From: a virus
DNA length: 64,000 nucleotides
Direction: 5' to 3' (one strand)
IMG/VR virus record: IMGVR_UViG_3300037502_002729
Span: 43,343-107,342 of that record
In this document: piece after piece, positions 1 through 64,000 of the stretch
Layout of the letters: every line of letters starts with the position of its first letter
Numbering within the stretch: the first letter of the stretch is position 1
The notes under the pieces: model-generated
The model's input: only the letters and a program-made list of their open reading frames with translations
What the model was told of the DNA's origin: nothing
Databases searched by the model: none
Made by a program: the position numbers and the translations under genes

Positions 1-1
1 T

Positions 2-469
2 GTCACAACAACAGAAATAGCCACTCATATTCAATTTTTAAAGCATTCTGTGGCATTATTAGCAGAGAATGCAGAATCAGCAAGATATAAGGAATTAAAA
101 GAAGATAAATTCTATTTGCCAAAAGATTGGCTTGAGTTTGGAGAAAAAGGTAAATTTTGGTATGATACATTAAATGCTCAAAGTGAGAAATTGAATAAAA
201 TGTATCATAATTGTTTTAAAGATTTGGTTGAAGCAGGAGTGCCAAAAGCAAGAGCAAAGGAATCTGCTAGATTTTTCAAGATGTATAACTCACAGCTAAA
301 TAGTAATAAGTTCCTATCATTTGATGGGTTTGTCCAAATCTACAAGAAAAGATGTTTGGAATCACCATCACAATATGAGATTGGTAATGTTGTTGAACAA
401 ATGCTTAATCAGATTAAAGAAATACCTGGAAACCCATTTAAATATTCATTAAAAGCATTTGGCTTATAA
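2..469 (+). CDS. thyX: Flavin-dependent thymidylate synthase ThyX-like, 3' part
   Basis: The reading frame is open from the window edge, so the N-terminus is missing and no real start is visible. ThyX makes dTMP from dUMP using FAD and methylene-tetrahydrofolate. The visible protein has a segment resembling the ThyX signature (HIQFLKH, then AENAESARY and FYLP), a helical middle, and a C-terminal stretch ARAKESARFF followed by SQYEIGNVVEQM, which matches the usual 'ARxxLP...QxEIRxxA' layout. The canonical RHRx7S motif is not intact: KHS stands where RHR is expected and the spacing to NAESARY is shifted, so catalytic competence is uncertain. It fits with the dUTPase elsewhere in the window as a phage dTMP supply pathway. 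The family call rests on hand comparison. Confidence 0.65.
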   Translation, partial: VTTTEIATHIQFLKHSVALLAENAESARYKELKEDKFYLPKDWLEFGEKGKFWYDTLNAQSEKLNKMYHNCFKDLVEAGVPKARAKESARFFKMYNSQLNSNKFLSFDGFVQIYKKRCLESPSQYEIGNVVEQMLNQIKEIPGNPFKYSLKAFGL

Positions 470-470
470 A

Positions 471-501
471 AAAAAGGGCTTATATCACTATAAGCCCTTT
501 T
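471..501. terminator. Bidirectional hairpin terminator
   Basis: A perfect 13-bp stem (472-484 pairing with 489-501, loop TCAC) has an A run on its left arm and a T run on its right arm. It lies between the convergent thyX-like gene and the holin-like gene and can stop transcription in both directions. Confidence 0.85.
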
Positions 502-519
502 CTATTTTGGCAAATTTGA

Positions 520-741
520 TTATTTACCTTTTTTTGCAACTTTTGGAGTTTCAACTGGTGTTTCAGTAGGTGTAATAACTGGGGTTTTTGAGATAAAAGA
601 CCACACAGCACCAATTAATGTAGAAAGACCACCAATGATTTCAGTTACAACTGTTTCATCAACAAGGCCTTTTGTAACTAGAATACCACCAAAGAATGTA
701 AGTAAATGTCTAACAACTCCTAGAATCTGTTCTTTAGTCAT
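520..741 (-). CDS. Putative holin, Pam3-gp28-like
   Basis: A 73-residue protein starting at MTKEQILGVVRHLLTFFGG. Two short hydrophobic segments (about residues 8-25 and 32-50) are separated by GLVDE and followed by a Thr/Pro-rich and then basic C-terminal tail (TPTETPVETPKVAKKGK). This 'EQILG..RH.LTF.GG...KG' layout recalls the small Pam3-gp28-type putative phage holins. A start 12 codons upstream (777) is open, but it would add a Lys-rich leader and run into the palindromic promoter region, so 741 is preferred. Holins release endolysin through the inner membrane, and the M23 and GH73 enzymes nearby fit that role. Confidence 0.65.
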   Translation of the reverse strand: MTKEQILGVVRHLLTFFGGILVTKGLVDETVVTEIIGGLSTLIGAVWSFISKTPVITPTETPVETPKVAKKGK

Positions 742-768
742 TTGTTTTTTTTTTAAAAAAATGTTTAG

Positions 769-788
769 ATATAACAATATTGTTATAT
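769..788. promoter_or_regulatory. 20-bp perfect palindrome in divergent promoter region
   Basis: ATATAACAATATTGTTATAT is self-complementary over all 20 bases and sits between the divergent starts at 741 and 819. It overlaps a second palindromic AT stretch holding TATTTATA. It looks like a repressor operator or a bidirectional promoter element; no regulator is assigned. Confidence 0.5.
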
Positions 789-793
789 TTATA
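786..793 (+). promoter_or_regulatory. TATTTATA late-promoter-like octamer
   Basis: The octamer lies 25 nt before the ATG at 819 and is embedded in a palindromic context (TATATTTATAAATATA), so it could work in both directions. Confidence 0.4.
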
Positions 794-818
794 AATATAT
801 AAAAAATTGTAAAAATTT

Positions 819-2396
819 ATGAATAGTTTTAATTTATTTAGATTAGATGAGGGTGCAGCTAGGAAACCAAAATATATTTCAGAAAATGAATTCCAATTTG
901 TTTATGATTGTATTAAGGGAAAATATAAGAGTATTGTAAGTGAGGCAGATAAAGATAAATTGCGGGACAAAATATTAAGTTATTTGACTGTAGAAACTAC
1001 TTTTGAGGAAAATGTTAATTATGGTAATTGTGAAGCTGCTATGGCATATATTAAAAAATTAAAAAAAGATAATCCTAATAGTGAAGATTTATCAAAAGTT
1101 CAATTATTTTGTAGTACAGTACCAAAATTTATGAATGAATGGATTCAAAAAATATTTGACAATATTGTACAAGAAAAAAACTACCTTCTTCGTAAAAATT
1201 TCATTTCATTACATATAGATATTTTTATTGATTTTTTTACAAATAGGGAAAGCGCAGATATTGTTAAAAAAACACCAAAAAGTTCACTTTATGATAGTTT
1301 GGTTGTATTGTATGATTCAAAATTTGATAAAAAAAATAGTTTAATCTCATTTGAATTTAATAATGAAACTAAAAATTTTATATTTAAATTATTAAAAATT
1401 TATTTAGGTATTAACCAAAAAAATCAACCTAAAAGTAAAACTTATGGGCATAATGATTGTAGAAGGTTAGATACAACAATTAGAAAACTTTTATGTGCAA
1501 TAACTCATAGTAGACGGTCCCCAGATTATTTTAAATTTGAAAGAGGGTTTGAACATTCAAATCAATTTAAACCATTTAAAGGTGGTATTGCTTATAATAT
1601 ATCCACAATTGATGATTTAAATGCTGCTGGACAAATTGAAAAATATAGTGATGAAAAAGAAGAATCTATTACTCAACAAAAAGTATATGTTGGATATATT
1701 AATTTATTAAAAATAATGTTAGCAAGTGATAGTATTAAAGAATTATATAAAAATTGCCATCAAGAAAATGAAAACTATACTAATTGCAAAGTTAATAATT
1801 CAAAGGTTAAAGAAGAAGTTAGAGAAATTTTTAATAATACAGTTTTTTTACAAATAATTAATAATGAAAAAATGACAAAAGGTGATGTAATGGTGACTAA
1901 TCCTGTTTCTTTATGTAGAAATTATGAAGAAAATGTTTTAGTTAAAGATGATATTTTAGAATTAAAATACTTCACCATAAAGGATATTGTAGATAAAGAT
2001 TATATTGTTCATATAACAAGAATATTAGAACCAGATTTTAAAAAAATATATGCCAATATTGATTATAATACTTTTATTAAAAATAATGGAGGTGATTCTA
2101 ATTTTTTTATTAAATTTTTTAAAGAATTAATCTCTACTATAATAGAGATTTCCCAAGAAAAAATTGAAAAAGATTTTGAACAAATTAAAAATACATTTTC
2201 AAACTTAAATGGTTTAATAATTGCAGGACCAAAGTATGTTAAAAATGAAAATTGGAGAATTTTTATAGATAGGGGTACTGGTAAACAAAGAGGTATTGGT
2301 GTGGCTATTAATGTAGAGTTACCACCAGATTTTGCAACTAAAGCAAGAGATATTTATTATGTTAAATCAAGGAATCTTTTCTGTTTCAAAAACTAA
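819..2396 (+). CDS. Hypothetical protein, 525 aa
   Basis: I do not recognise this protein. It is rich in Lys, Asn and Ile, has no signal peptide or membrane segment, and looks like a soluble cytoplasmic protein of mixed helix and strand. A few cysteines are scattered (for example NYGNCEAAM, LFCSTVP, GHNDCRRLD) without a clear zinc-ligand spacing. The C-terminus (RIFIDRGTGKQRGIGVAINVELPPD) is the best conserved-looking part. Base composition is even more AT-rich than the neighbours, with long A/T runs. It overlaps the end of the convergent holin-like gene by four bases and faces the lysis genes, so it was possibly inserted there. Its size and intact frame make it a real gene; its function is unknown. 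Confidence 0.7.
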   Translation: MNSFNLFRLDEGAARKPKYISENEFQFVYDCIKGKYKSIVSEADKDKLRDKILSYLTVETTFEENVNYGNCEAAMAYIKKLKKDNPNSEDLSKVQLFCSTVPKFMNEWIQKIFDNIVQEKNYLLRKNFISLHIDIFIDFFTNRESADIVKKTPKSSLYDSLVVLYDSKFDKKNSLISFEFNNETKNFIFKLLKIYLGINQKNQPKSKTYGHNDCRRLDTTIRKLLCAITHSRRSPDYFKFERGFEHSNQFKPFKGGIAYNISTIDDLNAAGQIEKYSDEKEESITQQKVYVGYINLLKIMLASDSIKELYKNCHQENENYTNCKVNNSKVKEEVREIFNNTVFLQIINNEKMTKGDVMVTNPVSLCRNYEENVLVKDDILELKYFTIKDIVDKDYIVHITRILEPDFKKIYANIDYNTFIKNNGGDSNFFIKFFKELISTIIEISQEKIEKDFEQIKNTFSNLNGLIIAGPKYVKNENWRIFIDRGTGKQRGIGVAINVELPPDFATKARDIYYVKSRNLFCFKN

Positions 2397-2626
2397 TTAT
2401 TCTTTTTTGCATTAAAAACTTCTGCAAACTTTTCACTTGCAACAAAACCTAATCCAGCAATTGCCAACCAAACCAAACCTTCAAAAACATAGTTAGTTAT
2501 TGTAAAATCTGAAAATAAATCAACAATTGATGCAAATATGATTGTCATTGATGCTGAAATACCTATTGATCTTTTACTTGAAATTTCCCCATTTGCTGTC
2601 AATAATGATTTAAAAAACTTTTTCAT
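2393..2626 (-). CDS. Small two-TM membrane protein, candidate holin
   Basis: A 77-residue protein with a basic N-terminus (MKKFFKSLL), two hydrophobic stretches (about residues 24-40 and 48-64) and a charged C-terminus (KFAEVFNAKKNN). The phrase NGEISSKRSIG before the first membrane segment is common in small phage holin-like proteins. The start overlaps the stop of the upstream M23 endopeptidase gene by four bases, so the two are translationally coupled, as expected for a holin-endolysin pair. It is the second holin-like gene in the first 3 kb; one may be an antiholin. Confidence 0.65.
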   Translation of the reverse strand: MKKFFKSLLTANGEISSKRSIGISASMTIIFASIVDLFSDFTITNYVFEGLVWLAIAGLGFVASEKFAEVFNAKKNN

Positions 2627-3789
2627 TTCATAATACTAATTATTCTATTTATTTCAGTTATTAGTTGTTTTGATATAATCTTATTTTCAAATTTATAAGG
2701 TTCAGTAAATGATTTTGATATATTTGACAATGAAAAATCATAAGGTTGATTTAATGAATTTGTAATATTTGATGATGAGAAATCATAAGGGCTAACAAAT
2801 GACTTTGTTTGTGATGTGGTTGGAAAAGTATATCCTGTATCAACATCATCATTTTTAGAGAATTTATATGGTTCTGATTGTTTTTTTTGTTTTTCTTTTA
2901 GTTTTATTTTAGATGTTAGCCCTAAAGTAACTGTTACATCAATATATGAATTTTCTTGTGAAAAACTAGCAATTAAGTCTCCTAATACTGCATTTTTTTT
3001 ATTAAAGTTTATATCTTCTGAGCATATTTTTACTATATAATTTTTTGAATTATGAGAAACTGATATTTTATGGCAATTACTAGATGATGTGTTATTTACC
3101 TTACATGTTTTGAATTTACAATAAAATTTTGTAGCATCAGGGTTATACATGTAATCACTACTAAAATTATCTTCACTAGAATTAAATGAATTTTGAATAA
3201 TACTACCTATTTCTGTTAAACTATAATTTGGTTTGTCCTTTACTGATTCAACAGTTATATTATTTTTTGTATTTTTTCCACTAAAATCATATGAATCATC
3301 TTTTAGTTTTTGACTAAAATCATATGAATCATATTTAACTATAGGTTCATTATTAACATCTTTTGGTATTAGTTGCCCACTTATCACATCTTCAGGATTC
3401 AAAAATTCCCCCCTTCTAATTACTTCAAAATGTAGATGAGCACCAGTTGTATGACCTTTACCAGGGTCATTTTGATCACCCCCACTTAATCCAATAAGTT
3501 GACCAACTTTAACAACATCTTTAGGCTTAACTAACACTTTTCTCAAATGACAATATTTTGTAACAATATCATCATTATGTTTTATCTTAATGAATCCACC
3601 ACAAGTACTCCTATTTGGATCACTATCTATAACAACCCCATCTGCTGGGGCAAAAACTTCAGTTCCAGATTTAACACCAATGTCTAAACCTTTGTGTTTT
3701 TTATTACCCCTAACTGCATTAAATTTAGAGGTTATTAGACTTTTTTGATAGTTCTTTATTGGTGGATATAGAATATTTTCAATCAACAT
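2623..3789 (-). CDS. M23-family peptidoglycan endopeptidase with C-terminal repeats
   Basis: Residues about 25-135 form a LytM/M23 zinc endopeptidase domain: HKGLD (His32, Asp36), His81 in YCHL, and HLHFE (His118, His120) supply the zinc and catalytic residues, with the usual GxxIGLSG turn before them. Such enzymes cut peptide cross-links in peptidoglycan. The remaining 250 residues are unlike the catalytic part and carry a degenerate motif (Y-D-F-S or Y-K-F) at least six times: twice near residues 155-170 and four times in the last 80 residues. These could be wall-binding or virion-anchoring repeats. There is no signal peptide, so it may be a holin-dependent endolysin or a virion lysin. It is coupled to the holin-like gene downstream, and a TATTTATA element lies 17 nt before the start. 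Confidence 0.8.
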   Translation of the reverse strand: MLIENILYPPIKNYQKSLITSKFNAVRGNKKHKGLDIGVKSGTEVFAPADGVVIDSDPNRSTCGGFIKIKHNDDIVTKYCHLRKVLVKPKDVVKVGQLIGLSGGDQNDPGKGHTTGAHLHFEVIRRGEFLNPEDVISGQLIPKDVNNEPIVKYDSYDFSQKLKDDSYDFSGKNTKNNITVESVKDKPNYSLTEIGSIIQNSFNSSEDNFSSDYMYNPDATKFYCKFKTCKVNNTSSSNCHKISVSHNSKNYIVKICSEDINFNKKNAVLGDLIASFSQENSYIDVTVTLGLTSKIKLKEKQKKQSEPYKFSKNDDVDTGYTFPTTSQTKSFVSPYDFSSSNITNSLNQPYDFSLSNISKSFTEPYKFENKIISKQLITEINRIISIMK

Positions 3790-3806
3790 AATTTATATAT
3801 TTTATA

Positions 3807-3814
3807 TATAAATA
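3807..3814 (-). promoter_or_regulatory. TATTTATA late-promoter-like octamer
   Basis: On the - strand the octamer reads TATTTATA and ends 17 nt upstream of the M23 start codon, in the short gap between the glucosaminidase and M23 genes. Confidence 0.5.
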
Positions 3815-3824
3815 TAGTAAATGA

Positions 3825-4430
3825 TTAAACTATTTTTTTAACATCAATCAAATCACATAATTTTTTTTGGTATTCATCAATATTTCTACTTTCTTTTAAT
3901 TGTTTTAGTAATTTTAAGTCCTTATTTATTATGTGTTGATTTTCATTTATTATCTTCTTAACATAATGGACATATGTTTTATTTTCAGCATATATTCTAT
4001 ACAAGAAATCAAAATAATCATCCCTTGACTTTTCTTTATTTCTAAATAAAAATTCTTGAAATAATTTATAATCTTTAACACTATCTATCCAGCAATTATA
4101 AGTTGAATAATTTTTATTAACCCCTACTGCAACAGTTGGTCTTCTTTCAGGGTAACGCATACCAAATAGATTGTTGTTTTCAACAAAAATTTGACTAGAC
4201 ATATATCCACTTTCTAATATTGCTTGGGCAAAAACAATGTCTGGATATTTTATATTATTTTCAAGAATTTCAAAATATAGAAAAACTAATTCAACATTAT
4301 TTTCCTCCATTAATTTTGCTTCATCTATTTTCAAAGAGGGAATTTTATTTTGTTGAGGTTTAAAACCTACTACTTGCCCAAATAAGCAAATATTTCCAAT
4401 TACACATATTGTGTATAATATTTTTTTCAT
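3825..4430 (-). CDS. Secreted GH73-type N-acetylglucosaminidase (FlgJ-like)
   Basis: A 201-residue protein beginning with a signal peptide-like segment (MKKILYTICVIGNICLFGQ). The mature part has the glucosaminidase signature: FAQAILESGYMSS with candidate catalytic Glu73, then NNNLFGMRYP and a tyrosine-rich YSTYNCWIDSVKDY segment. The family hydrolyses the GlcNAc-MurNAc bond in peptidoglycan. The signal peptide means it could reach the periplasm without a holin. With the M23 enzyme and the two holin-like proteins it forms a lysis cassette. A weak AT-rich promoter region precedes it, but no exact TATTTATA lies at the usual spacing, and the tmRNA lies just upstream on the same strand. Confidence 0.8.
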   Translation of the reverse strand: MKKILYTICVIGNICLFGQVVGFKPQQNKIPSLKIDEAKLMEENNVELVFLYFEILENNIKYPDIVFAQAILESGYMSSQIFVENNNLFGMRYPERRPTVAVGVNKNYSTYNCWIDSVKDYKLFQEFLFRNKEKSRDDYFDFLYRIYAENKTYVHYVKKIINENQHIINKDLKLLKQLKESRNIDEYQKKLCDLIDVKKIV

Positions 4431-4491
4431 AAAATTATTTTTAAAGTTTTATATAATAAAATAGAAGAGTCATATAATATGACTCTTCATT

Positions 4492-4913
4492 TGGTGGAGA
4501 CGCAGGGAATTGAACCCTGGTCTTGCTCGTAATTAAGTAAATAGACTACATGTTTATTCCATAGATTCTGTATGGACACATAAGACAGTTCATATTTTGC
4601 CATTTGATCTGCCAACTGTGGAGGGTTCACTTCTGCTATTTGCATAGACTAACAGGTAGCACCCCTAACCAAAACCTTTGACACAATAAGTAGTATCACA
4701 CTATGAGGCTTCTGTTCCTAGGTTATATGCCCACCGACCTGGGGTTGTTATGACTACTAAGCCGCAACAACAGCATCTTCACGTACAAGACCTAAAGTTG
4801 CTAAAGTTTCTAAAGTGTTGCCATTTAAAGGCTTGAACCAGTTGTTAATGAGGTTAATTCAGCCCCAACATGCCTACTTACACAATCCACGCCAATCGAT
4901 ACCTTTCGTCCCC
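4492..4913 (-). ncRNA. ssrA: Transfer-messenger RNA (tmRNA)
   Basis: The - strand begins GGGGACG (4913-4907) and ends CGTCTCCACCA (4492), giving a 7-bp acceptor stem with one G-U pair, discriminator A and encoded CCA. Just inside the 3' end is a T arm, CAGGG-TTCAATT-CCCTG. An internal tag frame, read on the - strand, ends VREDAVVAA followed by tandem TAG stops (first stop 4759-4757); the upstream in-frame residues include NGNTLETLATLGL, so the resume codon cannot be fixed by eye. tmRNA with SmpB rescues stalled ribosomes and tags nascent proteins for Clp-type proteolysis. The 422-nt length is normal for one-piece tmRNA. The tag ending VAA differs from the ALAA ending I recall for Bacteroides. 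Confidence 0.9.
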
Positions 4914-5055
4914 TTGTCTTTGTATAAATACCTCACTTGTTTTGAGAATACAAATATACATCCCTTTTTTTGATTTTCCAAATGTTTTTATATAAATTTT
5001 ATTAGAAGTTTACAAAAATTATTTTTATATTTGCATTTAATAAAAACAAAAAACT

Positions 5056-5916
5056 ATGTTAGTAGCACATATGCCAATTCCAAAATCAAATCTTATTGAT
5101 TCTATATTTTCTTTATTGAAAAAAAATAATGGGAAATTTAAATCAGAGAAACAATCTAATTTTTTAATAACTCAATTAAAAATGCATAATGGGTTTTTAG
5201 GTTATGTTAATAATGGCAAAATAAAAAATCCTATATTTGTTGAATATGATAAATATGGTATTACAAAACTATTAAAGAAATTAACTGGTTCAAATATGAT
5301 TGAAATTATTTTTGAGAGGAATGCACAAAGTGAATTACATCCTAAAGATGTTATAATGCTAAAAAAAATTGAATCAATTTTGATTGAGCAACAACCAAAA
5401 GAAACTATTACAAATAAAAAACAATATAGGTTATCAACATATGAACTTGCAAAAAATGTATATAGTTTAGCAAAAAACAATAATGGACTTTTTAAGTCAG
5501 AGGCACAAGGAAATTTCTTGATTGAACAACTAAATTTATCTGATGGATATTTGGGTCAAACAAATGGGATTAAGTATAAAAACCCAATTTTTGCAGAATA
5601 CAATAAGGAGGGTATTACAAAGATATATAAACAAATGGCTGCTTCAACTAAGGTTGAAATAATTTTTGAGAGAAAAGTTGAAGGTGAGTTGACATCTCTT
5701 GAGGTTAAAGCCCTAGCTTCTTATAAAAGGAAATTGAAAAAACTTGAAAAGGAATTGAAGGAAAGAATGACATCTTTTTTGACTGGGGATTTCAATAGTA
5801 GTGGGGATCCTTCAACATATACAGAAGATATCATTGAAATGTATAATAGGGATAATGATGTGAAAATAAAAGCCATTGAACATATTAAAAGTGAGATTGC
5901 CAAACTTGAAAAATAG
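5056..5916 (+). CDS. Protein with an internally duplicated domain, 286 aa
   Basis: The family is unrecognised. Two homologous segments of about 85 residues lie in tandem (about 12-100 and 130-215). Each contains an S-L-x-K-x-N-N-G-x-F-K-S-E phrase, then NFLI-x-QL, G-Y/F-LG, K-NPIF-x-EY and a final E-IIFER. A charged coiled-coil-like tail (KRKLKKLEKELKERM) follows, then a helical end. It is soluble, with no membrane segment. The start at 5056 is preceded by an A-rich stretch (aataaaaacaaaaaact); an alternative Met is at residue 6. It lies just upstream of the first LRR-like cluster, separated by a TATTTATA promoter. The duplication suggests a two-site binding protein; no function can be assigned. 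Confidence 0.75.
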   Translation: MLVAHMPIPKSNLIDSIFSLLKKNNGKFKSEKQSNFLITQLKMHNGFLGYVNNGKIKNPIFVEYDKYGITKLLKKLTGSNMIEIIFERNAQSELHPKDVIMLKKIESILIEQQPKETITNKKQYRLSTYELAKNVYSLAKNNNGLFKSEAQGNFLIEQLNLSDGYLGQTNGIKYKNPIFAEYNKEGITKIYKQMAASTKVEIIFERKVEGELTSLEVKALASYKRKLKKLEKELKERMTSFLTGDFNSSGDPSTYTEDIIEMYNRDNDVKIKAIEHIKSEIAKLEK

Positions 5917-5926
5917 TTTGGTTGTA

Positions 5927-5934
5927 TATTTATA
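5927..5934 (+). promoter_or_regulatory. TATTTATA late-promoter-like octamer
   Basis: The octamer ends 18 nt before the start of the first LRR-like gene. The two following LRR-like genes have no copy of their own, so the three probably share this promoter. Confidence 0.5.
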
Positions 5935-5952
5935 ATTGAAATTAACTATGCA

Positions 5953-6357
5953 ATGGAAAAAGAAAAACTAAAAAAAATATTTGAATTCATTGAAGAGAAG
6001 GAAGGGCATAAATTTCCAATTATATGGAAATTAATTAATAATATCCCATTTACAAAAGAAGAATTAAATATTGAAGGTGATTTGGATTTATCATACACTA
6101 CTAAAATAACCTCTTTACCCCAAGGCTTGAGAATTGAAGGTGATTTTTATATTGATTATTCATATGTTGAACTACCAAAAGGATTAGAAGTTGGTGGTGA
6201 TGTGTATGTAACAGGCACATACTTGGAGGATTACACAAAGGAACAGGTAATGACAATGATTTATCCTGGTTTTATAAAAGGTGATTTAATTTATAATATG
6301 GGTGATTCTTATGAGAATGATGGGGATGAGGATGAAAATGATGATGGGTTTCTATAA
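5953..6357 (+). CDS. LRR-like solenoid paralog 1, 134 aa
   Basis: This is the first of eighteen paralogs. The family architecture is an N-terminal helical cap (MEKEKLKKIFEFIEEKEGH, then W-K-x-x-N-N-I-P), a run of ~20-residue repeats of the type 'LPxGLxVxGDLxLxxT', and a C-terminal cap (Y-T-x-E-x-x-x-M-I-x-PGFIKG). This copy has three to four repeats. After the cap it carries an extra acidic tail (NDGDEDENDDGFL) missing from most paralogs. The repeats recall leucine-rich repeats, with alternating LP turns and G-D-L-x-L strands, but match no LRR subclass I can name. There is no signal peptide, so it is probably cytoplasmic or packaged in the virion. Confidence 0.85.
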   Translation: MEKEKLKKIFEFIEEKEGHKFPIIWKLINNIPFTKEELNIEGDLDLSYTTKITSLPQGLRIEGDFYIDYSYVELPKGLEVGGDVYVTGTYLEDYTKEQVMTMIYPGFIKGDLIYNMGDSYENDGDEDENDDGFL

Positions 6358-6369
6358 ATTAAAAATACA

Positions 6370-6747
6370 ATGAAAAAAGAACAATTAAAAAGAATATTTG
6401 AATTCATTGAAGAGAAGGAAGGGCATAATGTACCATTTTTATGGAAATTTAAAAATAATATACCATTAACAGAAAAAGATTTGAATGTTAATGGTGATTT
6501 GAATTTATCTGATTCAAAAATAAAATCATTACCAGAAGGTTTAAAAGTTGGTGGTGATTTGTATTTAGATGGTTCATATGTGGAATCATTACCAAAAGGA
6601 TTAGAGGTTTATGGAGATTTATATATAGCAGATACAGTCTTAGCCTCTAAATCTAATGATGATTTAATAGTAATGATAAAACCTGGATTTATAAAAGGAG
6701 AAATAATAAATAATGAAGAAGAATATGATGAAGGATATGATGATTGA
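6370..6747 (+). CDS. LRR-like solenoid paralog 2, 125 aa
   Basis: It starts 12 nt after paralog 1 without a promoter motif, so it is probably cotranscribed. The N-cap is nearly identical to paralog 1 (KRIFEFIEEKEGHNVPFLWK). Three repeats follow (SLPEGLKVGGDLYLDGS and similar), then the C-cap IKPGFIKGEI and an acidic tail NNEEEYDEGYDD. Acidic tails on paralogs 1 and 2 set this cluster apart from the other two. Confidence 0.85.
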   Translation: MKKEQLKRIFEFIEEKEGHNVPFLWKFKNNIPLTEKDLNVNGDLNLSDSKIKSLPEGLKVGGDLYLDGSYVESLPKGLEVYGDLYIADTVLASKSNDDLIVMIKPGFIKGEIINNEEEYDEGYDD

Positions 6748-6764
6748 TTTAAATTAAAAATAAA

Positions 6765-7175
6765 ATGGAAAAAGAACAATTAAAAAGAATATTTGAATTC
6801 CTTGAAGAGAAGGATAACAAGAGAGTACCCCTAACATGGAAATTAATCAATGATTTTGATTCAATAGATGATAAAGATTTATTTTATGATGATAATTTTG
6901 ATTTATATGGTGCAAGAGTAAAAAGATTACCAGACAATTTTACTGTTAAAGGATATCTTGATTTAAGATTGACAAAAATAAAAACTCTCCCAGATAATTT
7001 AACTGTTGATGGTGATTTATACCTAACGGCTTTAGAAATAGATTCAGTTCCAAAAAATCTAAAAGCACACTCAATGTTTGCAAAATACACAACTCTATCT
7101 GAAAAATATTCATACAAAGAAATTAAGGATATGATAAAAGAAAAGGGTGGTGAAGTTAAGTTTTTAACAATTTAA
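6765..7175 (+). CDS. LRR-like solenoid paralog 3, divergent, 136 aa
   Basis: The N-cap is conserved (MEKEQLKRIFEFLEEKDNK), but the repeats are divergent (RLPDNFTVKGYLDLRLT, TLPDNLTVDGDLYLTAL). The usual PGFIKG C-cap is replaced by EIKDMIKEKGGEVKFLTI. It is the least typical + strand member and closes the first cluster. It lies 17 nt after paralog 2 and is followed by the promoter of the peptidase gene. Confidence 0.8.
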   Translation: MEKEQLKRIFEFLEEKDNKRVPLTWKLINDFDSIDDKDLFYDDNFDLYGARVKRLPDNFTVKGYLDLRLTKIKTLPDNLTVDGDLYLTALEIDSVPKNLKAHSMFAKYTTLSEKYSYKEIKDMIKEKGGEVKFLTI

Positions 7176-7182
7176 TTACCTA

Positions 7183-7190
7183 TATTTATA
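7183..7190 (+). promoter_or_regulatory. TATTTATA late-promoter-like octamer
   Basis: The octamer is followed by gaaaaaaaat and then the ATG at 7201, a spacing of 10 nt. This is the shortest exact-match spacing seen and implies an almost leaderless transcript if the octamer is a -10 element. Confidence 0.55.
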
Positions 7191-7200
7191 GAAAAAAAAT

Positions 7201-8013
7201 ATGAACAAAGAATTATTAAAAGAAGTGTTATCAATTCCATCATATAGTGGCAGGGAACTAAAATTAGTTAATTACATATGTGAATTTCTAAAAAAGAATA
7301 ATATACCATATGAGGTAGATGAGATGCTCAACATATATTGCACAAAGGGTGAAACAGAAACCTATCCTTGTGTTGTAGCACACACAGATACAGTCCACAA
7401 CAACACTTATATAGATGTTAGAACTGAACTAAGGGAAAATTCAAAAGGTGTCTTAAAAGAGGCTTATAAGGGTTATAATAAGATTGGGCAACCAACTGGA
7501 GTTGGGGGTGATGATAAAGCTGGTGTTTTTGCCTGTTTGACTTTATTGACAGAATTACCAGTTTTAAAGGCTGCTTTTTTTGTATCAGAAGAAATTGGGT
7601 GCATTGGTTCATTGGCAGCAGATCCAGAATTTTTCAAAAATGTTGGCTATGCCATACAGTTTGATGCTCCATTTGATTGGATGGTGACTGAAATTTCATC
7701 TGGTGTTCCTTTATTTAATAGGGATAGTGAGTTCTTCAATAAGATTAATAGTGTATTAGTAGAGAATATAGCCCCCAAGTATGGTTCACATCCTTATACA
7801 GATGTATATGCTTTAAAGAAGTTATTTGATTTTAGTTGTCTTAACATATCTATTGGGTATTATGATTATCATACACCAGATGAGTATGTTGTTTTAGAAG
7901 ATGTGGAGAATGGAATTAAAATAGGAAGGGAAATGATTGCAAGTTTAGGTTATAAAAAATATGAAAAGAAACATATACCAGTTATAAGGCCTTTTTTAAG
8001 GGAAAAGGGATAA
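7201..8013 (+). CDS. M20-type zinc metallopeptidase (peptidase T/aminoacylase-like)
   Basis: A 270-residue M20/M28-fold hydrolase with the expected metal ligands in order: HTD (His61, Asp63), GGDD (Asp104), the catalytic/ligand pair EE (Glu130, Glu131), FDAP (Asp155) and YHTPDEYV (His224). Members remove N-terminal residues from di- and tripeptides or deacylate amino acids. At 270 residues it is shorter than typical PepT (~400), because the dimerisation 'lid' domain between Asp155 and His224 is reduced to about 60 residues. It is cytoplasmic, with no signal peptide. It has its own promoter motif and ends at a strong palindromic terminator facing clp. A peptide-recycling role after Clp proteolysis is inference only. 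Confidence 0.8.
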   Translation: MNKELLKEVLSIPSYSGRELKLVNYICEFLKKNNIPYEVDEMLNIYCTKGETETYPCVVAHTDTVHNNTYIDVRTELRENSKGVLKEAYKGYNKIGQPTGVGGDDKAGVFACLTLLTELPVLKAAFFVSEEIGCIGSLAADPEFFKNVGYAIQFDAPFDWMVTEISSGVPLFNRDSEFFNKINSVLVENIAPKYGSHPYTDVYALKKLFDFSCLNISIGYYDYHTPDEYVVLEDVENGIKIGREMIASLGYKKYEKKHIPVIRPFLREKG

Positions 8014-8018
8014 AAAGG

Positions 8019-8040
8019 AAGGGGGTCAATTGACCCCCTT
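8019..8040. terminator. Perfect 22-bp palindrome, bidirectional terminator
   Basis: AAGGGGGTCAA and its exact complement abut between the convergent peptidase and clp genes and are followed by a T run (+ strand). The clp stop codon (8028-8026) lies inside it. G+C is far higher than in the surroundings. Confidence 0.8.
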
Positions 8041-10038
8041 TTTAATTATAACATTTTCATCTTCAACAACCAAATTGTAAGGTTCATTTTCTTTAATGAA
8101 GCCATTTAAAACCTCATCAGATATTAAATCCTCAATCTTATCTTGGATTGCTCTCTTAATTGGCCTTGCACCATAAGTTTCATCAAATCCAACTTTGCTA
8201 ATTAAATCAATAATAGATGAATCAAAGGAAACAATGTAATTAGATTCTGTTAATCTTGTAATTAGTTTGTTAAGTTCAATTTCAGTTATCTTTTTAACAT
8301 TCTCATCATTCAATGTATTGAATACAATGGTATCATCAATACGGTTCAAGAATTCAGGTGAAAAGAACTTTTTCAATTCTTTCATTAGCATTTCTTTTTT
8401 AGCAACTTCATTGCCATATTTGGATGATGTGAAACTAATTCCAGTTCCAAAGTCTTGGAATTTTTTAATACCCAAGTTTGTTGTTAAAATGATGATTGTA
8501 TTTTTGAAATTAATAGTTTTACCTAAACTATCTGTTAGATGACCTTCATCCAATATCTGCAATAACAAATTAAAAACATCCTTGTGGGCTTTTTCAATCT
8601 CATCAAATAAGATAATTGAATATGGGTTATTCTTAACTTTTTCAGTTAGTTGACCACCTTCATCATGACCAACATAGCCTGGAGGTGAACCTATTAATCT
8701 TGATATGGTGTGTTTTTCTTGGTATTCACTCATATCAACCCTAATCAATGATTTCTCATTTCCAAATAATTGTTTGGCTAATTGCTTTGCTAAATGTGTT
8801 TTACCAACTCCTGTGGATCCTAAGAATATGAAACTACCTACTGGTCTATTTGGGTCTTTAATGTTAAGCCTATTTCTTTTAATAGACCTTGTAATAGATT
8901 CAACAGCAGCATCTTGACCAATAAGGTTTTCTTTAATTTTCTTATCTAAATTTATTAATTTTTGTTTTTCATCTATGTTCATTTGTTCTAGTGGAATATT
9001 TGTCATAATAGAAACCACAGAATAAACATCCTCAATATCAATCTTTCTCTTATTCTTTAAATTATTTTCTTCAAACTTTTTTGTTTCAGAATCAAGTTTT
9101 GTCAATAACTTCAATTCTTTATCTCTAATTTCAGCAGCCAATTCATATTCTTGGTTGATAACAACTCTTGTTTTTTCTTTCTTCAAATCATTAATCTTTT
9201 CTTTTAATATTTGAATTGATTCTGGTATCTTGACATCAACTTGGAGTTTTGCACCAACTTCATCAATAATATCAAAAGCCTTATCAGGGAATGCTCTATC
9301 ATTAATATATCTATCAGCCATCTTAACACATAATTCTATAACATCATCACTATATGATGCCTTATGGAAGGATTCATATTTGTCAATAGATTGTTTAACA
9401 ATTTTTATTGTTTCACTTATTGAAGGTTGTTCAAGTTTGATTTTTTGAAATCTTCTTGCTAATGCACCATCTTTTTCTATTGATTTTTTGAATTCATCAA
9501 ATGTGGTTGCACCAATACATTGAATTTCCCCAGATGCCAATGCTGGTTTAAATATGTTTGCACCATCCATAGCATTAGATGAATTACCAGATCCAATTAA
9601 TGTGTGTATTTCATCAATGAATATAATAACATTTGGGTTTGCAATTAACTCATCAAGAATTACCTTCATCCTTTCCTCAAACTGACCCCTATATTTGGTA
9701 CCAGCAACAACAGATGTTAAATCTAAATTTACAATTCTTTTGTTTAGTAGATTTTGAGGTCCTTCACCTTTTGAAATCATTAAGGCAACGCCCTCAATCA
9801 AGTTTGTTTTACCACAACCAGCATCACCAAGAATTAATGGATTGTTTTTCTTGCGTCTTGATAAGACTTGAGCCAATCTCTTAACTTCTTTTTCCCTACC
9901 AATTGACATATCTAGTTTCCCCATTTCAGCCAATTTGGTTAAATCTCTACTAAAATTGTCCAATACTGGAGTTTTTGAACCAGAGGTGTTTTTCTTACCT
10001 CTTGTTGTTTTTTCATCATCAAAATAGTCAACATTCAT
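8026..10038 (-). CDS. clpC-like: ClpC/ClpA-like AAA+ unfoldase lacking the N-domain
   Basis: A 670-residue double-AAA+ ATPase. The first module has Walker A GDAGCGKT (71-78) and Walker B IIFIDE (138-143). A UVR-like stretch (about 294-309, YELAAEIRDKE) marks the ClpC-type middle region. The second module has GSTGVGKT (407-414), a GSPPGYVGH pore/loop segment, ILFDEIEKAH, and a C-terminal D2-small domain with FLNRIDD and GARPIKRAI. The usual ~140-residue Clp_N adaptor domain is absent, replaced by a short charged leader. The ClpP-docking tripeptide region between Walker B2 and FLNRID reads FGTGISF, so ClpP interaction is uncertain. ClpC-type rings unfold tagged or damaged proteins for ClpP. It is transcribed divergently from the Hsp20 gene across an operator-like region, and a TATTTATA motif lies 15 nt upstream. 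Confidence 0.9.
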   Translation of the reverse strand: MNVDYFDDEKTTRGKKNTSGSKTPVLDNFSRDLTKLAEMGKLDMSIGREKEVKRLAQVLSRRKKNNPLILGDAGCGKTNLIEGVALMISKGEGPQNLLNKRIVNLDLTSVVAGTKYRGQFEERMKVILDELIANPNVIIFIDEIHTLIGSGNSSNAMDGANIFKPALASGEIQCIGATTFDEFKKSIEKDGALARRFQKIKLEQPSISETIKIVKQSIDKYESFHKASYSDDVIELCVKMADRYINDRAFPDKAFDIIDEVGAKLQVDVKIPESIQILKEKINDLKKEKTRVVINQEYELAAEIRDKELKLLTKLDSETKKFEENNLKNKRKIDIEDVYSVVSIMTNIPLEQMNIDEKQKLINLDKKIKENLIGQDAAVESITRSIKRNRLNIKDPNRPVGSFIFLGSTGVGKTHLAKQLAKQLFGNEKSLIRVDMSEYQEKHTISRLIGSPPGYVGHDEGGQLTEKVKNNPYSIILFDEIEKAHKDVFNLLLQILDEGHLTDSLGKTINFKNTIIILTTNLGIKKFQDFGTGISFTSSKYGNEVAKKEMLMKELKKFFSPEFLNRIDDTIVFNTLNDENVKKITEIELNKLITRLTESNYIVSFDSSIIDLISKVGFDETYGARPIKRAIQDKIEDLISDEVLNGFIKENEPYNLVVEDENVIIKKGVN

Positions 10039-10053
10039 ATCTTATGTTTTTTT

Positions 10054-10061
10054 TATAAATA
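10054..10061 (-). promoter_or_regulatory. TATTTATA late-promoter-like octamer
   Basis: On the - strand the octamer ends 15 nt before the clp start and is followed by an A-rich stretch (AAAAAAAACATAAGAT). Confidence 0.5.
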
Positions 10062-10092
10062 TCATACAAATTTTGGACTAATCCAATAGTTT

Positions 10093-10167
10093 TGACAAAT
10101 TGTCAGGAAAATAATATATTATATGACATTTTGGCATATAATGACACCTATAACTGACGTTTTGTCA
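10093..10167. promoter_or_regulatory. Cluster of three inverted repeats, operator-like
   Basis: The clp/hsp20 divergent gap holds three inverted repeats sharing a TGAC half-site: TGACAAATTGTCA (10093-10105), TTATATG-N9-CATATAA (10119-10141, with TGAC inside) and TGACGTTTTGTCA (10155-10167). Their clustering between two chaperone genes suggests a common regulator. They are unlike the CIRCE element (TTAGCACTC-N9-GAGTGCTAA). Confidence 0.55.
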
Positions 10168-10237
10168 TATAAAAATAATTTGGCATTAAATTTGACTTCC
10201 TCATAAAAAAAATAAACAATTATAAAAAAACAAAATT

Positions 10238-10669
10238 ATGAAAAACAAAGATTATTTAGCAGAGTTATTATTTGGATCATTTAGTCCATTTATTATTTCA
10301 TCAAACTCACCTTACAACCCTTTTAGTTCATTAGACCAAAACATTTCATCACAATCAACCCAAAGTCATAGTATTTTTGGTGATGAGTATGATATTGAAA
10401 CAACAAAAGATGGGGCATATGTTTCCTTTGAAGTTCCAGGTTATACAAAAGACAATTTAGAAATTGTTTTAGAAAACAAGGAAATAAATATAATTGGAAA
10501 AAGGACATATAACAAGAAGGGGGATACCAAAACAATAAAACACAGGTTTAAGTTGGGTAATTACCAAATTAATGAGGCTAACATTGAGGCAACAGTTTCA
10601 AATGGAATTTTAACATTATTTTTACCAAATTATGTTGAAACAGGTAAAAAAACAATATCCATTTCATAA
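10238..10669 (+). CDS. hsp20: Hsp20/alpha-crystallin small heat shock protein
   Basis: A 143-residue chaperone. A flexible N-terminal arm rich in Ser, Pro and Phe (about 1-50) precedes the alpha-crystallin domain (about 50-140). The domain starts at DIETTKDGAYVSFEVPGYTKDNLEI and includes INIIGKR and the closing strands ATVSNGILTLFLP, the classic 'A.l.nGvL.i..P' signature. Small Hsps hold unfolding proteins, and they are known in T4-like cyanophages. No exact TATTTATA precedes it, unlike its divergent partner clp, so it may be under host-type or early control through the inverted repeats upstream. The TATTTATA motif of the next gene begins only 9 nt after its stop codon. Confidence 0.9.
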   Translation: MKNKDYLAELLFGSFSPFIISSNSPYNPFSSLDQNISSQSTQSHSIFGDEYDIETTKDGAYVSFEVPGYTKDNLEIVLENKEINIIGKRTYNKKGDTKTIKHRFKLGNYQINEANIEATVSNGILTLFLPNYVETGKKTISIS

Positions 10670-10677
10670 ATGCTATA

Positions 10678-10685
10678 TATTTATA
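10678..10685 (+). promoter_or_regulatory. TATTTATA late-promoter-like octamer
   Basis: It ends 11 nt before the lipoprotein start. An ATG at 10670 reads through this element (translated as LYIYIKKN) and would be a false start. Confidence 0.5.
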
Positions 10686-10696
10686 TTAAAAAAAAT

Positions 10697-11161
10697 ATGA
10701 AAAATTTCATTCCCCTACTTATACTATTCTTAATGTTCTCATGTGAGAAGGATGTAATTACATTACAACAAGTTGTGTTAAATAAAAAAATAAATGCTGT
10801 TGAGTTGTCAATTGATTCTACAATAAAATATTCTAGTCTAAATGAAGATTGGTTTTCAATTGCCTCAAATGCAACTCATAGAATTTCAACTAAATTTTAT
10901 CATAATGATAGTTTGGGCAATATAACAAACTTAACATCTATGATTATAGATAGTAATTATGTTGTTAAATATCAGTTAGATTCTTTATCAAAAAGCAAGA
11001 TTACTATTTTGGATAAGAATAAAGAGGGGAATGATTTAGGTTTACTTTTTAATATAAAGACAACAACACCTGAATTTGGTTTTGTGTATGTTAAAGTCTA
11101 TAACAAAAATTGTGATTCTATTTTCCATTACAAATATCCTTTTATTGTTTCTACACCTTAA
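10697..11161 (+). CDS. Putative lipoprotein, 154 aa
   Basis: It begins MKNFIPLLILFLMFSCEKD: a short basic N-region, a hydrophobic core and a lipobox-like MFSC, so the Cys is predicted to be lipidated after signal peptidase II cleavage. The mature domain is mostly strand-like (TKFYHNDSLGNITNLTSM, FGFVYVKVYNK), resembling small Bacteroidota surface lipoproteins. Lipoproteins carried by phages often act in superinfection exclusion, but no specific family is recognised here. The start at 10697 rather than 10670 is chosen because the promoter motif lies between the two. A terminator follows the gene. Confidence 0.75.
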   Translation: MKNFIPLLILFLMFSCEKDVITLQQVVLNKKINAVELSIDSTIKYSSLNEDWFSIASNATHRISTKFYHNDSLGNITNLTSMIIDSNYVVKYQLDSLSKSKITILDKNKEGNDLGLLFNIKTTTPEFGFVYVKVYNKNCDSIFHYKYPFIVSTP

Positions 11162-11184
11162 ATTAGACTAATTATTTTTACTAA

Positions 11185-11222
11185 GTCTCCAAAATATTTT
11201 ATATATTTTTGGAGGCTTTTTT
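11185..11222 (+). terminator. Rho-independent terminator
   Basis: CTCCAAAA (11187-11194) pairs with TTTTGGAG (11207-11214), extended by AT pairs, and is followed by GCTTTTTTT. It closes the lipoprotein transcript. Confidence 0.75.
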
Positions 11223-11231
11223 TATTTTATA

Positions 11232-11239
11232 TATTTATA
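11232..11239 (+). promoter_or_regulatory. TATTTATA late-promoter-like octamer
   Basis: It ends 11 nt before the KTSC gene start at 11251, directly after the preceding terminator. The longer frame from 11209 translates terminator and promoter (LYIYIKK) and is rejected. Confidence 0.55.
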
Positions 11240-11250
11240 TAAAAAAAACT

Positions 11251-11493
11251 ATGGCAATCACAAAAGAAATTATAAGTGGCACAAAAATCATTAATGAAAT
11301 AAAATCTAGTAATGTCAAAAAGACTGAATACAATTTAGAAACAAAGAAATTGCTAGTAGAATTCAATAATGGAATTAAATATGAATATGATGATGTCCCA
11401 CACAAAATATACACACAATTTAGAATGGCAGAATCCCAAGGCAAATTCTTTAGTTCAAATATTGCAAAAAGTTATAAATACACAAAGAAATAA
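11251..11493 (+). CDS. KTSC-domain protein, 80 aa
   Basis: The sequence follows the KTSC pattern: SSNVKKTEYNLETKKLLVEF, then NG-x-KYEYDDVP, a hydrophobic-F helix and ES-x-GKFF near the end. KTSC domains are small beta-rich modules named from the C-terminus of some lysyl-tRNA synthetases. They are frequent in phages and mobile elements, with a suspected but unproven RNA-binding role. The start at 11251 follows the promoter motif by 11 nt. The next gene starts two bases after the stop, so the pair is an operon. Confidence 0.8.
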   Translation: MAITKEIISGTKIINEIKSSNVKKTEYNLETKKLLVEFNNGIKYEYDDVPHKIYTQFRMAESQGKFFSSNIAKSYKYTKK

Positions 11494-11495
11494 GA

Positions 11496-12239
11496 ATGGA
11501 AAATAATATATTAAAAAGTTTTGTTGTTAAAGATACATTGAATCCAAAAGTTTGGGATCATCCCAATGATATAAAAAAGGCAAAAATAAAACCAGAAATC
11601 AAAAAAGGTTTATTGGATATTGCAAATGAATTTATTGAATTTTTGGATGAGGATGTTTTTGTTGAAGATATAATATTAACTGGTTCCCTATCCAATTATA
11701 ATTGGTCAGAATATTCTGATTTTGATTTGCATATAATTATTGATTTGAATCAATTTGAGGATGAAGGTGAGATTTATTTAAAATTATTTTCAGCAAAGAA
11801 ATTAATTTTTAATGATAAACATAATTTAACAATCAAAGGTTATGATGTGGAAGTTTATCCTCAAGATGAAAAAGAAGAACACACAGCAGAAGGTCAATAC
11901 TCATTAATGAATGAGGAATGGTTGGTTGTGCCAAAAAAAGAAAAGCCCCCAGTTAATAAAACAAAATTAAAATTAAAAATAAACCATTGGGTTGAATTTG
12001 TTAAGAAGACATTAAAAGATGCAGATGAGGCATCATTAAAAGTTTCAAAAACAAAAATAAAAAAATTAACAGATAAATTAAGAAAGTTTAGGAAAGGTGG
12101 TTTGGAGAAGGGAGGGGAATTCTCAAATGAAAATTTAGTTTATAAATATTTAAGAAGAAGTGGCCTATTAGATAAGGTGTTTAATTATCAATATAAGAAA
12201 AGAACAAAGGAACTATCTATTGAGAATGAAATTTATTAA
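11496..12239 (+). CDS. Nucleotidyltransferase-fold protein, 247 aa
   Basis: Residues about 60-85 hold the minimal nucleotidyltransferase signature: a hydrophobic strand (VEDIILTGSLSNY) with the GS motif, then SDFDLHI with the paired metal-binding acidic residues; a third acidic candidate lies in DVEVYPQD. The C-terminal half is lysine-rich and helical (KINHWVEFVKKTLKDADEA). Such folds transfer NMP groups to proteins, tRNA or small molecules, for example in MNT/HEPN toxin systems, but no HEPN partner is adjacent. It forms a bicistronic unit with the KTSC gene just upstream. The role is unknown; the fold call is fairly secure. Confidence 0.7.
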   Translation: MENNILKSFVVKDTLNPKVWDHPNDIKKAKIKPEIKKGLLDIANEFIEFLDEDVFVEDIILTGSLSNYNWSEYSDFDLHIIIDLNQFEDEGEIYLKLFSAKKLIFNDKHNLTIKGYDVEVYPQDEKEEHTAEGQYSLMNEEWLVVPKKEKPPVNKTKLKLKINHWVEFVKKTLKDADEASLKVSKTKIKKLTDKLRKFRKGGLEKGGEFSNENLVYKYLRRSGLLDKVFNYQYKKRTKELSIENEIY

Positions 12240-12278
12240 ATTTTATTTTTTGCATATTAATATTTGACATTATAGATA

Positions 12279-12286
12279 TATTTATA
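12279..12286 (+). promoter_or_regulatory. TATTTATA late-promoter-like octamer
   Basis: It ends 16 nt before the 64-aa gene at 12303 and opens the head-gene block. TTTGACATTATAG just upstream may contribute further promoter contacts. Confidence 0.5.
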
Positions 12287-12302
12287 TATAAATAAAAATA
12301 AA

Positions 12303-12497
12303 ATGGCAGTAGTTAGTGCAAATACTTTTTATGAATACACCAAAGGTATGTTGGGTTTTTTTGATGGAAGTCCTATAACTGGGACAACACAAGTACCACA
12401 TCCACAAGCAGTTGTTATAAATACAACAGGTGGGACTGATACAGTTATTGAATTGTCAGCAGTTGCATTAGGTGGAATAAATGGCTTAAATAATTAA
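12303..12497 (+). CDS. Small putative virion protein, 64 aa
   Basis: A short protein with an even mix of Thr, Gly and Val (TGTTQVPHPQAVVINTTGGTDTVIEL) and no membrane segment or signal. The composition is strand-forming and typical of small structural phage proteins. It is the first gene after a strong promoter motif and leads the head block (13 nt before the 432-aa gene), so high-level late expression is expected. No family is recognised. Confidence 0.6.
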   Translation: MAVVSANTFYEYTKGMLGFFDGSPITGTTQVPHPQAVVINTTGGTDTVIELSAVALGGINGLNN

Positions 12498-12510
12498 AAA
12501 AATATAAAAA

Positions 12511-13809
12511 ATGAGTAGATTAAAACCAATAGGTAGTGAAAAACTACAAGGTGATGCAAAGTTAAATAGAATGTTAGAGATTGCTATGTACAAGGAAGTT
12601 GATAAAGAAAATATCAATGAAACTAGTTCAAAAGAATATGACATTCAATTGATGGATGGTAATATATATGCAGTTGTCAAGGAAAAATTGGGCTATATAA
12701 TTAAAAAAGGCATAAATGAATCTTCATTAGATTATATTGACCCAATTAGGAATAGAAAATATTATAGATCATATTCTCAAGCATTTAAAAAATTAAATTT
12801 AATAACAAAAGAACTAAATGAGTTATATGATAACCCAAATGGTATATCATTGTTTGGTGAGCAAAAGAAATTTACATTAAAAACGCCAAAACCAGCTCAA
12901 CCAGATAATGAAATGGGTGATATGCCTGCACCACCACCAGAACCACCTGCTGTGCCAAGTCCAGAATTACCCCCATCCCCATTGGAAGGTGGTGAAGGTC
13001 AAATGCCACCACCTGCTGAACCAGGTATGGAAGGTGAAATGCCAGATATGGAAGGTATGGATGATGAAATGCCAGATATGGAAGGTATAGATGGTGATAT
13101 GCCAGATATGGAAGATGAACCAATAGATTCAAAACAAGACAAGGGTGATGAGGAAGTTACATTTAAAACAATCCAAAAACTAACAGGAAGATTAACACAA
13201 AAGATTAGAACTTTGGAAAATGAGGAAGGTTTAACATCTGAAGAAGTTAAGTATGTTATTAATATGGTTATATCCTCATTAAATATTGACATTCTTGATG
13301 AAGAAGATATTGATGATATTATTTCAAAATTTGAAGGAGGTGGAGAAGAAGGTGATATGGATAATGAATTACCTGATATGGAAGGGATAGATGACACAGA
13401 GGGAATGCCTGATATTGAGGGTATGGATGATATGGGTGGTGAAATGCCAGATATGGAAGGTATGCCTGATATGGAAGGAATGCCACAACAAGGGGGTGAA
13501 GAATATACACCAAAAAAGAGGTATAGTGAGTCTAAGATTGATAATATTATTTCAAAATATTTTGAATTAAGCCCTCAAGAAAAATTAATATCTGAACAAA
13601 AGAAAAGAAAATTAGAAAAATCATTAAATGAAAATTTAAAATCAATTAAAATTTTATCTGAAACAGAAAAACAATATTCTGCTGCAAATAATTTCTTAAA
13701 TAAGTTTAAAAGATTTGAAGTTATAGGTAAGACTAACTTGGGTAATATTATGTTGAAACTAAATGAAAACACTATAAAAATAACAAAAAAAGGACAAATC
13801 ATAAAATGA
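12511..13809 (+). CDS. Acidic repeat protein in head block, 432 aa
   Basis: The function is not recognised. An N-terminal region (1-120) of mixed structure (MSRLKPIGSEKLQGDAKLNR..., YRSYSQAFKKLNLITKELNELY) is followed by a Pro-rich stretch (PAPPPEPPAVPSPELPPSP). Then comes a strongly acidic tract with the repeated unit M-P-D-M-E-G-M/I, a helical middle (RLTQKIRTLENEEGLT), a second M-P-D-M-E-G tract, and a basic helical C-terminus (LISEQKKRKLEKSLNENLK). It lies upstream of terminase in a region where T4 relatives carry neck and head-completion genes. Similar acidic Met-Asp tracts occur in the scaffold gene and Pro/Met-Gly tracts in the portal, so these low-complexity linkers look like a shared feature of this phage's head proteins. 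Confidence 0.7.
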   Translation: MSRLKPIGSEKLQGDAKLNRMLEIAMYKEVDKENINETSSKEYDIQLMDGNIYAVVKEKLGYIIKKGINESSLDYIDPIRNRKYYRSYSQAFKKLNLITKELNELYDNPNGISLFGEQKKFTLKTPKPAQPDNEMGDMPAPPPEPPAVPSPELPPSPLEGGEGQMPPPAEPGMEGEMPDMEGMDDEMPDMEGIDGDMPDMEDEPIDSKQDKGDEEVTFKTIQKLTGRLTQKIRTLENEEGLTSEEVKYVINMVISSLNIDILDEEDIDDIISKFEGGGEEGDMDNELPDMEGIDDTEGMPDIEGMDDMGGEMPDMEGMPDMEGMPQQGGEEYTPKKRYSESKIDNIISKYFELSPQEKLISEQKKRKLEKSLNENLKSIKILSETEKQYSAANNFLNKFKRFEVIGKTNLGNIMLKLNENTIKITKKGQIIK

Positions 13810-14198
13810 ATAGATTAGTTTTTATAAATTCTCTTGGTGTTAATTATAAAGGTGATTTTTTGTATGAATTTATCTTTTCATCTTCTGATTCAGTTTGGGG
13901 TGAAAACTGGGAGGCAAAACCATCAAATGGTTATCCAAAACCACCAGAATTAAAATATATTAAAAAAGTTGGACAATTATTATCAGAAGATGTATCATTG
14001 TATTTGATACAGAACTCTGATTATTTTTCTATGATTGATTCTGTTGATGGTGTTATAGCATTAGGATGGGAAGTTAATGAAGATGTCAAAAATAGATTGG
14101 TATTTAAGTTTGGGGAAACTGAACAAGAAATAAAAAATAAACTCTATGAAAGAGATTTAGTTTTGGAATTTGAAAAAACCATAGTATATGAAAATTAA
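13806..14198 (+). CDS. Hypothetical head-block protein, 130 aa
   Basis: It overlaps the previous gene by four bases (ATGA), so it is translationally coupled. The sequence has an alpha/beta composition with several aromatic residues (FIFSSSDSVWGENWEAKP, VIALGWEVNE) and an acidic C-terminus. It is next to terminase in a block occupied in T4 by neck genes (gp13-gp15), but no residue-level match could be made. The intact frame, coupling and context support a real gene with a probable structural or assembly role. Confidence 0.7.
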   Translation: MNRLVFINSLGVNYKGDFLYEFIFSSSDSVWGENWEAKPSNGYPKPPELKYIKKVGQLLSEDVSLYLIQNSDYFSMIDSVDGVIALGWEVNEDVKNRLVFKFGETEQEIKNKLYERDLVLEFEKTIVYEN

Positions 14199-14967
14199 TA
14201 AAAAAGTATTAACCTTATTGGAGGAGGGTTTTTCTATAAACACTTTAAAAGGTATGAGTGATAATAATATAAATTATTTATACTCAAAGTTGTTAGGTGA
14301 GCAATCAACCACAACAAAAGGAAGCATCTCAACTAAAAATGAACCAAAGGCTATGCAATTAGCAGCCAAAGGTTATAATGTTAGATTAGAGAAAAGAGAA
14401 ATGGGTGAGGCTAAAAAGTCTAAAGCCAATCCTTGGGCTATTTGCACAGCACAATTAAAGAAAGAATTTGGCACATCTGAAAGAAGTGAGTGGACAAAAG
14501 CACAAAAAAACAAATATGAAAGATGTGTTATGGATGTTAAGGGTAATTCAAAAAAAGATATGAAGGAATCAAATATGATTGATTCTTTTATTGAAGACCA
14601 AATGAATAAAATGGTTGAATCAAAATTAAGACCACAAGTTACAAAGAGAGGTTTGTTAAATCATTTAAAAGAACAAGCCCCTGACACAAAGCCAGTTGTA
14701 AAACCAGCTAATCCAAAAATAAAACCATCAAGGAGAGATAACCCATTCCAAAACCCACGCCCAGGTGTAAAAACTGTTCCAAAAGCAGATACTACAACAA
14801 AGCCAGTTGTAAAACCAGCTGATCCAAAAATAAAACCATCAAGGAGAGATAACCCATTTCAAAACCCACGCCCAGGTGTAAAAACTGTCCCAAAGGCAAT
14901 ATCACCAGATAAAGCAAAAAATGCTATTATTGATAACATCATGCAATTAATAAATTTTGAAGGATAA
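14188..14967 (+). CDS. Hypothetical protein with C/W motif and tandem Pro-rich repeat, 259 aa
   Basis: The N-terminal part holds NPWAICTAQL...ERCVMDVK, a Trp-Cys...Cys arrangement that is also seen in two other small proteins of the window (28996-29349 and 30733-31155). The C-terminal part contains two near-identical 37-residue units (KPVVKPA-x-PKIKPSRRDNP, then FQNPRPGVKTVPKA), basic and Pro-rich, probably disordered. It overlaps its neighbours on both sides (11 nt upstream, 1 nt downstream), so it is fully coupled within the head operon. The basic tail might contact DNA or the acidic scaffold; that is inference. Confidence 0.7.
   Translation: MKINKKVLTLLEEGFSINTLKGMSDNNINYLYSKLLGEQSTTTKGSISTKNEPKAMQLAAKGYNVRLEKREMGEAKKSKANPWAICTAQLKKEFGTSERSEWTKAQKNKYERCVMDVKGNSKKDMKESNMIDSFIEDQMNKMVESKLRPQVTKRGLLNHLKEQAPDTKPVVKPANPKIKPSRRDNPFQNPRPGVKTVPKADTTTKPVVKPADPKIKPSRRDNPFQNPRPGVKTVPKAISPDKAKNAIIDNIMQLINFEG
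14686..14898 (+). repeat. 111-bp direct tandem repeat, 1.9 copies
   Basis: Copies begin at ACAAAGCCAG (14686) and again at 14797. They differ by only a few substitutions, mostly silent (AAT/GAT, TTC/TTT, GTT/GTC), which suggests a recent in-frame duplication within the 259-aa gene. Confidence 0.85.
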
Positions 14968-16313
14968 TGAAGAACATAGACAAACTAATCAACAAAAAAT
15001 TAAGAGAACAATTAGAATACACTGGTCCTGAACGCATGGATCCTAGATTGGAGAAAAAACTTGCAGACCCAAATTCTATGTTTGGACAAAACCCCGCCTT
15101 AAAGAGGGGGGCATTAGATGTTCAAAAACTATATAGCCGTTCATTTAATGATGTATTAAATAGGGTTAGAAGAATTGCAGGTAAAGAAACTTTAACAGCA
15201 AATGAATTAGTTTCAATTGTAACATCAAGAGTATATCAGAATGCTGCTGCAATTCAACAATTAGAATCTAGGTATAGTGATGAACTAGTTGAACTAGCAA
15301 TTAGTGAAACATTAAATGAAATGGAAGTTAGTGATGATGAGTTTATCATTAATGCTACTTTAGGAATGCCAGGCAATGATGTTGTTGGTAAAATGAGAAA
15401 AGAAAAAGATAAAATTAAACAAGAATTATCACCAGAAGAAGAAGAAGAATTATCAAATGAAGTTTTCAAAAGGGATATTATCAATGCTATCATTGGTGGG
15501 GTTGCAAGGAAAACTCATTACATATATGAGAAGCCAGAGGTTAAAGCACAATTAGATGCAATTAACCCAAAATTATACCAACTATACTCAACAACAGTTC
15601 CTTTAATTGATGCATTATATTTCTTGAATGAAGGTATGATGGATATGGCAGCAAAAGGTGGTGGAGTTTCAGCTGCTGTTGATGTTGATGATGAAGAAGA
15701 TCCAGAAACTGGTGAAACAAAGACTGTAATCAATGCAACAGCATTTATGTTTCCAATATTATGTCATGAAATTGCAAAGGGGATTGAAGAGGCATTAGCA
15801 AAGCATGGTTATCCTAGTGATGATAATATGGCTAATATGACATTAGGTCAAGCAGACACATTAAAATCAGAAACAGAAGGTTTAAGAATTGGTCCAGCCA
15901 TTTTGGAAAAAATAAGAAATATTTTACCTACCGAATTATTTGATAAATCAGATATTGGTTTGATTAGGTTTTTCTTTGTTGAGTTATATAAAACACCAGC
16001 AGATGAATTTATTAATTTAATGAAATATGTAATATCAGATACACCATCTGACCAAGACTATGCAAAAAGAGAATTTGATGGATTAATTGAACAAGCTAAA
16101 GTTAGTAAAGAGAGATATCTTGATTACTTACAAAGCCAATATATGGATGATATGGATATAGATGATGAAGATGCTTATGATGGTAGTGGATTTGCTCCTA
16201 ATCAAGCACCAGATGATTATACTGGTGGTAAGCAAACAAATTTTGACCCCTCAGATTTTGAGGACATATCACTTGATGAGTTATTGAAAGATTTAAATAT
16301 TAGAAGAAATTAA
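14967..16313 (+). CDS. Hypothetical head-block protein, 448 aa
   Basis: The largest unknown of the head block. It is predominantly helical with acidic stretches (SPEEEEELSNEVFKR, VDVDDEEDPETGE) and an acidic, disordered-looking C-terminus (DDMDIDDEDAYDGSGF). Phrases such as ELVSIVTSRVYQNAAAIQ and AFMFPILCHEIAKGIEEAL suggest long helices, with no membrane segment. It starts one base into the stop of the previous gene and ends just before a terminator, so it closes the pre-terminase operon. It could be a neck, internal head or small-terminase-like protein. The normal gp16 position is immediately upstream of gp17, which fits, but its length far exceeds gp16. Confidence 0.65.
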   Translation: MKNIDKLINKKLREQLEYTGPERMDPRLEKKLADPNSMFGQNPALKRGALDVQKLYSRSFNDVLNRVRRIAGKETLTANELVSIVTSRVYQNAAAIQQLESRYSDELVELAISETLNEMEVSDDEFIINATLGMPGNDVVGKMRKEKDKIKQELSPEEEEELSNEVFKRDIINAIIGGVARKTHYIYEKPEVKAQLDAINPKLYQLYSTTVPLIDALYFLNEGMMDMAAKGGGVSAAVDVDDEEDPETGETKTVINATAFMFPILCHEIAKGIEEALAKHGYPSDDNMANMTLGQADTLKSETEGLRIGPAILEKIRNILPTELFDKSDIGLIRFFFVELYKTPADEFINLMKYVISDTPSDQDYAKREFDGLIEQAKVSKERYLDYLQSQYMDDMDIDDEDAYDGSGFAPNQAPDDYTGGKQTNFDPSDFEDISLDELLKDLNIRRN

Positions 16314-16327
16314 TAAAAAAAATATTT

Positions 16328-16363
16328 AAAACCCCAATCTTTAATTAGGTTGGGGTTTTTTTA
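16328..16363 (+). terminator. Rho-independent terminator
   Basis: AAAACCCCAA (16328-16337) pairs with TTGGGGTTTT (16350-16359), loop TCTTTAATTAGG, followed by more T. It separates the pre-terminase operon from the terminase promoter. Confidence 0.85.
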
Positions 16364-16372
16364 TTTTGTGTG

Positions 16373-16380
16373 TATTTATA
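16373..16380 (+). promoter_or_regulatory. TATTTATA late-promoter-like octamer
   Basis: It lies 12 nt before the terminase start at 16393 and directly after a terminator. The longer frame from 16366 translates this element (FIKKEN) and is rejected. Confidence 0.6.
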
Positions 16381-16392
16381 AAAAAAGAGAAT

Positions 16393-18144
16393 ATGACAAG
16401 AGACCAAGTATTAATTGAATCTGCTAAATGCATAAAAAGTACACCATACTGTTTAAAGACTTATTTGCAGACATATGATAATACTGTAAAAAAATATGTT
16501 CCATTAGATTTATTTCCAGACCAGATTAAACTAATTGAGGATTTTGATACATATAATGAAAATATAGCACTAAAATATAGACAAGCAGGTGTGTCAACAG
16601 TAACTGCTGCTTGGATATCAAAAAGGTTGGCATTTGCAAATAGAAATAAACCTGAGAAAATATTGATTATTGCAAATAAATTGGATACTGCTGTGGAAAT
16701 GGCAAATAAAGTTAGGCATTTTACAGAACAATGGCCAAATTGGGTTGGTATTGGATTTTCATCAGAAAAAAACTCTGCAAGGCATTTTAAATTGAATAAT
16801 GATTGTGAGGTTAAGGCAGTAGCAACATCAAAAGACGCATTAAGGGGTTATACCCCCACCACATTAATATTTGATGAGGCAGCATATATTGATGCTGATC
16901 CTGACTTCTGGGCAGCATCTATGGCATCCCTATCAACAGGTGGTAAAGTTGTTGTGATATCAACACCTAATGGATATGACCCAATATATTATGAGATATA
17001 TGATCAAGCATTGCGTAATGTTAATGATTTTAAAATCACAGAAATGGTTTGGTATAGAGATCCAAGATATACCAAAGATTTGTATATGGTGAAAACAAAA
17101 GATATGATTCATTATCTTTTGAATAAAGAAGAGTATAGCAAAGATGATATAATTGATTTATCACATGAGAGTTCTTATGATAGAGACCATCAGAGAGTTA
17201 TTGAATATATTGAAGAAGGTTATAAGCCATGTTCATCTTGGTATGAAGGAATGGTTAAAAAACTTAAATATGATAAGAGAAAAGTATCACAAGAGATTGA
17301 GAGTAATTTCTTGGGGTCAGGGGATAATGTATTTGATTCTGAATTATTAATGAATATATCAAAAAACTATTTGGCAAATCCAATATCAAAATTGATGGGA
17401 AATAGTTTATGGATGTTTAAAGAACCAGAAAATGGTCATAGGTATGTTGCAGGTGTTGATGTATCAAGAGGAGATTCAGAAGATTTTTCTGTAATTCAAA
17501 TAATTGATTTTGATGCTCAAGAACAAGTTTTGGAATATGTTGGCAAAATACCTCCGGATATATTGGCTGAAGTTGTTTATAAATGGTGTTCATTATATAA
17601 GGCATTTGTTGTTGTTGATTTAACAGGCGGAATGGGTGTGGCAACATCTAGGAAACTACAAGAAATGAATTATCCAAGTTTATATTATGATAATATTGAT
17701 TCAGGAAATAAATGGAAATATGACCCAAAAATAAATGAAAGAATACCAGGAATAAATTTTAATAATAAAAGAGTTCAAATGATTGCTTCATATGAGGAAG
17801 CTCTAAGACATAACTTTAAGATTTATTCAAATAGACTATACAATGAAATGAATACGTTTATATATATAAATGGAAGACCAGATCACCAAAAAGGACATCA
17901 TGATGATTGTATTATGGCAATTGCTATGGCAACATTTGTTGCTGAAAAATCATTCCAGAATTTGGAAAAAGTAACAAACCATACAAAAGCAATGATTAAT
18001 TCTTGGAGTACTTTTACAAACACATACACAGAACAATCTTTATTTTTTAACCCAATGATTCCAAGTAGTGGACCTAGAAAAATAAAAAATGAACCAAATG
18101 TAAATGATTATCAAAAATATAATTGGCTATTTGGTGTTAGATAA
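16393..18144 (+). CDS. terL: Terminase large subunit (gp17-like)
   Basis: A 583-residue packaging motor. The N-terminal ATPase has an adenine-binding-like FPDQIKLI segment, a deviant Walker A RQAGVST (63-69) without the usual GKS/GKT lysine position, and Walker B LIFDEAA (158-164) with the catalytic Glu. ISTPNG, about 40 residues later, is the coupling motif. The C-terminal RNase H-like nuclease has AGVDVSRGDSEDFSVIQII (first Asp), VVVDLTGG (second acidic) and HDDCIMAIAMA (third). The length is close to T4 gp17 (610). Terminase pumps DNA into proheads through the portal and cuts concatemers. The portal gene follows 11 nt downstream, and a promoter motif and terminator precede the gene, so it starts a transcription unit. 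Confidence 0.95.
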   Translation: MTRDQVLIESAKCIKSTPYCLKTYLQTYDNTVKKYVPLDLFPDQIKLIEDFDTYNENIALKYRQAGVSTVTAAWISKRLAFANRNKPEKILIIANKLDTAVEMANKVRHFTEQWPNWVGIGFSSEKNSARHFKLNNDCEVKAVATSKDALRGYTPTTLIFDEAAYIDADPDFWAASMASLSTGGKVVVISTPNGYDPIYYEIYDQALRNVNDFKITEMVWYRDPRYTKDLYMVKTKDMIHYLLNKEEYSKDDIIDLSHESSYDRDHQRVIEYIEEGYKPCSSWYEGMVKKLKYDKRKVSQEIESNFLGSGDNVFDSELLMNISKNYLANPISKLMGNSLWMFKEPENGHRYVAGVDVSRGDSEDFSVIQIIDFDAQEQVLEYVGKIPPDILAEVVYKWCSLYKAFVVVDLTGGMGVATSRKLQEMNYPSLYYDNIDSGNKWKYDPKINERIPGINFNNKRVQMIASYEEALRHNFKIYSNRLYNEMNTFIYINGRPDHQKGHHDDCIMAIAMATFVAEKSFQNLEKVTNHTKAMINSWSTFTNTYTEQSLFFNPMIPSSGPRKIKNEPNVNDYQKYNWLFGVR

Positions 18145-18155
18145 ATTAAAATATT

Positions 18156-20012
18156 ATGGAGAGCAATAAAAATCAAAATTTAACAGTTTGGCAAAGGTTA
18201 TCTGCAACTTTTGGTCCAAATTCATTATTAAGTCAAGATGTTCCAACATATAAGTTTGACAAAAAAGAATTGTTAAGAACTCAAAATAAACTTGATTATG
18301 AAAGGGAACGTTTACAAGCACAACAATCATTCTACTTATCAAACCAATGGGCAAAAATTGACAATCATTTATATACACAAGCAGTTTACTATGAACCAAC
18401 AAGATTGGCCTCAGTTTATGATTTTGAATCAATGGAATTTACGCCAGAAATAGGTGCAGCATTGGATATATATGCAGAAGAGTCAACAACAACAGATGAA
18501 GATGGGCATATGTTGCAAATATATTCTGAATCAAAAAGAATAAAATCAGTATTGGCTGACTTATTCAATAACATTTTGGATATAAATACATCATTACCAA
18601 TGTGGACAAGAAATACTTGTAAGTTTGGTGATAATTTTGTCTTTTTAAAATTAGATCCTGAGAAAGGTATTGTTGGTTGTAATCAATTACCAAATATTGA
18701 GATTGAAAGATTAGAGCCAGGTAGTTCAGAAAAATCTCCAAATTATGGTGAAATGTCATCAAGCAATGAAACATTGAAATTTAAGTGGAAGAATAAACAA
18801 ATGGAATTCCAACCTTGGGAAATTGCACATTTTAGAATATTAGGTGATGATAGAAAATTACCATATGGAACATCATTATTGGAAAAAGCAAGACGTATAT
18901 GGAAACAACTTTTGTTGGCAGAAGATGCTATGTTGATTTATAGAACATCAAGAGCACCAGAAAGAAGGGTGTTTAAGGTGTTTGTTGGAAATATGGATGA
19001 TAATGATGTTGAAGCATATGTACAACGTGTTGCAAATAAATTTAAAAGGGAACAAATTGTTGATGGTAAAACAGGAAATGTTGATATGAGATTTAATCAA
19101 ATGGCTGTTGACCAAGATTATTTTGTTCCAGTTAGGGATCCAGGTCAAGTAAGTCCAATTGAAACTTTACCAGGTGGAACTAATTTAGGTGAAGTTGCTG
19201 ATATTGAATATATACAAAAGAAATTGGTAACAGCACTAAGAATTCCAAAAACATTTTTAGGGTTTGAAGATGTAGTTGGTGATGGTAAAACATTGTCATT
19301 ACAAGATATTAGATTTGCAAGAACCATAAATAGAATACAAAAATGTATGATATCTGAACTAAACAAGATTGCAATTATACATTTATTTTTGTTAGGGTTT
19401 GAAGATGAACTTTCAAATTTTACATTAGGTTTAACAAATCCATCAACTCAAGCAGATTTATTAAAAATTGATATATGGAAAGAAAAAATTGGTCTATATC
19501 AACAAGCAGTTGCTGATCCTGGAACAGGTATTGCCCCAACATCTACAACTTGGGCTAAAAAACATATTTTTGGTTGGTCAGATGAGGAAATTAGATTAGA
19601 TTTACAACAACAAAGAATTGAGAGAGCAGCTGGTGAAGAATTAAAACAAACACCATTAACTATAAAGAAAACTGGATTATTTGATAATATTGACAAATTA
19701 TATGGTGCAGTTAGTGGTACAACAACTGGTACACCACCACCACCTCCACCCCCAGGCGGAATGGATATGGGTGGAATGGATTTGGGTGGAATGGATATGG
19801 GGGCACCTCCACCTCCTCCAGCACCAGAATTAGGTGGTGGAGAAGCACTACCACCACCTGAACCTGGATTGGCTCCAGAGTCAAGAATACGTAATTTGAA
19901 TATTCTTCTTGAAAATAATACTATTGATAGTGGCGGTTATAAATCATTAGAAAAAAGTAGAAAATCTTTAGGTGTTATTGAGAAAGAATTAAAAAAGTTA
20001 TTAAACTTATAA
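18156..20012 (+). CDS. Portal protein (gp20-like)
   Basis: A 618-residue T4-type portal vertex protein. It shows the T4 family landmarks: YEPTRLASVYDFESMEFTPEIGAALDIYAEE near the N-terminus (quoted in pieces: FTPEIGAALDIYAEE), AHFRILGDDRKLPYGTS, APERRVFKVFVGNM, DYFVPVRDPGQ and LRIPKTFLGFED. The core ends near residue 500. The last ~100 residues are an added Pro/Gly/Met-rich linker (GTPPPPPPPGGMDMGGMDLG) followed by a short helical tail (SLGVIEKELKKLL), beyond the usual ~520 residues of T4 gp20. The portal forms the dodecameric DNA channel and starts prohead assembly. It is coupled to terminase on one side; the following gene has its own promoter motif starting at the base after the portal stop codon. 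Confidence 0.95.
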   Translation: MESNKNQNLTVWQRLSATFGPNSLLSQDVPTYKFDKKELLRTQNKLDYERERLQAQQSFYLSNQWAKIDNHLYTQAVYYEPTRLASVYDFESMEFTPEIGAALDIYAEESTTTDEDGHMLQIYSESKRIKSVLADLFNNILDINTSLPMWTRNTCKFGDNFVFLKLDPEKGIVGCNQLPNIEIERLEPGSSEKSPNYGEMSSSNETLKFKWKNKQMEFQPWEIAHFRILGDDRKLPYGTSLLEKARRIWKQLLLAEDAMLIYRTSRAPERRVFKVFVGNMDDNDVEAYVQRVANKFKREQIVDGKTGNVDMRFNQMAVDQDYFVPVRDPGQVSPIETLPGGTNLGEVADIEYIQKKLVTALRIPKTFLGFEDVVGDGKTLSLQDIRFARTINRIQKCMISELNKIAIIHLFLLGFEDELSNFTLGLTNPSTQADLLKIDIWKEKIGLYQQAVADPGTGIAPTSTTWAKKHIFGWSDEEIRLDLQQQRIERAAGEELKQTPLTIKKTGLFDNIDKLYGAVSGTTTGTPPPPPPPGGMDMGGMDLGGMDMGAPPPPPAPELGGGEALPPPEPGLAPESRIRNLNILLENNTIDSGGYKSLEKSRKSLGVIEKELKKLLNL

Positions 20013-20020
20013 TATTTATA
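20013..20020 (+). promoter_or_regulatory. TATTTATA late-promoter-like octamer
   Basis: It begins immediately after the portal stop codon and ends 14 nt before the next start at 20035. Confidence 0.5.
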
Positions 20021-20034
20021 AAAAAAAGAAAAAT

Positions 20035-20739
20035 ATGAAATTTGGCAAATTAAAAACAACCATTGAGAATGATCTTTCAGAATCAATAAAAGATAGAAAG
20101 GTTTTTAAAGAAAATATTAAAAATTTTAAAAAGCATATATTAGGTGATAAAAATTTATCCAAACTATATGTTCTATATGGTGATTTATCTAAACCTAGGG
20201 GTTTGAATGAAGTTGATGCAAAAAATTACTTGGATGAAGGTATTGATTGGGCAAAAAAGTTGATAAAAAAATCAAAAACACCATTGATATTAAATGGTTC
20301 AAATAACAATAATTATGAAGACATTGATAAATTGGTTTACGAAACAATCAATAATATTGATGAGCAGATTAAGGTTAAAAATAGAATATTGGAGACAATA
20401 AAAAAACCATTAGTTACTAATGAAAATATTATTAATATACCAATAAAATCTATGGTTAAGATTGCAAATAACAAAATTAGTGAGTATATAAATACTCTAA
20501 ATGAGGAAACAAAAAAAGAAATATTAATACTTTTGAAAGAAGATAAAAATAAATTAAACTTGGATTTTAATCAATTAAAAGAAGATGTTAGTAAAAAATT
20601 AAATGATTTATTGATTACTGAAAAGAATAGTGATGTTAGTTCAAAAATACTAAAAGCATTAGAAAAAGTTAATTCTGATAAATTTGATATATTAAATTAT
20701 TATGAATTAAAAACATTAAATAAGTCTTTAAATAGTTAA
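20035..20739 (+). CDS. Hypothetical head-block protein, 234 aa
   Basis: A Lys/Asn/Asp-rich, strongly helical protein with likely coiled-coil stretches (KEILILLKEDKNKLNLDFNQ, LKEDVSKKLNDLLITEK). There is no signal or membrane segment. It occupies the slot between portal and protease where T4 has the small head proteins gp67 and gp68, but it is longer and no residue match is evident. A core or scaffold accessory role is plausible from position only. It has its own promoter motif. Confidence 0.65.
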   Translation: MKFGKLKTTIENDLSESIKDRKVFKENIKNFKKHILGDKNLSKLYVLYGDLSKPRGLNEVDAKNYLDEGIDWAKKLIKKSKTPLILNGSNNNNYEDIDKLVYETINNIDEQIKVKNRILETIKKPLVTNENIINIPIKSMVKIANNKISEYINTLNEETKKEILILLKEDKNKLNLDFNQLKEDVSKKLNDLLITEKNSDVSSKILKALEKVNSDKFDILNYYELKTLNKSLNS

Positions 20740-20765
20740 TTATAATTTGATAATTATATTGTTTT

Positions 20766-20773
20766 TATTTATA
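20766..20773 (+). promoter_or_regulatory. TATTTATA octamer at longer spacing
   Basis: It ends 25 nt before the start at 20799, outside the usual 10-19 nt range, so it is a weaker candidate. Confidence 0.35.
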
Positions 20774-20798
20774 TTTTGATATAAATAACAAACAATAC

Positions 20799-21239
20799 AT
20801 GAAAAATGGAAAAAAAGTTAAACTTAAATTATTTAATGAGTTAAAAATATTTTATGGGACAATTGACCACATTGAACTAAAATCAATATATATCAATATT
20901 CAATCATGGATTAAACCAAAGAATGAAAATGATAATTGGAAAAAAATAATATGCACACAATCAAGGGAAATTAAACATACAATATTAGATGCTAATGATT
21001 TGAATTTGTTTCATAAATCAACAATAGTTGATTTGGATGTTAGATATAGTGGTATTAATTTAGATAAAAAATCATTTATGAACCTTGAAATAACCCTATT
21101 TGCTAAGAATGGGGTTTCTTTTAAATCCCCTGAATTAAAAGAATTTGTTAAAAAAATGATTAGGCATATTTATGCAAAAAACTTATCAAAAAACAAATAT
21201 TTTGATTTTTATTTAACAAAAAAAGAATTAACTGTTTAA
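20799..21239 (+). CDS. Hypothetical head-block protein, 146 aa
   Basis: An alpha/beta protein with a strand-rich first half (KVKLKLFNELKIFYGTIDHI, KSIYINIQSW) and a basic helical C-terminus (FVKKMIRHIYAKNLSKNKYF). It sits just before the prohead protease, in the gp68-like position. No family is recognised. A head assembly role is inferred from context only. Confidence 0.65.
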   Translation: MKNGKKVKLKLFNELKIFYGTIDHIELKSIYINIQSWIKPKNENDNWKKIICTQSREIKHTILDANDLNLFHKSTIVDLDVRYSGINLDKKSFMNLEITLFAKNGVSFKSPELKEFVKKMIRHIYAKNLSKNKYFDFYLTKKELTV

Positions 21240-21254
21240 AATAAAATATTTTAA

Positions 21255-21262
21255 TATTTATA
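21255..21262 (+). promoter_or_regulatory. TATTTATA late-promoter-like octamer
   Basis: It ends 14 nt before the prohead protease start. The five LRR-like genes that follow have no exact copy of their own, so this promoter probably drives them too. Confidence 0.5.
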
Positions 21263-21276
21263 TATTAAAATATAAT

Positions 21277-21978
21277 ATGAAAGATTTAAGAATTCTTGAA
21301 GCCAATGAAATAGGGCATGGTATTCTAATTGAAATGGATGCTGGGTGGGTTAATCCAAAAGATGAGTTGAACCTTGATTTAATAAGAGAAAATAAGAAAT
21401 TAGATTATAGCAAACCTTTTGAGTTTTATGCTGTTTTGCAAAAACATGATGTTCCAAATAGGAATGGCAGAACATATCCTGAAAAGATATTAAAGAGGGA
21501 AGCAGAAAGATATAAAAAGATTATTGAAAAAGGTTTATCAACATCAGAATTAAACCACCCAGAATCATCCCTTATTGACTTGGATAGGGTTTCCCATTTA
21601 ATTACAGATGTTTGGTGGGATAGCAATATCCTAATGGGGAAGTTATTGTTATTGACCTCTCCTGCCTTCCATGAGAGGGGCATAGTTTCAACCAAAGGAG
21701 ATATTGCAGCAAACCTAATGAGGCAAGGAGTAAGCCTTGGAATTAGTTCTAGGGGGGTTGGATCATTAAAGAAAGTTGGGGAGAAAAATGAGGTTCAAGA
21801 TGACTTTGAACTTATTTGTTTTGATTTGGTTTCATCACCATCAACGCCAGGGGCATATCTATTCTCAAACAAGGAAGATAGACATAAGTATGATGAAAAA
21901 TTGGAAGAGGAAAAGAAAATTGAACCAGTTAGTAATGTATTAAAATTAATGTCTAAACTTGATAGTTATTTAAAATAA
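21277..21978 (+). CDS. Prohead core protease (gp21-like)
   Basis: A 233-residue serine protease of the T4 gp21/U9 type. The fold begins with AVLQKHDVPNRNGRTYP, the typical substrate-channel segment of herpes/phage prohead proteases. The candidate catalytic His94 is in SELNHPES and the candidate nucleophile Ser157 or Ser158 in GISSRGVGS; FDLVSSPSTPGAYLF closes the domain. The enzyme matures the capsid by cutting scaffold and major capsid protein after small-hydrophobic-x-Glu sites. Its length matches T4 gp21 (212). It lies upstream of the LRR-like cluster rather than next to the scaffold as in T4. Confidence 0.9.
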   Translation: MKDLRILEANEIGHGILIEMDAGWVNPKDELNLDLIRENKKLDYSKPFEFYAVLQKHDVPNRNGRTYPEKILKREAERYKKIIEKGLSTSELNHPESSLIDLDRVSHLITDVWWDSNILMGKLLLLTSPAFHERGIVSTKGDIAANLMRQGVSLGISSRGVGSLKKVGEKNEVQDDFELICFDLVSSPSTPGAYLFSNKEDRHKYDEKLEEEKKIEPVSNVLKLMSKLDSYLK

Positions 21979-21991
21979 AATTTAAAATAAA

Positions 21992-22771
21992 ATGCAAATA
22001 GGACAATTAAAAAGAATAATTGATTTCTTAGAAAATAAAGAAGGAAAAACACCTAAAGACAAAGGTAATTTAAGATGGAAAATGGTATTTAATGAACCAT
22101 TTACAAAAAAAGAATTAAATATTAAAGATGATTTGTATTTAAATTTTTCAAATATAAGGTCATTACCAGAAGGATTTAAAGTTTGGGGTGATATAAATTT
22201 GGCTAAATCCCATATAGAATCATTACCAGAAGGATTGAAAGTTGGGGGTAGTTTGCGTTTGGGTTATACAAATATTGCCTCACTCCCAAAAGGTTTGAAA
22301 GTTGGGGGTGATTTGGAATTGCTTGAAACAAACATAACTTCACTCCCAGAAGATTTGAAATTTGGTGGTAATTTGGATTTATCAGGCTCTAAAATAATGT
22401 CATTACCAGATAATTTATATATTAGGGGTAATTTAGGTTTAGTTAGATGTGAAAATTTAACTTCATTACCAAATGGATTAAAAGTTGCTGGTAATTTGAA
22501 ATTAACCTTTGCAAAAATAAATTCATTACCATATGATTTACAAGTTGGTAATTATTTGGATTTATCATATACTAACATAACCTCATTACCACAAGGCTTG
22601 AAAGTTGGAGGTAGATTCAATGTGTCAAATACAAATATTGAATCCTTACCAAAAGGATTGAAAGTTGGTGAAAATTTACTTATTTACAGGTCAAATTTGA
22701 AAAAATATACTGATGAAGAATTAAGAGAAATGGTTAAACCAGGTTTTATAAAAGGAGAAATATTTAGATAA
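21992..22771 (+). CDS. LRR-like solenoid paralog 4, longest (259 aa)
   Basis: The longest family member, with about ten strand units (DLYL, DINL, SLRL, DLEL, NLDL, NLGL, NLKL, YLDL, RFNV, NLLI) and nine LP turns between the caps. The N-cap is a variant, MQIGQLKRIIDFLENKEGKTPKDK, shared in type with paralogs 7 and 13/18. The C-cap is KPGFIKGEIF. It begins 13 nt after the protease stop and opens the second cluster, inserted between protease and scaffold. Confidence 0.85.
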   Translation: MQIGQLKRIIDFLENKEGKTPKDKGNLRWKMVFNEPFTKKELNIKDDLYLNFSNIRSLPEGFKVWGDINLAKSHIESLPEGLKVGGSLRLGYTNIASLPKGLKVGGDLELLETNITSLPEDLKFGGNLDLSGSKIMSLPDNLYIRGNLGLVRCENLTSLPNGLKVAGNLKLTFAKINSLPYDLQVGNYLDLSYTNITSLPQGLKVGGRFNVSNTNIESLPKGLKVGENLLIYRSNLKKYTDEELREMVKPGFIKGEIFR

Positions 22772-22823
22772 TGAATTAAGAGAAATGGTAAAACCAGATG
22801 GTTATGTAGGTAAAATATATTAA
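22767..22823 (+). pseudogene. C-terminal remnant of an LRR-like paralog
   Basis: In a different frame from paralog 4, overlapping its last bases, an 18-codon stretch reads DNELREMVKPDGYVGKIY and then stops. This is the family C-terminal cap (D-E-ELREM-KPG-x-G-IY) without any N-terminus or repeats. It is best explained as the end of a paralog left by deletion or unequal recombination. It is too short and too specific to be a chance match. Confidence 0.75.
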
Positions 22824-22824
22824 A

Positions 22825-23415
22825 ATGGAAAAAGAAACACTAAAAAGAATATTTCAATTCCTTGAAGAAAAGGAAGAACATAGTGCACCATTATTATGGA
22901 AACATAAAAATAATATGCAAATAACAAAAGAAGAGTTGAATTTTAAAGGTGACTTACATTTAGAAAATTCACCAATAACCTCCTTGCCAGATGGGTTGAA
23001 AGTTGAGGGTGATTTGATGTTAACCTTTTCAAAAATAGCCTCATTACCAGATGATTTGCAAGTTGGGGGTGATTTAAATATAATTGGTTGTGAAGCCATA
23101 ACCTCATTACCAAAAGGATTAAAAGTTGGCAAAGGCATACAATTATATGCAAAAAGAATAGTTTCCATTGGGGAAGGATTATTTGTTAATGGAGATTTAA
23201 ATTTATTTAATAGTCAAATAAAATCATTACCCCAAGGTGTTAAAATTGTGGGGGAGTTAGTTTTATCCTTTACAAAAATAGAAACATTACCAAAAGGTTT
23301 GATAGTTAAAGGTGGTTTGGAGATTTCTGGATCACCATTAGAAAAATATTCAAATAGACAATTAAGAAAAATGGTTGAACCTGGATTTATAAATGGTCCA
23401 ATAGTTAGAGATTAG
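22825..23415 (+). CDS. LRR-like solenoid paralog 5, 196 aa
   Basis: Standard N-cap (METLKRIF-type: KETLKRIFQFLEEKEEHSAP) and seven strand units. One repeat is irregular: SIGEGLFVNGDL has IGEG in place of LPxG. The C-cap reads EPGFINGPIV. It starts one base after the C-terminal remnant described at 22767. Confidence 0.85.
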   Translation: MEKETLKRIFQFLEEKEEHSAPLLWKHKNNMQITKEELNFKGDLHLENSPITSLPDGLKVEGDLMLTFSKIASLPDDLQVGGDLNIIGCEAITSLPKGLKVGKGIQLYAKRIVSIGEGLFVNGDLNLFNSQIKSLPQGVKIVGELVLSFTKIETLPKGLIVKGGLEISGSPLEKYSNRQLRKMVEPGFINGPIVRD

Positions 23416-23418
23416 ATA

Positions 23419-23892
23419 ATGGAAAAAGAGAAGTTAAAAAGAATATTTGAGTTCCTTGAAGATAAGGAAAATCTAAACCCCCCATTCTTGTGGAAATGGA
23501 AAAATAATATACCATTAATAGAAGAAGATTCAAATGTTAAAGGTGATTTGAATTTAGCATTTTCAAAAATAAGATTTTTACCAGAAGGTTTGAAAGTTGC
23601 TGGTGATTTGGATTTGCAAGATTCATATGTGAAATCATTACCAAAAGGATTGGAAGTTGGTGGTGTTTTGAATTTAATAGGTACTTATATGACAACATTA
23701 CCAGAAGGATTGAAAGTTGGGGGTAGTTTGAATATAGCACATTCAACTATATTATCACTACCAAAAGGATTGGAAGTTGGAGGTGATTTATATATTAATG
23801 GCACAAAATTAACAAAATATACAAAAAACCAATTAAGAGAAATGGTTAAACCTGGATTTATAAAAGGAAAAATATATACAGGATATGAATAA
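23419..23892 (+). CDS. LRR-like solenoid paralog 6, 157 aa
   Basis: Five strand units lie between N-cap KLKRIFEFLEDKENLNPP and C-cap KPGFIKGKIYTGYE. It starts three bases after paralog 5 and overlaps paralog 7 by eight bases. The variant N-cap 'KENLNPP' recurs in paralog 15 on the - strand (KENLNQP), suggesting subfamilies spread over clusters. Confidence 0.85.
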   Translation: MEKEKLKRIFEFLEDKENLNPPFLWKWKNNIPLIEEDSNVKGDLNLAFSKIRFLPEGLKVAGDLDLQDSYVKSLPKGLEVGGVLNLIGTYMTTLPEGLKVGGSLNIAHSTILSLPKGLEVGGDLYINGTKLTKYTKNQLREMVKPGFIKGKIYTGYE

Positions 23893-24544
23893 AGAATCTC
23901 TAAAAAGGATATTTGATTTCCTTGAAGCCCAAGAGAATAAAACACCCAATTCCAAAGGAAACCTTAGATGGAAATTAATTTTCAATGAACCATTAACAGA
24001 AGAAGAATTGACTGTTGATGGTGATTTGAATTTAAATAATACACCCTTAACCTCATTACCAAAAGGATTAAAAGTTAGGGGTTATTTGAGTTTATCAAAC
24101 ACAAAAATAACCTCATTACCAGAAGATTTGAAAGTTGTTGGTAGTCTATATTTGGATCATAGCTTTATAAAATCATTACCAAAGGGATTAAAATTTGGGG
24201 GTGATTTTCATTTAGCACATTCTAAAATAACCTCATTACCAGAAGGATTGAAAGTTAATCATAGCTTGTATTTAAATGATTGTGAAGATTTAATCTCACT
24301 ACCAAAAGGATTAAAAGTTGGTGGTTGGTTGAAATTACCAAATACAAAGATAACCTCATTACCAGAAGACTTGGAGGTTGGTGGATCTTTGAATTTACGT
24401 TTTTGCACAGAATTAACTTCATTACCAAAAGGATTGAAAGTTGGTGGTGATTTGTATATTCGTGGAGCGTATTTATCAAAATATACAGATGAAGAATTAA
24501 GAGAAATGATTAAACCTGGATTTATAAAAGGAGAAATATATTGA
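23885..24544 (+). CDS. LRR-like solenoid paralog 7, 219 aa
   Basis: Eight strand units. The N-cap is MNKESLKRIFDFLEAQENKT with the 'KGNLRWKLIFNEP' continuation shared with paralog 4 (RWKMVFNEP). Two repeats carry a one-residue insertion with Cys (NDCEDLISLP, RFCTELTSLP), also seen in paralogs 4, 5 and 12. The C-cap is KPGFIKGEIY. Confidence 0.85.
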   Translation: MNKESLKRIFDFLEAQENKTPNSKGNLRWKLIFNEPLTEEELTVDGDLNLNNTPLTSLPKGLKVRGYLSLSNTKITSLPEDLKVVGSLYLDHSFIKSLPKGLKFGGDFHLAHSKITSLPEGLKVNHSLYLNDCEDLISLPKGLKVGGWLKLPNTKITSLPEDLEVGGSLNLRFCTELTSLPKGLKVGGDLYIRGAYLSKYTDEELREMIKPGFIKGEIY

Positions 24545-24546
24545 TA

Positions 24547-25011
24547 ATGGAAAAAGAGAAGTTAAAAAGAATATTTGAGTTTCTTGAAGAGAAGGGAGAA
24601 CATAGATTACCACTTAAATGGAAATTAATAAATAATATATCATTAATAGAAGATGATTTAAATGTTAAAGGTGATTTAGACTTTTCATATTTAGATATAG
24701 CCTCATTACCAGAAGGATTGAAAGTTGTAGGTGATTTATCTTTAAGAGGTTCAAAAATAATCTCACTACCAGAAGGATTAGAAGTTGGTGGTGATTTGAT
24801 GTTATATAAATCAGCAATTGAATCATTGCCAAAAGATTTGATAGTTGGGGGTGGTTTGAGTGTAGCATATTCAAGTATATTCTCACTACCAAAAGGATTG
24901 GAAGTTGGAGGTGATTTATATATTCATGGAACAGATTTAACAAAATATACAAAACGACAATTAAGAGAAATGATAAAACCAGGTTTTATAAAAGGTAGAA
25001 TATATGACTAA
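24547..25011 (+). CDS. LRR-like solenoid paralog 8, 154 aa
   Basis: Five strand units with standard caps (KLKRIFEFLEEKGEHRLP; KPGFIKGRIYD). The start is set at the ATG conserved in the family, two bases after the preceding stop, rather than the TTG two codons upstream. It is the last intact gene of the second cluster and is followed at once by an N-terminal remnant. Confidence 0.85.
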   Translation: MEKEKLKRIFEFLEEKGEHRLPLKWKLINNISLIEDDLNVKGDLDFSYLDIASLPEGLKVVGDLSLRGSKIISLPEGLEVGGDLMLYKSAIESLPKDLIVGGGLSVAYSSIFSLPKGLEVGGDLYIHGTDLTKYTKRQLREMIKPGFIKGRIYD

Positions 25012-25052
25012 CAGAAATACAAAAACTAAAAATAATATTTGATTTAAACTAA
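25012..25052 (+). pseudogene. N-terminal remnant of an LRR-like paralog
   Basis: Directly after paralog 8 an in-frame stretch reads TEIQKLKIIFDLN and then stops. It matches the family N-cap (E-x-LKRIFEFLE) in both protein and DNA (aaaaataatatttgattt against aaaaaggatatttgattt of paralog 7) but has no start codon or repeats. It is best read as the 5' stump of a deleted gene at the array edge. Confidence 0.5.
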
Positions 25053-25094
25053 AAAAATAACTATATTTACACAAACAAATAAAAAACAATACCT

Positions 25095-25304
25095 ATGGAT
25101 GAAAAATTCTTTGTTGCAAAACTAACTTTTAATTTACCAGATGAAAACACTGGCAAATTAAAAAAAATAAGAGAAGAAAAATTGGTGAAGGGTTATTCTG
25201 TAACAGATGTGGAAGCCAAAATAACTGAAAAGTATCAAAATTTCACACAAGAATGGAGAATAACTGCTGTGTCTGAATCAAAAATTGATGAAGTTTTCCA
25301 ATAA
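25095..25304 (+). CDS. Small protein, possibly DUF4494-like, 69 aa
   Basis: MDEKFFVAKLTFNLPDENTG, an EKLVKGYSVTDVEAKI stretch and WRITAVSESKIDEVF give a small alpha/beta domain. The order 'strand, EE/EK-LV-x-GYSVTDAEA, strand' resembles DUF4494, a small family common in Bacteroidota and their phages; the match is from memory and not certain. It is followed by a strong terminator, which isolates the scaffold-capsid operon. Confidence 0.6.
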   Translation: MDEKFFVAKLTFNLPDENTGKLKKIREEKLVKGYSVTDVEAKITEKYQNFTQEWRITAVSESKIDEVFQ

Positions 25305-25325
25305 AAACTAATTGTTTTTCCTTTT

Positions 25326-25358
25326 AAACCCCTAGCATTTTATGTTGGGGGTTTTTTG
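25326..25358 (+). terminator. Rho-independent terminator
   Basis: AAACCCC (25326-25332) pairs with GGGGTTT (25348-25354), followed by a T run. It ends the protease-LRR-DUF4494 transcript. Confidence 0.8.
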
Positions 25359-25405
25359 TTTTTAAAAAAAAATACTACTAATTAGTATTTTTTTGCATTT
25401 GCATA

Positions 25406-25413
25406 TATTTATA
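25406..25413 (+). promoter_or_regulatory. TATTTATA late-promoter-like octamer
   Basis: It ends 19 nt before the scaffold start. TTTGCATTTGCATA directly upstream is also notable. It probably drives scaffold and capsid together. Confidence 0.5.
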
Positions 25414-25432
25414 ATAAAAATAAATAAAAATT

Positions 25433-27028
25433 ATGCAACCTGAAAAAAATTTAGTAGAAGAAGCACTAATTCAAATGAAACAAATTGAAGATGTGCTTTC
25501 AGAAAATGCAAAAGGAATACTTTCTTCAACAATGAAGGAAGAAATCGAAGAATTGGTTAAGGAATCTTTAAATGAGCAAGAAGATATTGAAGATGATGAC
25601 ACTAATTTAGATATGGAAGATGATGTAGAAGATATGGAGGATGAAATGGATATAGAGGATGAAGATGAACTAGATATAGAGGATGAGGATGAAATGGATA
25701 TGGAAGATGACAATGATGTCATTGACATGAGGGGATCTTCAGAACAAGAATTATTAAAAGTATTTAAAGCAATGGATGATGAAGATGGTATTATTGTTAG
25801 TAAAGATGGTGATGACATTTCTTTAACTGATGATGATAATGAATATTTAATAAGATTGGGTGAACAAATAAGTGAGTTTGGTGATGAGGATTATGAAGAT
25901 GAGGATGAAATGGAAATGGATTTTGAAGATGAGGATGAAATGGAAATGGATTTTGAAGATGAGGATGAAATGGATATGGGTTTTGAAGATGAAATGGAAA
26001 TGGATGGTGATTATGATGATGAAATGGGTGAAATGTATGAAGATGACACTCAATCAACCATTGATAAAATTTTTGAAAGAACTAATACCAAAAAATCTAA
26101 TATCATTTATGAAATTGAAGTAGATGAGCAAATTGATTTGGATGATGAAGATGAGTTTGATATGGAAGATGATATGGATATGGAAAATGATATGGATATG
26201 GAAGATGATTTAAACAACATTGAAGTTGATTGTGATAATTTTTCAGTTAGTGATTTCATAAAAGAACATGGAATTAAAGACGCTTCAAAAATATTAAAAG
26301 TATTAGAAAATAATGGATGCGTAGCAAGTAAAGGTGAAACATCAGAAGATTATAATTATTTAGGTGAGGCTAAAAAGGCTTCCAAATTTAAGTATAATAT
26401 GCCTAAAAATGGTTTTAATGAAAAAATGAAAGAAGGTCCTAAAAAAATGGGGACAGGAAAAGCTAAGTTTAACTATGATAAATCTGCTGCAAATGTTGAT
26501 GGTAAGATGAAAAAAGTTAATACTGGTAAAAAACAAGAAACCAAAGAAGCATCAAGAACTTATGGTATGGGAAGCAAAGCAGGTAGAGGCCTTAGAAAAG
26601 GTATAACACCAAATAGAAACATTACATATGAATCCCTAGAAGCAGAAATTTCTCAATTAAAACAAAAAAATAATGAATATAAAAAATCATTAAATGTATT
26701 TAGGGATAAATTAAATGAAGTTGCTGTGTTTAATGCAAATTTAGCATATGCAACAAGATTGTTCACTGAACACTCAACAACTAAAAAAGAAAAAATAAAC
26801 ATTTTGAGACGTTTTGATAATGTTCAATCACTACAAGAATCAAAACAATTGTTTAATGCAATAAATAGTGAATTGTCAAAAGAAACAAATACGTCTTTAA
26901 ATGAGTCTGTTAATCGCAAAATTTCAAATGTTGCATCAACAGGTTCATCTGCTAACTTGATTGAATCCAAGACTTATGAAAATCCTCAATTTTTGAGAAT
27001 GAAAGATTTAATGGGTAAATTAGGTTAA
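25433..27028 (+). CDS. Prohead scaffold/core protein (gp22-like), 531 aa
   Basis: The assignment rests on position (directly before the major capsid gene) and composition. The first 290 residues are extremely acidic with repeated units D-E-D-E-M-E-M-D-F-E. A basic linker follows (about 300-390, KKASKFKYNMPKNGFNEKM), then a coiled-coil segment typical of gp22-type cores (AEISQLKQKNNEYKKSLNVF), and a C-terminus ending NPQFLRMKDLMGKLG. T4 gp22 is 269 residues, so the acidic N-terminal half is an addition. Scaffolds fill the prohead and are destroyed by the gp21 protease. Confidence 0.75.
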   Translation: MQPEKNLVEEALIQMKQIEDVLSENAKGILSSTMKEEIEELVKESLNEQEDIEDDDTNLDMEDDVEDMEDEMDIEDEDELDIEDEDEMDMEDDNDVIDMRGSSEQELLKVFKAMDDEDGIIVSKDGDDISLTDDDNEYLIRLGEQISEFGDEDYEDEDEMEMDFEDEDEMEMDFEDEDEMDMGFEDEMEMDGDYDDEMGEMYEDDTQSTIDKIFERTNTKKSNIIYEIEVDEQIDLDDEDEFDMEDDMDMENDMDMEDDLNNIEVDCDNFSVSDFIKEHGIKDASKILKVLENNGCVASKGETSEDYNYLGEAKKASKFKYNMPKNGFNEKMKEGPKKMGTGKAKFNYDKSAANVDGKMKKVNTGKKQETKEASRTYGMGSKAGRGLRKGITPNRNITYESLEAEISQLKQKNNEYKKSLNVFRDKLNEVAVFNANLAYATRLFTEHSTTKKEKINILRRFDNVQSLQESKQLFNAINSELSKETNTSLNESVNRKISNVASTGSSANLIESKTYENPQFLRMKDLMGKLG

Positions 27029-27055
27029 AAAATAAATAAAAAAATAAATAAAAAA

Positions 27056-28828
27056 ATGGGAGCATTATTAGAATCAGGTCTTGTTGGTAATATTGGGTTA
27101 AAACACCTAAAAGTTATCAAAGAAGATACTATTAACAAATGGAATAAATTAGGATTCCTTGAAGGTCTTAAAGGCCACCTAAAAGAGAATGTTGCACAGT
27201 TGTATGAAAACCAAGCATCATATCTTATCAATGAAGCTGCTAGTACATCTGATACTGGTGCATTTGAAACAGTTGTTTTCCCAATTGTGAGGAGAGTATT
27301 CTCTAAATTATTGGCTAATGATATTGTTTCTGTACAAGCAATGAACTTACCTATTGGTAAATTGTTCTTCTTTGTGCCACAAATTCAAGAATATAATGGT
27401 ACAGAGCATTGGGCACCTTATGGTTCACCAAATGCTGTAGATGGTCAAACTCCAAGTACTGGTTATACATCAACAGCAAAAAATCTATATGATAGATTTT
27501 ATGAGGGTACTGAGCCAGGTTTAAATCCAGAAGGACTTTATGATTATTCAAGAGGTCAATATAGTGAAATAACTGCAAGTGCAACAACTGTTATATGGAG
27601 TGATGGTCAATTAATCCCAGGTGAATATTCTGGTAATAATAGAAAAGTTTTATTAGTTATGTCAGGTTTTTCTAGTGATGGTGCTGGAAAATTGATTGGA
27701 CCCGAAGGTCAACCAATGGATACAGAAACATTCTTAGCTAGTTTACAAGTGTTAGGTGTTACAGGAAATGCAACAACATCAGCTAATACATCAAATCCAT
27801 ATTTATTTAGAGTTGTTACTCAAAAATATGGAAAAGGTATTGTTCAATATGGTGCAGATAATACATTAGCTTTCCCTGGTTCTAAAACAGCTGGTGGAAC
27901 ATTCTATGATGTTTGTGATTCTGTTGGTCATATATACTTAGAAGTTGATTTACAAGTACCAGTTGAAATTGGTCAAACTTCACTTGATGGTTATACTGGT
28001 TCAACAATTACATCAACAACTGCTGCAGGTAATGCTTTTGTTACAAAATATAAAATTTATAAGAATTTAGAATTTGAAGATAAAATTGGTGAGGTTTCTT
28101 TTGATTTACAATCTGTTACAGTTTCTGTGACTGAAAGAAAATTAAGAGCTCAATGGTCACCAGAAATGGCACAAGATGTTGCTGCATTCCACAATATTGA
28201 TGCTGAAGCAGAATTAACTGCTTTATTGTCAGAGCAAATTGCAGCTGAAGTTGATAGAGAAATTCTTCGTGATCTTAGAAAAGGTGCTGCTTGGAACTTA
28301 CGTTGGGATTATAATGGATGGAGAAAACTTGGTTCTGCTGCAATTCCTTATACTCAAAAAGATTGGAATCAAACATTGATTACAACAATCAACCAAGTAT
28401 CAGCACAAATTCACAAATCAACACTAAGAGGTGGTGCAAACTGGATTGTTGTTTCTTCTGAAGTAAGTGCAGTTTTTGATGATTTGGAATACTTCCACGT
28501 ATCAAATGCTTCACCAGAGCAAGACCAATACAATATGGGTATTGAAAGAGTTGGTACATTAGCTGGTCGTTACCAAGTGTATCGTGATCCTTACTTCCCA
28601 GCAAACCAAATTTTGATGGGACACAAAGGAACATCTTTACTTGACACAGGTTATATCTATGCGCCTTATGTACCTCTACAATTAACTCCAACAATGTATA
28701 ACCCATTCAACTTTACACCAATTAAAGGTATAATGACAAGATATGCTAAAAAGATGGTTAATAACCGTTTCTATGGCCGTATCACAGTTGATGGTGTTAG
28801 AACATTTGACTTAAGAGAGTTAAGATAA
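27056..28828 (+). CDS. Major capsid protein (gp23-like)
   Basis: A 590-residue HK97-fold capsid protein of the T4 gp23 family. Residues about 50-105 (AQLYENQASYLINEA, VVFPIVRRVFSKLLANDIVSVQ) align with the gp23 'LxENQ...PmVRRlyPqLIAnDIVgVQPM' hallmark. Further landmarks are EIGEVSFDL-type strands, RALKARWSPE-like RKLRAQWSPEMAQD, and the C-terminal FTPIKGIMTRYAKKMVNNRFY. LINE|AAS (after Glu60) fits a gp21-type cleavage site close to the Glu65 site of T4 gp23. The gene is 27 nt after the scaffold and is followed by a strong terminator. Confidence 0.97.
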   Translation: MGALLESGLVGNIGLKHLKVIKEDTINKWNKLGFLEGLKGHLKENVAQLYENQASYLINEAASTSDTGAFETVVFPIVRRVFSKLLANDIVSVQAMNLPIGKLFFFVPQIQEYNGTEHWAPYGSPNAVDGQTPSTGYTSTAKNLYDRFYEGTEPGLNPEGLYDYSRGQYSEITASATTVIWSDGQLIPGEYSGNNRKVLLVMSGFSSDGAGKLIGPEGQPMDTETFLASLQVLGVTGNATTSANTSNPYLFRVVTQKYGKGIVQYGADNTLAFPGSKTAGGTFYDVCDSVGHIYLEVDLQVPVEIGQTSLDGYTGSTITSTTAAGNAFVTKYKIYKNLEFEDKIGEVSFDLQSVTVSVTERKLRAQWSPEMAQDVAAFHNIDAEAELTALLSEQIAAEVDREILRDLRKGAAWNLRWDYNGWRKLGSAAIPYTQKDWNQTLITTINQVSAQIHKSTLRGGANWIVVSSEVSAVFDDLEYFHVSNASPEQDQYNMGIERVGTLAGRYQVYRDPYFPANQILMGHKGTSLLDTGYIYAPYVPLQLTPTMYNPFNFTPIKGIMTRYAKKMVNNRFYGRITVDGVRTFDLRELR

Positions 28829-28830
28829 TT

Positions 28831-28868
28831 AAAATGTCCACTTTTTTTACTAAAAAACTGGACATTTT
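28831..28868 (+). other. Perfect inverted repeat after capsid gene
   Basis: AAAATGTCCA (28831-28840) and TGGACATTTT (28859-28868) form a 10-bp stem with an 18-nt loop whose T7 and A6 runs could also pair. It may be an mRNA 3'-end stabiliser ahead of the terminator. Confidence 0.6.
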
Positions 28869-28880
28869 AAAGGATAATAG

Positions 28881-28912
28881 AAAGGGTTGCAAGGTTTTGC
28901 AACCCTTTTTTT
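28881..28912 (+). terminator. Strong rho-independent terminator after capsid gene
   Basis: AAAGGGTTGCA (28881-28891) pairs perfectly with TGCAACCCTTT (28898-28908), loop AGGTTT, then more T. It closes the scaffold-capsid operon. Confidence 0.9.
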
Positions 28913-28975
28913 AATATCTTTTCCCATAGAGGTGAATATAGTTTATATATTATAGAAAAAAACATAATAGTTTTA

Positions 28976-28983
28976 TATTTATA
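28976..28983 (+). promoter_or_regulatory. TATTTATA late-promoter-like octamer
   Basis: It ends 12 nt before the 117-aa gene at 28996. Confidence 0.5.
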
Positions 28984-28995
28984 AATAAAAAAATT

Positions 28996-29349
28996 ATGGA
29001 AAACAAGCCATCATTTATAAATGAGGATCTTGCTGTTTGGTTTGGGACAAAGAAGAAACCAAAAGGTAGCAACCAACCCAAAGGACCCTGGGTTAATATA
29101 TGTAGAAAAGATTCAAGTGGTAAACATCCGCCTTGTGGAAGGGAGTCAGATAGTAAAGGGGGTTATCCAAAATGTAGAGCAGCAGGTGTTGCTGGAAAGA
29201 TGAGTGATGCAGAAAAAAAAGCTGCCTGTGCCAAAAAGAGGAGTGCTGAAAAAAAGAACCCAAAATCTGGAACAGGCAACAAACCAACAATGGTTTCAAA
29301 TGAAAGTATTGAAAGAATTATTTTAAAAGTTCTAAAAGATTTTCAGTAG
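28996..29349 (+). CDS. Small basic Cys-rich protein, DUF5872-like, 117 aa
   Basis: The middle reads GPWVNICRKDSSGKHPPCGR, then GGYPKCRAAGVAGKMSDAEKKAACAKKR, a Cys/Lys-rich module also known from giant viruses and phages and, as I recall, called DUF5872. The last 20 residues form a helix (SIERIILKVLKDFQ). The strong positive charge suggests nucleic acid contact or an internal virion protein. It has its own late-type promoter. Its 3' end overlaps the convergent gene by 32 nt. Confidence 0.75.
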   Translation: MENKPSFINEDLAVWFGTKKKPKGSNQPKGPWVNICRKDSSGKHPPCGRESDSKGGYPKCRAAGVAGKMSDAEKKAACAKKRSAEKKNPKSGTGNKPTMVSNESIERIILKVLKDFQ

Positions 29350-30217
29350 AACTATTAATAGTTTCTAAAATACATGAATTTGCAAAAGAACAATTTGCTA
29401 TCTGTTCATTTTCATATTTTCCATTTTTTTTGAGTTTTCTTTTTGTAATATCTCTCATTGACATAGAGTAAATACAAGTAGTTGATTCAATCCCATTTTC
29501 AATTTCTGTCAATAAGAATGAAATATAAGTGTATTGTTTTGGGCAAACATATATCTCAATATTTATTTCACTATTCAATGGAATACTTGAGAAGTCTAAT
29601 TTTTTAAAAACAAATTCATTGCCATCTCTATATACAAAAATTTTTGTTTTACTAATTTCATATTTAGATTCAAGTATAGTCACTTTTTCATTAAAAGCAT
29701 ATCCTATCTCTAATAATAGGATTATATGTATCATTTGTTGAACAGTAATGGTTTTTACAACTTTTGGAGTACTATATGTCTTAAATATTTGTGTTAAATT
29801 TTTAGTTAAAATGCAATTATATAAATCTTGAAAAATAGGATCAATCTTGTTTAAAAAGTAAAAAAGGGGGTATTTTATATTTGAATCCATAGTTTTAAAA
29901 AGAGTAGCATTATCATAAATGTTTGGTAAATGCATATCACTTCTTGCATTAAGGTAATTTTTTGCCTCAATAATATATATTATATTATTTAGAATAGAAA
30001 TATAATCACCTCTTATTGCAGATGCTATACGACTATTAGGCATTATGGTTTTTGTAGTATTTTTAAATTGTTTGTGGAAAGATTTTCTTATCTTAGTAAT
30101 ACCATCTTTTGAATCAAAATTAGTGATTTCATCATCACTTAATCCATTAGTATTCTGCAAGTAATTTAAGATTTCTTTTTGGTTAACTTTCCAAGGAATA
30201 TTTTTACTTTTACCCAT
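29318..30217 (-). CDS. Hypothetical protein, 299 aa
   Basis: Not recognised. The start is placed at MGKSKNIPWKVNQKEILNYLQ, because the 20-codon extension upstream (MIFFLYLIIFFISL...) is an AT-rich run read as a false hydrophobic leader. The protein appears soluble, helical in the first half and strand-rich in the second (KTKIFVYRDGNEFVFKKLDF, INIEIYVCPKQYTYISFLL). DNA composition is even more AT-rich than the head genes, like the 525-aa gene at 819. It overlaps the convergent Cys-rich gene by 32 nt. It may be an accessory gene acquired between the head and LRR blocks. Confidence 0.65.
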   Translation of the reverse strand: MGKSKNIPWKVNQKEILNYLQNTNGLSDDEITNFDSKDGITKIRKSFHKQFKNTTKTIMPNSRIASAIRGDYISILNNIIYIIEAKNYLNARSDMHLPNIYDNATLFKTMDSNIKYPLFYFLNKIDPIFQDLYNCILTKNLTQIFKTYSTPKVVKTITVQQMIHIILLLEIGYAFNEKVTILESKYEISKTKIFVYRDGNEFVFKKLDFSSIPLNSEINIEIYVCPKQYTYISFLLTEIENGIESTTCIYSMSMRDITKRKLKKNGKYENEQIANCSFANSCILETINSSTENLLELLK

Positions 30218-30266
30218 TTTATTTTCTTGTTTATGCAAAGATATAAAAAAAATAATTAAATACAAA

Positions 30267-30297
30267 AAAAATATCACTTATTTAAGTGATATTTTTT
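30267..30297 (-). terminator. Rho-independent terminator
   Basis: ATATCACTTA (30271-30280) pairs with TAAGTGATAT (30283-30292), flanked by A and T runs. It terminates - strand transcription after the 125-aa gene. Confidence 0.7.
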
Positions 30298-30302
30298 AAA
30301 CA

Positions 30303-30680
30303 TTAAAAACTTTCAACCTTCACTAAGAAATTTTCTTTTAGGTAATTTGATAAATCATAGAATATATCAAATTTTGATGCCATCTTGTCATCAAAAGCCT
30401 TCACTATTTCCAAATGCGTGTTTTGGTGGGAAATAAAAAATTTAAACACCTCATATTCATATATGATACAAACATCTCTATCAATAATATTGATATAAAT
30501 GTTATCCTCCTCAAGATATACCAATCTTTCTGGGGATTTTGATGAATATGCTAATTTTGCATCAGGATGATTAATTAGTTTAAGACATATATTCTTGCAA
30601 CGTATGTCATCTTCTGATGGATCAACCATTGCTAAAATATTTTGCTTAAATGAAGCAATCAAATCATTTAATAGTTTCAT
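30303..30680 (-). CDS. Hypothetical protein, 125 aa
   Basis: A small soluble protein with strand-rich middle (ERLVYLEEDNIYINIIDRDV, CIIYEYEVFKFFISHQ) and helical ends. There is no recognised domain. It is preceded by a 52-nt AT-rich gap without an exact TATTTATA and followed by its own terminator, so it looks monocistronic or the distal gene of the 30733-31155 unit. Confidence 0.65.
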   Translation of the reverse strand: MKLLNDLIASFKQNILAMVDPSEDDIRCKNICLKLINHPDAKLAYSSKSPERLVYLEEDNIYINIIDRDVCIIYEYEVFKFFISHQNTHLEIVKAFDDKMASKFDIFYDLSNYLKENFLVKVESF

Positions 30681-30732
30681 AGTTTTTATTTTGTTTCACT
30701 GCAAATATACAACAAAATTTCATAAAAACAAA

Positions 30733-31155
30733 TCACTCTTTCTTCCACTTTCCACCTAATTGCTTATAACGTTTTGCTGCTGCACCATTGCAATATGCAC
30801 TAGGACATACCTTATATCTTGATTTTGCCCAACTTAAACATTGACTCCATAATTTTGGATTTTTGGGTTTGTTCTTTTTGGCTTTAGCTTCTGTTAAATT
30901 TTGGTCATCATTCTCATTGAATTCATTCATCATAAAATCAAATACTTGATCCATATTTTCTTTTGCAACACTAATGTGGTCATCAGCCCAATCATGCCCA
31001 TTTTTTATTAACTCATTCACCTCATCTGGTTGCAGTTCAAGCAATAATTCACATTGTCTTTTTATTTGTTTTAAATTACCAAAGAACATATAGTTTTCAG
31101 TTGCTTGTTCCTTTATGGCAGTTTCAATAATTCTTTTAATTCTTGGATTAATCAT
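30733..31155 (-). CDS. Small protein with C-terminal Cys/Trp module, 140 aa
   Basis: The N-terminal half is helical and acidic (EQATENYMFFGNLKQIKRQC, LLLELQPDEVNELI). The C-terminus is KLWSQCLSWAKSRYKVCPSA followed by YCNGAAAKRYKQLGGKWKKE, a basic Trp/Cys segment of a type frequent in phage virion-associated proteins. It resembles the Trp-Cys motifs of the genes at 14188 and 28996. A TATTTATA motif precedes it. Confidence 0.7.
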   Translation of the reverse strand: MINPRIKRIIETAIKEQATENYMFFGNLKQIKRQCELLLELQPDEVNELIKNGHDWADDHISVAKENMDQVFDFMMNEFNENDDQNLTEAKAKKNKPKNPKLWSQCLSWAKSRYKVCPSAYCNGAAAKRYKQLGGKWKKE

Positions 31156-31168
31156 ATTAATTTTTATT

Positions 31169-31176
31169 TATAAATA
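31169..31176 (-). promoter_or_regulatory. TATTTATA late-promoter-like octamer
   Basis: On the - strand it ends 13 nt before the start at 31155. The rest of the 156-nt gap up to 31311 shows nothing recognisable. Confidence 0.5.
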
Positions 31177-31311
31177 TCATTAAGGTCTATTTTGATTAAG
31201 GCTTCCATATTTTGATTTTAAGATACTTTTTGTTTTAGCCTATTACTATGTCATATTTATTAAAATCTATTGTCTTGGTTAAATTGTATGTGGTTAAATG
31301 GGATTTAATGA

Positions 31312-31851
31312 CTATATCTTAATTATTCCTTTTATATATCCAGGTTTAACCATTTCTCTTAATTCATCATTAGAAAAATTGCCTAAACTATCCTCAGTAC
31401 TTATATTTAAGTAGCGATTAACTATTAACCCTTTTGGTAACTTATTTATTGGTGTATTCATTATTCCTAACCAACCATCAATGACTAGCCCTTCTGGTAG
31501 TGAAGTTATTTTTGTATTATGTAAATACAAAGAATTACCAATTTTAATATCATGTGGTATGTTTTTTATGTTGGAGTGGGATAAATACAAACTACCACCA
31601 ACTTTCAACCCTTTTGGCAATTCTTCTATTTTTGAAAATCTAGTCTGCATATCACCTTTAACTTCCAAATTATCTGGCAATGATTTTAATGTTGAATCTG
31701 TTAAATCCAAATCACCATTAACAACTAAATCATCTTTTGTTAGGGGTTCATTAAATTTTAATTTCCAAATAAAGTTATCTCTATCTTTATGTTTTTTCTT
31801 TTCTTTCTTCTCAAAAAAATCAAATATTTTTCTTATTGTTTCTTTTTCCAT
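31312..31851 (-). CDS. LRR-like solenoid paralog 18, 179 aa
   Basis: This is the last (distal) gene of the ten-gene - strand array. Its first ~105 residues are nearly identical to paralog 15-bis at 33054-33650 (both KHKDRDNFIWKLKFNEPLTK and the following repeats), after which the two sequences differ. That is a sign of recent duplication plus exchange. It has about six strand units; the C-cap is KPGYIKGIIKI. The start shares one base with the stop of the upstream gene. Confidence 0.85.
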   Translation of the reverse strand: MEKETIRKIFDFFEKKEKKKHKDRDNFIWKLKFNEPLTKDDLVVNGDLDLTDSTLKSLPDNLEVKGDMQTRFSKIEELPKGLKVGGSLYLSHSNIKNIPHDIKIGNSLYLHNTKITSLPEGLVIDGWLGIMNTPINKLPKGLIVNRYLNISTEDSLGNFSNDELREMVKPGYIKGIIKI

Positions 31852-32471
31852 TATCTAAATATTTTACCTTCAAATTTTCCCCCATTTAAATTTTTATTAC
31901 TTCTTATTTCTTCATCTGTATATTTTTTGGCAAGGGGGGTGTTTCTTATGCCTATATCTCGTCTAACATATAAATTATTTGGAAAATCTTCTATTTGTGT
32001 AGAAATAATACCAAAATTACCTCCAACGTATAAATTATCTGGAAGTTCTTTTATTTTTACACAATCAGATAAATTTAAACTACCCCCAACATATAATTCA
32101 CTTGGGAGTTTTATTAATTCTTCACAAGAATCCAAATCTAAATAATCATCCACATATATTTTATCTGGGAGTTTTGTTATATTTAAACCTGCTAAATCTG
32201 CCCAACCTTCAACACGTAAATCACCTGAAAGTTCTTTTAAATTTTTACAATCTTTCACCATCAAATAACCCTTAACATTAAATTTATTTGGTAATTTTTT
32301 TATAGGCATTTCGTATAAATACAAATTATCATTATGTGTAAATTGAACATCATCAGGATAATTTTCTAGGTCATACATTAGGTTAAGTTTTCTTAACTTA
32401 ATATAGGAGGGGACTTTATTTTCTTTCTTTTTAATAAAATCAAGTATCTTTTTTATTGTTTTTATTTCCAT
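31851..32471 (-). CDS. LRR-like solenoid paralog 17, divergent, 206 aa
   Basis: The most divergent array member: N-cap MEIKTIKKILDFIKKKENKV, about seven units of the form 'LPxxLYVGGxLxLxxC' with Cys-containing insertions (DSCEELIKLP, SDCVKIKELP), and a C-cap replaced by EIRSNKNLNGGKFEGKIF. The start is at the conserved Met, since the seven-codon extension (MGAYIKK) overlaps the upstream stop and is not family-like. Confidence 0.8.
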   Translation of the reverse strand: MEIKTIKKILDFIKKKENKVPSYIKLRKLNLMYDLENYPDDVQFTHNDNLYLYEMPIKKLPNKFNVKGYLMVKDCKNLKELSGDLRVEGWADLAGLNITKLPDKIYVDDYLDLDSCEELIKLPSELYVGGSLNLSDCVKIKELPDNLYVGGNFGIISTQIEDFPNNLYVRRDIGIRNTPLAKKYTDEEIRSNKNLNGGKFEGKIFR

Positions 32472-32475
32472 CTTC

Positions 32476-33054
32476 TTAATATATGCTCCCATTTATGTAT
32501 CCAGGATGAATCATTTTTGCAATTTCATCATCATCAAGTTTATATATGGATGTTCCATAAACATGTAAATCTCCACCAACTATTAAGCCTTTTGGTAAGG
32601 ACTTTAAGTTTTTACAATTTCTTAAATTTAAATCACCACCAACTTCTAATCCTTCTGGCAATGATTCTATTTTTGAATGTTTTAAAACTAAATTATAATC
32701 AACTTTCAAACCTTTTGGTAATTTAGTTATTTCTGTACCACCTAAATCCAAACCTTCAACTTCCAAATCCTCTGGTAATGATTTTATTCTTGAACTAGCT
32801 AAAAATAAACCCCTAACTTTCAATCCTTTTGGCAATGAAGTTATGCTTGATTCATAAAGGTATAAATTACCATCAACATTTAACCCTTCTGGTAATGAGG
32901 TAATTTCTATTCTTTCTAAATCCAAATCACCTTTAACATTTAATTCTTCTTTGGTTAATGGGATATTATTTAATAATTTCCATTTAAATGGTGCATTATG
33001 CCCTTCCTTCTCTTCAAGGAACTCAAATATTCTTTTTAATTGTTCTTTTTCCAT
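32476..33054 (-). CDS. LRR-like solenoid paralog 16, 192 aa
   Basis: Seven units, two of them shortened (SLPKGLKVRGLFLASSRIK, SLPEDLEVEGLDLGGTEI), where G-D-L-x-L loses two residues. N-cap HNAPFKWKLLNNIPLTK is almost identical to paralog 14 at 33650-34057. The C-cap is HPGYINGSIY. Confidence 0.85.
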   Translation of the reverse strand: MEKEQLKRIFEFLEEKEGHNAPFKWKLLNNIPLTKEELNVKGDLDLERIEITSLPEGLNVDGNLYLYESSITSLPKGLKVRGLFLASSRIKSLPEDLEVEGLDLGGTEITKLPKGLKVDYNLVLKHSKIESLPEGLEVGGDLNLRNCKNLKSLPKGLIVGGDLHVYGTSIYKLDDDEIAKMIHPGYINGSIY

Positions 33055-33650
33055 TATCTTATTATGTCTCCTTTTATAAATCCAGGTTTAATCATTTCTC
33101 TTAATTCATTATTTGTGTATTCTAATAATGCTGTATTTTTAATAATCAACTCACCTTTAACTTCTAACCCTTTTGGTAATGAAGTTATTTTTGAACGCTG
33201 TAAATGCAAAATATCACCAACTTTCAACCCTTCTGGTAATGATTCTATATCTGCAAAAACTAAACTTAAACTACCACCAACTTTCAATCCTTTTGGTAGT
33301 GAAGTTATTTTTGTATTGTGTAAATACAAAGAATTACCAATTTTAATATCATCTGGTATGTTTTTTATCCTAGAGTAGGATAAATCCAAAGTACCACCAA
33401 CTTTCAAGCCTTTTGGTAATTCTTCTATTCTTGAAAATCTAGTAAGCATACCACCTTTAACTTCCAAATTATCTGGCAATGATTTTAATGTTGAATCTGT
33501 TAAATCCAAATCACCATTAACAACTAAATCTTCTTTGGTTAGGGGTTCATTAAACTTTAATTTCCAAATAAAGTTATCTCTATCTTTATGTTTTTTCCCT
33601 TCCTTTTCTTCAAGGAATTCAAATATTCTTTTTAATTGTTCTTTTTCCAT
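33054..33650 (-). CDS. LRR-like solenoid paralog 15-bis, 198 aa
   Basis: Seven units. It shares its first ~105 residues with paralog 18 (31312-31851), including the unusual 'KGGMLTRFSRIEELP' unit in which the G-D-L-x-L strand is degenerate. The C-cap is KPGFIKGDII. Start and stop each share one base with the neighbouring genes. Confidence 0.85.
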   Translation of the reverse strand: MEKEQLKRIFEFLEEKEGKKHKDRDNFIWKLKFNEPLTKEDLVVNGDLDLTDSTLKSLPDNLEVKGGMLTRFSRIEELPKGLKVGGTLDLSYSRIKNIPDDIKIGNSLYLHNTKITSLPKGLKVGGSLSLVFADIESLPEGLKVGDILHLQRSKITSLPKGLEVKGELIIKNTALLEYTNNELREMIKPGFIKGDIIR

Positions 33651-34057
33651 TATTTAAATATTTTTCCTTTTATAAAGCCAGGTTTAATCATTTCCTTTAT
33701 TTCATCCTTTGAGTAATGTATTAATGGAGTTCTATTAATAATAATATCCCCCCCAACTTTCAATCCTTTTGGTAAATCTTTGATGAATTTACAACTATCC
33801 AAAAACAAATCACCCTTAACTTCCAATCCATCTGGCAATGAGGATATAGTTGAAAATAGCAAATCCAAATCACCCCCAACTTTCAACCCTTCTGGTAATG
33901 AGTTTATTTCAATAGACCTTAAATCTAAATCACCTTTAACATTTAAATCTTCTTTGGTTAATGGGATATTATTAAATAATTTCCATTTAAATGGTGCATT
34001 ATGCCCTTCCTTTTCTTCAAGAAACTCAAATATTCTTTTTAATGCTTCTTTTTCCAT
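33650..34057 (-). CDS. LRR-like solenoid paralog 14, 135 aa
   Basis: Four units between caps KALKRIFEFLEEKEGHNAP-type and KPGFIKGKIFK. One unit has the Cys insertion (DSCKFIKDLP). One-base TAATG overlaps join it to both neighbours. Confidence 0.85.
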   Translation of the reverse strand: MEKEALKRIFEFLEEKEGHNAPFKWKLFNNIPLTKEDLNVKGDLDLRSIEINSLPEGLKVGGDLDLLFSTISSLPDGLEVKGDLFLDSCKFIKDLPKGLKVGGDIIINRTPLIHYSKDEIKEMIKPGFIKGKIFK

Positions 34058-34521
34058 TATCTAAATATTATTCCTTTTATAAACCCAGGTTCAATCATTT
34101 CCCTTAATTCTTCATCTGTGTATTCTAATAATGCTGTCTTTTTAATATATAAATTAGCACCAACTTCCAATCCTTTTGGTAAGGAGGTTATTTTTGTATT
34201 TATTAAATCCAACCAAAACCTAACTTTCAAGCCTTTTGGTAATGAGGTTATTTTTGTATTATATAAATTCAAATAACCACCAACTTTCAAATCTTCTGGT
34301 AATGAGGTTATATTTGTATCTCTTAAACTCAAAAACCCACTAACTTTCAATCCTTCTGGTAATGATGTTATATTTGTTTTATTTAAAAATAAACTACCTT
34401 TAATATTTAAATCACCTTCTGTTAATGGTATATTATTAAATAATTTCCATTTAAATGGTGCTCTATTCTCTCCTTTCTCTTCAAGGAATTCAAATATCCT
34501 TTTTAGTTTTTCTTTTTCCAT
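34057..34521 (-). CDS. LRR-like solenoid paralog 13, 154 aa
   Basis: Five very regular units (three with NTKITSLPKGLKV or DTNITSLPEDLKV). The near-identical repeats within the gene point to recent internal duplication or gene conversion. The C-cap is EPGFIKGIIF. Confidence 0.85.
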   Translation of the reverse strand: MEKEKLKRIFEFLEEKGENRAPFKWKLFNNIPLTEGDLNIKGSLFLNKTNITSLPEGLKVSGFLSLRDTNITSLPEDLKVGGYLNLYNTKITSLPKGLKVRFWLDLINTKITSLPKGLEVGANLYIKKTALLEYTDEELREMIEPGFIKGIIFR

Positions 34522-34919
34522 TATCTTATTATGTCTCCTTTTATAAATCCAGGCTTTATCATATCTCTTAATTCTTCATTAGTATAATCTTCTAATGGAG
34601 TATTTCTAATAAATAAACTACGCCCAACTTTCAAACCTTTTGGTAATAAGGTTATTTTTGTATTATATAGACTTAAATCATCACCAACTTTCAATCCTTC
34701 TGGCAGTGAAGTTATACTTGAGTTGTCTAAATACAAAGTACCCTTAACTTCCAATCCATTTGGCAATGATGTTATATTTGATAATTGCAAATCACCATTA
34801 ATTTCCAAATCTTCTTTTCTTAATGGCATATTAGTTTTCAACTTCCACACAAGTGGTTGGTTAAGATTTTCCTTTGTTTTAAGGAACTCAAATATTCTTT
34901 TTATTTTTTCTTTTTCCAT
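34521..34919 (-). CDS. LRR-like solenoid paralog 12, 132 aa
   Basis: Four units; the first is one residue short (LQLSNITSLPNGLEVKG). The N-cap variant KTKENLNQPLVWKLKTNMPL resembles paralog 6. The C-cap is KPGFIKGDII. Confidence 0.85.
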   Translation of the reverse strand: MEKEKIKRIFEFLKTKENLNQPLVWKLKTNMPLRKEDLEINGDLQLSNITSLPNGLEVKGTLYLDNSSITSLPEGLKVGDDLSLYNTKITLLPKGLKVGRSLFIRNTPLEDYTNEELRDMIKPGFIKGDIIR

Positions 34920-35623
34920 TATCTAAATATTTCTCCTTCTATATATCCAGGTTTTACCATTTCTCTTAATTGGTCATCTGTGTATTTTCTTAATATGCTT
35001 TTTTCTATATATAATTTTCCATAAACTTTCAAACCTTTTGGCAATGAGGTTATATTTGTATCTCTTAAATACAAACCTCCACCAACTTCCAATCCATTTG
35101 GCAATGAGGTTATATTTGTATGTGATAAAGTCAAATAACCACCAACTTTCAATCCTTCTGGCAATGAGGTTATTTTTGAACTGGTTAAACCCAAATTACC
35201 ATTAACTTTCAATCTTTCTGGCAATGAGGTTATTTTTGTATTCTCTATATGCAAAGAACCCCCAACTTTCAAACCTTTTGGTAGTGAGTTTATATCCGCA
35301 TATGATAAATTCAAAGAACCACCAACTTGTAAATCATCTGGTAATGAGATTATTTTTGAAAAGGTTAACATCAAATCACCATCAACTTTTAAACCTTCTG
35401 GTAATGAGGTTATGTTTGAATTAGTTAAATATAAATCACCACCAACTTTCAAACCTTCTGGCAATGAGGTTATATTTGCGTGTCTTAAACTCAAATCACC
35501 TTTAACATTTAAATCTTCTTTTGCTATTGGCATAGCCAATTTAATCTTAACTGGTAATGGTATAATGTGTTCTCCTTTCTCTTCAAGAAACTCAAATATT
35601 CTTTTTAGTTTTTCTTTTTCCAT
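34919..35623 (-). CDS. LRR-like solenoid paralog 11, 234 aa
   Basis: Nine highly regular units (ANITSLPEGLKVGGDLYLTN and similar). It is the longest gene of the - strand array and the counterpart of paralog 4 on the + strand. Its DNA repeats have a period of about 60 nt with strong nucleotide identity between units. The C-cap is KPGYIEGEIF. Confidence 0.85.
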   Translation of the reverse strand: MEKEKLKRIFEFLEEKGEHIIPLPVKIKLAMPIAKEDLNVKGDLSLRHANITSLPEGLKVGGDLYLTNSNITSLPEGLKVDGDLMLTFSKIISLPDDLQVGGSLNLSYADINSLPKGLKVGGSLHIENTKITSLPERLKVNGNLGLTSSKITSLPEGLKVGGYLTLSHTNITSLPNGLEVGGGLYLRDTNITSLPKGLKVYGKLYIEKSILRKYTDDQLREMVKPGYIEGEIFR

Positions 35624-36027
35624 TATCTATATATTTCTCCTTTTATAAATCCAGGTTTAATCATTTCCCTTAATTCTTCAGCTGAATATTTTATTAATGC
35701 ACTATCATCAATATATAAATTTCTTCCAACTTCCAATCCTTTTGGTAAAAACTTTATATCTGTTTCAATTAAATCCAAATGACCACCAACTTTTAGTCCT
35801 TCTGGTAAATACTCTATAAATGTATAGGCTAAATCAAGCCAACCACTAACTTGCAATCCTTCTGGTAAGGTTTCAACTCCTGTATTACTTAAATCCAAAT
35901 CACCTTTAACATTTAAATCACCTTCTGTTAATGGTATATCATTTTTATACTTCCATAAGAATGGTGCATTATGTTCTTCCTTCTCTTCAAGGAATTCAAA
36001 TATTCTTTTTAGTGCTTCTTTTTCCAT
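35623..36027 (-). CDS. LRR-like solenoid paralog 10, 134 aa
   Basis: Four units (SNTGVETLPEGLQVSGWLDL and similar). The C-cap is KPGFIKGEIY. It is three bases from paralog 9, the only gap larger than a one-base overlap in the upper part of the array. Confidence 0.85.
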   Translation of the reverse strand: MEKEALKRIFEFLEEKEEHNAPFLWKYKNDIPLTEGDLNVKGDLDLSNTGVETLPEGLQVSGWLDLAYTFIEYLPEGLKVGGHLDLIETDIKFLPKGLEVGRNLYIDDSALIKYSAEELREMIKPGFIKGEIYR

Positions 36028-36030
36028 TAT

Positions 36031-36432
36031 CTAATATATATTTCCATTTATATAACCAGGTTTTATCATTTCTCTTAATTCATCATTTAAAAGTTTTGTT
36101 AATTCTGTTCCTCCAAGAAATAAATCACCCTCTACTTTTAAACCTTTTGGTAGTGAGGTTATTTTTGTATTAGCCAAAGACAAATCACCACCAACTTTCA
36201 AGTCTTTTGGTAATGAGGTTATATTTGTATTTCTTAAAATCAAAAAACCACTAACTTTCAACCCTTCTGGTAATGAAGTTATATTTGATTGAAACAAATT
36301 CAAATTGCCTTTAACATTTAAATCATCTTCTGTTAATGGTATATTATTTTTAAATTTCCATAAAAATGGTGTTCTATGCTCACCCTCCTCTTCAAGGAAC
36401 TCAAATATTCTTTTTAATGTTTCTTTTTCCAT
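36031..36432 (-). CDS. LRR-like solenoid paralog 9, 133 aa, first of the - strand array
   Basis: Four units, caps KETLKRIFEFLEEEGEHRTP and KPGYINGNIY. Its start codon shares one base with the stop of the virion protein gene 36432-37937, so the whole ten-gene array is cotranscribed with, and coupled to, structural genes. Confidence 0.85.
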   Translation of the reverse strand: MEKETLKRIFEFLEEEGEHRTPFLWKFKNNIPLTEDDLNVKGNLNLFQSNITSLPEGLKVSGFLILRNTNITSLPKDLKVGGDLSLANTKITSLPKGLKVEGDLFLGGTELTKLLNDELREMIKPGYINGNIY

Positions 36433-37937
36433 TATTTTTTATTTACAATAAAGAATGCTAATTGTTTTTTATATGTTGAAACTTCCCCAGCAATATGAAC
36501 TTTTAAATCAATAAAATATTTATTTGGGATTTTATCCCTTGTGTCAAATATAAAATAATATTCATTTGGGCTTCTATTTATTTCTGTCCAATCTTGCACT
36601 TGCACCTCTGTTTCACCCTCCTTAACATAAACCCTATAATATGCTTTAACCCCTGTCAATAATTCATCTGTGCTATATGCCTTCTTTATAATAACCCCAA
36701 CCTTCCTAATATCTGTGTTAAGGATTTTCTCCCCTTGCATAACATTATAAAAATCAAAATTATATGATTCATTTTCTGTTGTTTTTGTTCCGGTCTTAAT
36801 TTTATTATTCATATCATATAATACAAATTCATTTTCAACATTTGGCAAGGTTATTCCATTTAAGGTTAATCCACTCCATACATCTGTAAATACCATTGGT
36901 GCTGTGTATCCACTAAACACATTTGGAATAGAAACTTCATAAACCCCTTTTGTCACCAATTTTGTTGATAAGTTTGTACAACCTGTAACAACATCACCAT
37001 CACCATCAAAAATATTAACAATAGGATTTGAATCCAAATTTATGTAATTTCCATCATCTGTAATAAACAAATATAGTTTATTTATTTTATTTTTCACAAA
37101 ATTATTTCTATCATCTTTTACCAAATCATCATATGTGGTGATAAGATATGGTTCATAGAATGTTTGTGTATGCCTTGAAAAAAAGCCCACAGCATAGCTT
37201 TCTGTTAGCCCTGTTGCATTTTCATAAGAAGGTGGATAAGCAATACCCCAACCAGCATAAGATGTTGTAGCACCTGTTAGAATGTCATTTATCTCATTTG
37301 TCATATCAAAAGAAATATCTTCATTCCCAAATTCAAAATGCTGTGTATCAAGAATGGTTAATCCACTATAATTAATAGTAGTTCCTGTATTTTTATTGTT
37401 ATAAATTCCTGATTCTGTCCAGCCACTTATGGTCTTACCACTAAACCAATTGGATGGAGTTGTGGTAAATGAATTATCATCTTTAATGACAAGGGGATAT
37501 TTTGCGCCTGACTTTGAGTTTAAGTTTTTTGAATAATCTGTATAATCATACCCAACCCCTTCATCCCAATATTGCACATATCCGGTATTCCCGCTACTTA
37601 AAGGAATTCTAAATAAATTCAAATCAAATGAGGATGCTCTTCTCTTTTGACTAGGCATTTGACCATTTAATAATGTTTTATCAAATGATGCTGTATTTTT
37701 CATCACTAGTGTATGTGTTGCACTACTTAATGAACCACTAAAAATGATATTATCATTAACTTTATTAATTAATGGTTGTAAATCAAGATTAAATATTAAT
37801 CTTGTTGGGCCATATGTTGGGATTAAATAATCTGCTGCACCATAACACAATTCTATAACAGGATTTCTACCTGTATTAATTTTTGAATTTGAGATTAATG
37901 TGTTATTTTGACTAAAATAAGAAAGATGAATTGACAT
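36432..37937 (-). CDS. Putative virion (baseplate/neck) protein, 501 aa
   Basis: It begins MSIHLSYFSQNNTLISNSKI. The sequence is strand-rich with Ser, Thr, Gly and Asn (YAGWGIAYPPSYENATG, EFVLYDMNNKIKTGTKT) and has no signal or membrane segment, a composition typical of phage tail, neck or fibre-associated jelly-roll proteins. It directly follows the gp5-like hub gene, with a TATTTATT element in the 18-nt gap. No specific T4 homologue is recognised. The coupling of the LRR array to its stop codon suggests joint late expression. Confidence 0.7.
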   Translation of the reverse strand: MSIHLSYFSQNNTLISNSKINTGRNPVIELCYGAADYLIPTYGPTRLIFNLDLQPLINKVNDNIIFSGSLSSATHTLVMKNTASFDKTLLNGQMPSQKRRASSFDLNLFRIPLSSGNTGYVQYWDEGVGYDYTDYSKNLNSKSGAKYPLVIKDDNSFTTTPSNWFSGKTISGWTESGIYNNKNTGTTINYSGLTILDTQHFEFGNEDISFDMTNEINDILTGATTSYAGWGIAYPPSYENATGLTESYAVGFFSRHTQTFYEPYLITTYDDLVKDDRNNFVKNKINKLYLFITDDGNYINLDSNPIVNIFDGDGDVVTGCTNLSTKLVTKGVYEVSIPNVFSGYTAPMVFTDVWSGLTLNGITLPNVENEFVLYDMNNKIKTGTKTTENESYNFDFYNVMQGEKILNTDIRKVGVIIKKAYSTDELLTGVKAYYRVYVKEGETEVQVQDWTEINRSPNEYYFIFDTRDKIPNKYFIDLKVHIAGEVSTYKKQLAFFIVNKK

Positions 37938-37947
37938 TTTTTTTATT

Positions 37948-37955
37948 AATAAATA
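37948..37955 (-). promoter_or_regulatory. TATTTATT late-promoter-like variant
   Basis: On the - strand TATTTATT ends 10 nt before the virion gene start and lies wholly in the 18-nt gap between two genes. It differs from the common octamer only at the last base. Confidence 0.4.
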
Positions 37956-39458
37956 TCAATTTATCCTAATTTTTTTGCTTAATATTTTTTTAGTTGCTAA
38001 TGATAATTCATTTAGTAGATTATTTATTGTTGATCCATCTTCTGTAACTGAAACTGGGGGCAAACCTGGGAATGGATGAGCATGTGTTATTAAAAATCTA
38101 ACAATTAGATTAATAAGTTCCAATAATTCTTCTCCCCTCACAGAAGATGATGTATTTGGATATATATTATCAATTATTTTATCTTGCTCAATACCATATA
38201 ATGATTCATTTAATTCAATTTTTCTTTTATTTGGTGCAGGTTCTGATTCATGAGATAATATATATATTTCATCAGCACCAATTAATGTTGATGTATTTAT
38301 CTCATCCAAAATTTGTGATTGTATCACATCAACCACTTGATCCAATCTTGGAGGTTCTGTGCTACCTTTTGAGTAAATAAACCCATATCCTCCTTGTTTT
38401 TCAAACTTATTAAATTTAATCTGGTTATAAATATCCACCAAATTTTGTGGGGGTAGTTTACCAAATCCACCTGTTAATCTTATTTGTGTTGCAAAACCAG
38501 GCCTAAAAAATATTGGATATTTAATTTCATTTGGCAAAAATAATTGTGTACCATCATCTAATTTTAATAAATTATCACAATTTGAAATAAAATTATTTAT
38601 AAATGCTATTGTTTCAACTTTAGTTAATTGATTAAATGAAGTTCTTGCTCTAATTGATTTCAAATCATCAATTGAACTATTTACAGTTAATTTATCAATG
38701 GCAACTCTTTCATTTTGATTTAAACTATATAAGTTTATAACACCATTGAATTTTTCTGTTGAATCTGGGTTTTGAATTATCCATTCAATCAAGAATTTTG
38801 TGGACAATATTTTGGATTTAGTAAATTCAAGTTCTGCTGGGGGTAAGACAACTTTACGTGTGTCATATTGTGATACTTGAACAAATGCTCTATTTTCATT
38901 TGGTGTTGGAAATTCTCTTGGATTTAATTGTCCTTTATATTTTCCTGAACGTAATAATACATCATTTTCCTTAACAATTATGTCTGATGAACCCCTACCA
39001 ATAATTCCATTATCTTTAGGTTCAACAAATAAACCTTTTGTCTTTGATTTTCTATATGTCCCATCTAAGTTTTTTAAACTTAAACCTTTAGTGAATCTTC
39101 TACCAGAACCTGTTTTAATTCTTGCCTCTGTTGCACTAGTTAAATTATTCCTCATTGGTGAAGTGAAATCAGCCTGGATAAAATATTGGTTATCAAATTT
39201 AAAGTCTTTGTTTGCAAAAATAACCAACACCCTTTCCCCAACTTCAATAGGTGCATTTATATAATATGGCAAAAGAGGTTTGAAGATGAAAGGGTCTCTA
39301 GGCCCCCACATATCTACATTTACATTAAAAGGTGGATCTGTAATAGAATTTAAGATAGCATCATTTCTATCAGAATCAATTTCAGCACGGACACGACCAA
39401 TCATATCAGGGTCTTCAATATGTGTTATAGTTGCTGGGAATAATATTCTATTATCCAT
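37956..39458 (-). CDS. Baseplate hub protein with gp5/VgrG-type OB-fold
   Basis: Residues about 1-110 form the gp5-like OB domain: FPATITHIEDPDMIGRVRAE at the start, then MWGPRDPFIFKPLLPYYINA and VGERVLVIFANKDF, the same order as T4 gp5 and phage gpV spike proteins. A lysozyme domain is not visible; instead about 390 residues of mixed structure follow, including a segment ITHAHPFPGLPPVSV near the C-terminus. The hub sits at the tip of the tail tube and holds the membrane-piercing spike. The gene overlaps the next one upstream by eight bases. Confidence 0.8.
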   Translation of the reverse strand: MDNRILFPATITHIEDPDMIGRVRAEIDSDRNDAILNSITDPPFNVNVDMWGPRDPFIFKPLLPYYINAPIEVGERVLVIFANKDFKFDNQYFIQADFTSPMRNNLTSATEARIKTGSGRRFTKGLSLKNLDGTYRKSKTKGLFVEPKDNGIIGRGSSDIIVKENDVLLRSGKYKGQLNPREFPTPNENRAFVQVSQYDTRKVVLPPAELEFTKSKILSTKFLIEWIIQNPDSTEKFNGVINLYSLNQNERVAIDKLTVNSSIDDLKSIRARTSFNQLTKVETIAFINNFISNCDNLLKLDDGTQLFLPNEIKYPIFFRPGFATQIRLTGGFGKLPPQNLVDIYNQIKFNKFEKQGGYGFIYSKGSTEPPRLDQVVDVIQSQILDEINTSTLIGADEIYILSHESEPAPNKRKIELNESLYGIEQDKIIDNIYPNTSSSVRGEELLELINLIVRFLITHAHPFPGLPPVSVTEDGSTINNLLNELSLATKKILSKKIRIN

Positions 39459-39660
39459 TTTGTCTTTTATTATATTCTTTTAAAATTGTATTATATAACT
39501 CTTCAATTTGATCCAACTCATAAGTTAAATTTATAACAACATTCTTTGTTATATTAAAATGATTACTTAAATTGTCAAGCATTTTGACAATATTAGAATT
39601 ACTTTGTTCCTTTAAATTTTTTGAAAATTCAATGGCATCATTAATGTGATTATTTTCCAT
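39451..39660 (-). CDS. Small helical protein in baseplate operon, 69 aa
   Basis: The protein from MENNHINDAIEFSKNLKEQ is helical and acidic with a coiled-coil tendency (NLTYELDQIEELYNTILKEY). The start at 39660 lies one base after the upstream stop; longer starts (39669, 39684) overlap the upstream gene and add MPKKDMDN. It could be a baseplate chaperone or small wedge component. No family is recognised. Confidence 0.6.
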   Translation of the reverse strand: MENNHINDAIEFSKNLKEQSNSNIVKMLDNLSNHFNITKNVVINLTYELDQIEELYNTILKEYNKRQNG

Positions 39661-39661
39661 A

Positions 39662-41701
39662 TTATCCATGTCTTTTTTTGGCAAAAACTCTACCTGTTAG
39701 TTGGGGATCAATAAACCCATCCACAGCTCCATTTGCAATTTCCTCATTATCCATTCCATTAATTATAGATTCAGCAAATAACAATACTCTATTTGGTGTT
39801 CCATCTAATAATGGTTCAGTGGGTAAACCTAAACTTTGCATTTCAGAAATTACATTTATTTTTGCACGTTCATTTGAAAATCCTGGTAAAAATTGTGCAC
39901 CAATCAATAATGGTGGTGGAATTGGTATAATTGCTGCTTTGTTTAAAATATTTATAGAATTTAATATTTTTCCAATACTTTCAACAACACTCTTACATTT
40001 TTTAAAATCAGTTACTGTTGATATAATTCCAAGTAGTGCTGAACTTAGTGCCAATATTATTTGTTTTTGTTTTTTTGTGTAATTTTTAAATACACCTCCA
40101 ATAACCCTTGAAACTAATTTCTTCAATTTCTTTTTTAATTCATTAAAAAGTTCTTTTACAAAGATTTCTAAAACTCTAGTTGTTACATTTTGTAAATATG
40201 TTTTATACTTTTTTGCAAAAATTTCACTATCATCTACAATTTCTTTTGTGAAGTTTGTGATATTTTCATCATTTTGTTTAATAAACTTATCTGCTTGGGT
40301 TTTTAATTGTTTATAATTATTTCCAATTGTTTTTTCAATAACTTGGCCTAATGTCATAATTGGCAATAAAACTTTTGGGGATATAATTGATTCCATCATT
40401 GCCTTAACAAATGCAAATAGTGTTGAATTATTATTCTTTAAATTATTATTATTTAATATATTCAATACCCCATTTGTTATAGCATCACTTTTTTGATTAG
40501 GTGTTGATAATTCATTGATGTTTGCAATTATTTCTTTTGCATAATCCACAATACCATCATAATCAATAGGTTGGTTCTCAACACCACAACTATCAAAACT
40601 AACAATCTTATTTATATAATTGTTTATTAGACTATCAATATCTCTTAATTCTATTTCTGAAAATGTGAAAAAGTCATCACTATTATCATCTAATTCTGGA
40701 ATTTTTGCAATTCCACTAACATCAATTGAATCACTATTGTCAAAACATTTGCCACAAAATCTTTCAAGCAAAATCATAAATTTTGACTTACCACCAAGTT
40801 CAGTTGGGGATGTACTTTGAGTTATATCTGCACCATCAAGGATGTAGTTAATTATGTTTTTTGTTAAATTATTAAAATCAAAAACATTAATGCTACTATA
40901 ATAATCAAAAATAAATTTACTATAATAATTGAATTCATCATTATCACTTAATAATGTTATTGCAATAAAATCTCCTGTCTCCCCTAAATCATTTGTTGTG
41001 GTATAATTAAAGTCAAACAAAGGCAACCCAGAATTACCTCTATAAACATCTCCATATTTATTATAAAAACTTTCACCAGGCTTTATAAGCCTATTATAAA
41101 TTTCATAATTTAAAGGAAACCCAATTTGACCTCCAAAATTTTTATATGTATTATTATCAATTCCATCCTTAATAGATGCTGCCTCTAATTTCTCATAAAA
41201 GAAAACACCAGCAGTTGAGTTTGGATCTTTTTTTAGATTTTTCCATAAATCTAAATTTTTAATTGGTATAAATACTTTATTAGTTACTTGTATATTAGGG
41301 GATTCAAAATCTGAAAATTTCAATGTTGGGAATGTTTGCTCATCTCTACACCCTAATAAATTAATACATTCTTCTGCTAATATGTTTTTTATTTCAGGTA
41401 AATTTCTTCCAATAATACTAGAAAATAATTTTAATAAATTATTATTTGTATTATCACCTTCTCCATCTATTTTTTTTATAAAACCAATTAACTGGTCAAA
41501 TAATTTTGGGGTTTTGTTTTTTTTTAAGTTTTTAACTGAATTAGAAATATTTATTGCATTGTTTACACTTGATACTTTTTTATCAAAAAATATCTGTGCT
41601 TGTGCCCTTGCTTGTTCTGATGCTTTTGTACTAGCCAAATAAGTTGAATAAGCATCAATTTGCTTTGTTATTTTCTTATATTCATTTAATAAACTTGGCA
41701 T
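39662..41701 (-). CDS. Putative baseplate/tail protein, 679 aa
   Basis: A large protein with a helical, charged N-terminus (YLASTKASEQARAQAQIFFD), a long middle with many Asn/Asp turns, and a helical stretch with marked hydrophobicity (ALSSALLGIISTVTDFKKC). The C-terminus is Pro/Gly-rich (AIIPIPPPLLIGAQFLPGF) and ends with a segment reading GAVDGFIDPQLTGRVFAKKR. The operon position next to the hub gene suggests a baseplate wedge or hub-associated protein. No residue match to T4 gp6, gp7 or gp27 can be made by eye. Confidence 0.65.
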   Translation of the reverse strand: MPSLLNEYKKITKQIDAYSTYLASTKASEQARAQAQIFFDKKVSSVNNAINISNSVKNLKKNKTPKLFDQLIGFIKKIDGEGDNTNNNLLKLFSSIIGRNLPEIKNILAEECINLLGCRDEQTFPTLKFSDFESPNIQVTNKVFIPIKNLDLWKNLKKDPNSTAGVFFYEKLEAASIKDGIDNNTYKNFGGQIGFPLNYEIYNRLIKPGESFYNKYGDVYRGNSGLPLFDFNYTTTNDLGETGDFIAITLLSDNDEFNYYSKFIFDYYSSINVFDFNNLTKNIINYILDGADITQSTSPTELGGKSKFMILLERFCGKCFDNSDSIDVSGIAKIPELDDNSDDFFTFSEIELRDIDSLINNYINKIVSFDSCGVENQPIDYDGIVDYAKEIIANINELSTPNQKSDAITNGVLNILNNNNLKNNNSTLFAFVKAMMESIISPKVLLPIMTLGQVIEKTIGNNYKQLKTQADKFIKQNDENITNFTKEIVDDSEIFAKKYKTYLQNVTTRVLEIFVKELFNELKKKLKKLVSRVIGGVFKNYTKKQKQIILALSSALLGIISTVTDFKKCKSVVESIGKILNSINILNKAAIIPIPPPLLIGAQFLPGFSNERAKINVISEMQSLGLPTEPLLDGTPNRVLLFAESIINGMDNEEIANGAVDGFIDPQLTGRVFAKKRHG

Positions 41702-41705
41702 ATAT

Positions 41706-42074
41706 TTATTTTAGTGTATAGTTGTTATTAGAATCATTTGCAATATCTTTGTCTAGTAAATTTTGTAACAATGATTCATCTAAATCAGCAAAAGAATAAG
41801 ATGTTTCATCCTTGCTCATCTTCTCCCATATGCTTGATTGAAGTTTAGATAAACTTAACTTTTTCTCAACACAATCATTTATAATTTTTTGTTGTTTTTC
41901 AATAACTGGTCCAATCATTGTCATATCTTCAGGATCCTTCAACATTGCCAACATTTTATTTTGAATGCGTACAGCAGTTGTCCTCTGTTCAACAAGTTCA
42001 TTATAAATCTCTTGCATTAGATTTAAAATTGATTCTTTATTAAAAGCAATTTCTTTTTTAAATGGTCTAGGCAT
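41706..42074 (-). CDS. Small acidic protein next to sigma factor, 122 aa
   Basis: A helical protein (KESILNLMQEIYNELVEQRT, KQQKIINDCVEKKLSLSKL) with an acidic C-terminus containing FADLDESLLQNLLDKD. It is immediately downstream of the gp55-like sigma gene (two bases). In T4 the late sigma needs the small co-activator gp33, whose acidic hydrophobic C-terminus binds the clamp. The tail here is compatible with such a role, but this is position-based speculation; a baseplate accessory protein is equally possible. Confidence 0.6.
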   Translation of the reverse strand: MPRPFKKEIAFNKESILNLMQEIYNELVEQRTTAVRIQNKMLAMLKDPEDMTMIGPVIEKQQKIINDCVEKKLSLSKLQSSIWEKMSKDETSYSFADLDESLLQNLLDKDIANDSNNNYTLK

Positions 42075-42076
42075 AA

Positions 42077-42802
42077 TTATACAATTTTATTTACAATAAA
42101 AATATAAAGAGATTTGAATTTTTTTAGGGAAACTCTAATCTCTTTTGTTGTTAAATTTGTCATCTCTCTCAATGACAATAATATTAAATTTTTATTAAAT
42201 TTTGAATTATCTGTTGATGTAAATATTGTTTCATATTTTTCAAAAACATCAATTAAGGCTAAACCTAATTTTTTCTCATTATCATTTAAATTTTGTGTAT
42301 CAACAAAATCTTTTAACTTTATAGTATATTGAAGAATTACACTATCTAAATCCAACACATCATCATCTATATGATAACTCATATCTGGTCTATCCTCTAA
42401 TGAAGCTGATATATCTTCATATGATACTTTTCTATTAGTTTCTTTTTGGTCTTTAAGAATTTGTCCCATTAAGTAATTCTTACAGATTGTTCCAAAATAT
42501 GAATATGCTTTTTTATTTTTGGATGGCTTAAACTTATCAACTTTAGTCATAAGAAAAGAATGGACATCGCTATGAATCTCATTGAAGTCCATATCTTTTC
42601 TATATAATCTATATCGTCTAATTATTGACGATATCATCTTGTCTAATGGTTTTCTAAGAAATTGGTTGTATATGTTATTTTTTTCTTGAAAAGTTTTTGC
42701 AGTTAAAAAATCAATAACAGCATTTTCTTCCCTTATGTCAAAATAATTTTCTTTTGGTTTTTTCTTTGTTTTCTTAGCCTCATCAATAATTTGGTTTATC
42801 AT
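42077..42802 (-). CDS. Late-transcription sigma factor (T4 gp55-like)
   Basis: A 241-residue protein whose central part resembles sigma region 2 of gp55. An IIRRYRLYRKDMDFNEIHSD helix leads to KFKPSKNKKAYSYFGTICKN, the T4-type 'KFdPskskNAFSYFTQi..N' core, then ILKDQKETNRKVSYED. There is no region 4, as in gp55. Gp55 directs host RNA polymerase to late promoters made of a single -10-like octamer (TATAAATA in T4) and works with the sliding clamp. Here it is the obvious partner of the TATTTATA elements. It is embedded in an operon between a glycosyltransferase and baseplate genes and overlaps the former by one base. Confidence 0.8.
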   Translation of the reverse strand: MINQIIDEAKKTKKKPKENYFDIREENAVIDFLTAKTFQEKNNIYNQFLRKPLDKMISSIIRRYRLYRKDMDFNEIHSDVHSFLMTKVDKFKPSKNKKAYSYFGTICKNYLMGQILKDQKETNRKVSYEDISASLEDRPDMSYHIDDDVLDLDSVILQYTIKLKDFVDTQNLNDNEKKLGLALIDVFEKYETIFTSTDNSKFNKNLILLSLREMTNLTTKEIRVSLKKFKSLYIFIVNKIV

Positions 42803-43608
42803 TAAGATTGTGCAATTTCGTATTTTATTTCTCTATCTGTTGTGAAAAAATATTCTTTTTTTGCAGTTTGAAGCCAAAACTTAACCTCATCTTCAGTAAT
42901 ATTATTCTTATCAAACTTGTAATTCCAAAAAATTGACCCCTCCCTTAAATTTGTATGTTTGTATCCTAGTCTAGGTATGGTCATAATTTGTGCACCATTA
43001 TAAGTTAACCTCAATAAAAATTCATATCCAAATGTTAATTTTATTGAAGGTTTAAATCCACCCATCTCAATAAATATATCTTTTTTCAAAATAATTCCAG
43101 ATGTTTGGAAATTTTGATAATCATGCAAAATATCATTTGTCAAAACTCCCATTTCTTGGGTGAAGTTTGCAGCAAAAGTTGCTTCATTTGTAAACCCAGC
43201 AAAAACATCCTTGGAATCAACATCAACAACAACTGGAAGAAAAGCATTATATTCTGGATATGCTTGGGCATATTTTTTGAAATTCTTAAACCATATATTT
43301 GAATACTCATCATCAAATTCAAAAAAACTAACCCAATTAGAACTAGCATTATTGACACCATAATTAATTTGTGCACAATAATTTGGTTCATTTTCCCAAA
43401 CTAATTTTTTAACATTTAATTCTTTAAAATCAAAATTATTTAAAAACTCAACAAGTGAATCTTCTTTTGTATGTACAATAACTAATTCATCAAAGTCATT
43501 TTGTTGTTTCTCTAGTGAGGTTATTGCCTTTTCAAAGAATAAATCAAAATCTTTGGCTCTTGATGATTTGATTGGTAATATTACAGATACTGATAATTTT
43601 TTGTCCAT
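42802..43608 (-). CDS. Family 2-type glycosyltransferase (GT-A fold)
   Basis: A 268-residue protein starting with the GT-A nucleotide-binding strand (SVSVILPIKSSRAKDFDLFF), followed by DELVIVHT and the metal-binding acidic motif FFEFDDEYS (the DxD equivalent). Residues 170-220 (GIILKKDIFIEMGGFKPSI, GYEFLLRLTYNGA) are the acceptor-side 'GGF...ED..l..R' module, with Glu in place of the ED pair. It has no membrane segment and probably acts in the cytoplasm on a soluble or virion acceptor. It is cotranscribed with PhoH and sigma, not with the main glycan operon. Confidence 0.8.
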   Translation of the reverse strand: MDKKLSVSVILPIKSSRAKDFDLFFEKAITSLEKQQNDFDELVIVHTKEDSLVEFLNNFDFKELNVKKLVWENEPNYCAQINYGVNNASSNWVSFFEFDDEYSNIWFKNFKKYAQAYPEYNAFLPVVVDVDSKDVFAGFTNEATFAANFTQEMGVLTNDILHDYQNFQTSGIILKKDIFIEMGGFKPSIKLTFGYEFLLRLTYNGAQIMTIPRLGYKHTNLREGSIFWNYKFDKNNITEDEVKFWLQTAKKEYFFTTDREIKYEIAQS

Positions 43609-43609
43609 T

Positions 43610-44656
43610 TTATATTTTGTTTAATTGTTCTTCAAATGCATTTATTCTATTTTCAAAATAGCCACTAAAACAATCAATGATTGTTGATTTGAATTTATCT
43701 TTGTCCTGGTATTCTTTTGATGTGTTTTCAATCTCATCATATAATTCAGGTGTAATACTATCTTCAAGCCAGTTTTGAATAAATTCAGCAATATAATCAA
43801 CCATTTTTAACTTGTCTTGAATCCATATGCCATTCTTATCATTCATCCATTCTGGAATTAAATCAGGGATTTTGCCAATTACAGGAATTCCACAAGACAT
43901 TGATTCTAATGGGAATGTTCCAAATCCACTAATATCATCAATCCAAACACTTAAAAAACAATTCTTTAAAGAATTGGCAAATTCAGTATGGGATAATCCT
44001 CTCATATCCCTAAATGTAAACCACCTAAATTGGGGATATTTTAAATAAAATTCTTTTACAATATTAATTGTATCACTTTGTTCTCTTGTATGCATTGCAA
44101 TAATTGGCATTGGTGGCAGTTTTGGTTTTGTGAAAATGTCAGAAATAATTGGTTTGATTATATCAAATGATATTTTTTTCATATATGAATCAATCCTTTC
44201 TTTTTGTTTTTCACTTGTTGTAATACATTTAAGAAATCCAAATGATGTCCATGCTTGTCCTGGTTGAAGTGTGTCTAATACATATGAATATGATTGAGCC
44301 AAAACAATTCTACCACAAGGTAAATCTTTAATTTGTTCCATTATAAATCCATATATTTCTGGAAGAACAATAAAATCTTCAGGGCTTATCTCTAGGCTTT
44401 CCCCCTCAATGGACCGGTGGGGCAATTTTGACATATACTCCTCACCAAGCCAAGAATCTACACCAGTATAATCTTTTTTCTCATGGAGAATAATTGGGTT
44501 AAACCCATTTTCTTTTAAAGTTAAAGCAACATCATAGATATATTTTATTGAAGCCCTTGCATTTCCTTTTGTGTCTTGGGCAACAAAATAAATCCTTGAT
44601 TTTTTATCCTTTAGAATATTTAAAGAATTTTCAATTTTTGATTTTAAGTCATTCAT
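43610..44656 (-). CDS. Glycosyltransferase, GT-B type (GT4-like)
   Basis: A 348-residue protein. The N-terminal Rossmann-like half starts IYFVAQDTKGNARASIKYIY with LKENGFNPIILHEKKDY. The C-terminal half has SVWIDDISGFGTFPLESMSC followed by GIPVIGKIPDLIPEW, the GT4/GT1 donor-binding 'E..a.G.PVi' motif. It pairs with the GT2-type enzyme one base downstream. The donor sugar cannot be predicted. Confidence 0.8.
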   Translation of the reverse strand: MNDLKSKIENSLNILKDKKSRIYFVAQDTKGNARASIKYIYDVALTLKENGFNPIILHEKKDYTGVDSWLGEEYMSKLPHRSIEGESLEISPEDFIVLPEIYGFIMEQIKDLPCGRIVLAQSYSYVLDTLQPGQAWTSFGFLKCITTSEKQKERIDSYMKKISFDIIKPIISDIFTKPKLPPMPIIAMHTREQSDTINIVKEFYLKYPQFRWFTFRDMRGLSHTEFANSLKNCFLSVWIDDISGFGTFPLESMSCGIPVIGKIPDLIPEWMNDKNGIWIQDKLKMVDYIAEFIQNWLEDSITPELYDEIENTSKEYQDKDKFKSTIIDCFSGYFENRINAFEEQLNKI

Positions 44657-44657
44657 A

Positions 44658-44936
44658 TTAATAGTGGTTTATTATTTTTTTATTAAGTAAAGTATTAAAT
44701 GCTATTTTGAATGGAATAGTTAAATCATTTGCAGAGGTCAACCCCAATTTATCATCAATATCATCAGCCTCTGTCAGTACAACATCTAACATTAATTTTA
44801 CAAGTTCATATTTTATTATATTTATTTTTGTTTCAGTTTCCCCTGTTGTTGTTAGTGTTGATGTTTCACTCATATCAACATATTTTTCAATAACATCCAA
44901 ATCAATATAATAATGATCTCCAAATACTTTTAGCAT
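44658..44936 (-). CDS. Hypothetical protein, 92 aa
   Basis: A small acidic protein (MLKVFGDHYYIDLDVIEKYV, Thr-rich middle, LVKLMLDVVLTEADDIDDKL) with no recognised domain. It overlaps the HAD gene by seven bases and is one base from the glycosyltransferase, so it is a coupled operon member. The Thr-rich loop may be disordered. Confidence 0.6.
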   Translation of the reverse strand: MLKVFGDHYYIDLDVIEKYVDMSETSTLTTTGETETKINIIKYELVKLMLDVVLTEADDIDDKLGLTSANDLTIPFKIAFNTLLNKKIINHY

Positions 44937-45520
44937 ATTTCTAATATTTTTTCTTTTAATTCATTTATTTTTTTAATACTATGTTTTGACTTAATATTTT
45001 TGTTATATTCTTGCTCATATTTTATAACAATTTTATTGTTAGGCATTTCTAATAATAAGATAGGATTTGCTGTAAGTAAAACATCTATTGAATCAAGCAT
45101 ATTATTTTTTGTTTGTTCACTATAAAACATTATATTCTCAATCAAACAAGAAAACTTTGAAAGGAAAAATAATGTTGCAGGTTTGGATTTTCCAATTTCA
45201 TCTGAGACAATCACAATTTCATATTTATCTCTCATATCAATATAGAAATCATTCAAATCATTCATTCCAGTATATTCAATAGATGCTGCGTGACCAAATA
45301 TTTCCATAGGATGTTCAACATATAAAAAATTATATAAATCTTCACTAGTTTCAAACTTAAAATGATTCATAAGGTTTAAAGAATCAATTGGGTAAATTAT
45401 CTCATATTTAAACCCACCAACTTCATCTTCTTCATTTGATATATAGAATTTATCATAAACTTGCTCTATCTTTCCAAGAGTATCTCTTAAAACTCCATTC
45501 AAATCAATTGCTATCCTCAT
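44930..45520 (-). CDS. HAD-superfamily 5'-nucleotidase-like phosphatase
   Basis: The N-terminus MRIAIDLNGVLRDT is HAD motif I (DxNGVLRDT), with Asp6 as nucleophile and Asn8 in place of the second Asp. IVIVSDEIGKSKPATLFFLS holds motifs II/III (Ser and Lys), and LDSIDVLLTANP occupies the motif IV region, with weaker acidic residues. HAD phosphatases of this type act on nucleotides or sugar phosphates. The Asn8 replacement reduces confidence in normal phosphatase chemistry. It overlaps PhoH by 17 bases. Confidence 0.7.
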   Translation of the reverse strand: MRIAIDLNGVLRDTLGKIEQVYDKFYISNEEDEVGGFKYEIIYPIDSLNLMNHFKFETSEDLYNFLYVEHPMEIFGHAASIEYTGMNDLNDFYIDMRDKYEIVIVSDEIGKSKPATLFFLSKFSCLIENIMFYSEQTKNNMLDSIDVLLTANPILLLEMPNNKIVIKYEQEYNKNIKSKHSIKKINELKEKILEIC

Positions 45521-46235
45521 ATTTTTTTAATATTTTTGTTATAAGGGGATTTCTAACAATATCTTTAACATCAAATTCATGGTGAGCAATGTCCTCAACA
45601 TCTTGTAATCTTAGCATAGCATCATATAAACCTGTTCCCCTTTTGTCTTTATATCTGTCTGTTTGTTCCAAATCTCCAGATATAAAGAATTTAGTATTAA
45701 AACCAATTCTTGTCAATAGTAATTTCATTTGGTTTGGAGTTGTATTTTGTGCTTCTTCCAAAACCAATATGGTGTTATCAATATTTAAACCCCTCATATA
45801 AGCAAGAGCCATAACCTCAATAACCTCCATATCCATTAATTTCTCACGAATATTTTTGCCAATGATTTTATTTAAAAGATAAAAAGATGGATAAATATAT
45901 GGATCCATCTTCTCATTAACTGTCCCTGGCAAAGCACCTAGTTTTTCTTCTGCCTCAACAGCTGGTTTAACAATTACCAATTTGTCATATGTATTGTTTG
46001 GGTCTGCAAGTAAATCAATTGCTGCTTTCATTGACATATAACTCTTGCCTGTTCCAGCTGGGCCAACACAAATTGTTATTTGGTGATTTAATAATTTGTC
46101 ATAATAAATTGCTTGGTTGTCATTTAGGAATTTTTCTTTTGTTTTCTTTTTTAGCAAACTGCAAATTTGGCTTTTTCTTGATTGGGGAGCTAACTCAACC
46201 TCATCTTCTTTTTTCACAAATCTTCTTCTTGTCAT
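45504..46235 (-). CDS. phoH: PhoH-like ATPase
   Basis: A 243-residue RecA-like P-loop NTPase: Walker A GPAGTGKS after ITICV, then VIVKPAVEAEEKLGALPGTV (the PhoH hallmark 'PAVEAGE.LGFLPG'), Walker B-like ILVLEEAQNTTPNQMK (normally LDEAQN; Glu replaces Asp) and FISGDLEQTDR. PhoH proteins are widespread in phages and are linked to RNA metabolism and phosphate stress. It starts a long - strand unit that includes the HAD, glycosyltransferase, sigma and baseplate genes, and TATTTATT lies 19 nt upstream. Confidence 0.9.
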   Translation of the reverse strand: MTRRRFVKKEDEVELAPQSRKSQICSLLKKKTKEKFLNDNQAIYYDKLLNHQITICVGPAGTGKSYMSMKAAIDLLADPNNTYDKLVIVKPAVEAEEKLGALPGTVNEKMDPYIYPSFYLLNKIIGKNIREKLMDMEVIEVMALAYMRGLNIDNTILVLEEAQNTTPNQMKLLLTRIGFNTKFFISGDLEQTDRYKDKRGTGLYDAMLRLQDVEDIAHHEFDVKDIVRNPLITKILKKYEDSN

Positions 46236-46254
46236 TAAGTTGTTTTTATTTAAT

Positions 46255-46262
46255 AATAAATA
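46255..46262 (-). promoter_or_regulatory. TATTTATT late-promoter-like variant
   Basis: On the - strand it ends 19 nt before the PhoH start, in the 34-nt gap downstream of gmd. Confidence 0.35.
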
Positions 46263-46269
46263 ATGGAAA

Positions 46270-47265
46270 CTAAAATTTAACTATTAAATTTTGATTGTTA
46301 AATTTATGTAACCAATATTCAATCATCTCATCAAGCATTGTTTCAAATGTATATTTTGGCTTCCAATTTATTGTTTTCCTTAATTTTGTGGAATCACCTT
46401 TTAAATCATTTAATTCTTCTGGTCTATAAAATTTCTCATCTTGGACAACATAATCCAAGTAATTTAAATCCAAAGCACCAAAAACATATTCACATAATTC
46501 TCTAACTGAATGGGATACCCCTGTGGCACACACAAAGTCATCAGGATTGCTTAATTGCAATATTGACCACATAGCTTCAACATAATCTTTTGCGTGTCCC
46601 CAGTCTCTTGTAGCATCCAAATTCCCAAGTTTTAAGGTGTTACTTAAACCTAGTTTTATCTTAACTGCTTCTTTAACCACCTTGTTTGTAACAAAATTTG
46701 TTCCTCTTCTTGGGCTTTCATGATTAAATAGAATTCCATTTGATATGAACATTCCATAAGAATTCCTATAATTCCTTGCAATATTATATGCAAATACCTT
46801 TGAACATCCATAAGGGGACACTGGTATGAGGGGGGTTGTTTCCCTTTGATATCCATCAGCATCAATTGAGTTGCCAAACATTTCAGATGATGATGCCTGG
46901 TAAACTCTAATATTTTTATCAATCAATTTAACTGCTTCAAATACATTCAATGCACCAATACCTGTTGCATTTGCTGCATATAATGGTTGGTCAAATGATA
47001 TTCTTACATGAGATTGAGCTGCCAAATTATATATCTCATTTGGTCTAACTTCTTGTATAACTCTAATCAATGAAGATAAATCAGTCAAATCAGCATAATG
47101 CAATTTTAACTTATCATAAACATTATTTAATCTTGATGTCTGATTCTCAGCAACAGAATTTCTCTTTAATAATCCATAAACCTCATATCTTTTATCAAGT
47201 AGTAATTCAGATAGATAAGATCCATCTTGACCATTAATTCCAGTTATTAATGCTATTTTATTCAT
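46270..47265 (-). CDS. gmd: GDP-mannose 4,6-dehydratase
   Basis: A 331-residue extended short-chain dehydrogenase. TGINGQDGSYLSELLL (about 8-23) is the Gmd-specific NAD(P)-binding motif; LHYADLTDLSSL, NLAAQSHV, QASSSEMFG and YGCSK (the catalytic Tyr-x3-Lys) follow, then ESPRRGTNFVT, a Gmd tetramer segment, and RDWGHAKDYVEAMW. The reaction is GDP-D-mannose to GDP-4-keto-6-deoxy-D-mannose, the shared precursor of GDP-fucose, GDP-colitose and GDP-perosamine. The length is slightly below the bacterial norm (~345-370). It overlaps the next enzyme upstream by eight bases, and it is the last gene of the glycan operon. Confidence 0.93.
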   Translation of the reverse strand: MNKIALITGINGQDGSYLSELLLDKRYEVYGLLKRNSVAENQTSRLNNVYDKLKLHYADLTDLSSLIRVIQEVRPNEIYNLAAQSHVRISFDQPLYAANATGIGALNVFEAVKLIDKNIRVYQASSSEMFGNSIDADGYQRETTPLIPVSPYGCSKVFAYNIARNYRNSYGMFISNGILFNHESPRRGTNFVTNKVVKEAVKIKLGLSNTLKLGNLDATRDWGHAKDYVEAMWSILQLSNPDDFVCATGVSHSVRELCEYVFGALDLNYLDYVVQDEKFYRPEELNDLKGDSTKLRKTINWKPKYTFETMLDEMIEYWLHKFNNQNLIVKF

Positions 47266-48406
47266 TTATTAATGATGTTATATTTTCAATGTTTTTAAGT
47301 GTCAAATCTTGGTGATTTGGAACATAGAAACCATAGTTATCAACTATTTCACAATTTGGTAATGAACCTTTTCCATAAATTTTAGTCCACATAGGCTTTT
47401 TTGACATATCCCCAGCAATTAATGGTCTAATCTCAATATTGTTGTTTAGTAATCTATCAACAATTTTATTTCTATTTTCATCAATAATAGGATATGCAAA
47501 ATTTGAAATAAAATGTTCTTTTTTATCCAAAACATTAATCTTGTTATATTTAATTCTTTTTTTATACTCTTTGAAATTTATATTTCTTACTTGTGAATAT
47601 TTTTCAAGTTTATCAATAGCTTTTAAACCAATAAATGCTTGTAAATCTGTTGACCTAACATTAAACCCTGGTAAGTAGAATGTATATAATGAATCAAATT
47701 CATTTATGTTATTTTCATTCCTAAATTTATTTTGAATATGTTTTGGTAAATCTCTATCCCAGCCATGACTTCTCATCATTAGTAATGCATAATAAAAATC
47801 TTTATCATTTGTATTTATAAATCCACCCTCAATTGTACTCAAATGGTGTCCAAAATATGTTGAAAAAAATGATGCAAACCCAAAAGACCCAAGATATTGA
47901 TTATTATATTTTGAACCCATACTTTCACAAACATCCTCCAATAATATAACATCATATGTTTTGCACAAATTTATAATCTTTTCCATATCTGGAACTAAAC
48001 CCAAAGGTGAAACTAAAATAAATGCAGAAGGATTATGTTCAATAAATAAAGTTTCCAAATGTTGTAAATCACAGGATAAATCATATAAATTGCAATCACA
48101 TAAAATTGGTTGTAATCCCAATAAAATTGGGGAACTAACATCAGTTGCCCAACTTAACCCAGGAACAATTATCTTATTGTTTTTTAGTGTATTTGTATGT
48201 TTTAATGCTGCTAAAGACAAAAGTATTGCAGATGAACCTGAATTAACATACACAGAATACTTTGTACCAATTTTATTAGCCCATTTACTTTCTAACTCCC
48301 AAGTTAATTCACCTTTTGTTAATTTAGGTATTTCACCTTGAGTTAACCATTCTACTAAAGATTTTATATCATCTTTATCAATTGTATCACTTACTAATTT
48401 TATCAT
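47258..48406 (-). CDS. colD: PLP-dependent sugar 3-dehydratase, ColD-like (DegT family)
   Basis: A 382-residue DegT/StrS-fold enzyme: VNSGSSAILLSLAAL (phosphate binding), IIVPGLSWATDV, ILLEDVCESMGSKY and FFSTYFGHHLSTIEGG. At the last site, normal family aminotransferases have the PLP-bound Lys; here a His pair (about 187-188) replaces it. That exchange is the hallmark of ColD (GDP-4-keto-6-deoxy-D-mannose 3-dehydratase) and of the iron-sulfur E1/RfbH dehydratase. Other ColD-like phrases are MRSHGWDRDLP, PGFNVRSTDLQAFIGL and IEIRPLIAGD. With Gmd next to it, the GDP-sugar ColD reaction (loss of the C3 hydroxyl, giving a 3,6-dideoxy sugar) is the better fit. It overlaps both neighbours. Confidence 0.85.
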   Translation of the reverse strand: MIKLVSDTIDKDDIKSLVEWLTQGEIPKLTKGELTWELESKWANKIGTKYSVYVNSGSSAILLSLAALKHTNTLKNNKIIVPGLSWATDVSSPILLGLQPILCDCNLYDLSCDLQHLETLFIEHNPSAFILVSPLGLVPDMEKIINLCKTYDVILLEDVCESMGSKYNNQYLGSFGFASFFSTYFGHHLSTIEGGFINTNDKDFYYALLMMRSHGWDRDLPKHIQNKFRNENNINEFDSLYTFYLPGFNVRSTDLQAFIGLKAIDKLEKYSQVRNINFKEYKKRIKYNKINVLDKKEHFISNFAYPIIDENRNKIVDRLLNNNIEIRPLIAGDMSKKPMWTKIYGKGSLPNCEIVDNYGFYVPNHQDLTLKNIENITSLINE

Positions 48407-49304
48407 AATATGAGTTGTAAATTAATTTTATTCCTTCTTCCAAAGATGTAAATGTAAAATTAGGAAATATATTTTTAAACACCTTTGTTGAAACATCTTT
48501 TCTATATTGACCATTTGGTTTTGACTTGTCCCAAATTATTTTCATTTTTTCATTTTTTGTTGCTTTTAATGCTAATTTAGACATTTCTAATATTGATATA
48601 TTTTCATTAGTTGCAACATTAAAACTACTAATGATATTTTTTTCAATTATTTCCTTAATTATTTTAGCAAAATCATTAGCATACATAAACTGACGTAATG
48701 GTGTGCCATCTCCAAAAAGTGTTATTTCATTTAAATTATTCTTATTAGCATAATATATTTTTTTAATTAAAGCTGTTAAAAAATGACTTTTATCCTCATT
48801 ATCTTTATCCCCAATTCCATATAAATTACAAGGAATTAAATACTGATAGTTTAAATTATATTGTTGGTTATAGGCATCAATTTGTGTAGCCATTAAACGT
48901 TTTGAATAAGCATATGTGAAGTTAGTTTTAGTTGGTGGTCCATTATGCAACATATATTCATCTAATGGATAAGTGTCAGACACATCTGGGTATATACAAG
49001 TACTCAAAATCCCAATAAATCTTTTAATATTAAATAACCTAGATTGCTCAATCACCAATGTGTTCATTAATGTATTTTCCCTCAAGTAATCAGCTGGGTA
49101 ATTTATATTATCTATAATACCCCCAACTCTTGCAGCTAAATGCACAACAATATTTGGGGTATGTGTTTTAAACATTTTAATAACATCAGTTTCTGATGTT
49201 AAATCAAAATCTTTTGATGATATATATATAGCATTGGGTAAAATCTTTTTAAGATAACTACCAACTAATCCTGAACCACCTGTTACTAATATTTTATCTT
49301 CCAT
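48387..49304 (-). CDS. colC/fcl: GDP-sugar epimerase/reductase, ColC/GDP-fucose synthase-like
   Basis: A 305-residue SDR with TGGSGLVGSYL at the N-terminus, VHLAARVGGI (typical of GMER/Fcl), STCIYP with the catalytic Ser/Cys, and YAYSKR with the Tyr-x3-Lys pair. LNYQYLIPCNLYGIGD, FGDGTPLRQFMYANDFA and NGQYRKDVST follow in the same order as GDP-L-fucose synthase and ColC. These enzymes epimerise C5 (and C3 for fucose) and reduce C4. Next to a ColD-type enzyme, the expected product is GDP-L-colitose; GDP-L-fucose remains possible if ColD acts on a side branch. It overlaps colD by 20 bases. Confidence 0.88.
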   Translation of the reverse strand: MEDKILVTGGSGLVGSYLKKILPNAIYISSKDFDLTSETDVIKMFKTHTPNIVVHLAARVGGIIDNINYPADYLRENTLMNTLVIEQSRLFNIKRFIGILSTCIYPDVSDTYPLDEYMLHNGPPTKTNFTYAYSKRLMATQIDAYNQQYNLNYQYLIPCNLYGIGDKDNEDKSHFLTALIKKIYYANKNNLNEITLFGDGTPLRQFMYANDFAKIIKEIIEKNIISSFNVATNENISILEMSKLALKATKNEKMKIIWDKSKPNGQYRKDVSTKVFKNIFPNFTFTSLEEGIKLIYNSYYDKISK

Positions 49305-49317
49305 ACTAAATTTTTAT

Positions 49318-50097
49318 TTATAATTTTATCCAGCCTTCACAATACAAATCATCTGTGATAAAACTAGAATTAGATAATCCAAACCAATTTTTTGGGGCAA
49401 TTACTTGTTTATTTGAATATTCATTTAACCAAGCACCCCACCAACTAAATGTTGAATTTGCAATTATATTATTCTTACACATTGACATTAAATATAAATC
49501 CTCATAGTCTAAATTGTTCTCAACAAAAATACAATTATCCAAAAAATTAAAATTAGATTTACACCAAGATATATCGTCTGAAATGATAAAATATAATACA
49601 TCTAACCCAATAATATTAATTGCTTTTTTATAAAAATCCATATTTTGAACTGGATGAACATTTTGTAATCCTACATAATCGCCTCTTCTAATGTGAATGG
49701 AGCATATATTCTCATTTTCTAAATTGGGGTATTTTTCATATAATTTATCTTTTACTGATTTAGTAGGGGATAGTAAATTTTTTATTTGTTTTTTATTTTT
49801 GTTAAAATATTTTTCTGACTGGAAATACCCATCTATTATTGTTGGCAACTTAAAATCAGGTATTTTGTGGTAGTGGAAATGTGGCTCATAATATATATTA
49901 TCATATGAAATATGATCATCTAATTTGATGTTTCTAAATATATTACCTAAATAAAATTCTAATGGTTTATGTACAACTTGAATATAATTTGGGTTTATAC
50001 CATAATTGACATTTAAATCTATTGATTTAGAGTATCCAGCAGCTACTTGAAACAAGTAATTGCCTAACCCTCCCTTTAATCTTGAGGATATTAACAT
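49318..50097 (-). CDS. GT11 family alpha-1,2-fucosyltransferase-like
   Basis: A 259-residue protein with the GT11 layout: N-terminal KGGLGNYLFQVAAGYSKS (motif 'GGLGNQmFQYA'), the donor-binding HIRRGDYVG in the middle, a KAINIIGLDVLYFIISDD strand-turn, and ANSTFSWWGAWLNEYSNKQV, the GT11 'NSSFSWWaAwL' motif. Family members transfer L-fucose (some accept L-colitose) from the GDP sugar in alpha-1,2 linkage. It lies directly behind the GDP-sugar genes and shares one base with the GT10 gene upstream. It is soluble and cytoplasmic. Confidence 0.88.
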   Translation of the reverse strand: MLISSRLKGGLGNYLFQVAAGYSKSIDLNVNYGINPNYIQVVHKPLEFYLGNIFRNIKLDDHISYDNIYYEPHFHYHKIPDFKLPTIIDGYFQSEKYFNKNKKQIKNLLSPTKSVKDKLYEKYPNLENENICSIHIRRGDYVGLQNVHPVQNMDFYKKAINIIGLDVLYFIISDDISWCKSNFNFLDNCIFVENNLDYEDLYLMSMCKNNIIANSTFSWWGAWLNEYSNKQVIAPKNWFGLSNSSFITDDLYCEGWIKL

Positions 50098-50909
50098 TAT
50101 TTATTTTCTTTTAATTTATTATATATAATATCATCAGGTAATATATATTTTTTTGATTCATTAAAATTATGTACTACTGATTCTAATTTTAGATTATATA
50201 AATCCTCATTTAAGTTAAAGATAATGTCTGACAAATCATCAATGTTGTTAAATGTTATAATCCCATTTAAATCAAAAAAATCACCTATAGATGGACATCC
50301 CCAATAAATAGGTATTGTGCCAGTTCTAAAACAATCAATTAATTTTTCAGTAAACCAATAATCTCTCTTACAGTTTTCAACAACTATATGAAATCTATAA
50401 TCTTTTAAACCATCTATTTTAAATGGTATAGGATTATACCCTCTACCGTAAACATTTATATCACTCCCATATTTTGATATAATATTATGTCTTAATATAT
50501 GCCCATCAGTTGATTTTTTACCTGAAGAGATAATACTTATATTCTTTTTTTTATTATAAATTTTTTGATCACTAAAATTAATCCAACAACAGCCAAATGG
50601 TACCATTTCAAAAGGTTCACCTATATCTAATAATTCTTTTTCATGTGTAAAAACTTTTTTAAAATTTTTAATATTATTTATGACATAATCATAACTAAAG
50701 TTATTAATACACATTGGTTCTATTAGCCAAGCATAAGATTTTCCATTATTTATTGCTCTTGATAAAACTAAGTCTGTATATACAATAGTATCTTTATTAT
50801 AATCTATGTTTTCTCTATCCCAAACAAAATTTTCTGATTTTTGAAAATCAGAGCAATATCCTAAAACACTATGTGAAAAAGATGCATCTAATAATTTTAC
50901 ATTATCCAT
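50097..50909 (-). CDS. GT10 family alpha-1,3-fucosyltransferase-like
   Basis: A 270-residue protein. The C-terminal half has the GT10 signature: FHIVVENCKRDYWFTEKLID then CFRTGTIPIYWGCPSIGDFF, equal to 'F.i.fENs....Y.TEKl.dal..gtvPVywG.p'. The N-terminal half (YAWLIEPMCINN, ISSGKKSTDGHIL) is the acceptor domain, including the ISSGKK strand. GT10 enzymes transfer GDP-L-fucose in alpha-1,3/4 linkage. Length and motifs are intact. Having both GT10 and GT11 types next to a GDP-deoxyhexose pathway is unusual for a phage. Confidence 0.85.
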   Translation of the reverse strand: MDNVKLLDASFSHSVLGYCSDFQKSENFVWDRENIDYNKDTIVYTDLVLSRAINNGKSYAWLIEPMCINNFSYDYVINNIKNFKKVFTHEKELLDIGEPFEMVPFGCCWINFSDQKIYNKKKNISIISSGKKSTDGHILRHNIISKYGSDINVYGRGYNPIPFKIDGLKDYRFHIVVENCKRDYWFTEKLIDCFRTGTIPIYWGCPSIGDFFDLNGIITFNNIDDLSDIIFNLNEDLYNLKLESVVHNFNESKKYILPDDIIYNKLKENK

Positions 50910-50926
50910 AAATTATTTTATTAAAT

Positions 50927-51550
50927 TTAAAATTTAGTCCAGGCTTCCCAAACAAAGGGGTAATCAAATTTAATTTTAAAACCATTAGACATTAATTTAC
51001 TTCTAATCATATCTCTCCTTTCAATAGCCCTATCAACACCTAAATGATATTGTATTTGTATATTTTTAAAATTATTTATTAGATTATAATCTAACATATA
51101 CTCCATTAGTGAATATTCATCACCTTCAATGTTAATTTGTATTAAGTCAACAAAATTTATATTATTATCTAAAAGTATTTTATCAATAGGTATTGTATTG
51201 ATTTTAACTACTTCACCTACTTTAAAAGTAGTTGATGATGCATCATTAGATTTATATAAATCTTTCTCAACTTCTTTTGAATCTATTGACACTCCGCAAT
51301 TTAAAACTTTAATATTATTATTATTACTAAATTTACTAACTAAGTTATTGAAAAATTCAGGAACAGGTTCAACTAAAAATATTTTAGGTTTTAATGATTT
51401 TAGTTTTTTTAATAAAACTTCACACCATAAACCATTATATGCACCTAAATCTATTATAACTGAATTTTCATTAAATTCATAATCTATGATATGAGTGTTA
51501 TCCCCATTATCTAAGAACCATTTATTTATACTTATTTGATTATTTTCCAT
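50927..51550 (-). CDS. FkbM-family methyltransferase
   Basis: A 207-residue class I SAM-dependent methyltransferase of the FkbM type: NSVIIDLGAYNGLWCEVLLK (motif I), IFLVEPVPEFFNNL (motif II), IKVLNCGVSIDSKEV, SSTTFKVGEVVKINTIPIDK and FVDLIQINIEGDEYSLMEYM, the FkbM 'D.iKiDvEG.E..vl' motif with Asn-Ile-Glu. FkbM enzymes often O-methylate sugars in surface glycans. Its place between glycosyltransferases fits methyl capping of the glycan. Confidence 0.85.
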   Translation of the reverse strand: MENNQISINKWFLDNGDNTHIIDYEFNENSVIIDLGAYNGLWCEVLLKKLKSLKPKIFLVEPVPEFFNNLVSKFSNNNNIKVLNCGVSIDSKEVEKDLYKSNDASSTTFKVGEVVKINTIPIDKILLDNNINFVDLIQINIEGDEYSLMEYMLDYNLINNFKNIQIQYHLGVDRAIERRDMIRSKLMSNGFKIKFDYPFVWEAWTKF

Positions 51551-51564
51551 ATTATATTAATTTT

Positions 51565-52188
51565 TTATTTTATCAACCAATCATAATCAATAACTTTATT
51601 CTCAATATCACTATACCCATTAAGTTGTTTTGCTATGGCTTTAGATGTAGAATATACATTGTAACTTTTTTGTATTCCAGCATAAGTAACATCAATTGGA
51701 TTATTAAATTTTGACAACCTTTCTAAAATTACATCATACATATTCTGATTAATAGCAACAAAGTGAGTTGTGAATGTATTATGTAATTTTACAATTTTTT
51801 CATTTACTTTTTTAGGGGGCAAATCACCCATATGTGTATTATGATTACCTCCCAAATACAACATATCCCAATCATCTGGTAGAACATCAAAATATGAGTC
51901 TATATTTAACACTTCATTAGTAAAATAACAATCATCTTCAAGGATTAAAATATTTTTGTAATTACTATTCTTTGCCTCTTTAATAATTTCAATATTTGAT
52001 AAAATCAATCCAACACATCCATTAGGTATTCGATAAGTGTTAATTATATTACTACCATTAATTGCTTTGAAAAAAGATAAATTACCTAAATTATATTTGG
52101 CGCATTCAGATAAAATATGATTCTTTCTATCTTCTCTATGTTCTAAATTAATGCAATACACTTTATCAAACCTATCAAATAATTTCAT
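51565..52188 (-). CDS. GT25-type (LPS-like) glycosyltransferase
   Basis: A 207-residue protein starting MKLFDRFDKVYCINLEHRED, the GT25 N-terminal motif ('vyvINLdrR.dR'). ILILEDDCYFTNEVL supplies the EDD metal-binding motif and PDDWDMLYLGGNH the next family block. A longer open frame adds 45 residues that belong to the frame overlapping the upstream gene and lack homology, so the start is at 52188. GT25 enzymes add galactose or glucose to LOS or to collagen-like hydroxylysine. It overlaps the upstream gene by 14 bases. Confidence 0.82.
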   Translation of the reverse strand: MKLFDRFDKVYCINLEHREDRKNHILSECAKYNLGNLSFFKAINGSNIINTYRIPNGCVGLILSNIEIIKEAKNSNYKNILILEDDCYFTNEVLNIDSYFDVLPDDWDMLYLGGNHNTHMGDLPPKKVNEKIVKLHNTFTTHFVAINQNMYDVILERLSKFNNPIDVTYAGIQKSYNVYSTSKAIAKQLNGYSDIENKVIDYDWLIK

Positions 52189-53557
52189 TTTTAAAATTTT
52201 TAGTAATAATTTTATGGTACAATTCTTTAATATTTTTATTAGCTTCTGTTGAAATAGTTCCTGTACTTTCATGATGAAAATAAACAAACATTGGCTTTTG
52301 TATTCTCTTGCCAACATAACCATTTAACCCCATTCTAATCCAAAAATCATAATCTTCCCAACCCATTAATGTTTCATCAAAACCATTACAAATATCAAAA
52401 GCCTCTCTATGAAACATAGAACAATTTACAATAAACGGACCATTCTTTAATTGTTCCATAGACCATTCAGGTCTTTTCTCAATACCTTGCATTTCACCAA
52501 TATGTATTGTATCACAATAAACTGGGCTAATCTTTTTATTTTTATTTAAAATTTTAACACAAGTATCAATATATTCTGGAATAATCATATCATCAGCATC
52601 TAATGGTAATATATATTGACCTATTGAATTTTTTATACCATTATTTCTAGCATTTGATGGTCCTTGGTTTTCTTGATTTATAATTTTAATGTTTGGATGA
52701 TTTTTTATACTATCTAATTTTAAATTAACATAAAAATCAGTTGATCCATCATTTACTACTACCACTTCAATGTTTTTATAGGTTGAAGCAAAAATAGATT
52801 GTAGTGTTCTTTCAAATTGAATTCCATAATTATATATTGGAATTATTATAGAAACTATTGGTTGACTTTCATTTATAGTTAAAATAGGATATTTTGACTG
52901 TAATTTAATAGGTAGTTCTTTACCATATTTTTCAACAAATAATAATCTATTTTGATTCCACTTATCATTTGTCATACCAATTGAAAGGTGCGTTACCCTA
53001 ACATTTGAAATAGTGCCAATTTTAACTTTGGACAAAAAATTGCTAAAACAAAAAGATATGTCATAAAAATGAAACCCATCAAAATCCTCAATAAAATTAT
53101 TACTTATTCTATTTTTATGTACAGCAATACATAAACCATCAACAACAACTGACTCTATTATTTTTGAACCAAAAGGTTTATTATATTCAGATAACCATTT
53201 TTTACCCTCATTCTGATGAAATACTTGACCAACCATTTCTGATTGAACTTCCCACCACATTCCAGATGATGGCATATATGTTGTTCCAGCAACACCCAAT
53301 ATACCATAATCACTTTTTTCAAAGTGTTCAAATAATCTTTTTCCCCAACTTTTGGTTTCAAATATTAAATCATCATGACAAAGAACAACAATGTCATTCT
53401 TTGCCTGATTCAATATCTCATTATAAACTTTGGTTAAGGATTTCTCCCCATCATTAACAACCTCAATTATTTCTGCATCTTTAAACCCTACAGTTGTTTT
53501 TAAATGTTCAATAAATGTTGGGTTGCTTCTTCTTGTTGAAAATCCTATTGTTATCAT
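52175..53557 (-). CDS. Two-domain glycosyltransferase (GT2-type fusion)
   Basis: A 460-residue protein with two GT-A modules. The first (1-225) starts MITIGFSTRRSNPTFIEHLK and has VVLCHDDLIF and GLCIAVHKNRI, resembling the 'glycosyltransferase-like' domain often fused to GT2. The second (230-440) is a canonical GT2 domain: VSIIIPIYNYGIQFERTLQS, VVVVNDGSTD, GPSNARNNGI, LPLDADDMI (DxDD) and GWEDYDFWIRMGLNG. Both could be active, giving a bifunctional polymerase-like enzyme. It is coupled to the GT25 gene and two bases from dUTPase. Confidence 0.88.
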   Translation of the reverse strand: MITIGFSTRRSNPTFIEHLKTTVGFKDAEIIEVVNDGEKSLTKVYNEILNQAKNDIVVLCHDDLIFETKSWGKRLFEHFEKSDYGILGVAGTTYMPSSGMWWEVQSEMVGQVFHQNEGKKWLSEYNKPFGSKIIESVVVDGLCIAVHKNRISNNFIEDFDGFHFYDISFCFSNFLSKVKIGTISNVRVTHLSIGMTNDKWNQNRLLFVEKYGKELPIKLQSKYPILTINESQPIVSIIIPIYNYGIQFERTLQSIFASTYKNIEVVVVNDGSTDFYVNLKLDSIKNHPNIKIINQENQGPSNARNNGIKNSIGQYILPLDADDMIIPEYIDTCVKILNKNKKISPVYCDTIHIGEMQGIEKRPEWSMEQLKNGPFIVNCSMFHREAFDICNGFDETLMGWEDYDFWIRMGLNGYVGKRIQKPMFVYFHHESTGTISTEANKNIKELYHKIITKNFKNEII

Positions 53558-53558
53558 A

Positions 53559-54173
53559 TTAATTTAATCCAGTTGACCCAAAACCATTATCCCCCCTATC
53601 AGTTTGGGGTAATTCATCCAAATTTTCAAGATTGACATATTTGCCTTGTTGAACTGGACATAATACTGCTTGGGCAATCTTCATACCTTTTTTAACCTGG
53701 TAAGTTTCTCTTGATGTGTTAAAAAGAATAACCTTAACCTCTCCAACATATCCACCATCAATTGTGGATGGTGTGTTTAGTACTGTAAGCCCATAATTGA
53801 TTGCTAATCCACTTTTTGGTCTAATTTGTATCTCATATCCATCAGGGATGTTAAAAGCTAATCCTGTGCCAACCATAACCCTCGAAAGCCCACCCAATGC
53901 AACATCCTCAATTGAATATAAATCAAATCCAGAATCTTTTTCATAGTTGTATTTTGGATCAATAGCATTAGGGGATAATTTCTTATATCCAAGGGTTTTT
54001 GATTTCATTGCATCTTCAAGAACATTGGTATAATCATCCATTGACATCCCAAGCATACTTTGAATGAAGTCTTGCATTTCTTCATCACTTAATTCTTGTC
54101 CATCCTCAACACTATCAAGGTATTGCTTTAGGTTTTCAAGTTCTTCTTGATTATAATCTTCTCTAATTTCCAT
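53559..54173 (-). CDS. dut: dUTPase (trimeric type) with N-terminal extension
   Basis: All five dUTPase motifs are present: DSGFDLYS (1), RPKSGLA (2), STIDGGYVGEV (3, with catalytic Asp and Tyr), KIAQAVL (4) and RGDNGFGSTG (5, P-loop-like tail). The enzyme hydrolyses dUTP to dUMP and PPi, keeping uracil out of DNA and feeding thymidylate synthesis by the ThyX-like enzyme. An acidic extension of ~60 residues (QEELENLKQYLDSVEDGQEL) precedes the catalytic core, unlike the usual ~150-residue enzyme. It is embedded between glycan genes. Confidence 0.95.
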   Translation of the reverse strand: MEIREDYNQEELENLKQYLDSVEDGQELSDEEMQDFIQSMLGMSMDDYTNVLEDAMKSKTLGYKKLSPNAIDPKYNYEKDSGFDLYSIEDVALGGLSRVMVGTGLAFNIPDGYEIQIRPKSGLAINYGLTVLNTPSTIDGGYVGEVKVILFNTSRETYQVKKGMKIAQAVLCPVQQGKYVNLENLDELPQTDRGDNGFGSTGLN

Positions 54174-54174
54174 T

Positions 54175-54564
54175 TTATTTGTTTTTATTGTTTAAAATTT
54201 TAGTTGTACTAATATCATATTTTTTTTCAAAAAAATCAATTCTTTTTGCGTGTTCTAATCCAATTATATTTTTTGACTTGTATTCATCCCCAATAACAAT
54301 CACATCTGGTTGATATAGGTATAAGATGTCATTTAATTCAGTATCTGTATCAAACATACAAACATCATCAACAAATTTCAAAGATTTTAACATCTTAATC
54401 CTATTCTCAACAGAATTTATTGGTCTATCATTGCCTTTTAGTTGCTTAACCCTTTCATCAGAATCAACACCAACAAAAACATATCCAAGTGTTTTTGCAT
54501 ATTCCAATAATGATATGTGTCCAATATGCAACACATCAAAGCAACCATTTACCCAAATCCTCAT
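54175..54564 (-). CDS. Nucleotidyltransferase, TagD/HldE-C-terminal-like
   Basis: A 129-residue cytidylyl/adenylyltransferase-fold enzyme: NGCFDVLHIGHISLLEYAKT (HxGH motif), VFVGVDSDERVKQLKGNDRP and RIKMLKSLKFVDDVCMFDTD. The RPINSVENRIKML block resembles the heptose-1-phosphate adenylyltransferase half of HldE (RfaE2); glycerol-3-phosphate cytidylyltransferase is the main alternative. The ISTTKI end is the usual C-terminal motif. It would activate a sugar or polyol phosphate for the glycan pathway and overlaps the exonuclease gene by four bases. Confidence 0.8.
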   Translation of the reverse strand: MRIWVNGCFDVLHIGHISLLEYAKTLGYVFVGVDSDERVKQLKGNDRPINSVENRIKMLKSLKFVDDVCMFDTDTELNDILYLYQPDVIVIGDEYKSKNIIGLEHAKRIDFFEKKYDISTTKILNNKNK

Positions 54565-55262
54565 TTTAATTGAATGAGTTTTTTTATAACTTCAATCAAT
54601 ACCTCAACATCCCTTTCACAATATTTGGTAATTCCTTCAATGTTTCCATCATTCCAATATGCATCATGTACCTTATTACCAGTAACATCCATATTTTTTG
54701 AAGATTCAATACCAAGGCTAACACACATTAATTCTAAAGATGCTATTGACCCAAATTGACCATATTGCCAAATGTCTTTAGTGTCAATTGCTTTTATCTC
54801 CCAAGGTTTTGTATCATAACTTGGCAAAATTTTTGGAGGCATTAAACCATTTATCATCATTCTCTTTGCTAAGATAGGAATATCAAAACCCTTTACATTA
54901 TGCCCACAAAGGAAATAATTAAGTGACCCAACTTTTTGCAAAACCTTTTGGGTTTTTTGCAATATGTCCAATTCATCTGTGCCAGAGAATGATTGCATTT
55001 TAATTGTTCCATCATCATTAACAAATGCTAATGAAACACAAGCAATTTTTAAGAATTCACCAACAAGTGCAGATCTATTATGAAACATAGAATCAAATCC
55101 ATCAGCACCATCTTCTGGAAATCTTTTTTCAAACCAATCAAAATAATTCTCAAATTGGTATGCTAATTCTGGTCTATTTGTTTTTAGATTATCAAAATTA
55201 GCCTCACAACCAACTGTTTCAATATCTAAAAAAAGAATTTTGTTTAAAGGTACATTTATCAT
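54561..55262 (-). CDS. 3'-5' exonuclease, PolB-exo/DEDDy type
   Basis: A 233-residue DEDDy nuclease: ILFLDIETVG (Exo I: Asp, Glu), FLCGHNVKGFDIPILAKRM (Exo II: Asp) and YCERDVEVLIEVI (Exo III: Tyr-x3-Asp). The long segment between Exo I and II (WFEKRFPEDGADGFDS and the rest) is typical of the 'predicted 3'-5' exonuclease related to PolB' family common in Bacteroidota. It may act in replication proofreading or DNA repair. It is eight bases from the GT4-like gene, so DNA metabolism and glycan genes are transcribed together. Confidence 0.85.
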   Translation of the reverse strand: MINVPLNKILFLDIETVGCEANFDNLKTNRPELAYQFENYFDWFEKRFPEDGADGFDSMFHNRSALVGEFLKIACVSLAFVNDDGTIKMQSFSGTDELDILQKTQKVLQKVGSLNYFLCGHNVKGFDIPILAKRMMINGLMPPKILPSYDTKPWEIKAIDTKDIWQYGQFGSIASLELMCVSLGIESSKNMDVTGNKVHDAYWNDGNIEGITKYCERDVEVLIEVIKKLIQLK

Positions 55263-55269
55263 GTTATAG

Positions 55270-56490
55270 TTATTTAATTAAAGATTTATAAAATTCTGCT
55301 CTATTTTTGGTCACAGTAATTAAGGAATATTTATCCTTAACTGCTTCATACAAATTTTCACCCAAATCCTTAACCAAATTTGGATTCTTCATCAATTTCT
55401 CAATATATTTTGCCCAATCAACACCATTTCTATCTACATCAACTAATAAAGCATTCCCCCCATTTACAAATGTACCTTTATTCAAAGCATGTTTCAAGTC
55501 TATAGTGTATGGACCAAAATTTGATGCAATTAATGCTTTCTTATAAAATCCAGCCTCAATTACTTTTAATTGTGACTTCATTTCATTAAAAATATGATTC
55601 TTTATTGGTGCCAAAGATATATCAAATTTTGCATAGTTTTTAGCATAACTTGTAACAGGTTTTGTCCACACTCTTAAATAAGCCTCATCATTTTCTTTGT
55701 CATATGATTCTTGCACAAATTTAAGCAAAAATTTCTTATAATCATCACTTATAGTAGAATATTTTTGGGTAAATATTTCCTCATATCTTGCCCATACTGT
55801 TTCTTCTGGCTTTATATTTCTCTTTTTTTGTTCTCTTGTTTCTGGATTTATTTCTGTAACTGTACCCCTAGTATCAAATCCACATAAAACAAATTGTAAT
55901 TTGTTTGAATACTTTTTTAATGCTCCAAAAGATTTATCTAATAACATAAGGTCATGATGGTGTGAACTTCCTCCAAGCCAACCAACCCTAACTCTATTAG
56001 ATTCTAATGTTGGTTCATTAAATTGTGGATTTTTTGGGTCAATAGCATTTGGGAAAACAAAAACATTTTTATTATATTTTCTAATTAAATCTGCATATAT
56101 TTTTGTTGTTGTTGTAACATACCTTGATACCTTTAAATTTTCTATTATTTTTTCATTTATTTTATGTATTTTAATTATATCATGTATTGGATGTTCTTTT
56201 GTTGGCAACCAATAATCATCAATATCACAAATGGTTATAATTCCCATTTTGTTTAAATCTTGTATTAATTTATTTGCAACATCAAAATCATGTCCAATAC
56301 TTCTATGGAATGCTACAATTTGATATTCTTTCCAAAAATTTAAATCATTAATTGGTGGCTCATAATTTATATCAACATAAAAATCATTTGGATATTCATT
56401 TTGAAGGTAAATATGTGGATCAACTGATCTAAATAAGCCTACACCAGATTTGTCAGATGGTATGACTAAAACTTTTATTTTTTTGCTCAT
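55270..56490 (-). CDS. Glycosyltransferase, GT4-like (GT-B)
   Basis: A 406-residue GT-B enzyme: KIKVLVIPSDKSGVGLFRSV (N-terminal Rossmann strand and glycine turn), IITICDIDDYWLP, YVTTTTKIYADLI, VFVFPNAIDP, RVGWLGGSSHHHD (start of the C-terminal donor domain), FDISLAPIKNHIFNEMKSQL and KVIEAGFYKKALIASNFGPY (donor-binding Glu). It is the first gene of the glycan operon, directly after a terminator; its 97-nt upstream gap has AT-rich promoter-like sequence but no exact TATTTATA. Confidence 0.85.
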   Translation of the reverse strand: MSKKIKVLVIPSDKSGVGLFRSVDPHIYLQNEYPNDFYVDINYEPPINDLNFWKEYQIVAFHRSIGHDFDVANKLIQDLNKMGIITICDIDDYWLPTKEHPIHDIIKIHKINEKIIENLKVSRYVTTTTKIYADLIRKYNKNVFVFPNAIDPKNPQFNEPTLESNRVRVGWLGGSSHHHDLMLLDKSFGALKKYSNKLQFVLCGFDTRGTVTEINPETREQKKRNIKPEETVWARYEEIFTQKYSTISDDYKKFLLKFVQESYDKENDEAYLRVWTKPVTSYAKNYAKFDISLAPIKNHIFNEMKSQLKVIEAGFYKKALIASNFGPYTIDLKHALNKGTFVNGGNALLVDVDRNGVDWAKYIEKLMKNPNLVKDLGENLYEAVKDKYSLITVTKNRAEFYKSLIK

Positions 56491-56531
56491 TTTTATATTT
56501 TATGATAAAATATAATGTATAAAATCAAAAA

Positions 56532-56566
56532 AAAAAGCAATATGTGGAAATTACATATTGCTTTTT
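56532..56566 (-). terminator. Rho-independent terminator
   Basis: A 14-bp perfect stem (56532-56545 with 56553-56566, loop GGAAATT); on the - strand it is followed by a T run. It separates the small-gene operon (56588-59127) from the glycan operon. Confidence 0.85.
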
Positions 56567-56587
56567 ATAAATAAAACAATTGGATAT

Positions 56588-57163
56588 TTAACTCTTAATT
56601 TTTTTAATCTTATTTATTTTGCCCTCAAAAATATGAGACCCCACCCTAAATTGAAAAAAATCATCAGATTTTTCTGTACTTTCAGTTAATAGTCCCATTT
56701 CTTTAATAGTAGATTTAACTGTTTCCTTAACAATCTTTTTGATATATTCAGCATCTATTTTTGGAGTATTTAATTGTTTTTGTTCATTAACATTTTGTTT
56801 TGGTTTATTCCCCATTAATTGTGCAGCTTTTTCAATCATACTATCAGTTAGTATGTTTTTTGTCATTTGTGGTTGAACTTGTGCAATTGGATGTTCAATC
56901 ATAATTCTTTTTATCTCATCTGGTAGCCTTGATTTTTTTATGGCATCTGCTGATGGTGTTTCAGGTGTTCTTAATGGCATTACTGGTGCCACCATTTCAT
57001 TTTCTGTTAATATATCATCTGGTATGTTATATTTTGCATTTGTAATATTCATATTCATTCCATCTATTGAAGGCATACTTGAAGCATTTCCTCTACCCAT
57101 ATTGTTGTGCATATCCATTATAGCTTTGGACTTCACCAATTTTTGCATTAAATCATTTTCCAT
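56588..57163 (-). CDS. Hypothetical protein, 191 aa
   Basis: Start at MENDLMQKLVKSKAIMDMHN, two bases after the upstream stop; a longer frame from 57271 lies inside the WYL-like gene and is not supported. The sequence is Met/Asn/Pro-rich and partly disordered (NNMGRGNASSMPSIDGMNMN), with helical segments (SMIEKAAQLMGNKP, YIKKIVKETVKSTIKEMG) and a C-terminal strand motif DDFFQFRVGSHIFEGKINKI. Similar C-terminal 'F.fRvG..iFEGKi' ends occur in virion proteins of related phages as far as I recall, so an internal structural role is possible. Confidence 0.65.
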   Translation of the reverse strand: MENDLMQKLVKSKAIMDMHNNMGRGNASSMPSIDGMNMNITNAKYNIPDDILTENEMVAPVMPLRTPETPSADAIKKSRLPDEIKRIMIEHPIAQVQPQMTKNILTDSMIEKAAQLMGNKPKQNVNEQKQLNTPKIDAEYIKKIVKETVKSTIKEMGLLTESTEKSDDFFQFRVGSHIFEGKINKIKKIKS

Positions 57164-57167
57164 TTTA

Positions 57168-57566
57168 TTATATGTTTTGTTCAAATTCTGCTTTAACAAT
57201 GCAAACCCCTCCAGCAAAAGTCTTATCTCCATTAAAATTATAACCTTCTCTTGGATTAGTAAATAGTTCACCAGTTGGATTTAATGACATTATTTTATCT
57301 AGTCTAAATATTCTCCACCCTGGTAATATTTGTTTACCCAAGTAGCCTGTATGTGATGCACCTTCAATGTCATAAGCTCTAACTGCCTTGTTTCCACGTT
57401 TTGTTGTCCCAAGACAAACAGGTTCAATCAATCTTAATCCTTTTCCACCAGGTTCATCTCCATCATAATATATAACACAAACTTGTTTTCCCCTTATTGC
57501 AGATGCAATGGATTCAATAGATGCAATTTCTGTTAATAAGGTTTTTAATGTTGTTGTTAGTTTCAT
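57168..57566 (-). CDS. Stand-alone WYL-like domain protein, 132 aa
   Basis: The order of elements matches a WYL domain: SIASAIRGKQVCVIYYDGDE (strand with Y-Y and the following basic/glycine turn), GLRLIEPVCLGTTKRGN (R-x-I-x-P and 'l..t..gn'), KAVRAYDIEGAS (the 'lraY' strand), then GWRIFRLDKIMSL, the classic end 'W+.frldRI..l'. WYL domains bind nucleotides or nucleic acid and usually sit in HTH regulators or defence proteins. Here there is no HTH and only a short C-terminal extension, so it may be a ligand-binding accessory or an anti-defence protein. It lies four bases before the 191-aa gene. Confidence 0.65.
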   Translation of the reverse strand: MKLTTTLKTLLTEIASIESIASAIRGKQVCVIYYDGDEPGGKGLRLIEPVCLGTTKRGNKAVRAYDIEGASHTGYLGKQILPGWRIFRLDKIMSLNPTGELFTNPREGYNFNGDKTFAGGVCIVKAEFEQNI

Positions 57567-57568
57567 AA

Positions 57569-57865
57569 TTATCTAAAATCTGGATATTCATAAGTTGATT
57601 TCCATTTGTTTATTTTTATTCCATTTTTCCTTTCTGCAATATCTTCCTTTGTTCCAATTTTTGGACTTAATACATCAAGGAATACCCCATTTCCCCTACC
57701 TTTAGAATCTCCATCACCAATAGCATTTGGGTTTGTTTGAGAATATTCAAATGATTTATTTTTATATTCATTTTTTGGAACTAATTTTGCTCTTTGCTCT
57801 TCAGCAAATTTACTTAAATTGTTGTCAATGTTTTGACTTAAATCTATTGCATCTTGATTTCCCAT
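57569..57865 (-). CDS. Hypothetical protein, 98 aa
   Basis: A polar, probably disordered protein (MGNQDAIDLSQNIDNNLSKF, then DGDSKGRGNGVFLDVLSPKI and a C-terminus INKWKSTYEYPDFR). No domain is recognised. It is coupled by close spacing on both sides (two and four bases). Confidence 0.6.
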   Translation of the reverse strand: MGNQDAIDLSQNIDNNLSKFAEEQRAKLVPKNEYKNKSFEYSQTNPNAIGDGDSKGRGNGVFLDVLSPKIGTKEDIAERKNGIKINKWKSTYEYPDFR

Positions 57866-57869
57866 AATT

Positions 57870-58340
57870 TTAATATTTTATTAATCTTTTTATTTTATTT
57901 AATTCTTCACTTATTCTAGGTACTGATGAAGCATGTCTGTCTATTGTTTTTTTATGAGTTTGGGATGGTCTAACATTTGTGTCATCTTTTTCATGTGTGT
58001 CAATAAATTGATTTGTTTCCCCAGCATTTGTTCTATTTATTTTGGTCATTTTTATATTTGCTCGTAATTGGTTTAGTGTTTGTTCAATCCAATATTTCAT
58101 TTTTAGGCCACCATTTAGAATAAACTCTGAATCTTTATAATCACCTTTATAAGTATCAAAGTAATTCTTAATTCTTTTCATTTGTGCATATGATATTGTG
58201 TTTTTTGTTTGTAATTCCTTATTCCTCTTATACCCTTCACTATTTTGTGGAATAGATTTAATAGAATTCATGCACATTGTGATATGCTGTTTCATTTCAT
58301 CTGGGAATGGAATTGGTTTACTATATAAAGCACTATTCAC
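57870..58340 (-). CDS. Hypothetical protein, 156 aa
   Basis: A helical, Lys/Asn-rich protein (PDEMKQHITMCMNSIKSIPQ, YAQMKRIKNYFDTYKGDYKD) with a segment MKYWIEQTLNQLRANIKMTK and a basic C-terminal end (RISEELNKIKRLIKY). There is no known domain. It overlaps the next upstream gene by eight bases. Confidence 0.6.
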   Translation of the reverse strand: MNSALYSKPIPFPDEMKQHITMCMNSIKSIPQNSEGYKRNKELQTKNTISYAQMKRIKNYFDTYKGDYKDSEFILNGGLKMKYWIEQTLNQLRANIKMTKINRTNAGETNQFIDTHEKDDTNVRPSQTHKKTIDRHASSVPRISEELNKIKRLIKY

Positions 58341-59127
58341 TTTTTAACATTTTAATTAAGTCATTTAATGATAATCCATTTTTTTCTGCTTGAGTTTTTA
58401 ACATCTTAATATTCTTTTTTATTATTGGATTTTCATCTTTCTTTGTTTGGATATCATTATAATTTTTTTTATTTACAATCAAATCTTCAACCACTTTCAA
58501 TAATTTCCCTTTCTTTAATTCGGATAAGGTCATCTTATCAATAGTTCCCTTCTTTTTATTTTTTGTGGATTTTCCATATGGATCTTTGCCAAATTGCTTT
58601 GTTCTTTGTTTTGCTTCATCTGGCTCAACACCAAGTTTATCCACCATATATTTATATGTCTTTTTACCATCCATATTCTTTGTTTCCTCATATCCAAAAG
58701 CACCAGATAAATCAACTTCAGATATTTCATCATCAACACTCTCACCATAATATGTTCTATAACCCCTTGTTACTGGGTCATTAGTTTGTCTTGCTGCTGG
58801 AACAATCTGATCCATTGTTCTATGTGTGTGTTTTGGGTTATCAAGAATTGGAATCTTTGAGGTCAACATTGATCCATCATCCCCAACTAATTCCTCTAAT
58901 TCTTTTTTTAGTTTTTTGTTTGTTAATTTTTTCTTTTCCTTAACTGCCTTTTGTAAATGGTTTTTAACTTTTTTGATATTTTTTTTATCAAAATGAATTA
59001 CTTCATCATTATCTCTTGCTTCGGATAATGTTTCTTTTATTGAAAAATATAATGAGTATTTATCCCCTCTATCTTTCAAAAAGAAGTAAAAAGGCGCATT
59101 ATAATATTCTTTATTGATATTTATCAT
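58333..59127 (-). CDS. Hypothetical protein, 264 aa
   Basis: Start at MININKEYYNAPFYFFLKDR; the eight-codon extension from 59151 (MNIYIKNK) is the translated promoter element. The protein is charged and helical (KKNIKKVKNHLQKAVKEKKK), with a central segment SEVDLSGAFGYEETKNMDGK and YKYMVDKLGVEPDEAKQRTK, a helix-turn pair that recalls phage structural or regulatory proteins. It is the first gene of the small - strand operon. Confidence 0.65.
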   Translation of the reverse strand: MININKEYYNAPFYFFLKDRGDKYSLYFSIKETLSEARDNDEVIHFDKKNIKKVKNHLQKAVKEKKKLTNKKLKKELEELVGDDGSMLTSKIPILDNPKHTHRTMDQIVPAARQTNDPVTRGYRTYYGESVDDEISEVDLSGAFGYEETKNMDGKKTYKYMVDKLGVEPDEAKQRTKQFGKDPYGKSTKNKKKGTIDKMTLSELKKGKLLKVVEDLIVNKKNYNDIQTKKDENPIIKKNIKMLKTQAEKNGLSLNDLIKMLKSE

Positions 59128-59138
59128 TTTATTTTTAA

Positions 59139-59146
59139 TATAAATA
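59139..59146 (-). promoter_or_regulatory. TATTTATA late-promoter-like octamer
   Basis: On the - strand it ends 11 nt before the start at 59127. Confidence 0.5.
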
Positions 59147-59158
59147 TTCATTAAATAC

Positions 59159-59166
59159 TATTTATT
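59159..59166 (+). promoter_or_regulatory. TATTTATT late-promoter-like variant
   Basis: It ends 15 nt before the adhesin gene at 59182 and forms, with the octamer at 59139 on the other strand, a compact divergent promoter pair. Confidence 0.35.
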
Positions 59167-59181
59167 ATAATATAATTATAA

Positions 59182-61806
59182 ATGAGTTATCAAAATATTA
59201 ATCAATATAATTTTAAAAAAATTGGTTTTAGACCAGTAAATGAAGTTATTGATATAAGTTTGGTATCAGATGAATTAAATTTTGATGAAGAAACTATTTT
59301 TTCATCTAAATTAATTGCTGAAGATGATGGCAATAGAATGCCTTTTAATTTTGATTTTGCATATTCTGCAAATTCAATTTGTATTAGTTGTGGTGATTTT
59401 TCAAAAGATGTTATTCTTTCAAAAAATTATTATAATCCAGAAAAAGTTGATTTGTTAGTAAATCAAAGTACATCATCAATATGTGATGTTGGTTTAACAG
59501 GTATTGATAATGGTTTGACAAATGTTATAACAGGTCAAACAATTGAAATAAATTCAGGTTTATACACATTAAATACAGATAAATTTAGTAGATATAAATA
59601 TGATAAAAAATTAAAACTCCATCCAATAACTGGATTCACAACTACATCAAATAGAATTGTAAATGATAATAGTTACACTTATACAATAACATCAGCAACA
59701 ACAGAATCAATTGGAACATATGTTTCTTTAAATGGGGGTTTTTATCAAGGGTTTTATAAATTATTTGGTTATGATTATGAGATATTTCCAGAAAGGCCAA
59801 ATTTAGGTTGGACTGCTGAATTCTTATTAAAATATAGATGGACAGGTGATACAGCTGTTGGGTTGAATGCAAGGTATCCAGAAAATACCGGAATGTTCTT
59901 TTATCTTGGTGCAAGGGCTGAAAATAAGTTTTATCATTATGCAGATGGGGAATCCCCTTATTCAGGATATAGTAGGGTAACATCAGGTTTAACTTGTCTT
60001 GATACTTGTAGATGCAATGATACATATAGTGGTGCAACATTCTCAGCATCAAGTTGCAATAATGCATACCAAATAACAGGGATTACAAATACAACAGGGG
60101 ATATTATTTTCCCTGAAAAAAATGTATTTTATGATGATGTGTCAAATTCATTATCAATACAATTAAGTGGAAATAGTGGAAATCCAAAAATATGTGTAAA
60201 AACATATACAATAACAGGATCTTGTGAAACAACTGGTGCAACAATAAATAATTGGTGTTCAACAAAGGGTATTTTTGAGGATTTTAAAAATACAAATTAT
60301 GTACTAAAGGAAAATTGGGTTCAGATTGATGTTGTTTTTGTTAGAGACAGATTATTAGATAGTTGTGATTTAAAAGATTTAGGAGGATTAGGACTATTAG
60401 TTTCAAGTGAATACACAGCATCAACTAGTGGTAGAAGTGTTGAGTTAATACAACCCCCAACAACACAAAGTGGAAATACCCCAACAAGCATTGAAGTTGT
60501 TAACTTTGATAGCAGATGGTTTGAATCAAAGAAATATCGTGAGGGTAATTTAAGAATTTATATAAATGGTAAGCCATTCTTTATCATAGACAATTTTGAG
60601 GAAATAATTCCAAGACAATTAAATACAATAAAGGAAACCCAGGTTGGTGTTCCTTTTAACATTTCTTGGGGTGGTGGTACTCAAGGATTAAAAGATGCTT
60701 TAACATTTTCCTCTTGCACAAGTAATGACTTGATTCAGGATCCAGAATTATTACCAACAACTATATTAAATAATACAATATATTCAGGTTTAACAACTAA
60801 CATAATTCTTGAAAAATTATTTGGTGGAAATTTTATTGGTGATTTAAGTGCATTTAGAATGTACATTGAACCTTTGGATGCTGGGCAAATAAGGCACAAT
60901 TTTAGAATACTAAAAGATAAGTATGGTCTAATTGATCCATTTAATCCAGACAAAGAGCCAGTTATTGTTATAACACCATCAGTTTCTAACTCACCAACAC
61001 CAACGCCAACTATAACTCCAAGTGTAACCACATCAACTGTGTCAACACCAACTCAAACTCCAACACCAACAACAACCCCATCTATCACACCAACAATAAC
61101 CCCATCTATCACACCAACAATAACCCCATCTATCACACCAACAACAACCCTATCTATCACACCAACAATGACATTAACACCAACAATAACTCCAACACCA
61201 TCAAATATACCATATTATGCTTATGTATTTGCTGAACCTCAAACATTTGAAGATGGTGTTAATTTGGAAAATTATATGGTTATAGATAATGGTAAAGGTT
61301 GGGGTGGTTATCAGTTCTATGGCATTCCATCAACAAATGACTATTCATCAACATTAGATGTTTATGCACATTATTCTGGATGGACAAGTAACACAGGAAA
61401 CTATATAACACCTCCAATGTCTATTAAATCACCAATAAAACAAACATCAGCACCATCAACTGATACATTTGGTTGCCCACAAAATCAATATACTTTTGGT
61501 ACAGTAGAAATACTAAAAACTCAAGTTAATGAAAATATCAAATATTTCTATTCAATTTGGCTACCAATTGATGGATTAGGTGGAACATTCACAAATATGA
61601 CCATTGATGCTGGAACATCTGCTTGTTCAACTGATTATGTTAATGATGCTATTCCTGATTCAATTGCTATACAAAATGTAACAATAACATCAGGTGCAGC
61701 AATTCCAGCAGGAAATTATAGAGTGTTATGGTTGCAAAACTTAACACTACCAATAACTCAAACATTACTAACAAATATTTACATAAAAGGAGAAATTAAA
61801 ACTTAA
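59182..61806 (+). CDS. Large virion adhesin-like protein with ConA-like domain and Thr-Pro linker
   Basis: An 874-residue protein. The N-terminal ~600 residues are strand-rich with many Cys (SICISCGDFS, CLDTCRCNDTY, SCNNAYQ). Its later part looks like a concanavalin/laminin-G-type lectin fold: NWVQIDVVFVRDRLL, LRIYINGKPFFIIDNF, GNFIGDLSAFRMYIEPLDAG and HNFRILKDKYGL. A Thr/Pro/Ser linker follows (about 605-675) with units I-T-P-S-I-T-P-T. The C-terminal ~200 residues form another strand-rich domain (YYAYVFAEPQTFEDG, WGGYQFYG, NMTIDAGTSAC). It probably sits on the tail or baseplate and binds host glycans. The next fibre gene starts three bases downstream. Confidence 0.75.
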   Translation: MSYQNINQYNFKKIGFRPVNEVIDISLVSDELNFDEETIFSSKLIAEDDGNRMPFNFDFAYSANSICISCGDFSKDVILSKNYYNPEKVDLLVNQSTSSICDVGLTGIDNGLTNVITGQTIEINSGLYTLNTDKFSRYKYDKKLKLHPITGFTTTSNRIVNDNSYTYTITSATTESIGTYVSLNGGFYQGFYKLFGYDYEIFPERPNLGWTAEFLLKYRWTGDTAVGLNARYPENTGMFFYLGARAENKFYHYADGESPYSGYSRVTSGLTCLDTCRCNDTYSGATFSASSCNNAYQITGITNTTGDIIFPEKNVFYDDVSNSLSIQLSGNSGNPKICVKTYTITGSCETTGATINNWCSTKGIFEDFKNTNYVLKENWVQIDVVFVRDRLLDSCDLKDLGGLGLLVSSEYTASTSGRSVELIQPPTTQSGNTPTSIEVVNFDSRWFESKKYREGNLRIYINGKPFFIIDNFEEIIPRQLNTIKETQVGVPFNISWGGGTQGLKDALTFSSCTSNDLIQDPELLPTTILNNTIYSGLTTNIILEKLFGGNFIGDLSAFRMYIEPLDAGQIRHNFRILKDKYGLIDPFNPDKEPVIVITPSVSNSPTPTPTITPSVTTSTVSTPTQTPTPTTTPSITPTITPSITPTITPSITPTTTLSITPTMTLTPTITPTPSNIPYYAYVFAEPQTFEDGVNLENYMVIDNGKGWGGYQFYGIPSTNDYSSTLDVYAHYSGWTSNTGNYITPPMSIKSPIKQTSAPSTDTFGCPQNQYTFGTVEILKTQVNENIKYFYSIWLPIDGLGGTFTNMTIDAGTSACSTDYVNDAIPDSIAIQNVTITSGAAIPAGNYRVLWLQNLTLPITQTLLTNIYIKGEIKT
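60980..61205 (+). repeat. Thr-Pro-(Ile/Ser) repeat region
   Basis: DNA units of about 24 nt (ACCCCATCTATCACACCAAC and variants) are tandemly repeated, coding for TPSITPTI-type peptides. Units are nearly identical between about 61075 and 61150. Confidence 0.8.
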
Positions 61807-61809
61807 AAT

Positions 61810-64000
61810 ATGTCATTCCCTTATAAGAATCCACTTTCAAGTGTCCAATTAACTGGTCCAGAATCTATATCAAGAACTTCTGTTTTTGGAGCAGGTTTTT
61901 CTGTTTCAAATGTTGGAGGTTATATGGAAGTATATAATCTATCAGATTTAAATTATTCCACATATGGAAATACTGGTCTAATAGCATTATCAGCAAACAC
62001 AATTCCAATAAATTATACAGTTGGTGGTCTAGCAAATACACTAACATTAAATTCAGATAATATATCTTCTGGTAGAAGAAGATTGGGTATGCTTGTATAT
62101 GTACAAGAAACAAATAAAGTATATCAACACACAATACCTAATTATACTGATTTATGGAATGGTTTGAGCGGATTAACTGGTATATCTGCAATAACACAAT
62201 CAGATTATTCAACAACTATAAATACAAGATCTCAAGCAGGTAGAGATTTTATAGCAGCCTGGACAGGTTCAACTATTGAGGGAATTAGTGGTGTAACAAG
62301 GGAAAATGCTAGATGGAGAATATTTTATGGTACAGATACATTCATAACTGGTGGTACATATTATTCTGCTATAACAACATTAGATTTATATAAAAACAAT
62401 GGTGAAACAATATCAATATCAGGATTTAGTCAAACAATAACTGGTGGAACATATAATAATGCAAATGAAACATTAACATTAGTAAGTAATTTAGGTCAAG
62501 AAATAAATATATCTGGTTTCTCTAGTTCTATAACAGTTAGTGATGGAACAACATCAGTTAATCTAGTAAATGAAATAAGTTTTACAAATGCAACAGTTGT
62601 TGATTCTGGTAATGGTAGAGTTGATGTAATTTTATCTGCTCATACATCTGGAACTTCTGGTACAAGTGGAACATCAGGTACATCAGGTTCTAGTGGAAGT
62701 GCTGGAACATCAGGTACATCAGGTTCTAGTGGAAGTGCTGGTACATCTGGAACAAGTGGCTCTAGCGGAAGTGCTGGTACATCTGGAACAAGTGGCACAT
62801 CAGGTTCTAGTGGAAGTGCTGGAACAAGTGGCACATCAGGTTCTAGTGGAAGTGCTGGAACAAGTGGAACATCAGGTTCTAGTGGAAGTGCTGGTACATC
62901 TGGAACAAGTGGCTCTAGTGGAAGTGCTGGTACATCAGGTACAAGTGGAAGTGATGGAACATCAGGCTCTAGTGGAAGTGATGGCACATCAGGTTCAAGT
63001 GGAACATCAGGCTCTAGTGGAAGTGCTGGAACAAGTGGAACATCAGGTTCTAGTGGAAGTGCTGGTACATCTGGAACAAGTGGCACATCCGGAACAAGTG
63101 GTTCTAGTGGAAGTGCTGGTACATCAGGCTCTAGTGGTTTGAGTGGATCTACAGGACCTGCATTATTCACATTAACAACAGAATCACCTAACATAACCCT
63201 AACACCAAACTCTGCAATTAGAACAAGTAGTGGAGGAACTGCAGCATATGCTACAAGTTTAGAAAGTTATTCAACAGTTTTCCTAACTGGTAAAGTAAAC
63301 GTTGCTGCAAGTGGAAATCAAGGTCAATTTTTTATTAGAAGTGGAGCAATAGACTATGGTTTTTACTTTATAAATACAAATCTTTATTATAAAATAAATG
63401 CCACAACAGGTTATGTGGGGGGCTATTCTACTAATGACATTTTAACTATAATTGCAACACCAAATGGTGTCAAATTGATTCAAAATGGAGTATTAAAACA
63501 AAGTGGTTCATATTCAAGCGGCTCATATTCTATTTCAATAATGACATGGGCAATAAATGAAGGTTTCACAAATATATCATTTGGATATATTGATTCAGGT
63601 TCTAGTGGAACATCAGGAACAAGTGGAACATCAGGTTCTAGTGGAAGTGCTGGTTCATCAGGAACAAGTGGAACATCAGGTTCTAGCGGAAGTGATGGAA
63701 CAAGTGGAACATCAGGTTCTAGTGGAAGTGATGGAACAAGTGGAACAAGTGGAACATCAGGTTCTAGTGGAAGTGATGGAACAAGTGGAACATCAGGTAC
63801 ATCAGGTTCTAGTGGAAGTGATGGAACAAGTGGAACATCAGGTTCTAGTGGAAGTGCTGGGACATCTGGAACAAGTGGAACATCAGGTTCTAGTGGAAGT
63901 GATGGAACAAGTGGAACATCAGGTACATCAGGTTCTAGTGGAACATCTGGAACAAGTGGAACATCTGGAACAAGTGGAAGTGATGGAACAAGTGGGACAT
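61810..64000 (+). CDS. Tail fibre-like protein with GTSG/GSSG collagen-like repeats, 5' part
   Basis: The frame starts MSFPYKNPLSSVQLTGPESI three bases after the adhesin stop and remains open to the window end (730 codons seen, no stop). Residues 1-277 are strand-rich fibre-type sequence (SGFSQTITGGTYNNANETLT, DGTTSVNLVNEISFTNATVV). Then comes a first block of Gly-x-Ser triplet repeats (G-T-S-G, G-S-S-G-S-A-G) over about 170 residues, a globular insert of about 150 residues (LFTLTTESPNITLTPNSAIR and following), and a second block reaching the window edge. Such triplets behave like collagen-type stalks or flexible Ser/Thr-rich spacers. The Thr/Ser density makes it a potential O-glycan acceptor for the phage's own glycosyltransferases; that is inference. 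Confidence 0.85.
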   Translation, partial: MSFPYKNPLSSVQLTGPESISRTSVFGAGFSVSNVGGYMEVYNLSDLNYSTYGNTGLIALSANTIPINYTVGGLANTLTLNSDNISSGRRRLGMLVYVQETNKVYQHTIPNYTDLWNGLSGLTGISAITQSDYSTTINTRSQAGRDFIAAWTGSTIEGISGVTRENARWRIFYGTDTFITGGTYYSAITTLDLYKNNGETISISGFSQTITGGTYNNANETLTLVSNLGQEINISGFSSSITVSDGTTSVNLVNEISFTNATVVDSGNGRVDVILSAHTSGTSGTSGTSGTSGSSGSAGTSGTSGSSGSAGTSGTSGSSGSAGTSGTSGTSGSSGSAGTSGTSGSSGSAGTSGTSGSSGSAGTSGTSGSSGSAGTSGTSGSDGTSGSSGSDGTSGSSGTSGSSGSAGTSGTSGSSGSAGTSGTSGTSGTSGSSGSAGTSGSSGLSGSTGPALFTLTTESPNITLTPNSAIRTSSGGTAAYATSLESYSTVFLTGKVNVAASGNQGQFFIRSGAIDYGFYFINTNLYYKINATTGYVGGYSTNDILTIIATPNGVKLIQNGVLKQSGSYSSGSYSISIMTWAINEGFTNISFGYIDSGSSGTSGTSGTSGSSGSAGSSGTSGTSGSSGSDGTSGTSGSSGSDGTSGTSGTSGSSGSDGTSGTSGTSGSSGSDGTSGTSGSSGSAGTSGTSGTSGSSGSDGTSGTSGTSGSSGTSGTSGTSGTSGSDGTSGT
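62643..63150 (+). repeat. First GTSG/GSSG repeat block (9-nt triplet period)
   Basis: Tandem units such as GGAACAAGTGGCACATCAGG and GGTTCTAGTGGAAGTGCTGG follow one another in variable order, all in one frame (G-T-S, G-S-S, G-S-A or G-S-D). Confidence 0.9.
63598..64000 (+). repeat. Second GTSG/GSSG repeat block, continues past the window
   Basis: The same units as the first block with more G-S-D-G-T-S than G-S-A, so the two blocks have partly diverged. The block is cut by the window end. Confidence 0.9.

Follow-up and report, generated by a model that had tools for sequence, protein, structure and literature searches.

A probable colitose gene set within an exchanged glycan cassette of a T4-like lake phage

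A large T4-like phage from a lake, known from a 107 kb fragment (IMG/VR record IMGVR_UViG_3300037502_002729), carries eight glycan genes that very probably form one allele of a swappable cassette locus and whose donor product is probably GDP-L-colitose rather than GDP-fucose. L-colitose is 3-deoxyfucose, a rare sugar. The window analysed here is a stretch of 64,000 nucleotides (positions 43,343 to 107,342 of the record), to which all coordinates refer. The overall reading, a colitose-making outer-glycan cassette that is exchanged as a block and acts on a virion protein, has in our judgement an even chance of being correct. Phage genes for GDP-fucose, GDP-L-galactose and GT11 are already known from cyanophages; what is new is a colitose gene set inside an exchanged cassette. 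Within the part of the literature covered on colitose and phages, colitosyltransferases and hypervariable phage glycan loci, such a system was not described.

Architecture and exchange of the cassette

The cassette (46270–53557, all genes on the minus strand) lies between the genes for a PhoH-like protein and a dUTPase. Its PhoH-side end is occupied by a GDP-mannose 4,6-dehydratase gene (GMD; 46270–47265; PF16363, 6e-116), whose top solved match is an enzyme of that activity (8.8e-100) and whose NCBIfam gmd score of 402.6 bits falls slightly below the cutoff of 415. A ColD-like GDP-4-keto-6-deoxymannose 3-dehydratase (47258–48406) and an FCL/ColC-type epimerase/reductase (48387–49304; GDP-L-fucose synthase, 5.3e-58) follow. 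In the latter, S-x-C, YxxxK and His align with GDP-L-fucose synthase, which places it clearly in the FCL superfamily and fits ColC or FCL alike. The next two genes encode a GT11 (49318–50097; PF01531, 1e-23) and a GT10 transferase (50097–50909; PF00852, the GT10 C-terminal domain, 2.6e-6). The series is completed by an FkbM methyltransferase (50927–51550; PF05050, 1.8e-11; TIGR01444, 9.3e-17, above cutoff) that probably O-methylates a sugar, a GT25 transferase (51565–52188; PF01755, 2.5e-10) and a two-domain GT2 (52175–53557; PF13712 (Glyco_tranf_2_5), 2.6e-30, and PF00535, 2e-32). The open frame of GT25 reaches 52323, and its start is most likely at 52188, since an in-frame Met lies there and the relative in locus L135 (207 aa, 80% identical) starts at that point.

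Structural models supported both fucosyltransferase-type assignments. GT11 carries the HxRxGD motif on a GT-B fold of the α-1,2/α-1,6/O-fucosyltransferase group, and its AlphaFold model (pLDDT 94) matched the NodZ/FUT8/POFUT1 group in the PDB; only this fold search was informative, a phmmer search against the PDB returning noise. GT10 combines a GT-B fold with an EN...TEK motif in its C-terminal domain, and its model (pLDDT 92) matched GT10 fucosyltransferases, including the α-1,3-fucosyltransferase of H. pylori.

Outside the cassette, the flanks are conserved and likewise on the minus strand. On the right is the PhoH gene (45504–46235; PF02562, 4e-62; 93–96% identical in the close relatives L134–L136). 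On the left are dUTPase (53559–54173; PF00692, 5.7e-25; 81% identical in L134), a cytidylyltransferase-like nucleotidyltransferase (54175–54564; PF01467 (CTP_transf_like), 7.7e-19; 94%), a 3'-5' exonuclease (54561–55262; PF10108, 1.4e-14; 97%) and a GT4 transferase (55270–56490; 87%). The nucleotidyltransferase resembles HldE/RfaE domain II, scoring 111.8 bits where the equivalog cutoff is 181.5, and GT4 is weak by Pfam (0.005) and strong by PHROGs (phrog_7162, 8.5e-40). Profile searches with Pfam, PHROGs and NCBIfam thus recovered, each at its place, the GT11, GT10, FkbM, GT25, double GT2, nucleotidyltransferase and GT4 families named in a preliminary description of this DNA. The extent given there, 49318–56490, has to be redrawn: it omits GMD, ColD and FCL/ColC, and its dUTPase, nucleotidyltransferase, exonuclease and GT4 genes belong to the conserved flank.

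The borders are sharp. At the dUTPase–PhoH locus, L134–L136 carry wholly different sugar-making cassettes. Nucleotide homology to the closest relative, G026, ends by blastn at 46264, within the gap between GMD and PhoH (46236–46269), and restarts at 53534. The eight genes form the longest run lacking a counterpart in a relative of median 93% identity (p=0.0008).

Donor sugar and transferase subtypes

The identity of the donor turns on the DegT-family protein encoded between GMD and the FCL-type gene. Among solved sequences it matched E. coli ColD (4.5e-57) ahead of perosamine synthase (2e-25), a lead of about 100 bits, and at the position of the PLP-binding Lys of aminotransferases it bears His (residues 187–188), as does ColD. 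The HH pair is invariant across 22 phage homologs; the protein belongs to one phage clade. The match, the histidine and the gene position together favour GDP-L-colitose, predicted here from protein sequence. A reading in which the donor is GDP-L-fucose, with the DegT protein serving as a perosamine-type aminotransferase for a second sugar of a fucosylated glycan, could appeal to the fact that FCL, GT10 and GT11 are all named as fucose enzymes, and to FCL-like proteins without ColD in the relatives L136 and L203–L205. The His in place of Lys, unchanging in 22 phages, and the higher ColD score make it improbable. Of the two products initially proposed, a fucosylated or a colitosylated glycan, the second is accordingly favoured, the first less so.

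FCL-type enzymes can also convert the GMD product straight to GDP-fucose, and WbgN, an α-1,2-colitosyltransferase, accepts GDP-fucose as well (PMC12723683); a mixed donor pool is therefore possible.

We then took a census of 72 loci, located through an anchor gene outside the cassette. ColD was present in only seven of them. GT11 accompanied ColD in 7/7 such loci, compared with 17 of the 52 other loci (p=0.001, or p=0.002 after dereplication), whereas GT10 showed no association with ColD in the census loci. On the GT11 tree, donor labels changed 7 times, compared with 13.2 after shuffling, and on the GT10 tree 8 times, compared with 16.5; this clustering may in part reflect co-inheritance of cassettes. 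The GT11 of the present cassette groups in a ColD-linked clade. GT11 and GT10 subtypes thus track the donor pathway, and genomic context favours colitose over fucose as the donor, so that GT11 is a probable colitosyltransferase. A fixed GMD–ColD–ColC module accompanied by variable transferases was considered on the basis of loci picked by ColD or GT10, and dropped once the census had ColD in only 7 of 72.

Proposed mechanism and acceptor

In the proposed pathway, GMD would turn GDP-mannose, presumably supplied by the host, into GDP-4-keto-6-deoxymannose; from this ColD would yield the 3-deoxy sugar, which the FCL/ColC enzyme would carry on to GDP-L-colitose. L-colitose would be placed by GT11, and probably also by GT10, onto an oligosaccharide whose other residues would come from GT2, GT25 and the conserved flanking transferases, with methylation by FkbM; product and linkages are predictions from gene content. 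The wording 'complete glycan assembly set' holds for a glycan set with a GDP-6-deoxyhexose pathway, and 'complete' goes too far: Wzx, Wzy_C and an initiating transferase (PF01943, PF04932, PF02397) had no match in these records, which are fragments, while the controls were positive. Since the searches gave neither a flippase or polymerase for a lipid carrier nor an initiating transferase, assembly of the glycan would most likely take place in the cytoplasm, straight onto a phage structural protein. The missing export genes weigh little, all records being fragments.

A virion protein is the acceptor we infer, with slightly less than even confidence; the corresponding earlier proposal, modification of virion proteins, is plausible. 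The first candidates are two Thr/Ser-rich neighbours on the plus strand: a mucin-like Thr/Pro-repeat protein (59182–61806; 57% Ser+Thr over 60 aa) and a Gly/Ser/Thr-repeat protein that runs past the end of the record (61810–64000; 62% Ser+Thr over 60 aa). Orthologs of the former in L023, L028 and L029 likewise bear Thr/Pro repeats; no comparable repeat protein was seen in G029, and the adjacency to the cassette could be chance.

During infection the cassette might instead remodel a glycan of the host surface (LPS, capsule or surface glycoprotein), adding sugars to host precursors for superinfection exclusion or to keep progeny off debris. The gene content is O-antigen-like, use of the host export machinery would account for the lack of export genes here, and cyanophage clusters have been interpreted as cell-wall modification (PMC9602691). 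However, a late surface change would be of little use to a T4-like, presumably lytic phage, and profile searches found no membrane-anchored initiating or acyl-modifying enzyme. Two further transferases, a conserved GT2 (GT2b; 42802–43608; PF00535, 7e-8) and a group-1 transferase (GT1b; 43610–44656; PF00534, 7e-6), both on the minus strand, occur in 72/72 census loci, which fits a constant phage-borne acceptor at least equally well. On balance we regard host-surface remodelling as unlikely, although still the stronger of the two alternative targets.

The other target, phage DNA, whose bases would be glycosylated as a defence against restriction, the variable outer sugars helping to escape host nucleases, appears quite improbable. 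Phage transferases are described as able to make diverse glycans on DNA (Pyle 2024, as cited in PMC12619734), and the record holds several DNA cytosine-methyltransferase-like genes. A thymidylate-synthase-type hydroxymethylase, by contrast, is absent from this 107 kb fragment and from its near relative G026, leaving a route through such enzymes unsupported, and the thymidylate-synthase-family genes of some larger relatives, where read, resemble ordinary ThyA with catalytic Cys and Asn. A Tet_JBP search gave no match, with its control equally silent.

With a virion acceptor, cassette exchange would alter the outer sugars of the particle, the presumed selective reason for it. A broader reading, less likely than not, is a 'glycotype' system of an abundant lineage of large lake phages, in which constant core transferases would build the stem on mucin-like virion proteins and cassettes exchanged as a whole, each combining one GDP-L-sugar pathway with matching GT10/GT11, would cap it with colitose, L-galactose or other 6-deoxyhexoses; coat sugar would then differ among related phages as serotype does in bacteria. 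If the cassette reading is right, these phages diversify through modular swaps of sugar chemistry, like bacterial O-antigens, the pairing of donor and transferase allows sugars to be predicted from sequence, and phages offer a source of colitosyltransferases, along with GT10/GT11 enzymes paired to L-colitose and L-galactose. Diversifying selection on phage coat glycans would then become testable.

Lineage and comparison with known systems

The lineage likely infects Bacteroidota: by terminase and capsid, Flavobacterium phage immuto is among its nearest cultured phages, with low identity. No comparable host operon was identified. Bacterial ColD matches reached at most 57% identity; the closest, in bacterial assemblies (L049–L051, 55–57%), are few and may be phage contigs in bacterial bins, and the remainder were at most 48% identical. 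A host-operon origin was hence rejected and no donor or host is named; mimicry of host glycans, also suggested earlier, is likewise unsupported.

Immuto is T4-like, shares the host phylum and has its own transferase cluster with WecE-type aminotransferases, a methyltransferase and an epimerase; these are other genes at another place, and next to the aminotransferases neither GMD nor FCL is annotated. Moraphages are also aquatic, with predicted Bacteroidota hosts and a core containing PhoH and four putative glycosyltransferases (PMC12619734), but membership in that lineage was rejected, as their core lysine-tRNA ligase was found in 0/10 records tested. Among cyanophages, S-SCSM1 encodes GMD, GDP-fucose synthase, GDP-mannose 3,5-epimerase and GT11 (PMC9602691), S-SRM01 and S-T4 have GT10 and GT11 together, and S-CAM7 and others have ColD-like proteins; homologs in the clusters of S-SCSM1, P-SSM2, S-CAM7 and S-SRM01 are, however, only 30–36% identical, with no colitose reading in the literature examined. 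Mycobacteriophages, though unrelated, provide a precedent for a virion acceptor such as we infer from the present genes: their capsid and tail-tube proteins can carry glycans (Freeman 2023, cited in PMC12619734). The E. coli O55/O111 genes resemble the phage set in a ColD with the catalytic His and have a colitosyltransferase, WbgN, that takes GDP-fucose too, but act on lipid-linked O-antigen with a flippase and polymerase, neither of which was found in the phage. Bacterial O-antigen and capsule serotype loci differ from this phage-borne locus, where Wzx, Wzy_C and an initiating transferase were not found, yet share its design, in which constant flanks enclose nucleotide-sugar and transferase genes that are exchanged as a block.

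Results

Among solved sequences, the DegT-family protein of the cassette matched E. coli ColD best (4.5e-57), with perosamine synthase far behind (2e-25), and it carries a histidine at the position of the aminotransferases' PLP-binding lysine. The histidine pair of this ColD-like protein is unchanged in 22 phage sequences, which form one clade (support 98/87). By established chemistry, the ColD-like enzyme, GMD and the FCL-type epimerase/reductase together would produce GDP-L-colitose, the probable donor of the cassette. The FCL-type enzyme, whose match is compatible with either ColC or FCL identity, might also yield GDP-fucose directly. WbgN, a characterised α-1,2-colitosyltransferase with GDP-colitose as natural donor, accepts GDP-fucose too (PMC12723683).

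The preliminary description had placed a glycan-assembly set, with fucosyltransferases of both GT10 and GT11 type, at 49318-56490. Every family it named is present. The functional unit starts outside that range, at the GMD, ColD and FCL/ColC genes (46270-49304), which share a strand with the GT11 gene, overlap one another and come almost up to it. AlphaFold models of GT10 (pLDDT 92) and GT11 (pLDDT 94) found their best PDB matches in GT10 fucosyltransferases and the NodZ/FUT8/POFUT1 group, respectively, with motif residues invariant or nearly so across the 21 sequences aligned for each. For the GT25 gene, 52188 is the better start position.

Closest relatives were retrieved by means of an anchor gene that lies beyond the glycan block. 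Their PhoH proteins are 93-96% identical to that of this phage, yet the cassettes differ: L134, whose flanking exonuclease and nucleotidyltransferase retain 97% and 94% identity, encodes a distant GT2, an unknown protein and UDP-galactopyranose mutase; L135 encodes GT25, GT11, GT10 and GMD without ColD; and L136 encodes FabH-like, DegT-like, two GMD-like and one FCL-like proteins. FabH (β-ketoacyl-ACP synthase III; L136:3-941, above the curated cutoff) is an odd neighbour for sugar genes in a glycan cassette. The near relative G026 is syntenic along the whole record, with counterparts for 89 of 118 genes (median identity 93%), and the longest counterpart-free run is exactly the eight genes at 46270-53557 (permutation p=0.0008). 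Nucleotide homology stops at 46264, within the 34-base GMD-PhoH gap, and resumes at 53534, just within the GT2 gene. Comparison with genomes G027 and G029 shows a mosaic cassette. From these homology edges, the eight-gene gap and the mosaics, we are highly confident that cassettes are exchanged at gene borders.

A census covered 72 PhoH-bearing loci, every one of which also has the two flanking transferases, GT1b and GT2b (72/72). GDP-mannose 3,5-epimerase was the recognised donor gene in 30 (its type member, L142:5006-6106, matched 2c59 at 2e-97), GMD without ColD occurred in 16 and ColD in 7; 19 had no recognised donor gene. These cassettes are rich in sugar epimerases, DegT enzymes, and FkbM and other methyltransferases, to which a ColD-/GT10-seeded sample adds NeuB, cytidylyltransferases, carbamoyltransferase, asparagine-synthase-like proteins and UDP-galactopyranose mutase. 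One cassette (L024:10822-18572), with similar gene order in L030 and L032, encodes NeuB, a CMP-sugar-synthetase-type cytidylyltransferase, a SIS domain protein and an MptE-like protein with weak sialyltransferase similarity (0.05), possibly specifying a phage nonulosonic-acid glycan.

For the 59 loci that extend 4 kb or more upstream of PhoH, GT11 accompanied ColD in 7/7 cases vs 17/52 others (p=0.001), and in 6/6 vs 13/43 (p=0.002) after dereplication of near-copies to 49; GT10 showed no link to ColD in the same comparison (7 vs 52 loci). On quick trees, donor labels changed 7 times for GT11 and 8 for GT10, vs 13.2 and 16.5 when shuffled (0/200 shuffles as low for either), and most epimerase-linked transferases fell in clades of their own. 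Part of this tracking could reflect whole-cassette co-inheritance. A second virus group (L022, L036-L043, L045), with PhoH at another place and on the opposite strand, has a compact GT11-GT10-FCL-ColD-GMD block: the colitose set has passed from one phage lineage to another.

As to the acceptor, Wzx, Wzy_C and initiating-transferase homologs went undetected in the searched records, which are fragments, while controls gave signal; lipid-linked export is thus unlikely. Strong enrichment in Ser/Thr is confined to two of the record's proteins: one with Thr/Pro repeats (59182-61806), which starts 2.7 kb past GT4 and whose orthologs from L023, L028 and L029 again show Thr/Pro repeats, and a very long one of Gly-Thr-Ser-Gly repeats (61810-64000), which extends past the record end. 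We infer that these are the first candidate O-glycan acceptors; the host surface is a possible acceptor, DNA a less likely one.

The window covers bases 43343-107342 of a virus record 107,342 bases long; the terminase, portal and major head protein have matches among T4-type families. The nearest cultured terminase and capsid matches, at low identity, include a Microcystis phage and Flavobacterium phage immuto, the latter making Bacteroidota the likely host phylum. The phage carries a tmRNA gene (4492-4913, minus strand; ARAGORN tag GNTLETLATLGLVREDAVVAA; full-length Rfam RF00023 match, 86.5 bits, 3.7e-32) inside a six-gene run (819-6747) without a 60%-identity counterpart in G026. Three DNA cytosine methyltransferase-like proteins and two DNA-methyltransferase-like frames lie in tandem at G000:1195-6135 (L046), with 94-98% identity to G026. 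A multi-copy short-protein family with LPKGLKVGGDLDL-type repeats (G000:14392-17090; window 33650-36432 and 23419-25011) has many cross-matches in G026. Similar N-terminal stretches (MKILVTEKQLAHIV, MAKTIRLTEHDLSIIIKRV, MKNTFRLTESDLVRLVKRV and MEFILTESQLLRIIKE, for example), perhaps a common targeting signal, open several otherwise dissimilar proteins (G000:21806-22888, 26224-26973 and 33840-34424, in L047; L236:3228-3851).

Discussion

GMD, GDP-fucose synthase, GDP-mannose 3,5-epimerase and GT11 were already known from cyanophages (PMC9602691). Cyanophages also have GT10 alongside GT11, as well as ColD-like proteins. What is new is the GDP-colitose gene set next to GT11, at a locus where close relatives swap cassettes, and the tracking of donor pathway by transferase subtype.
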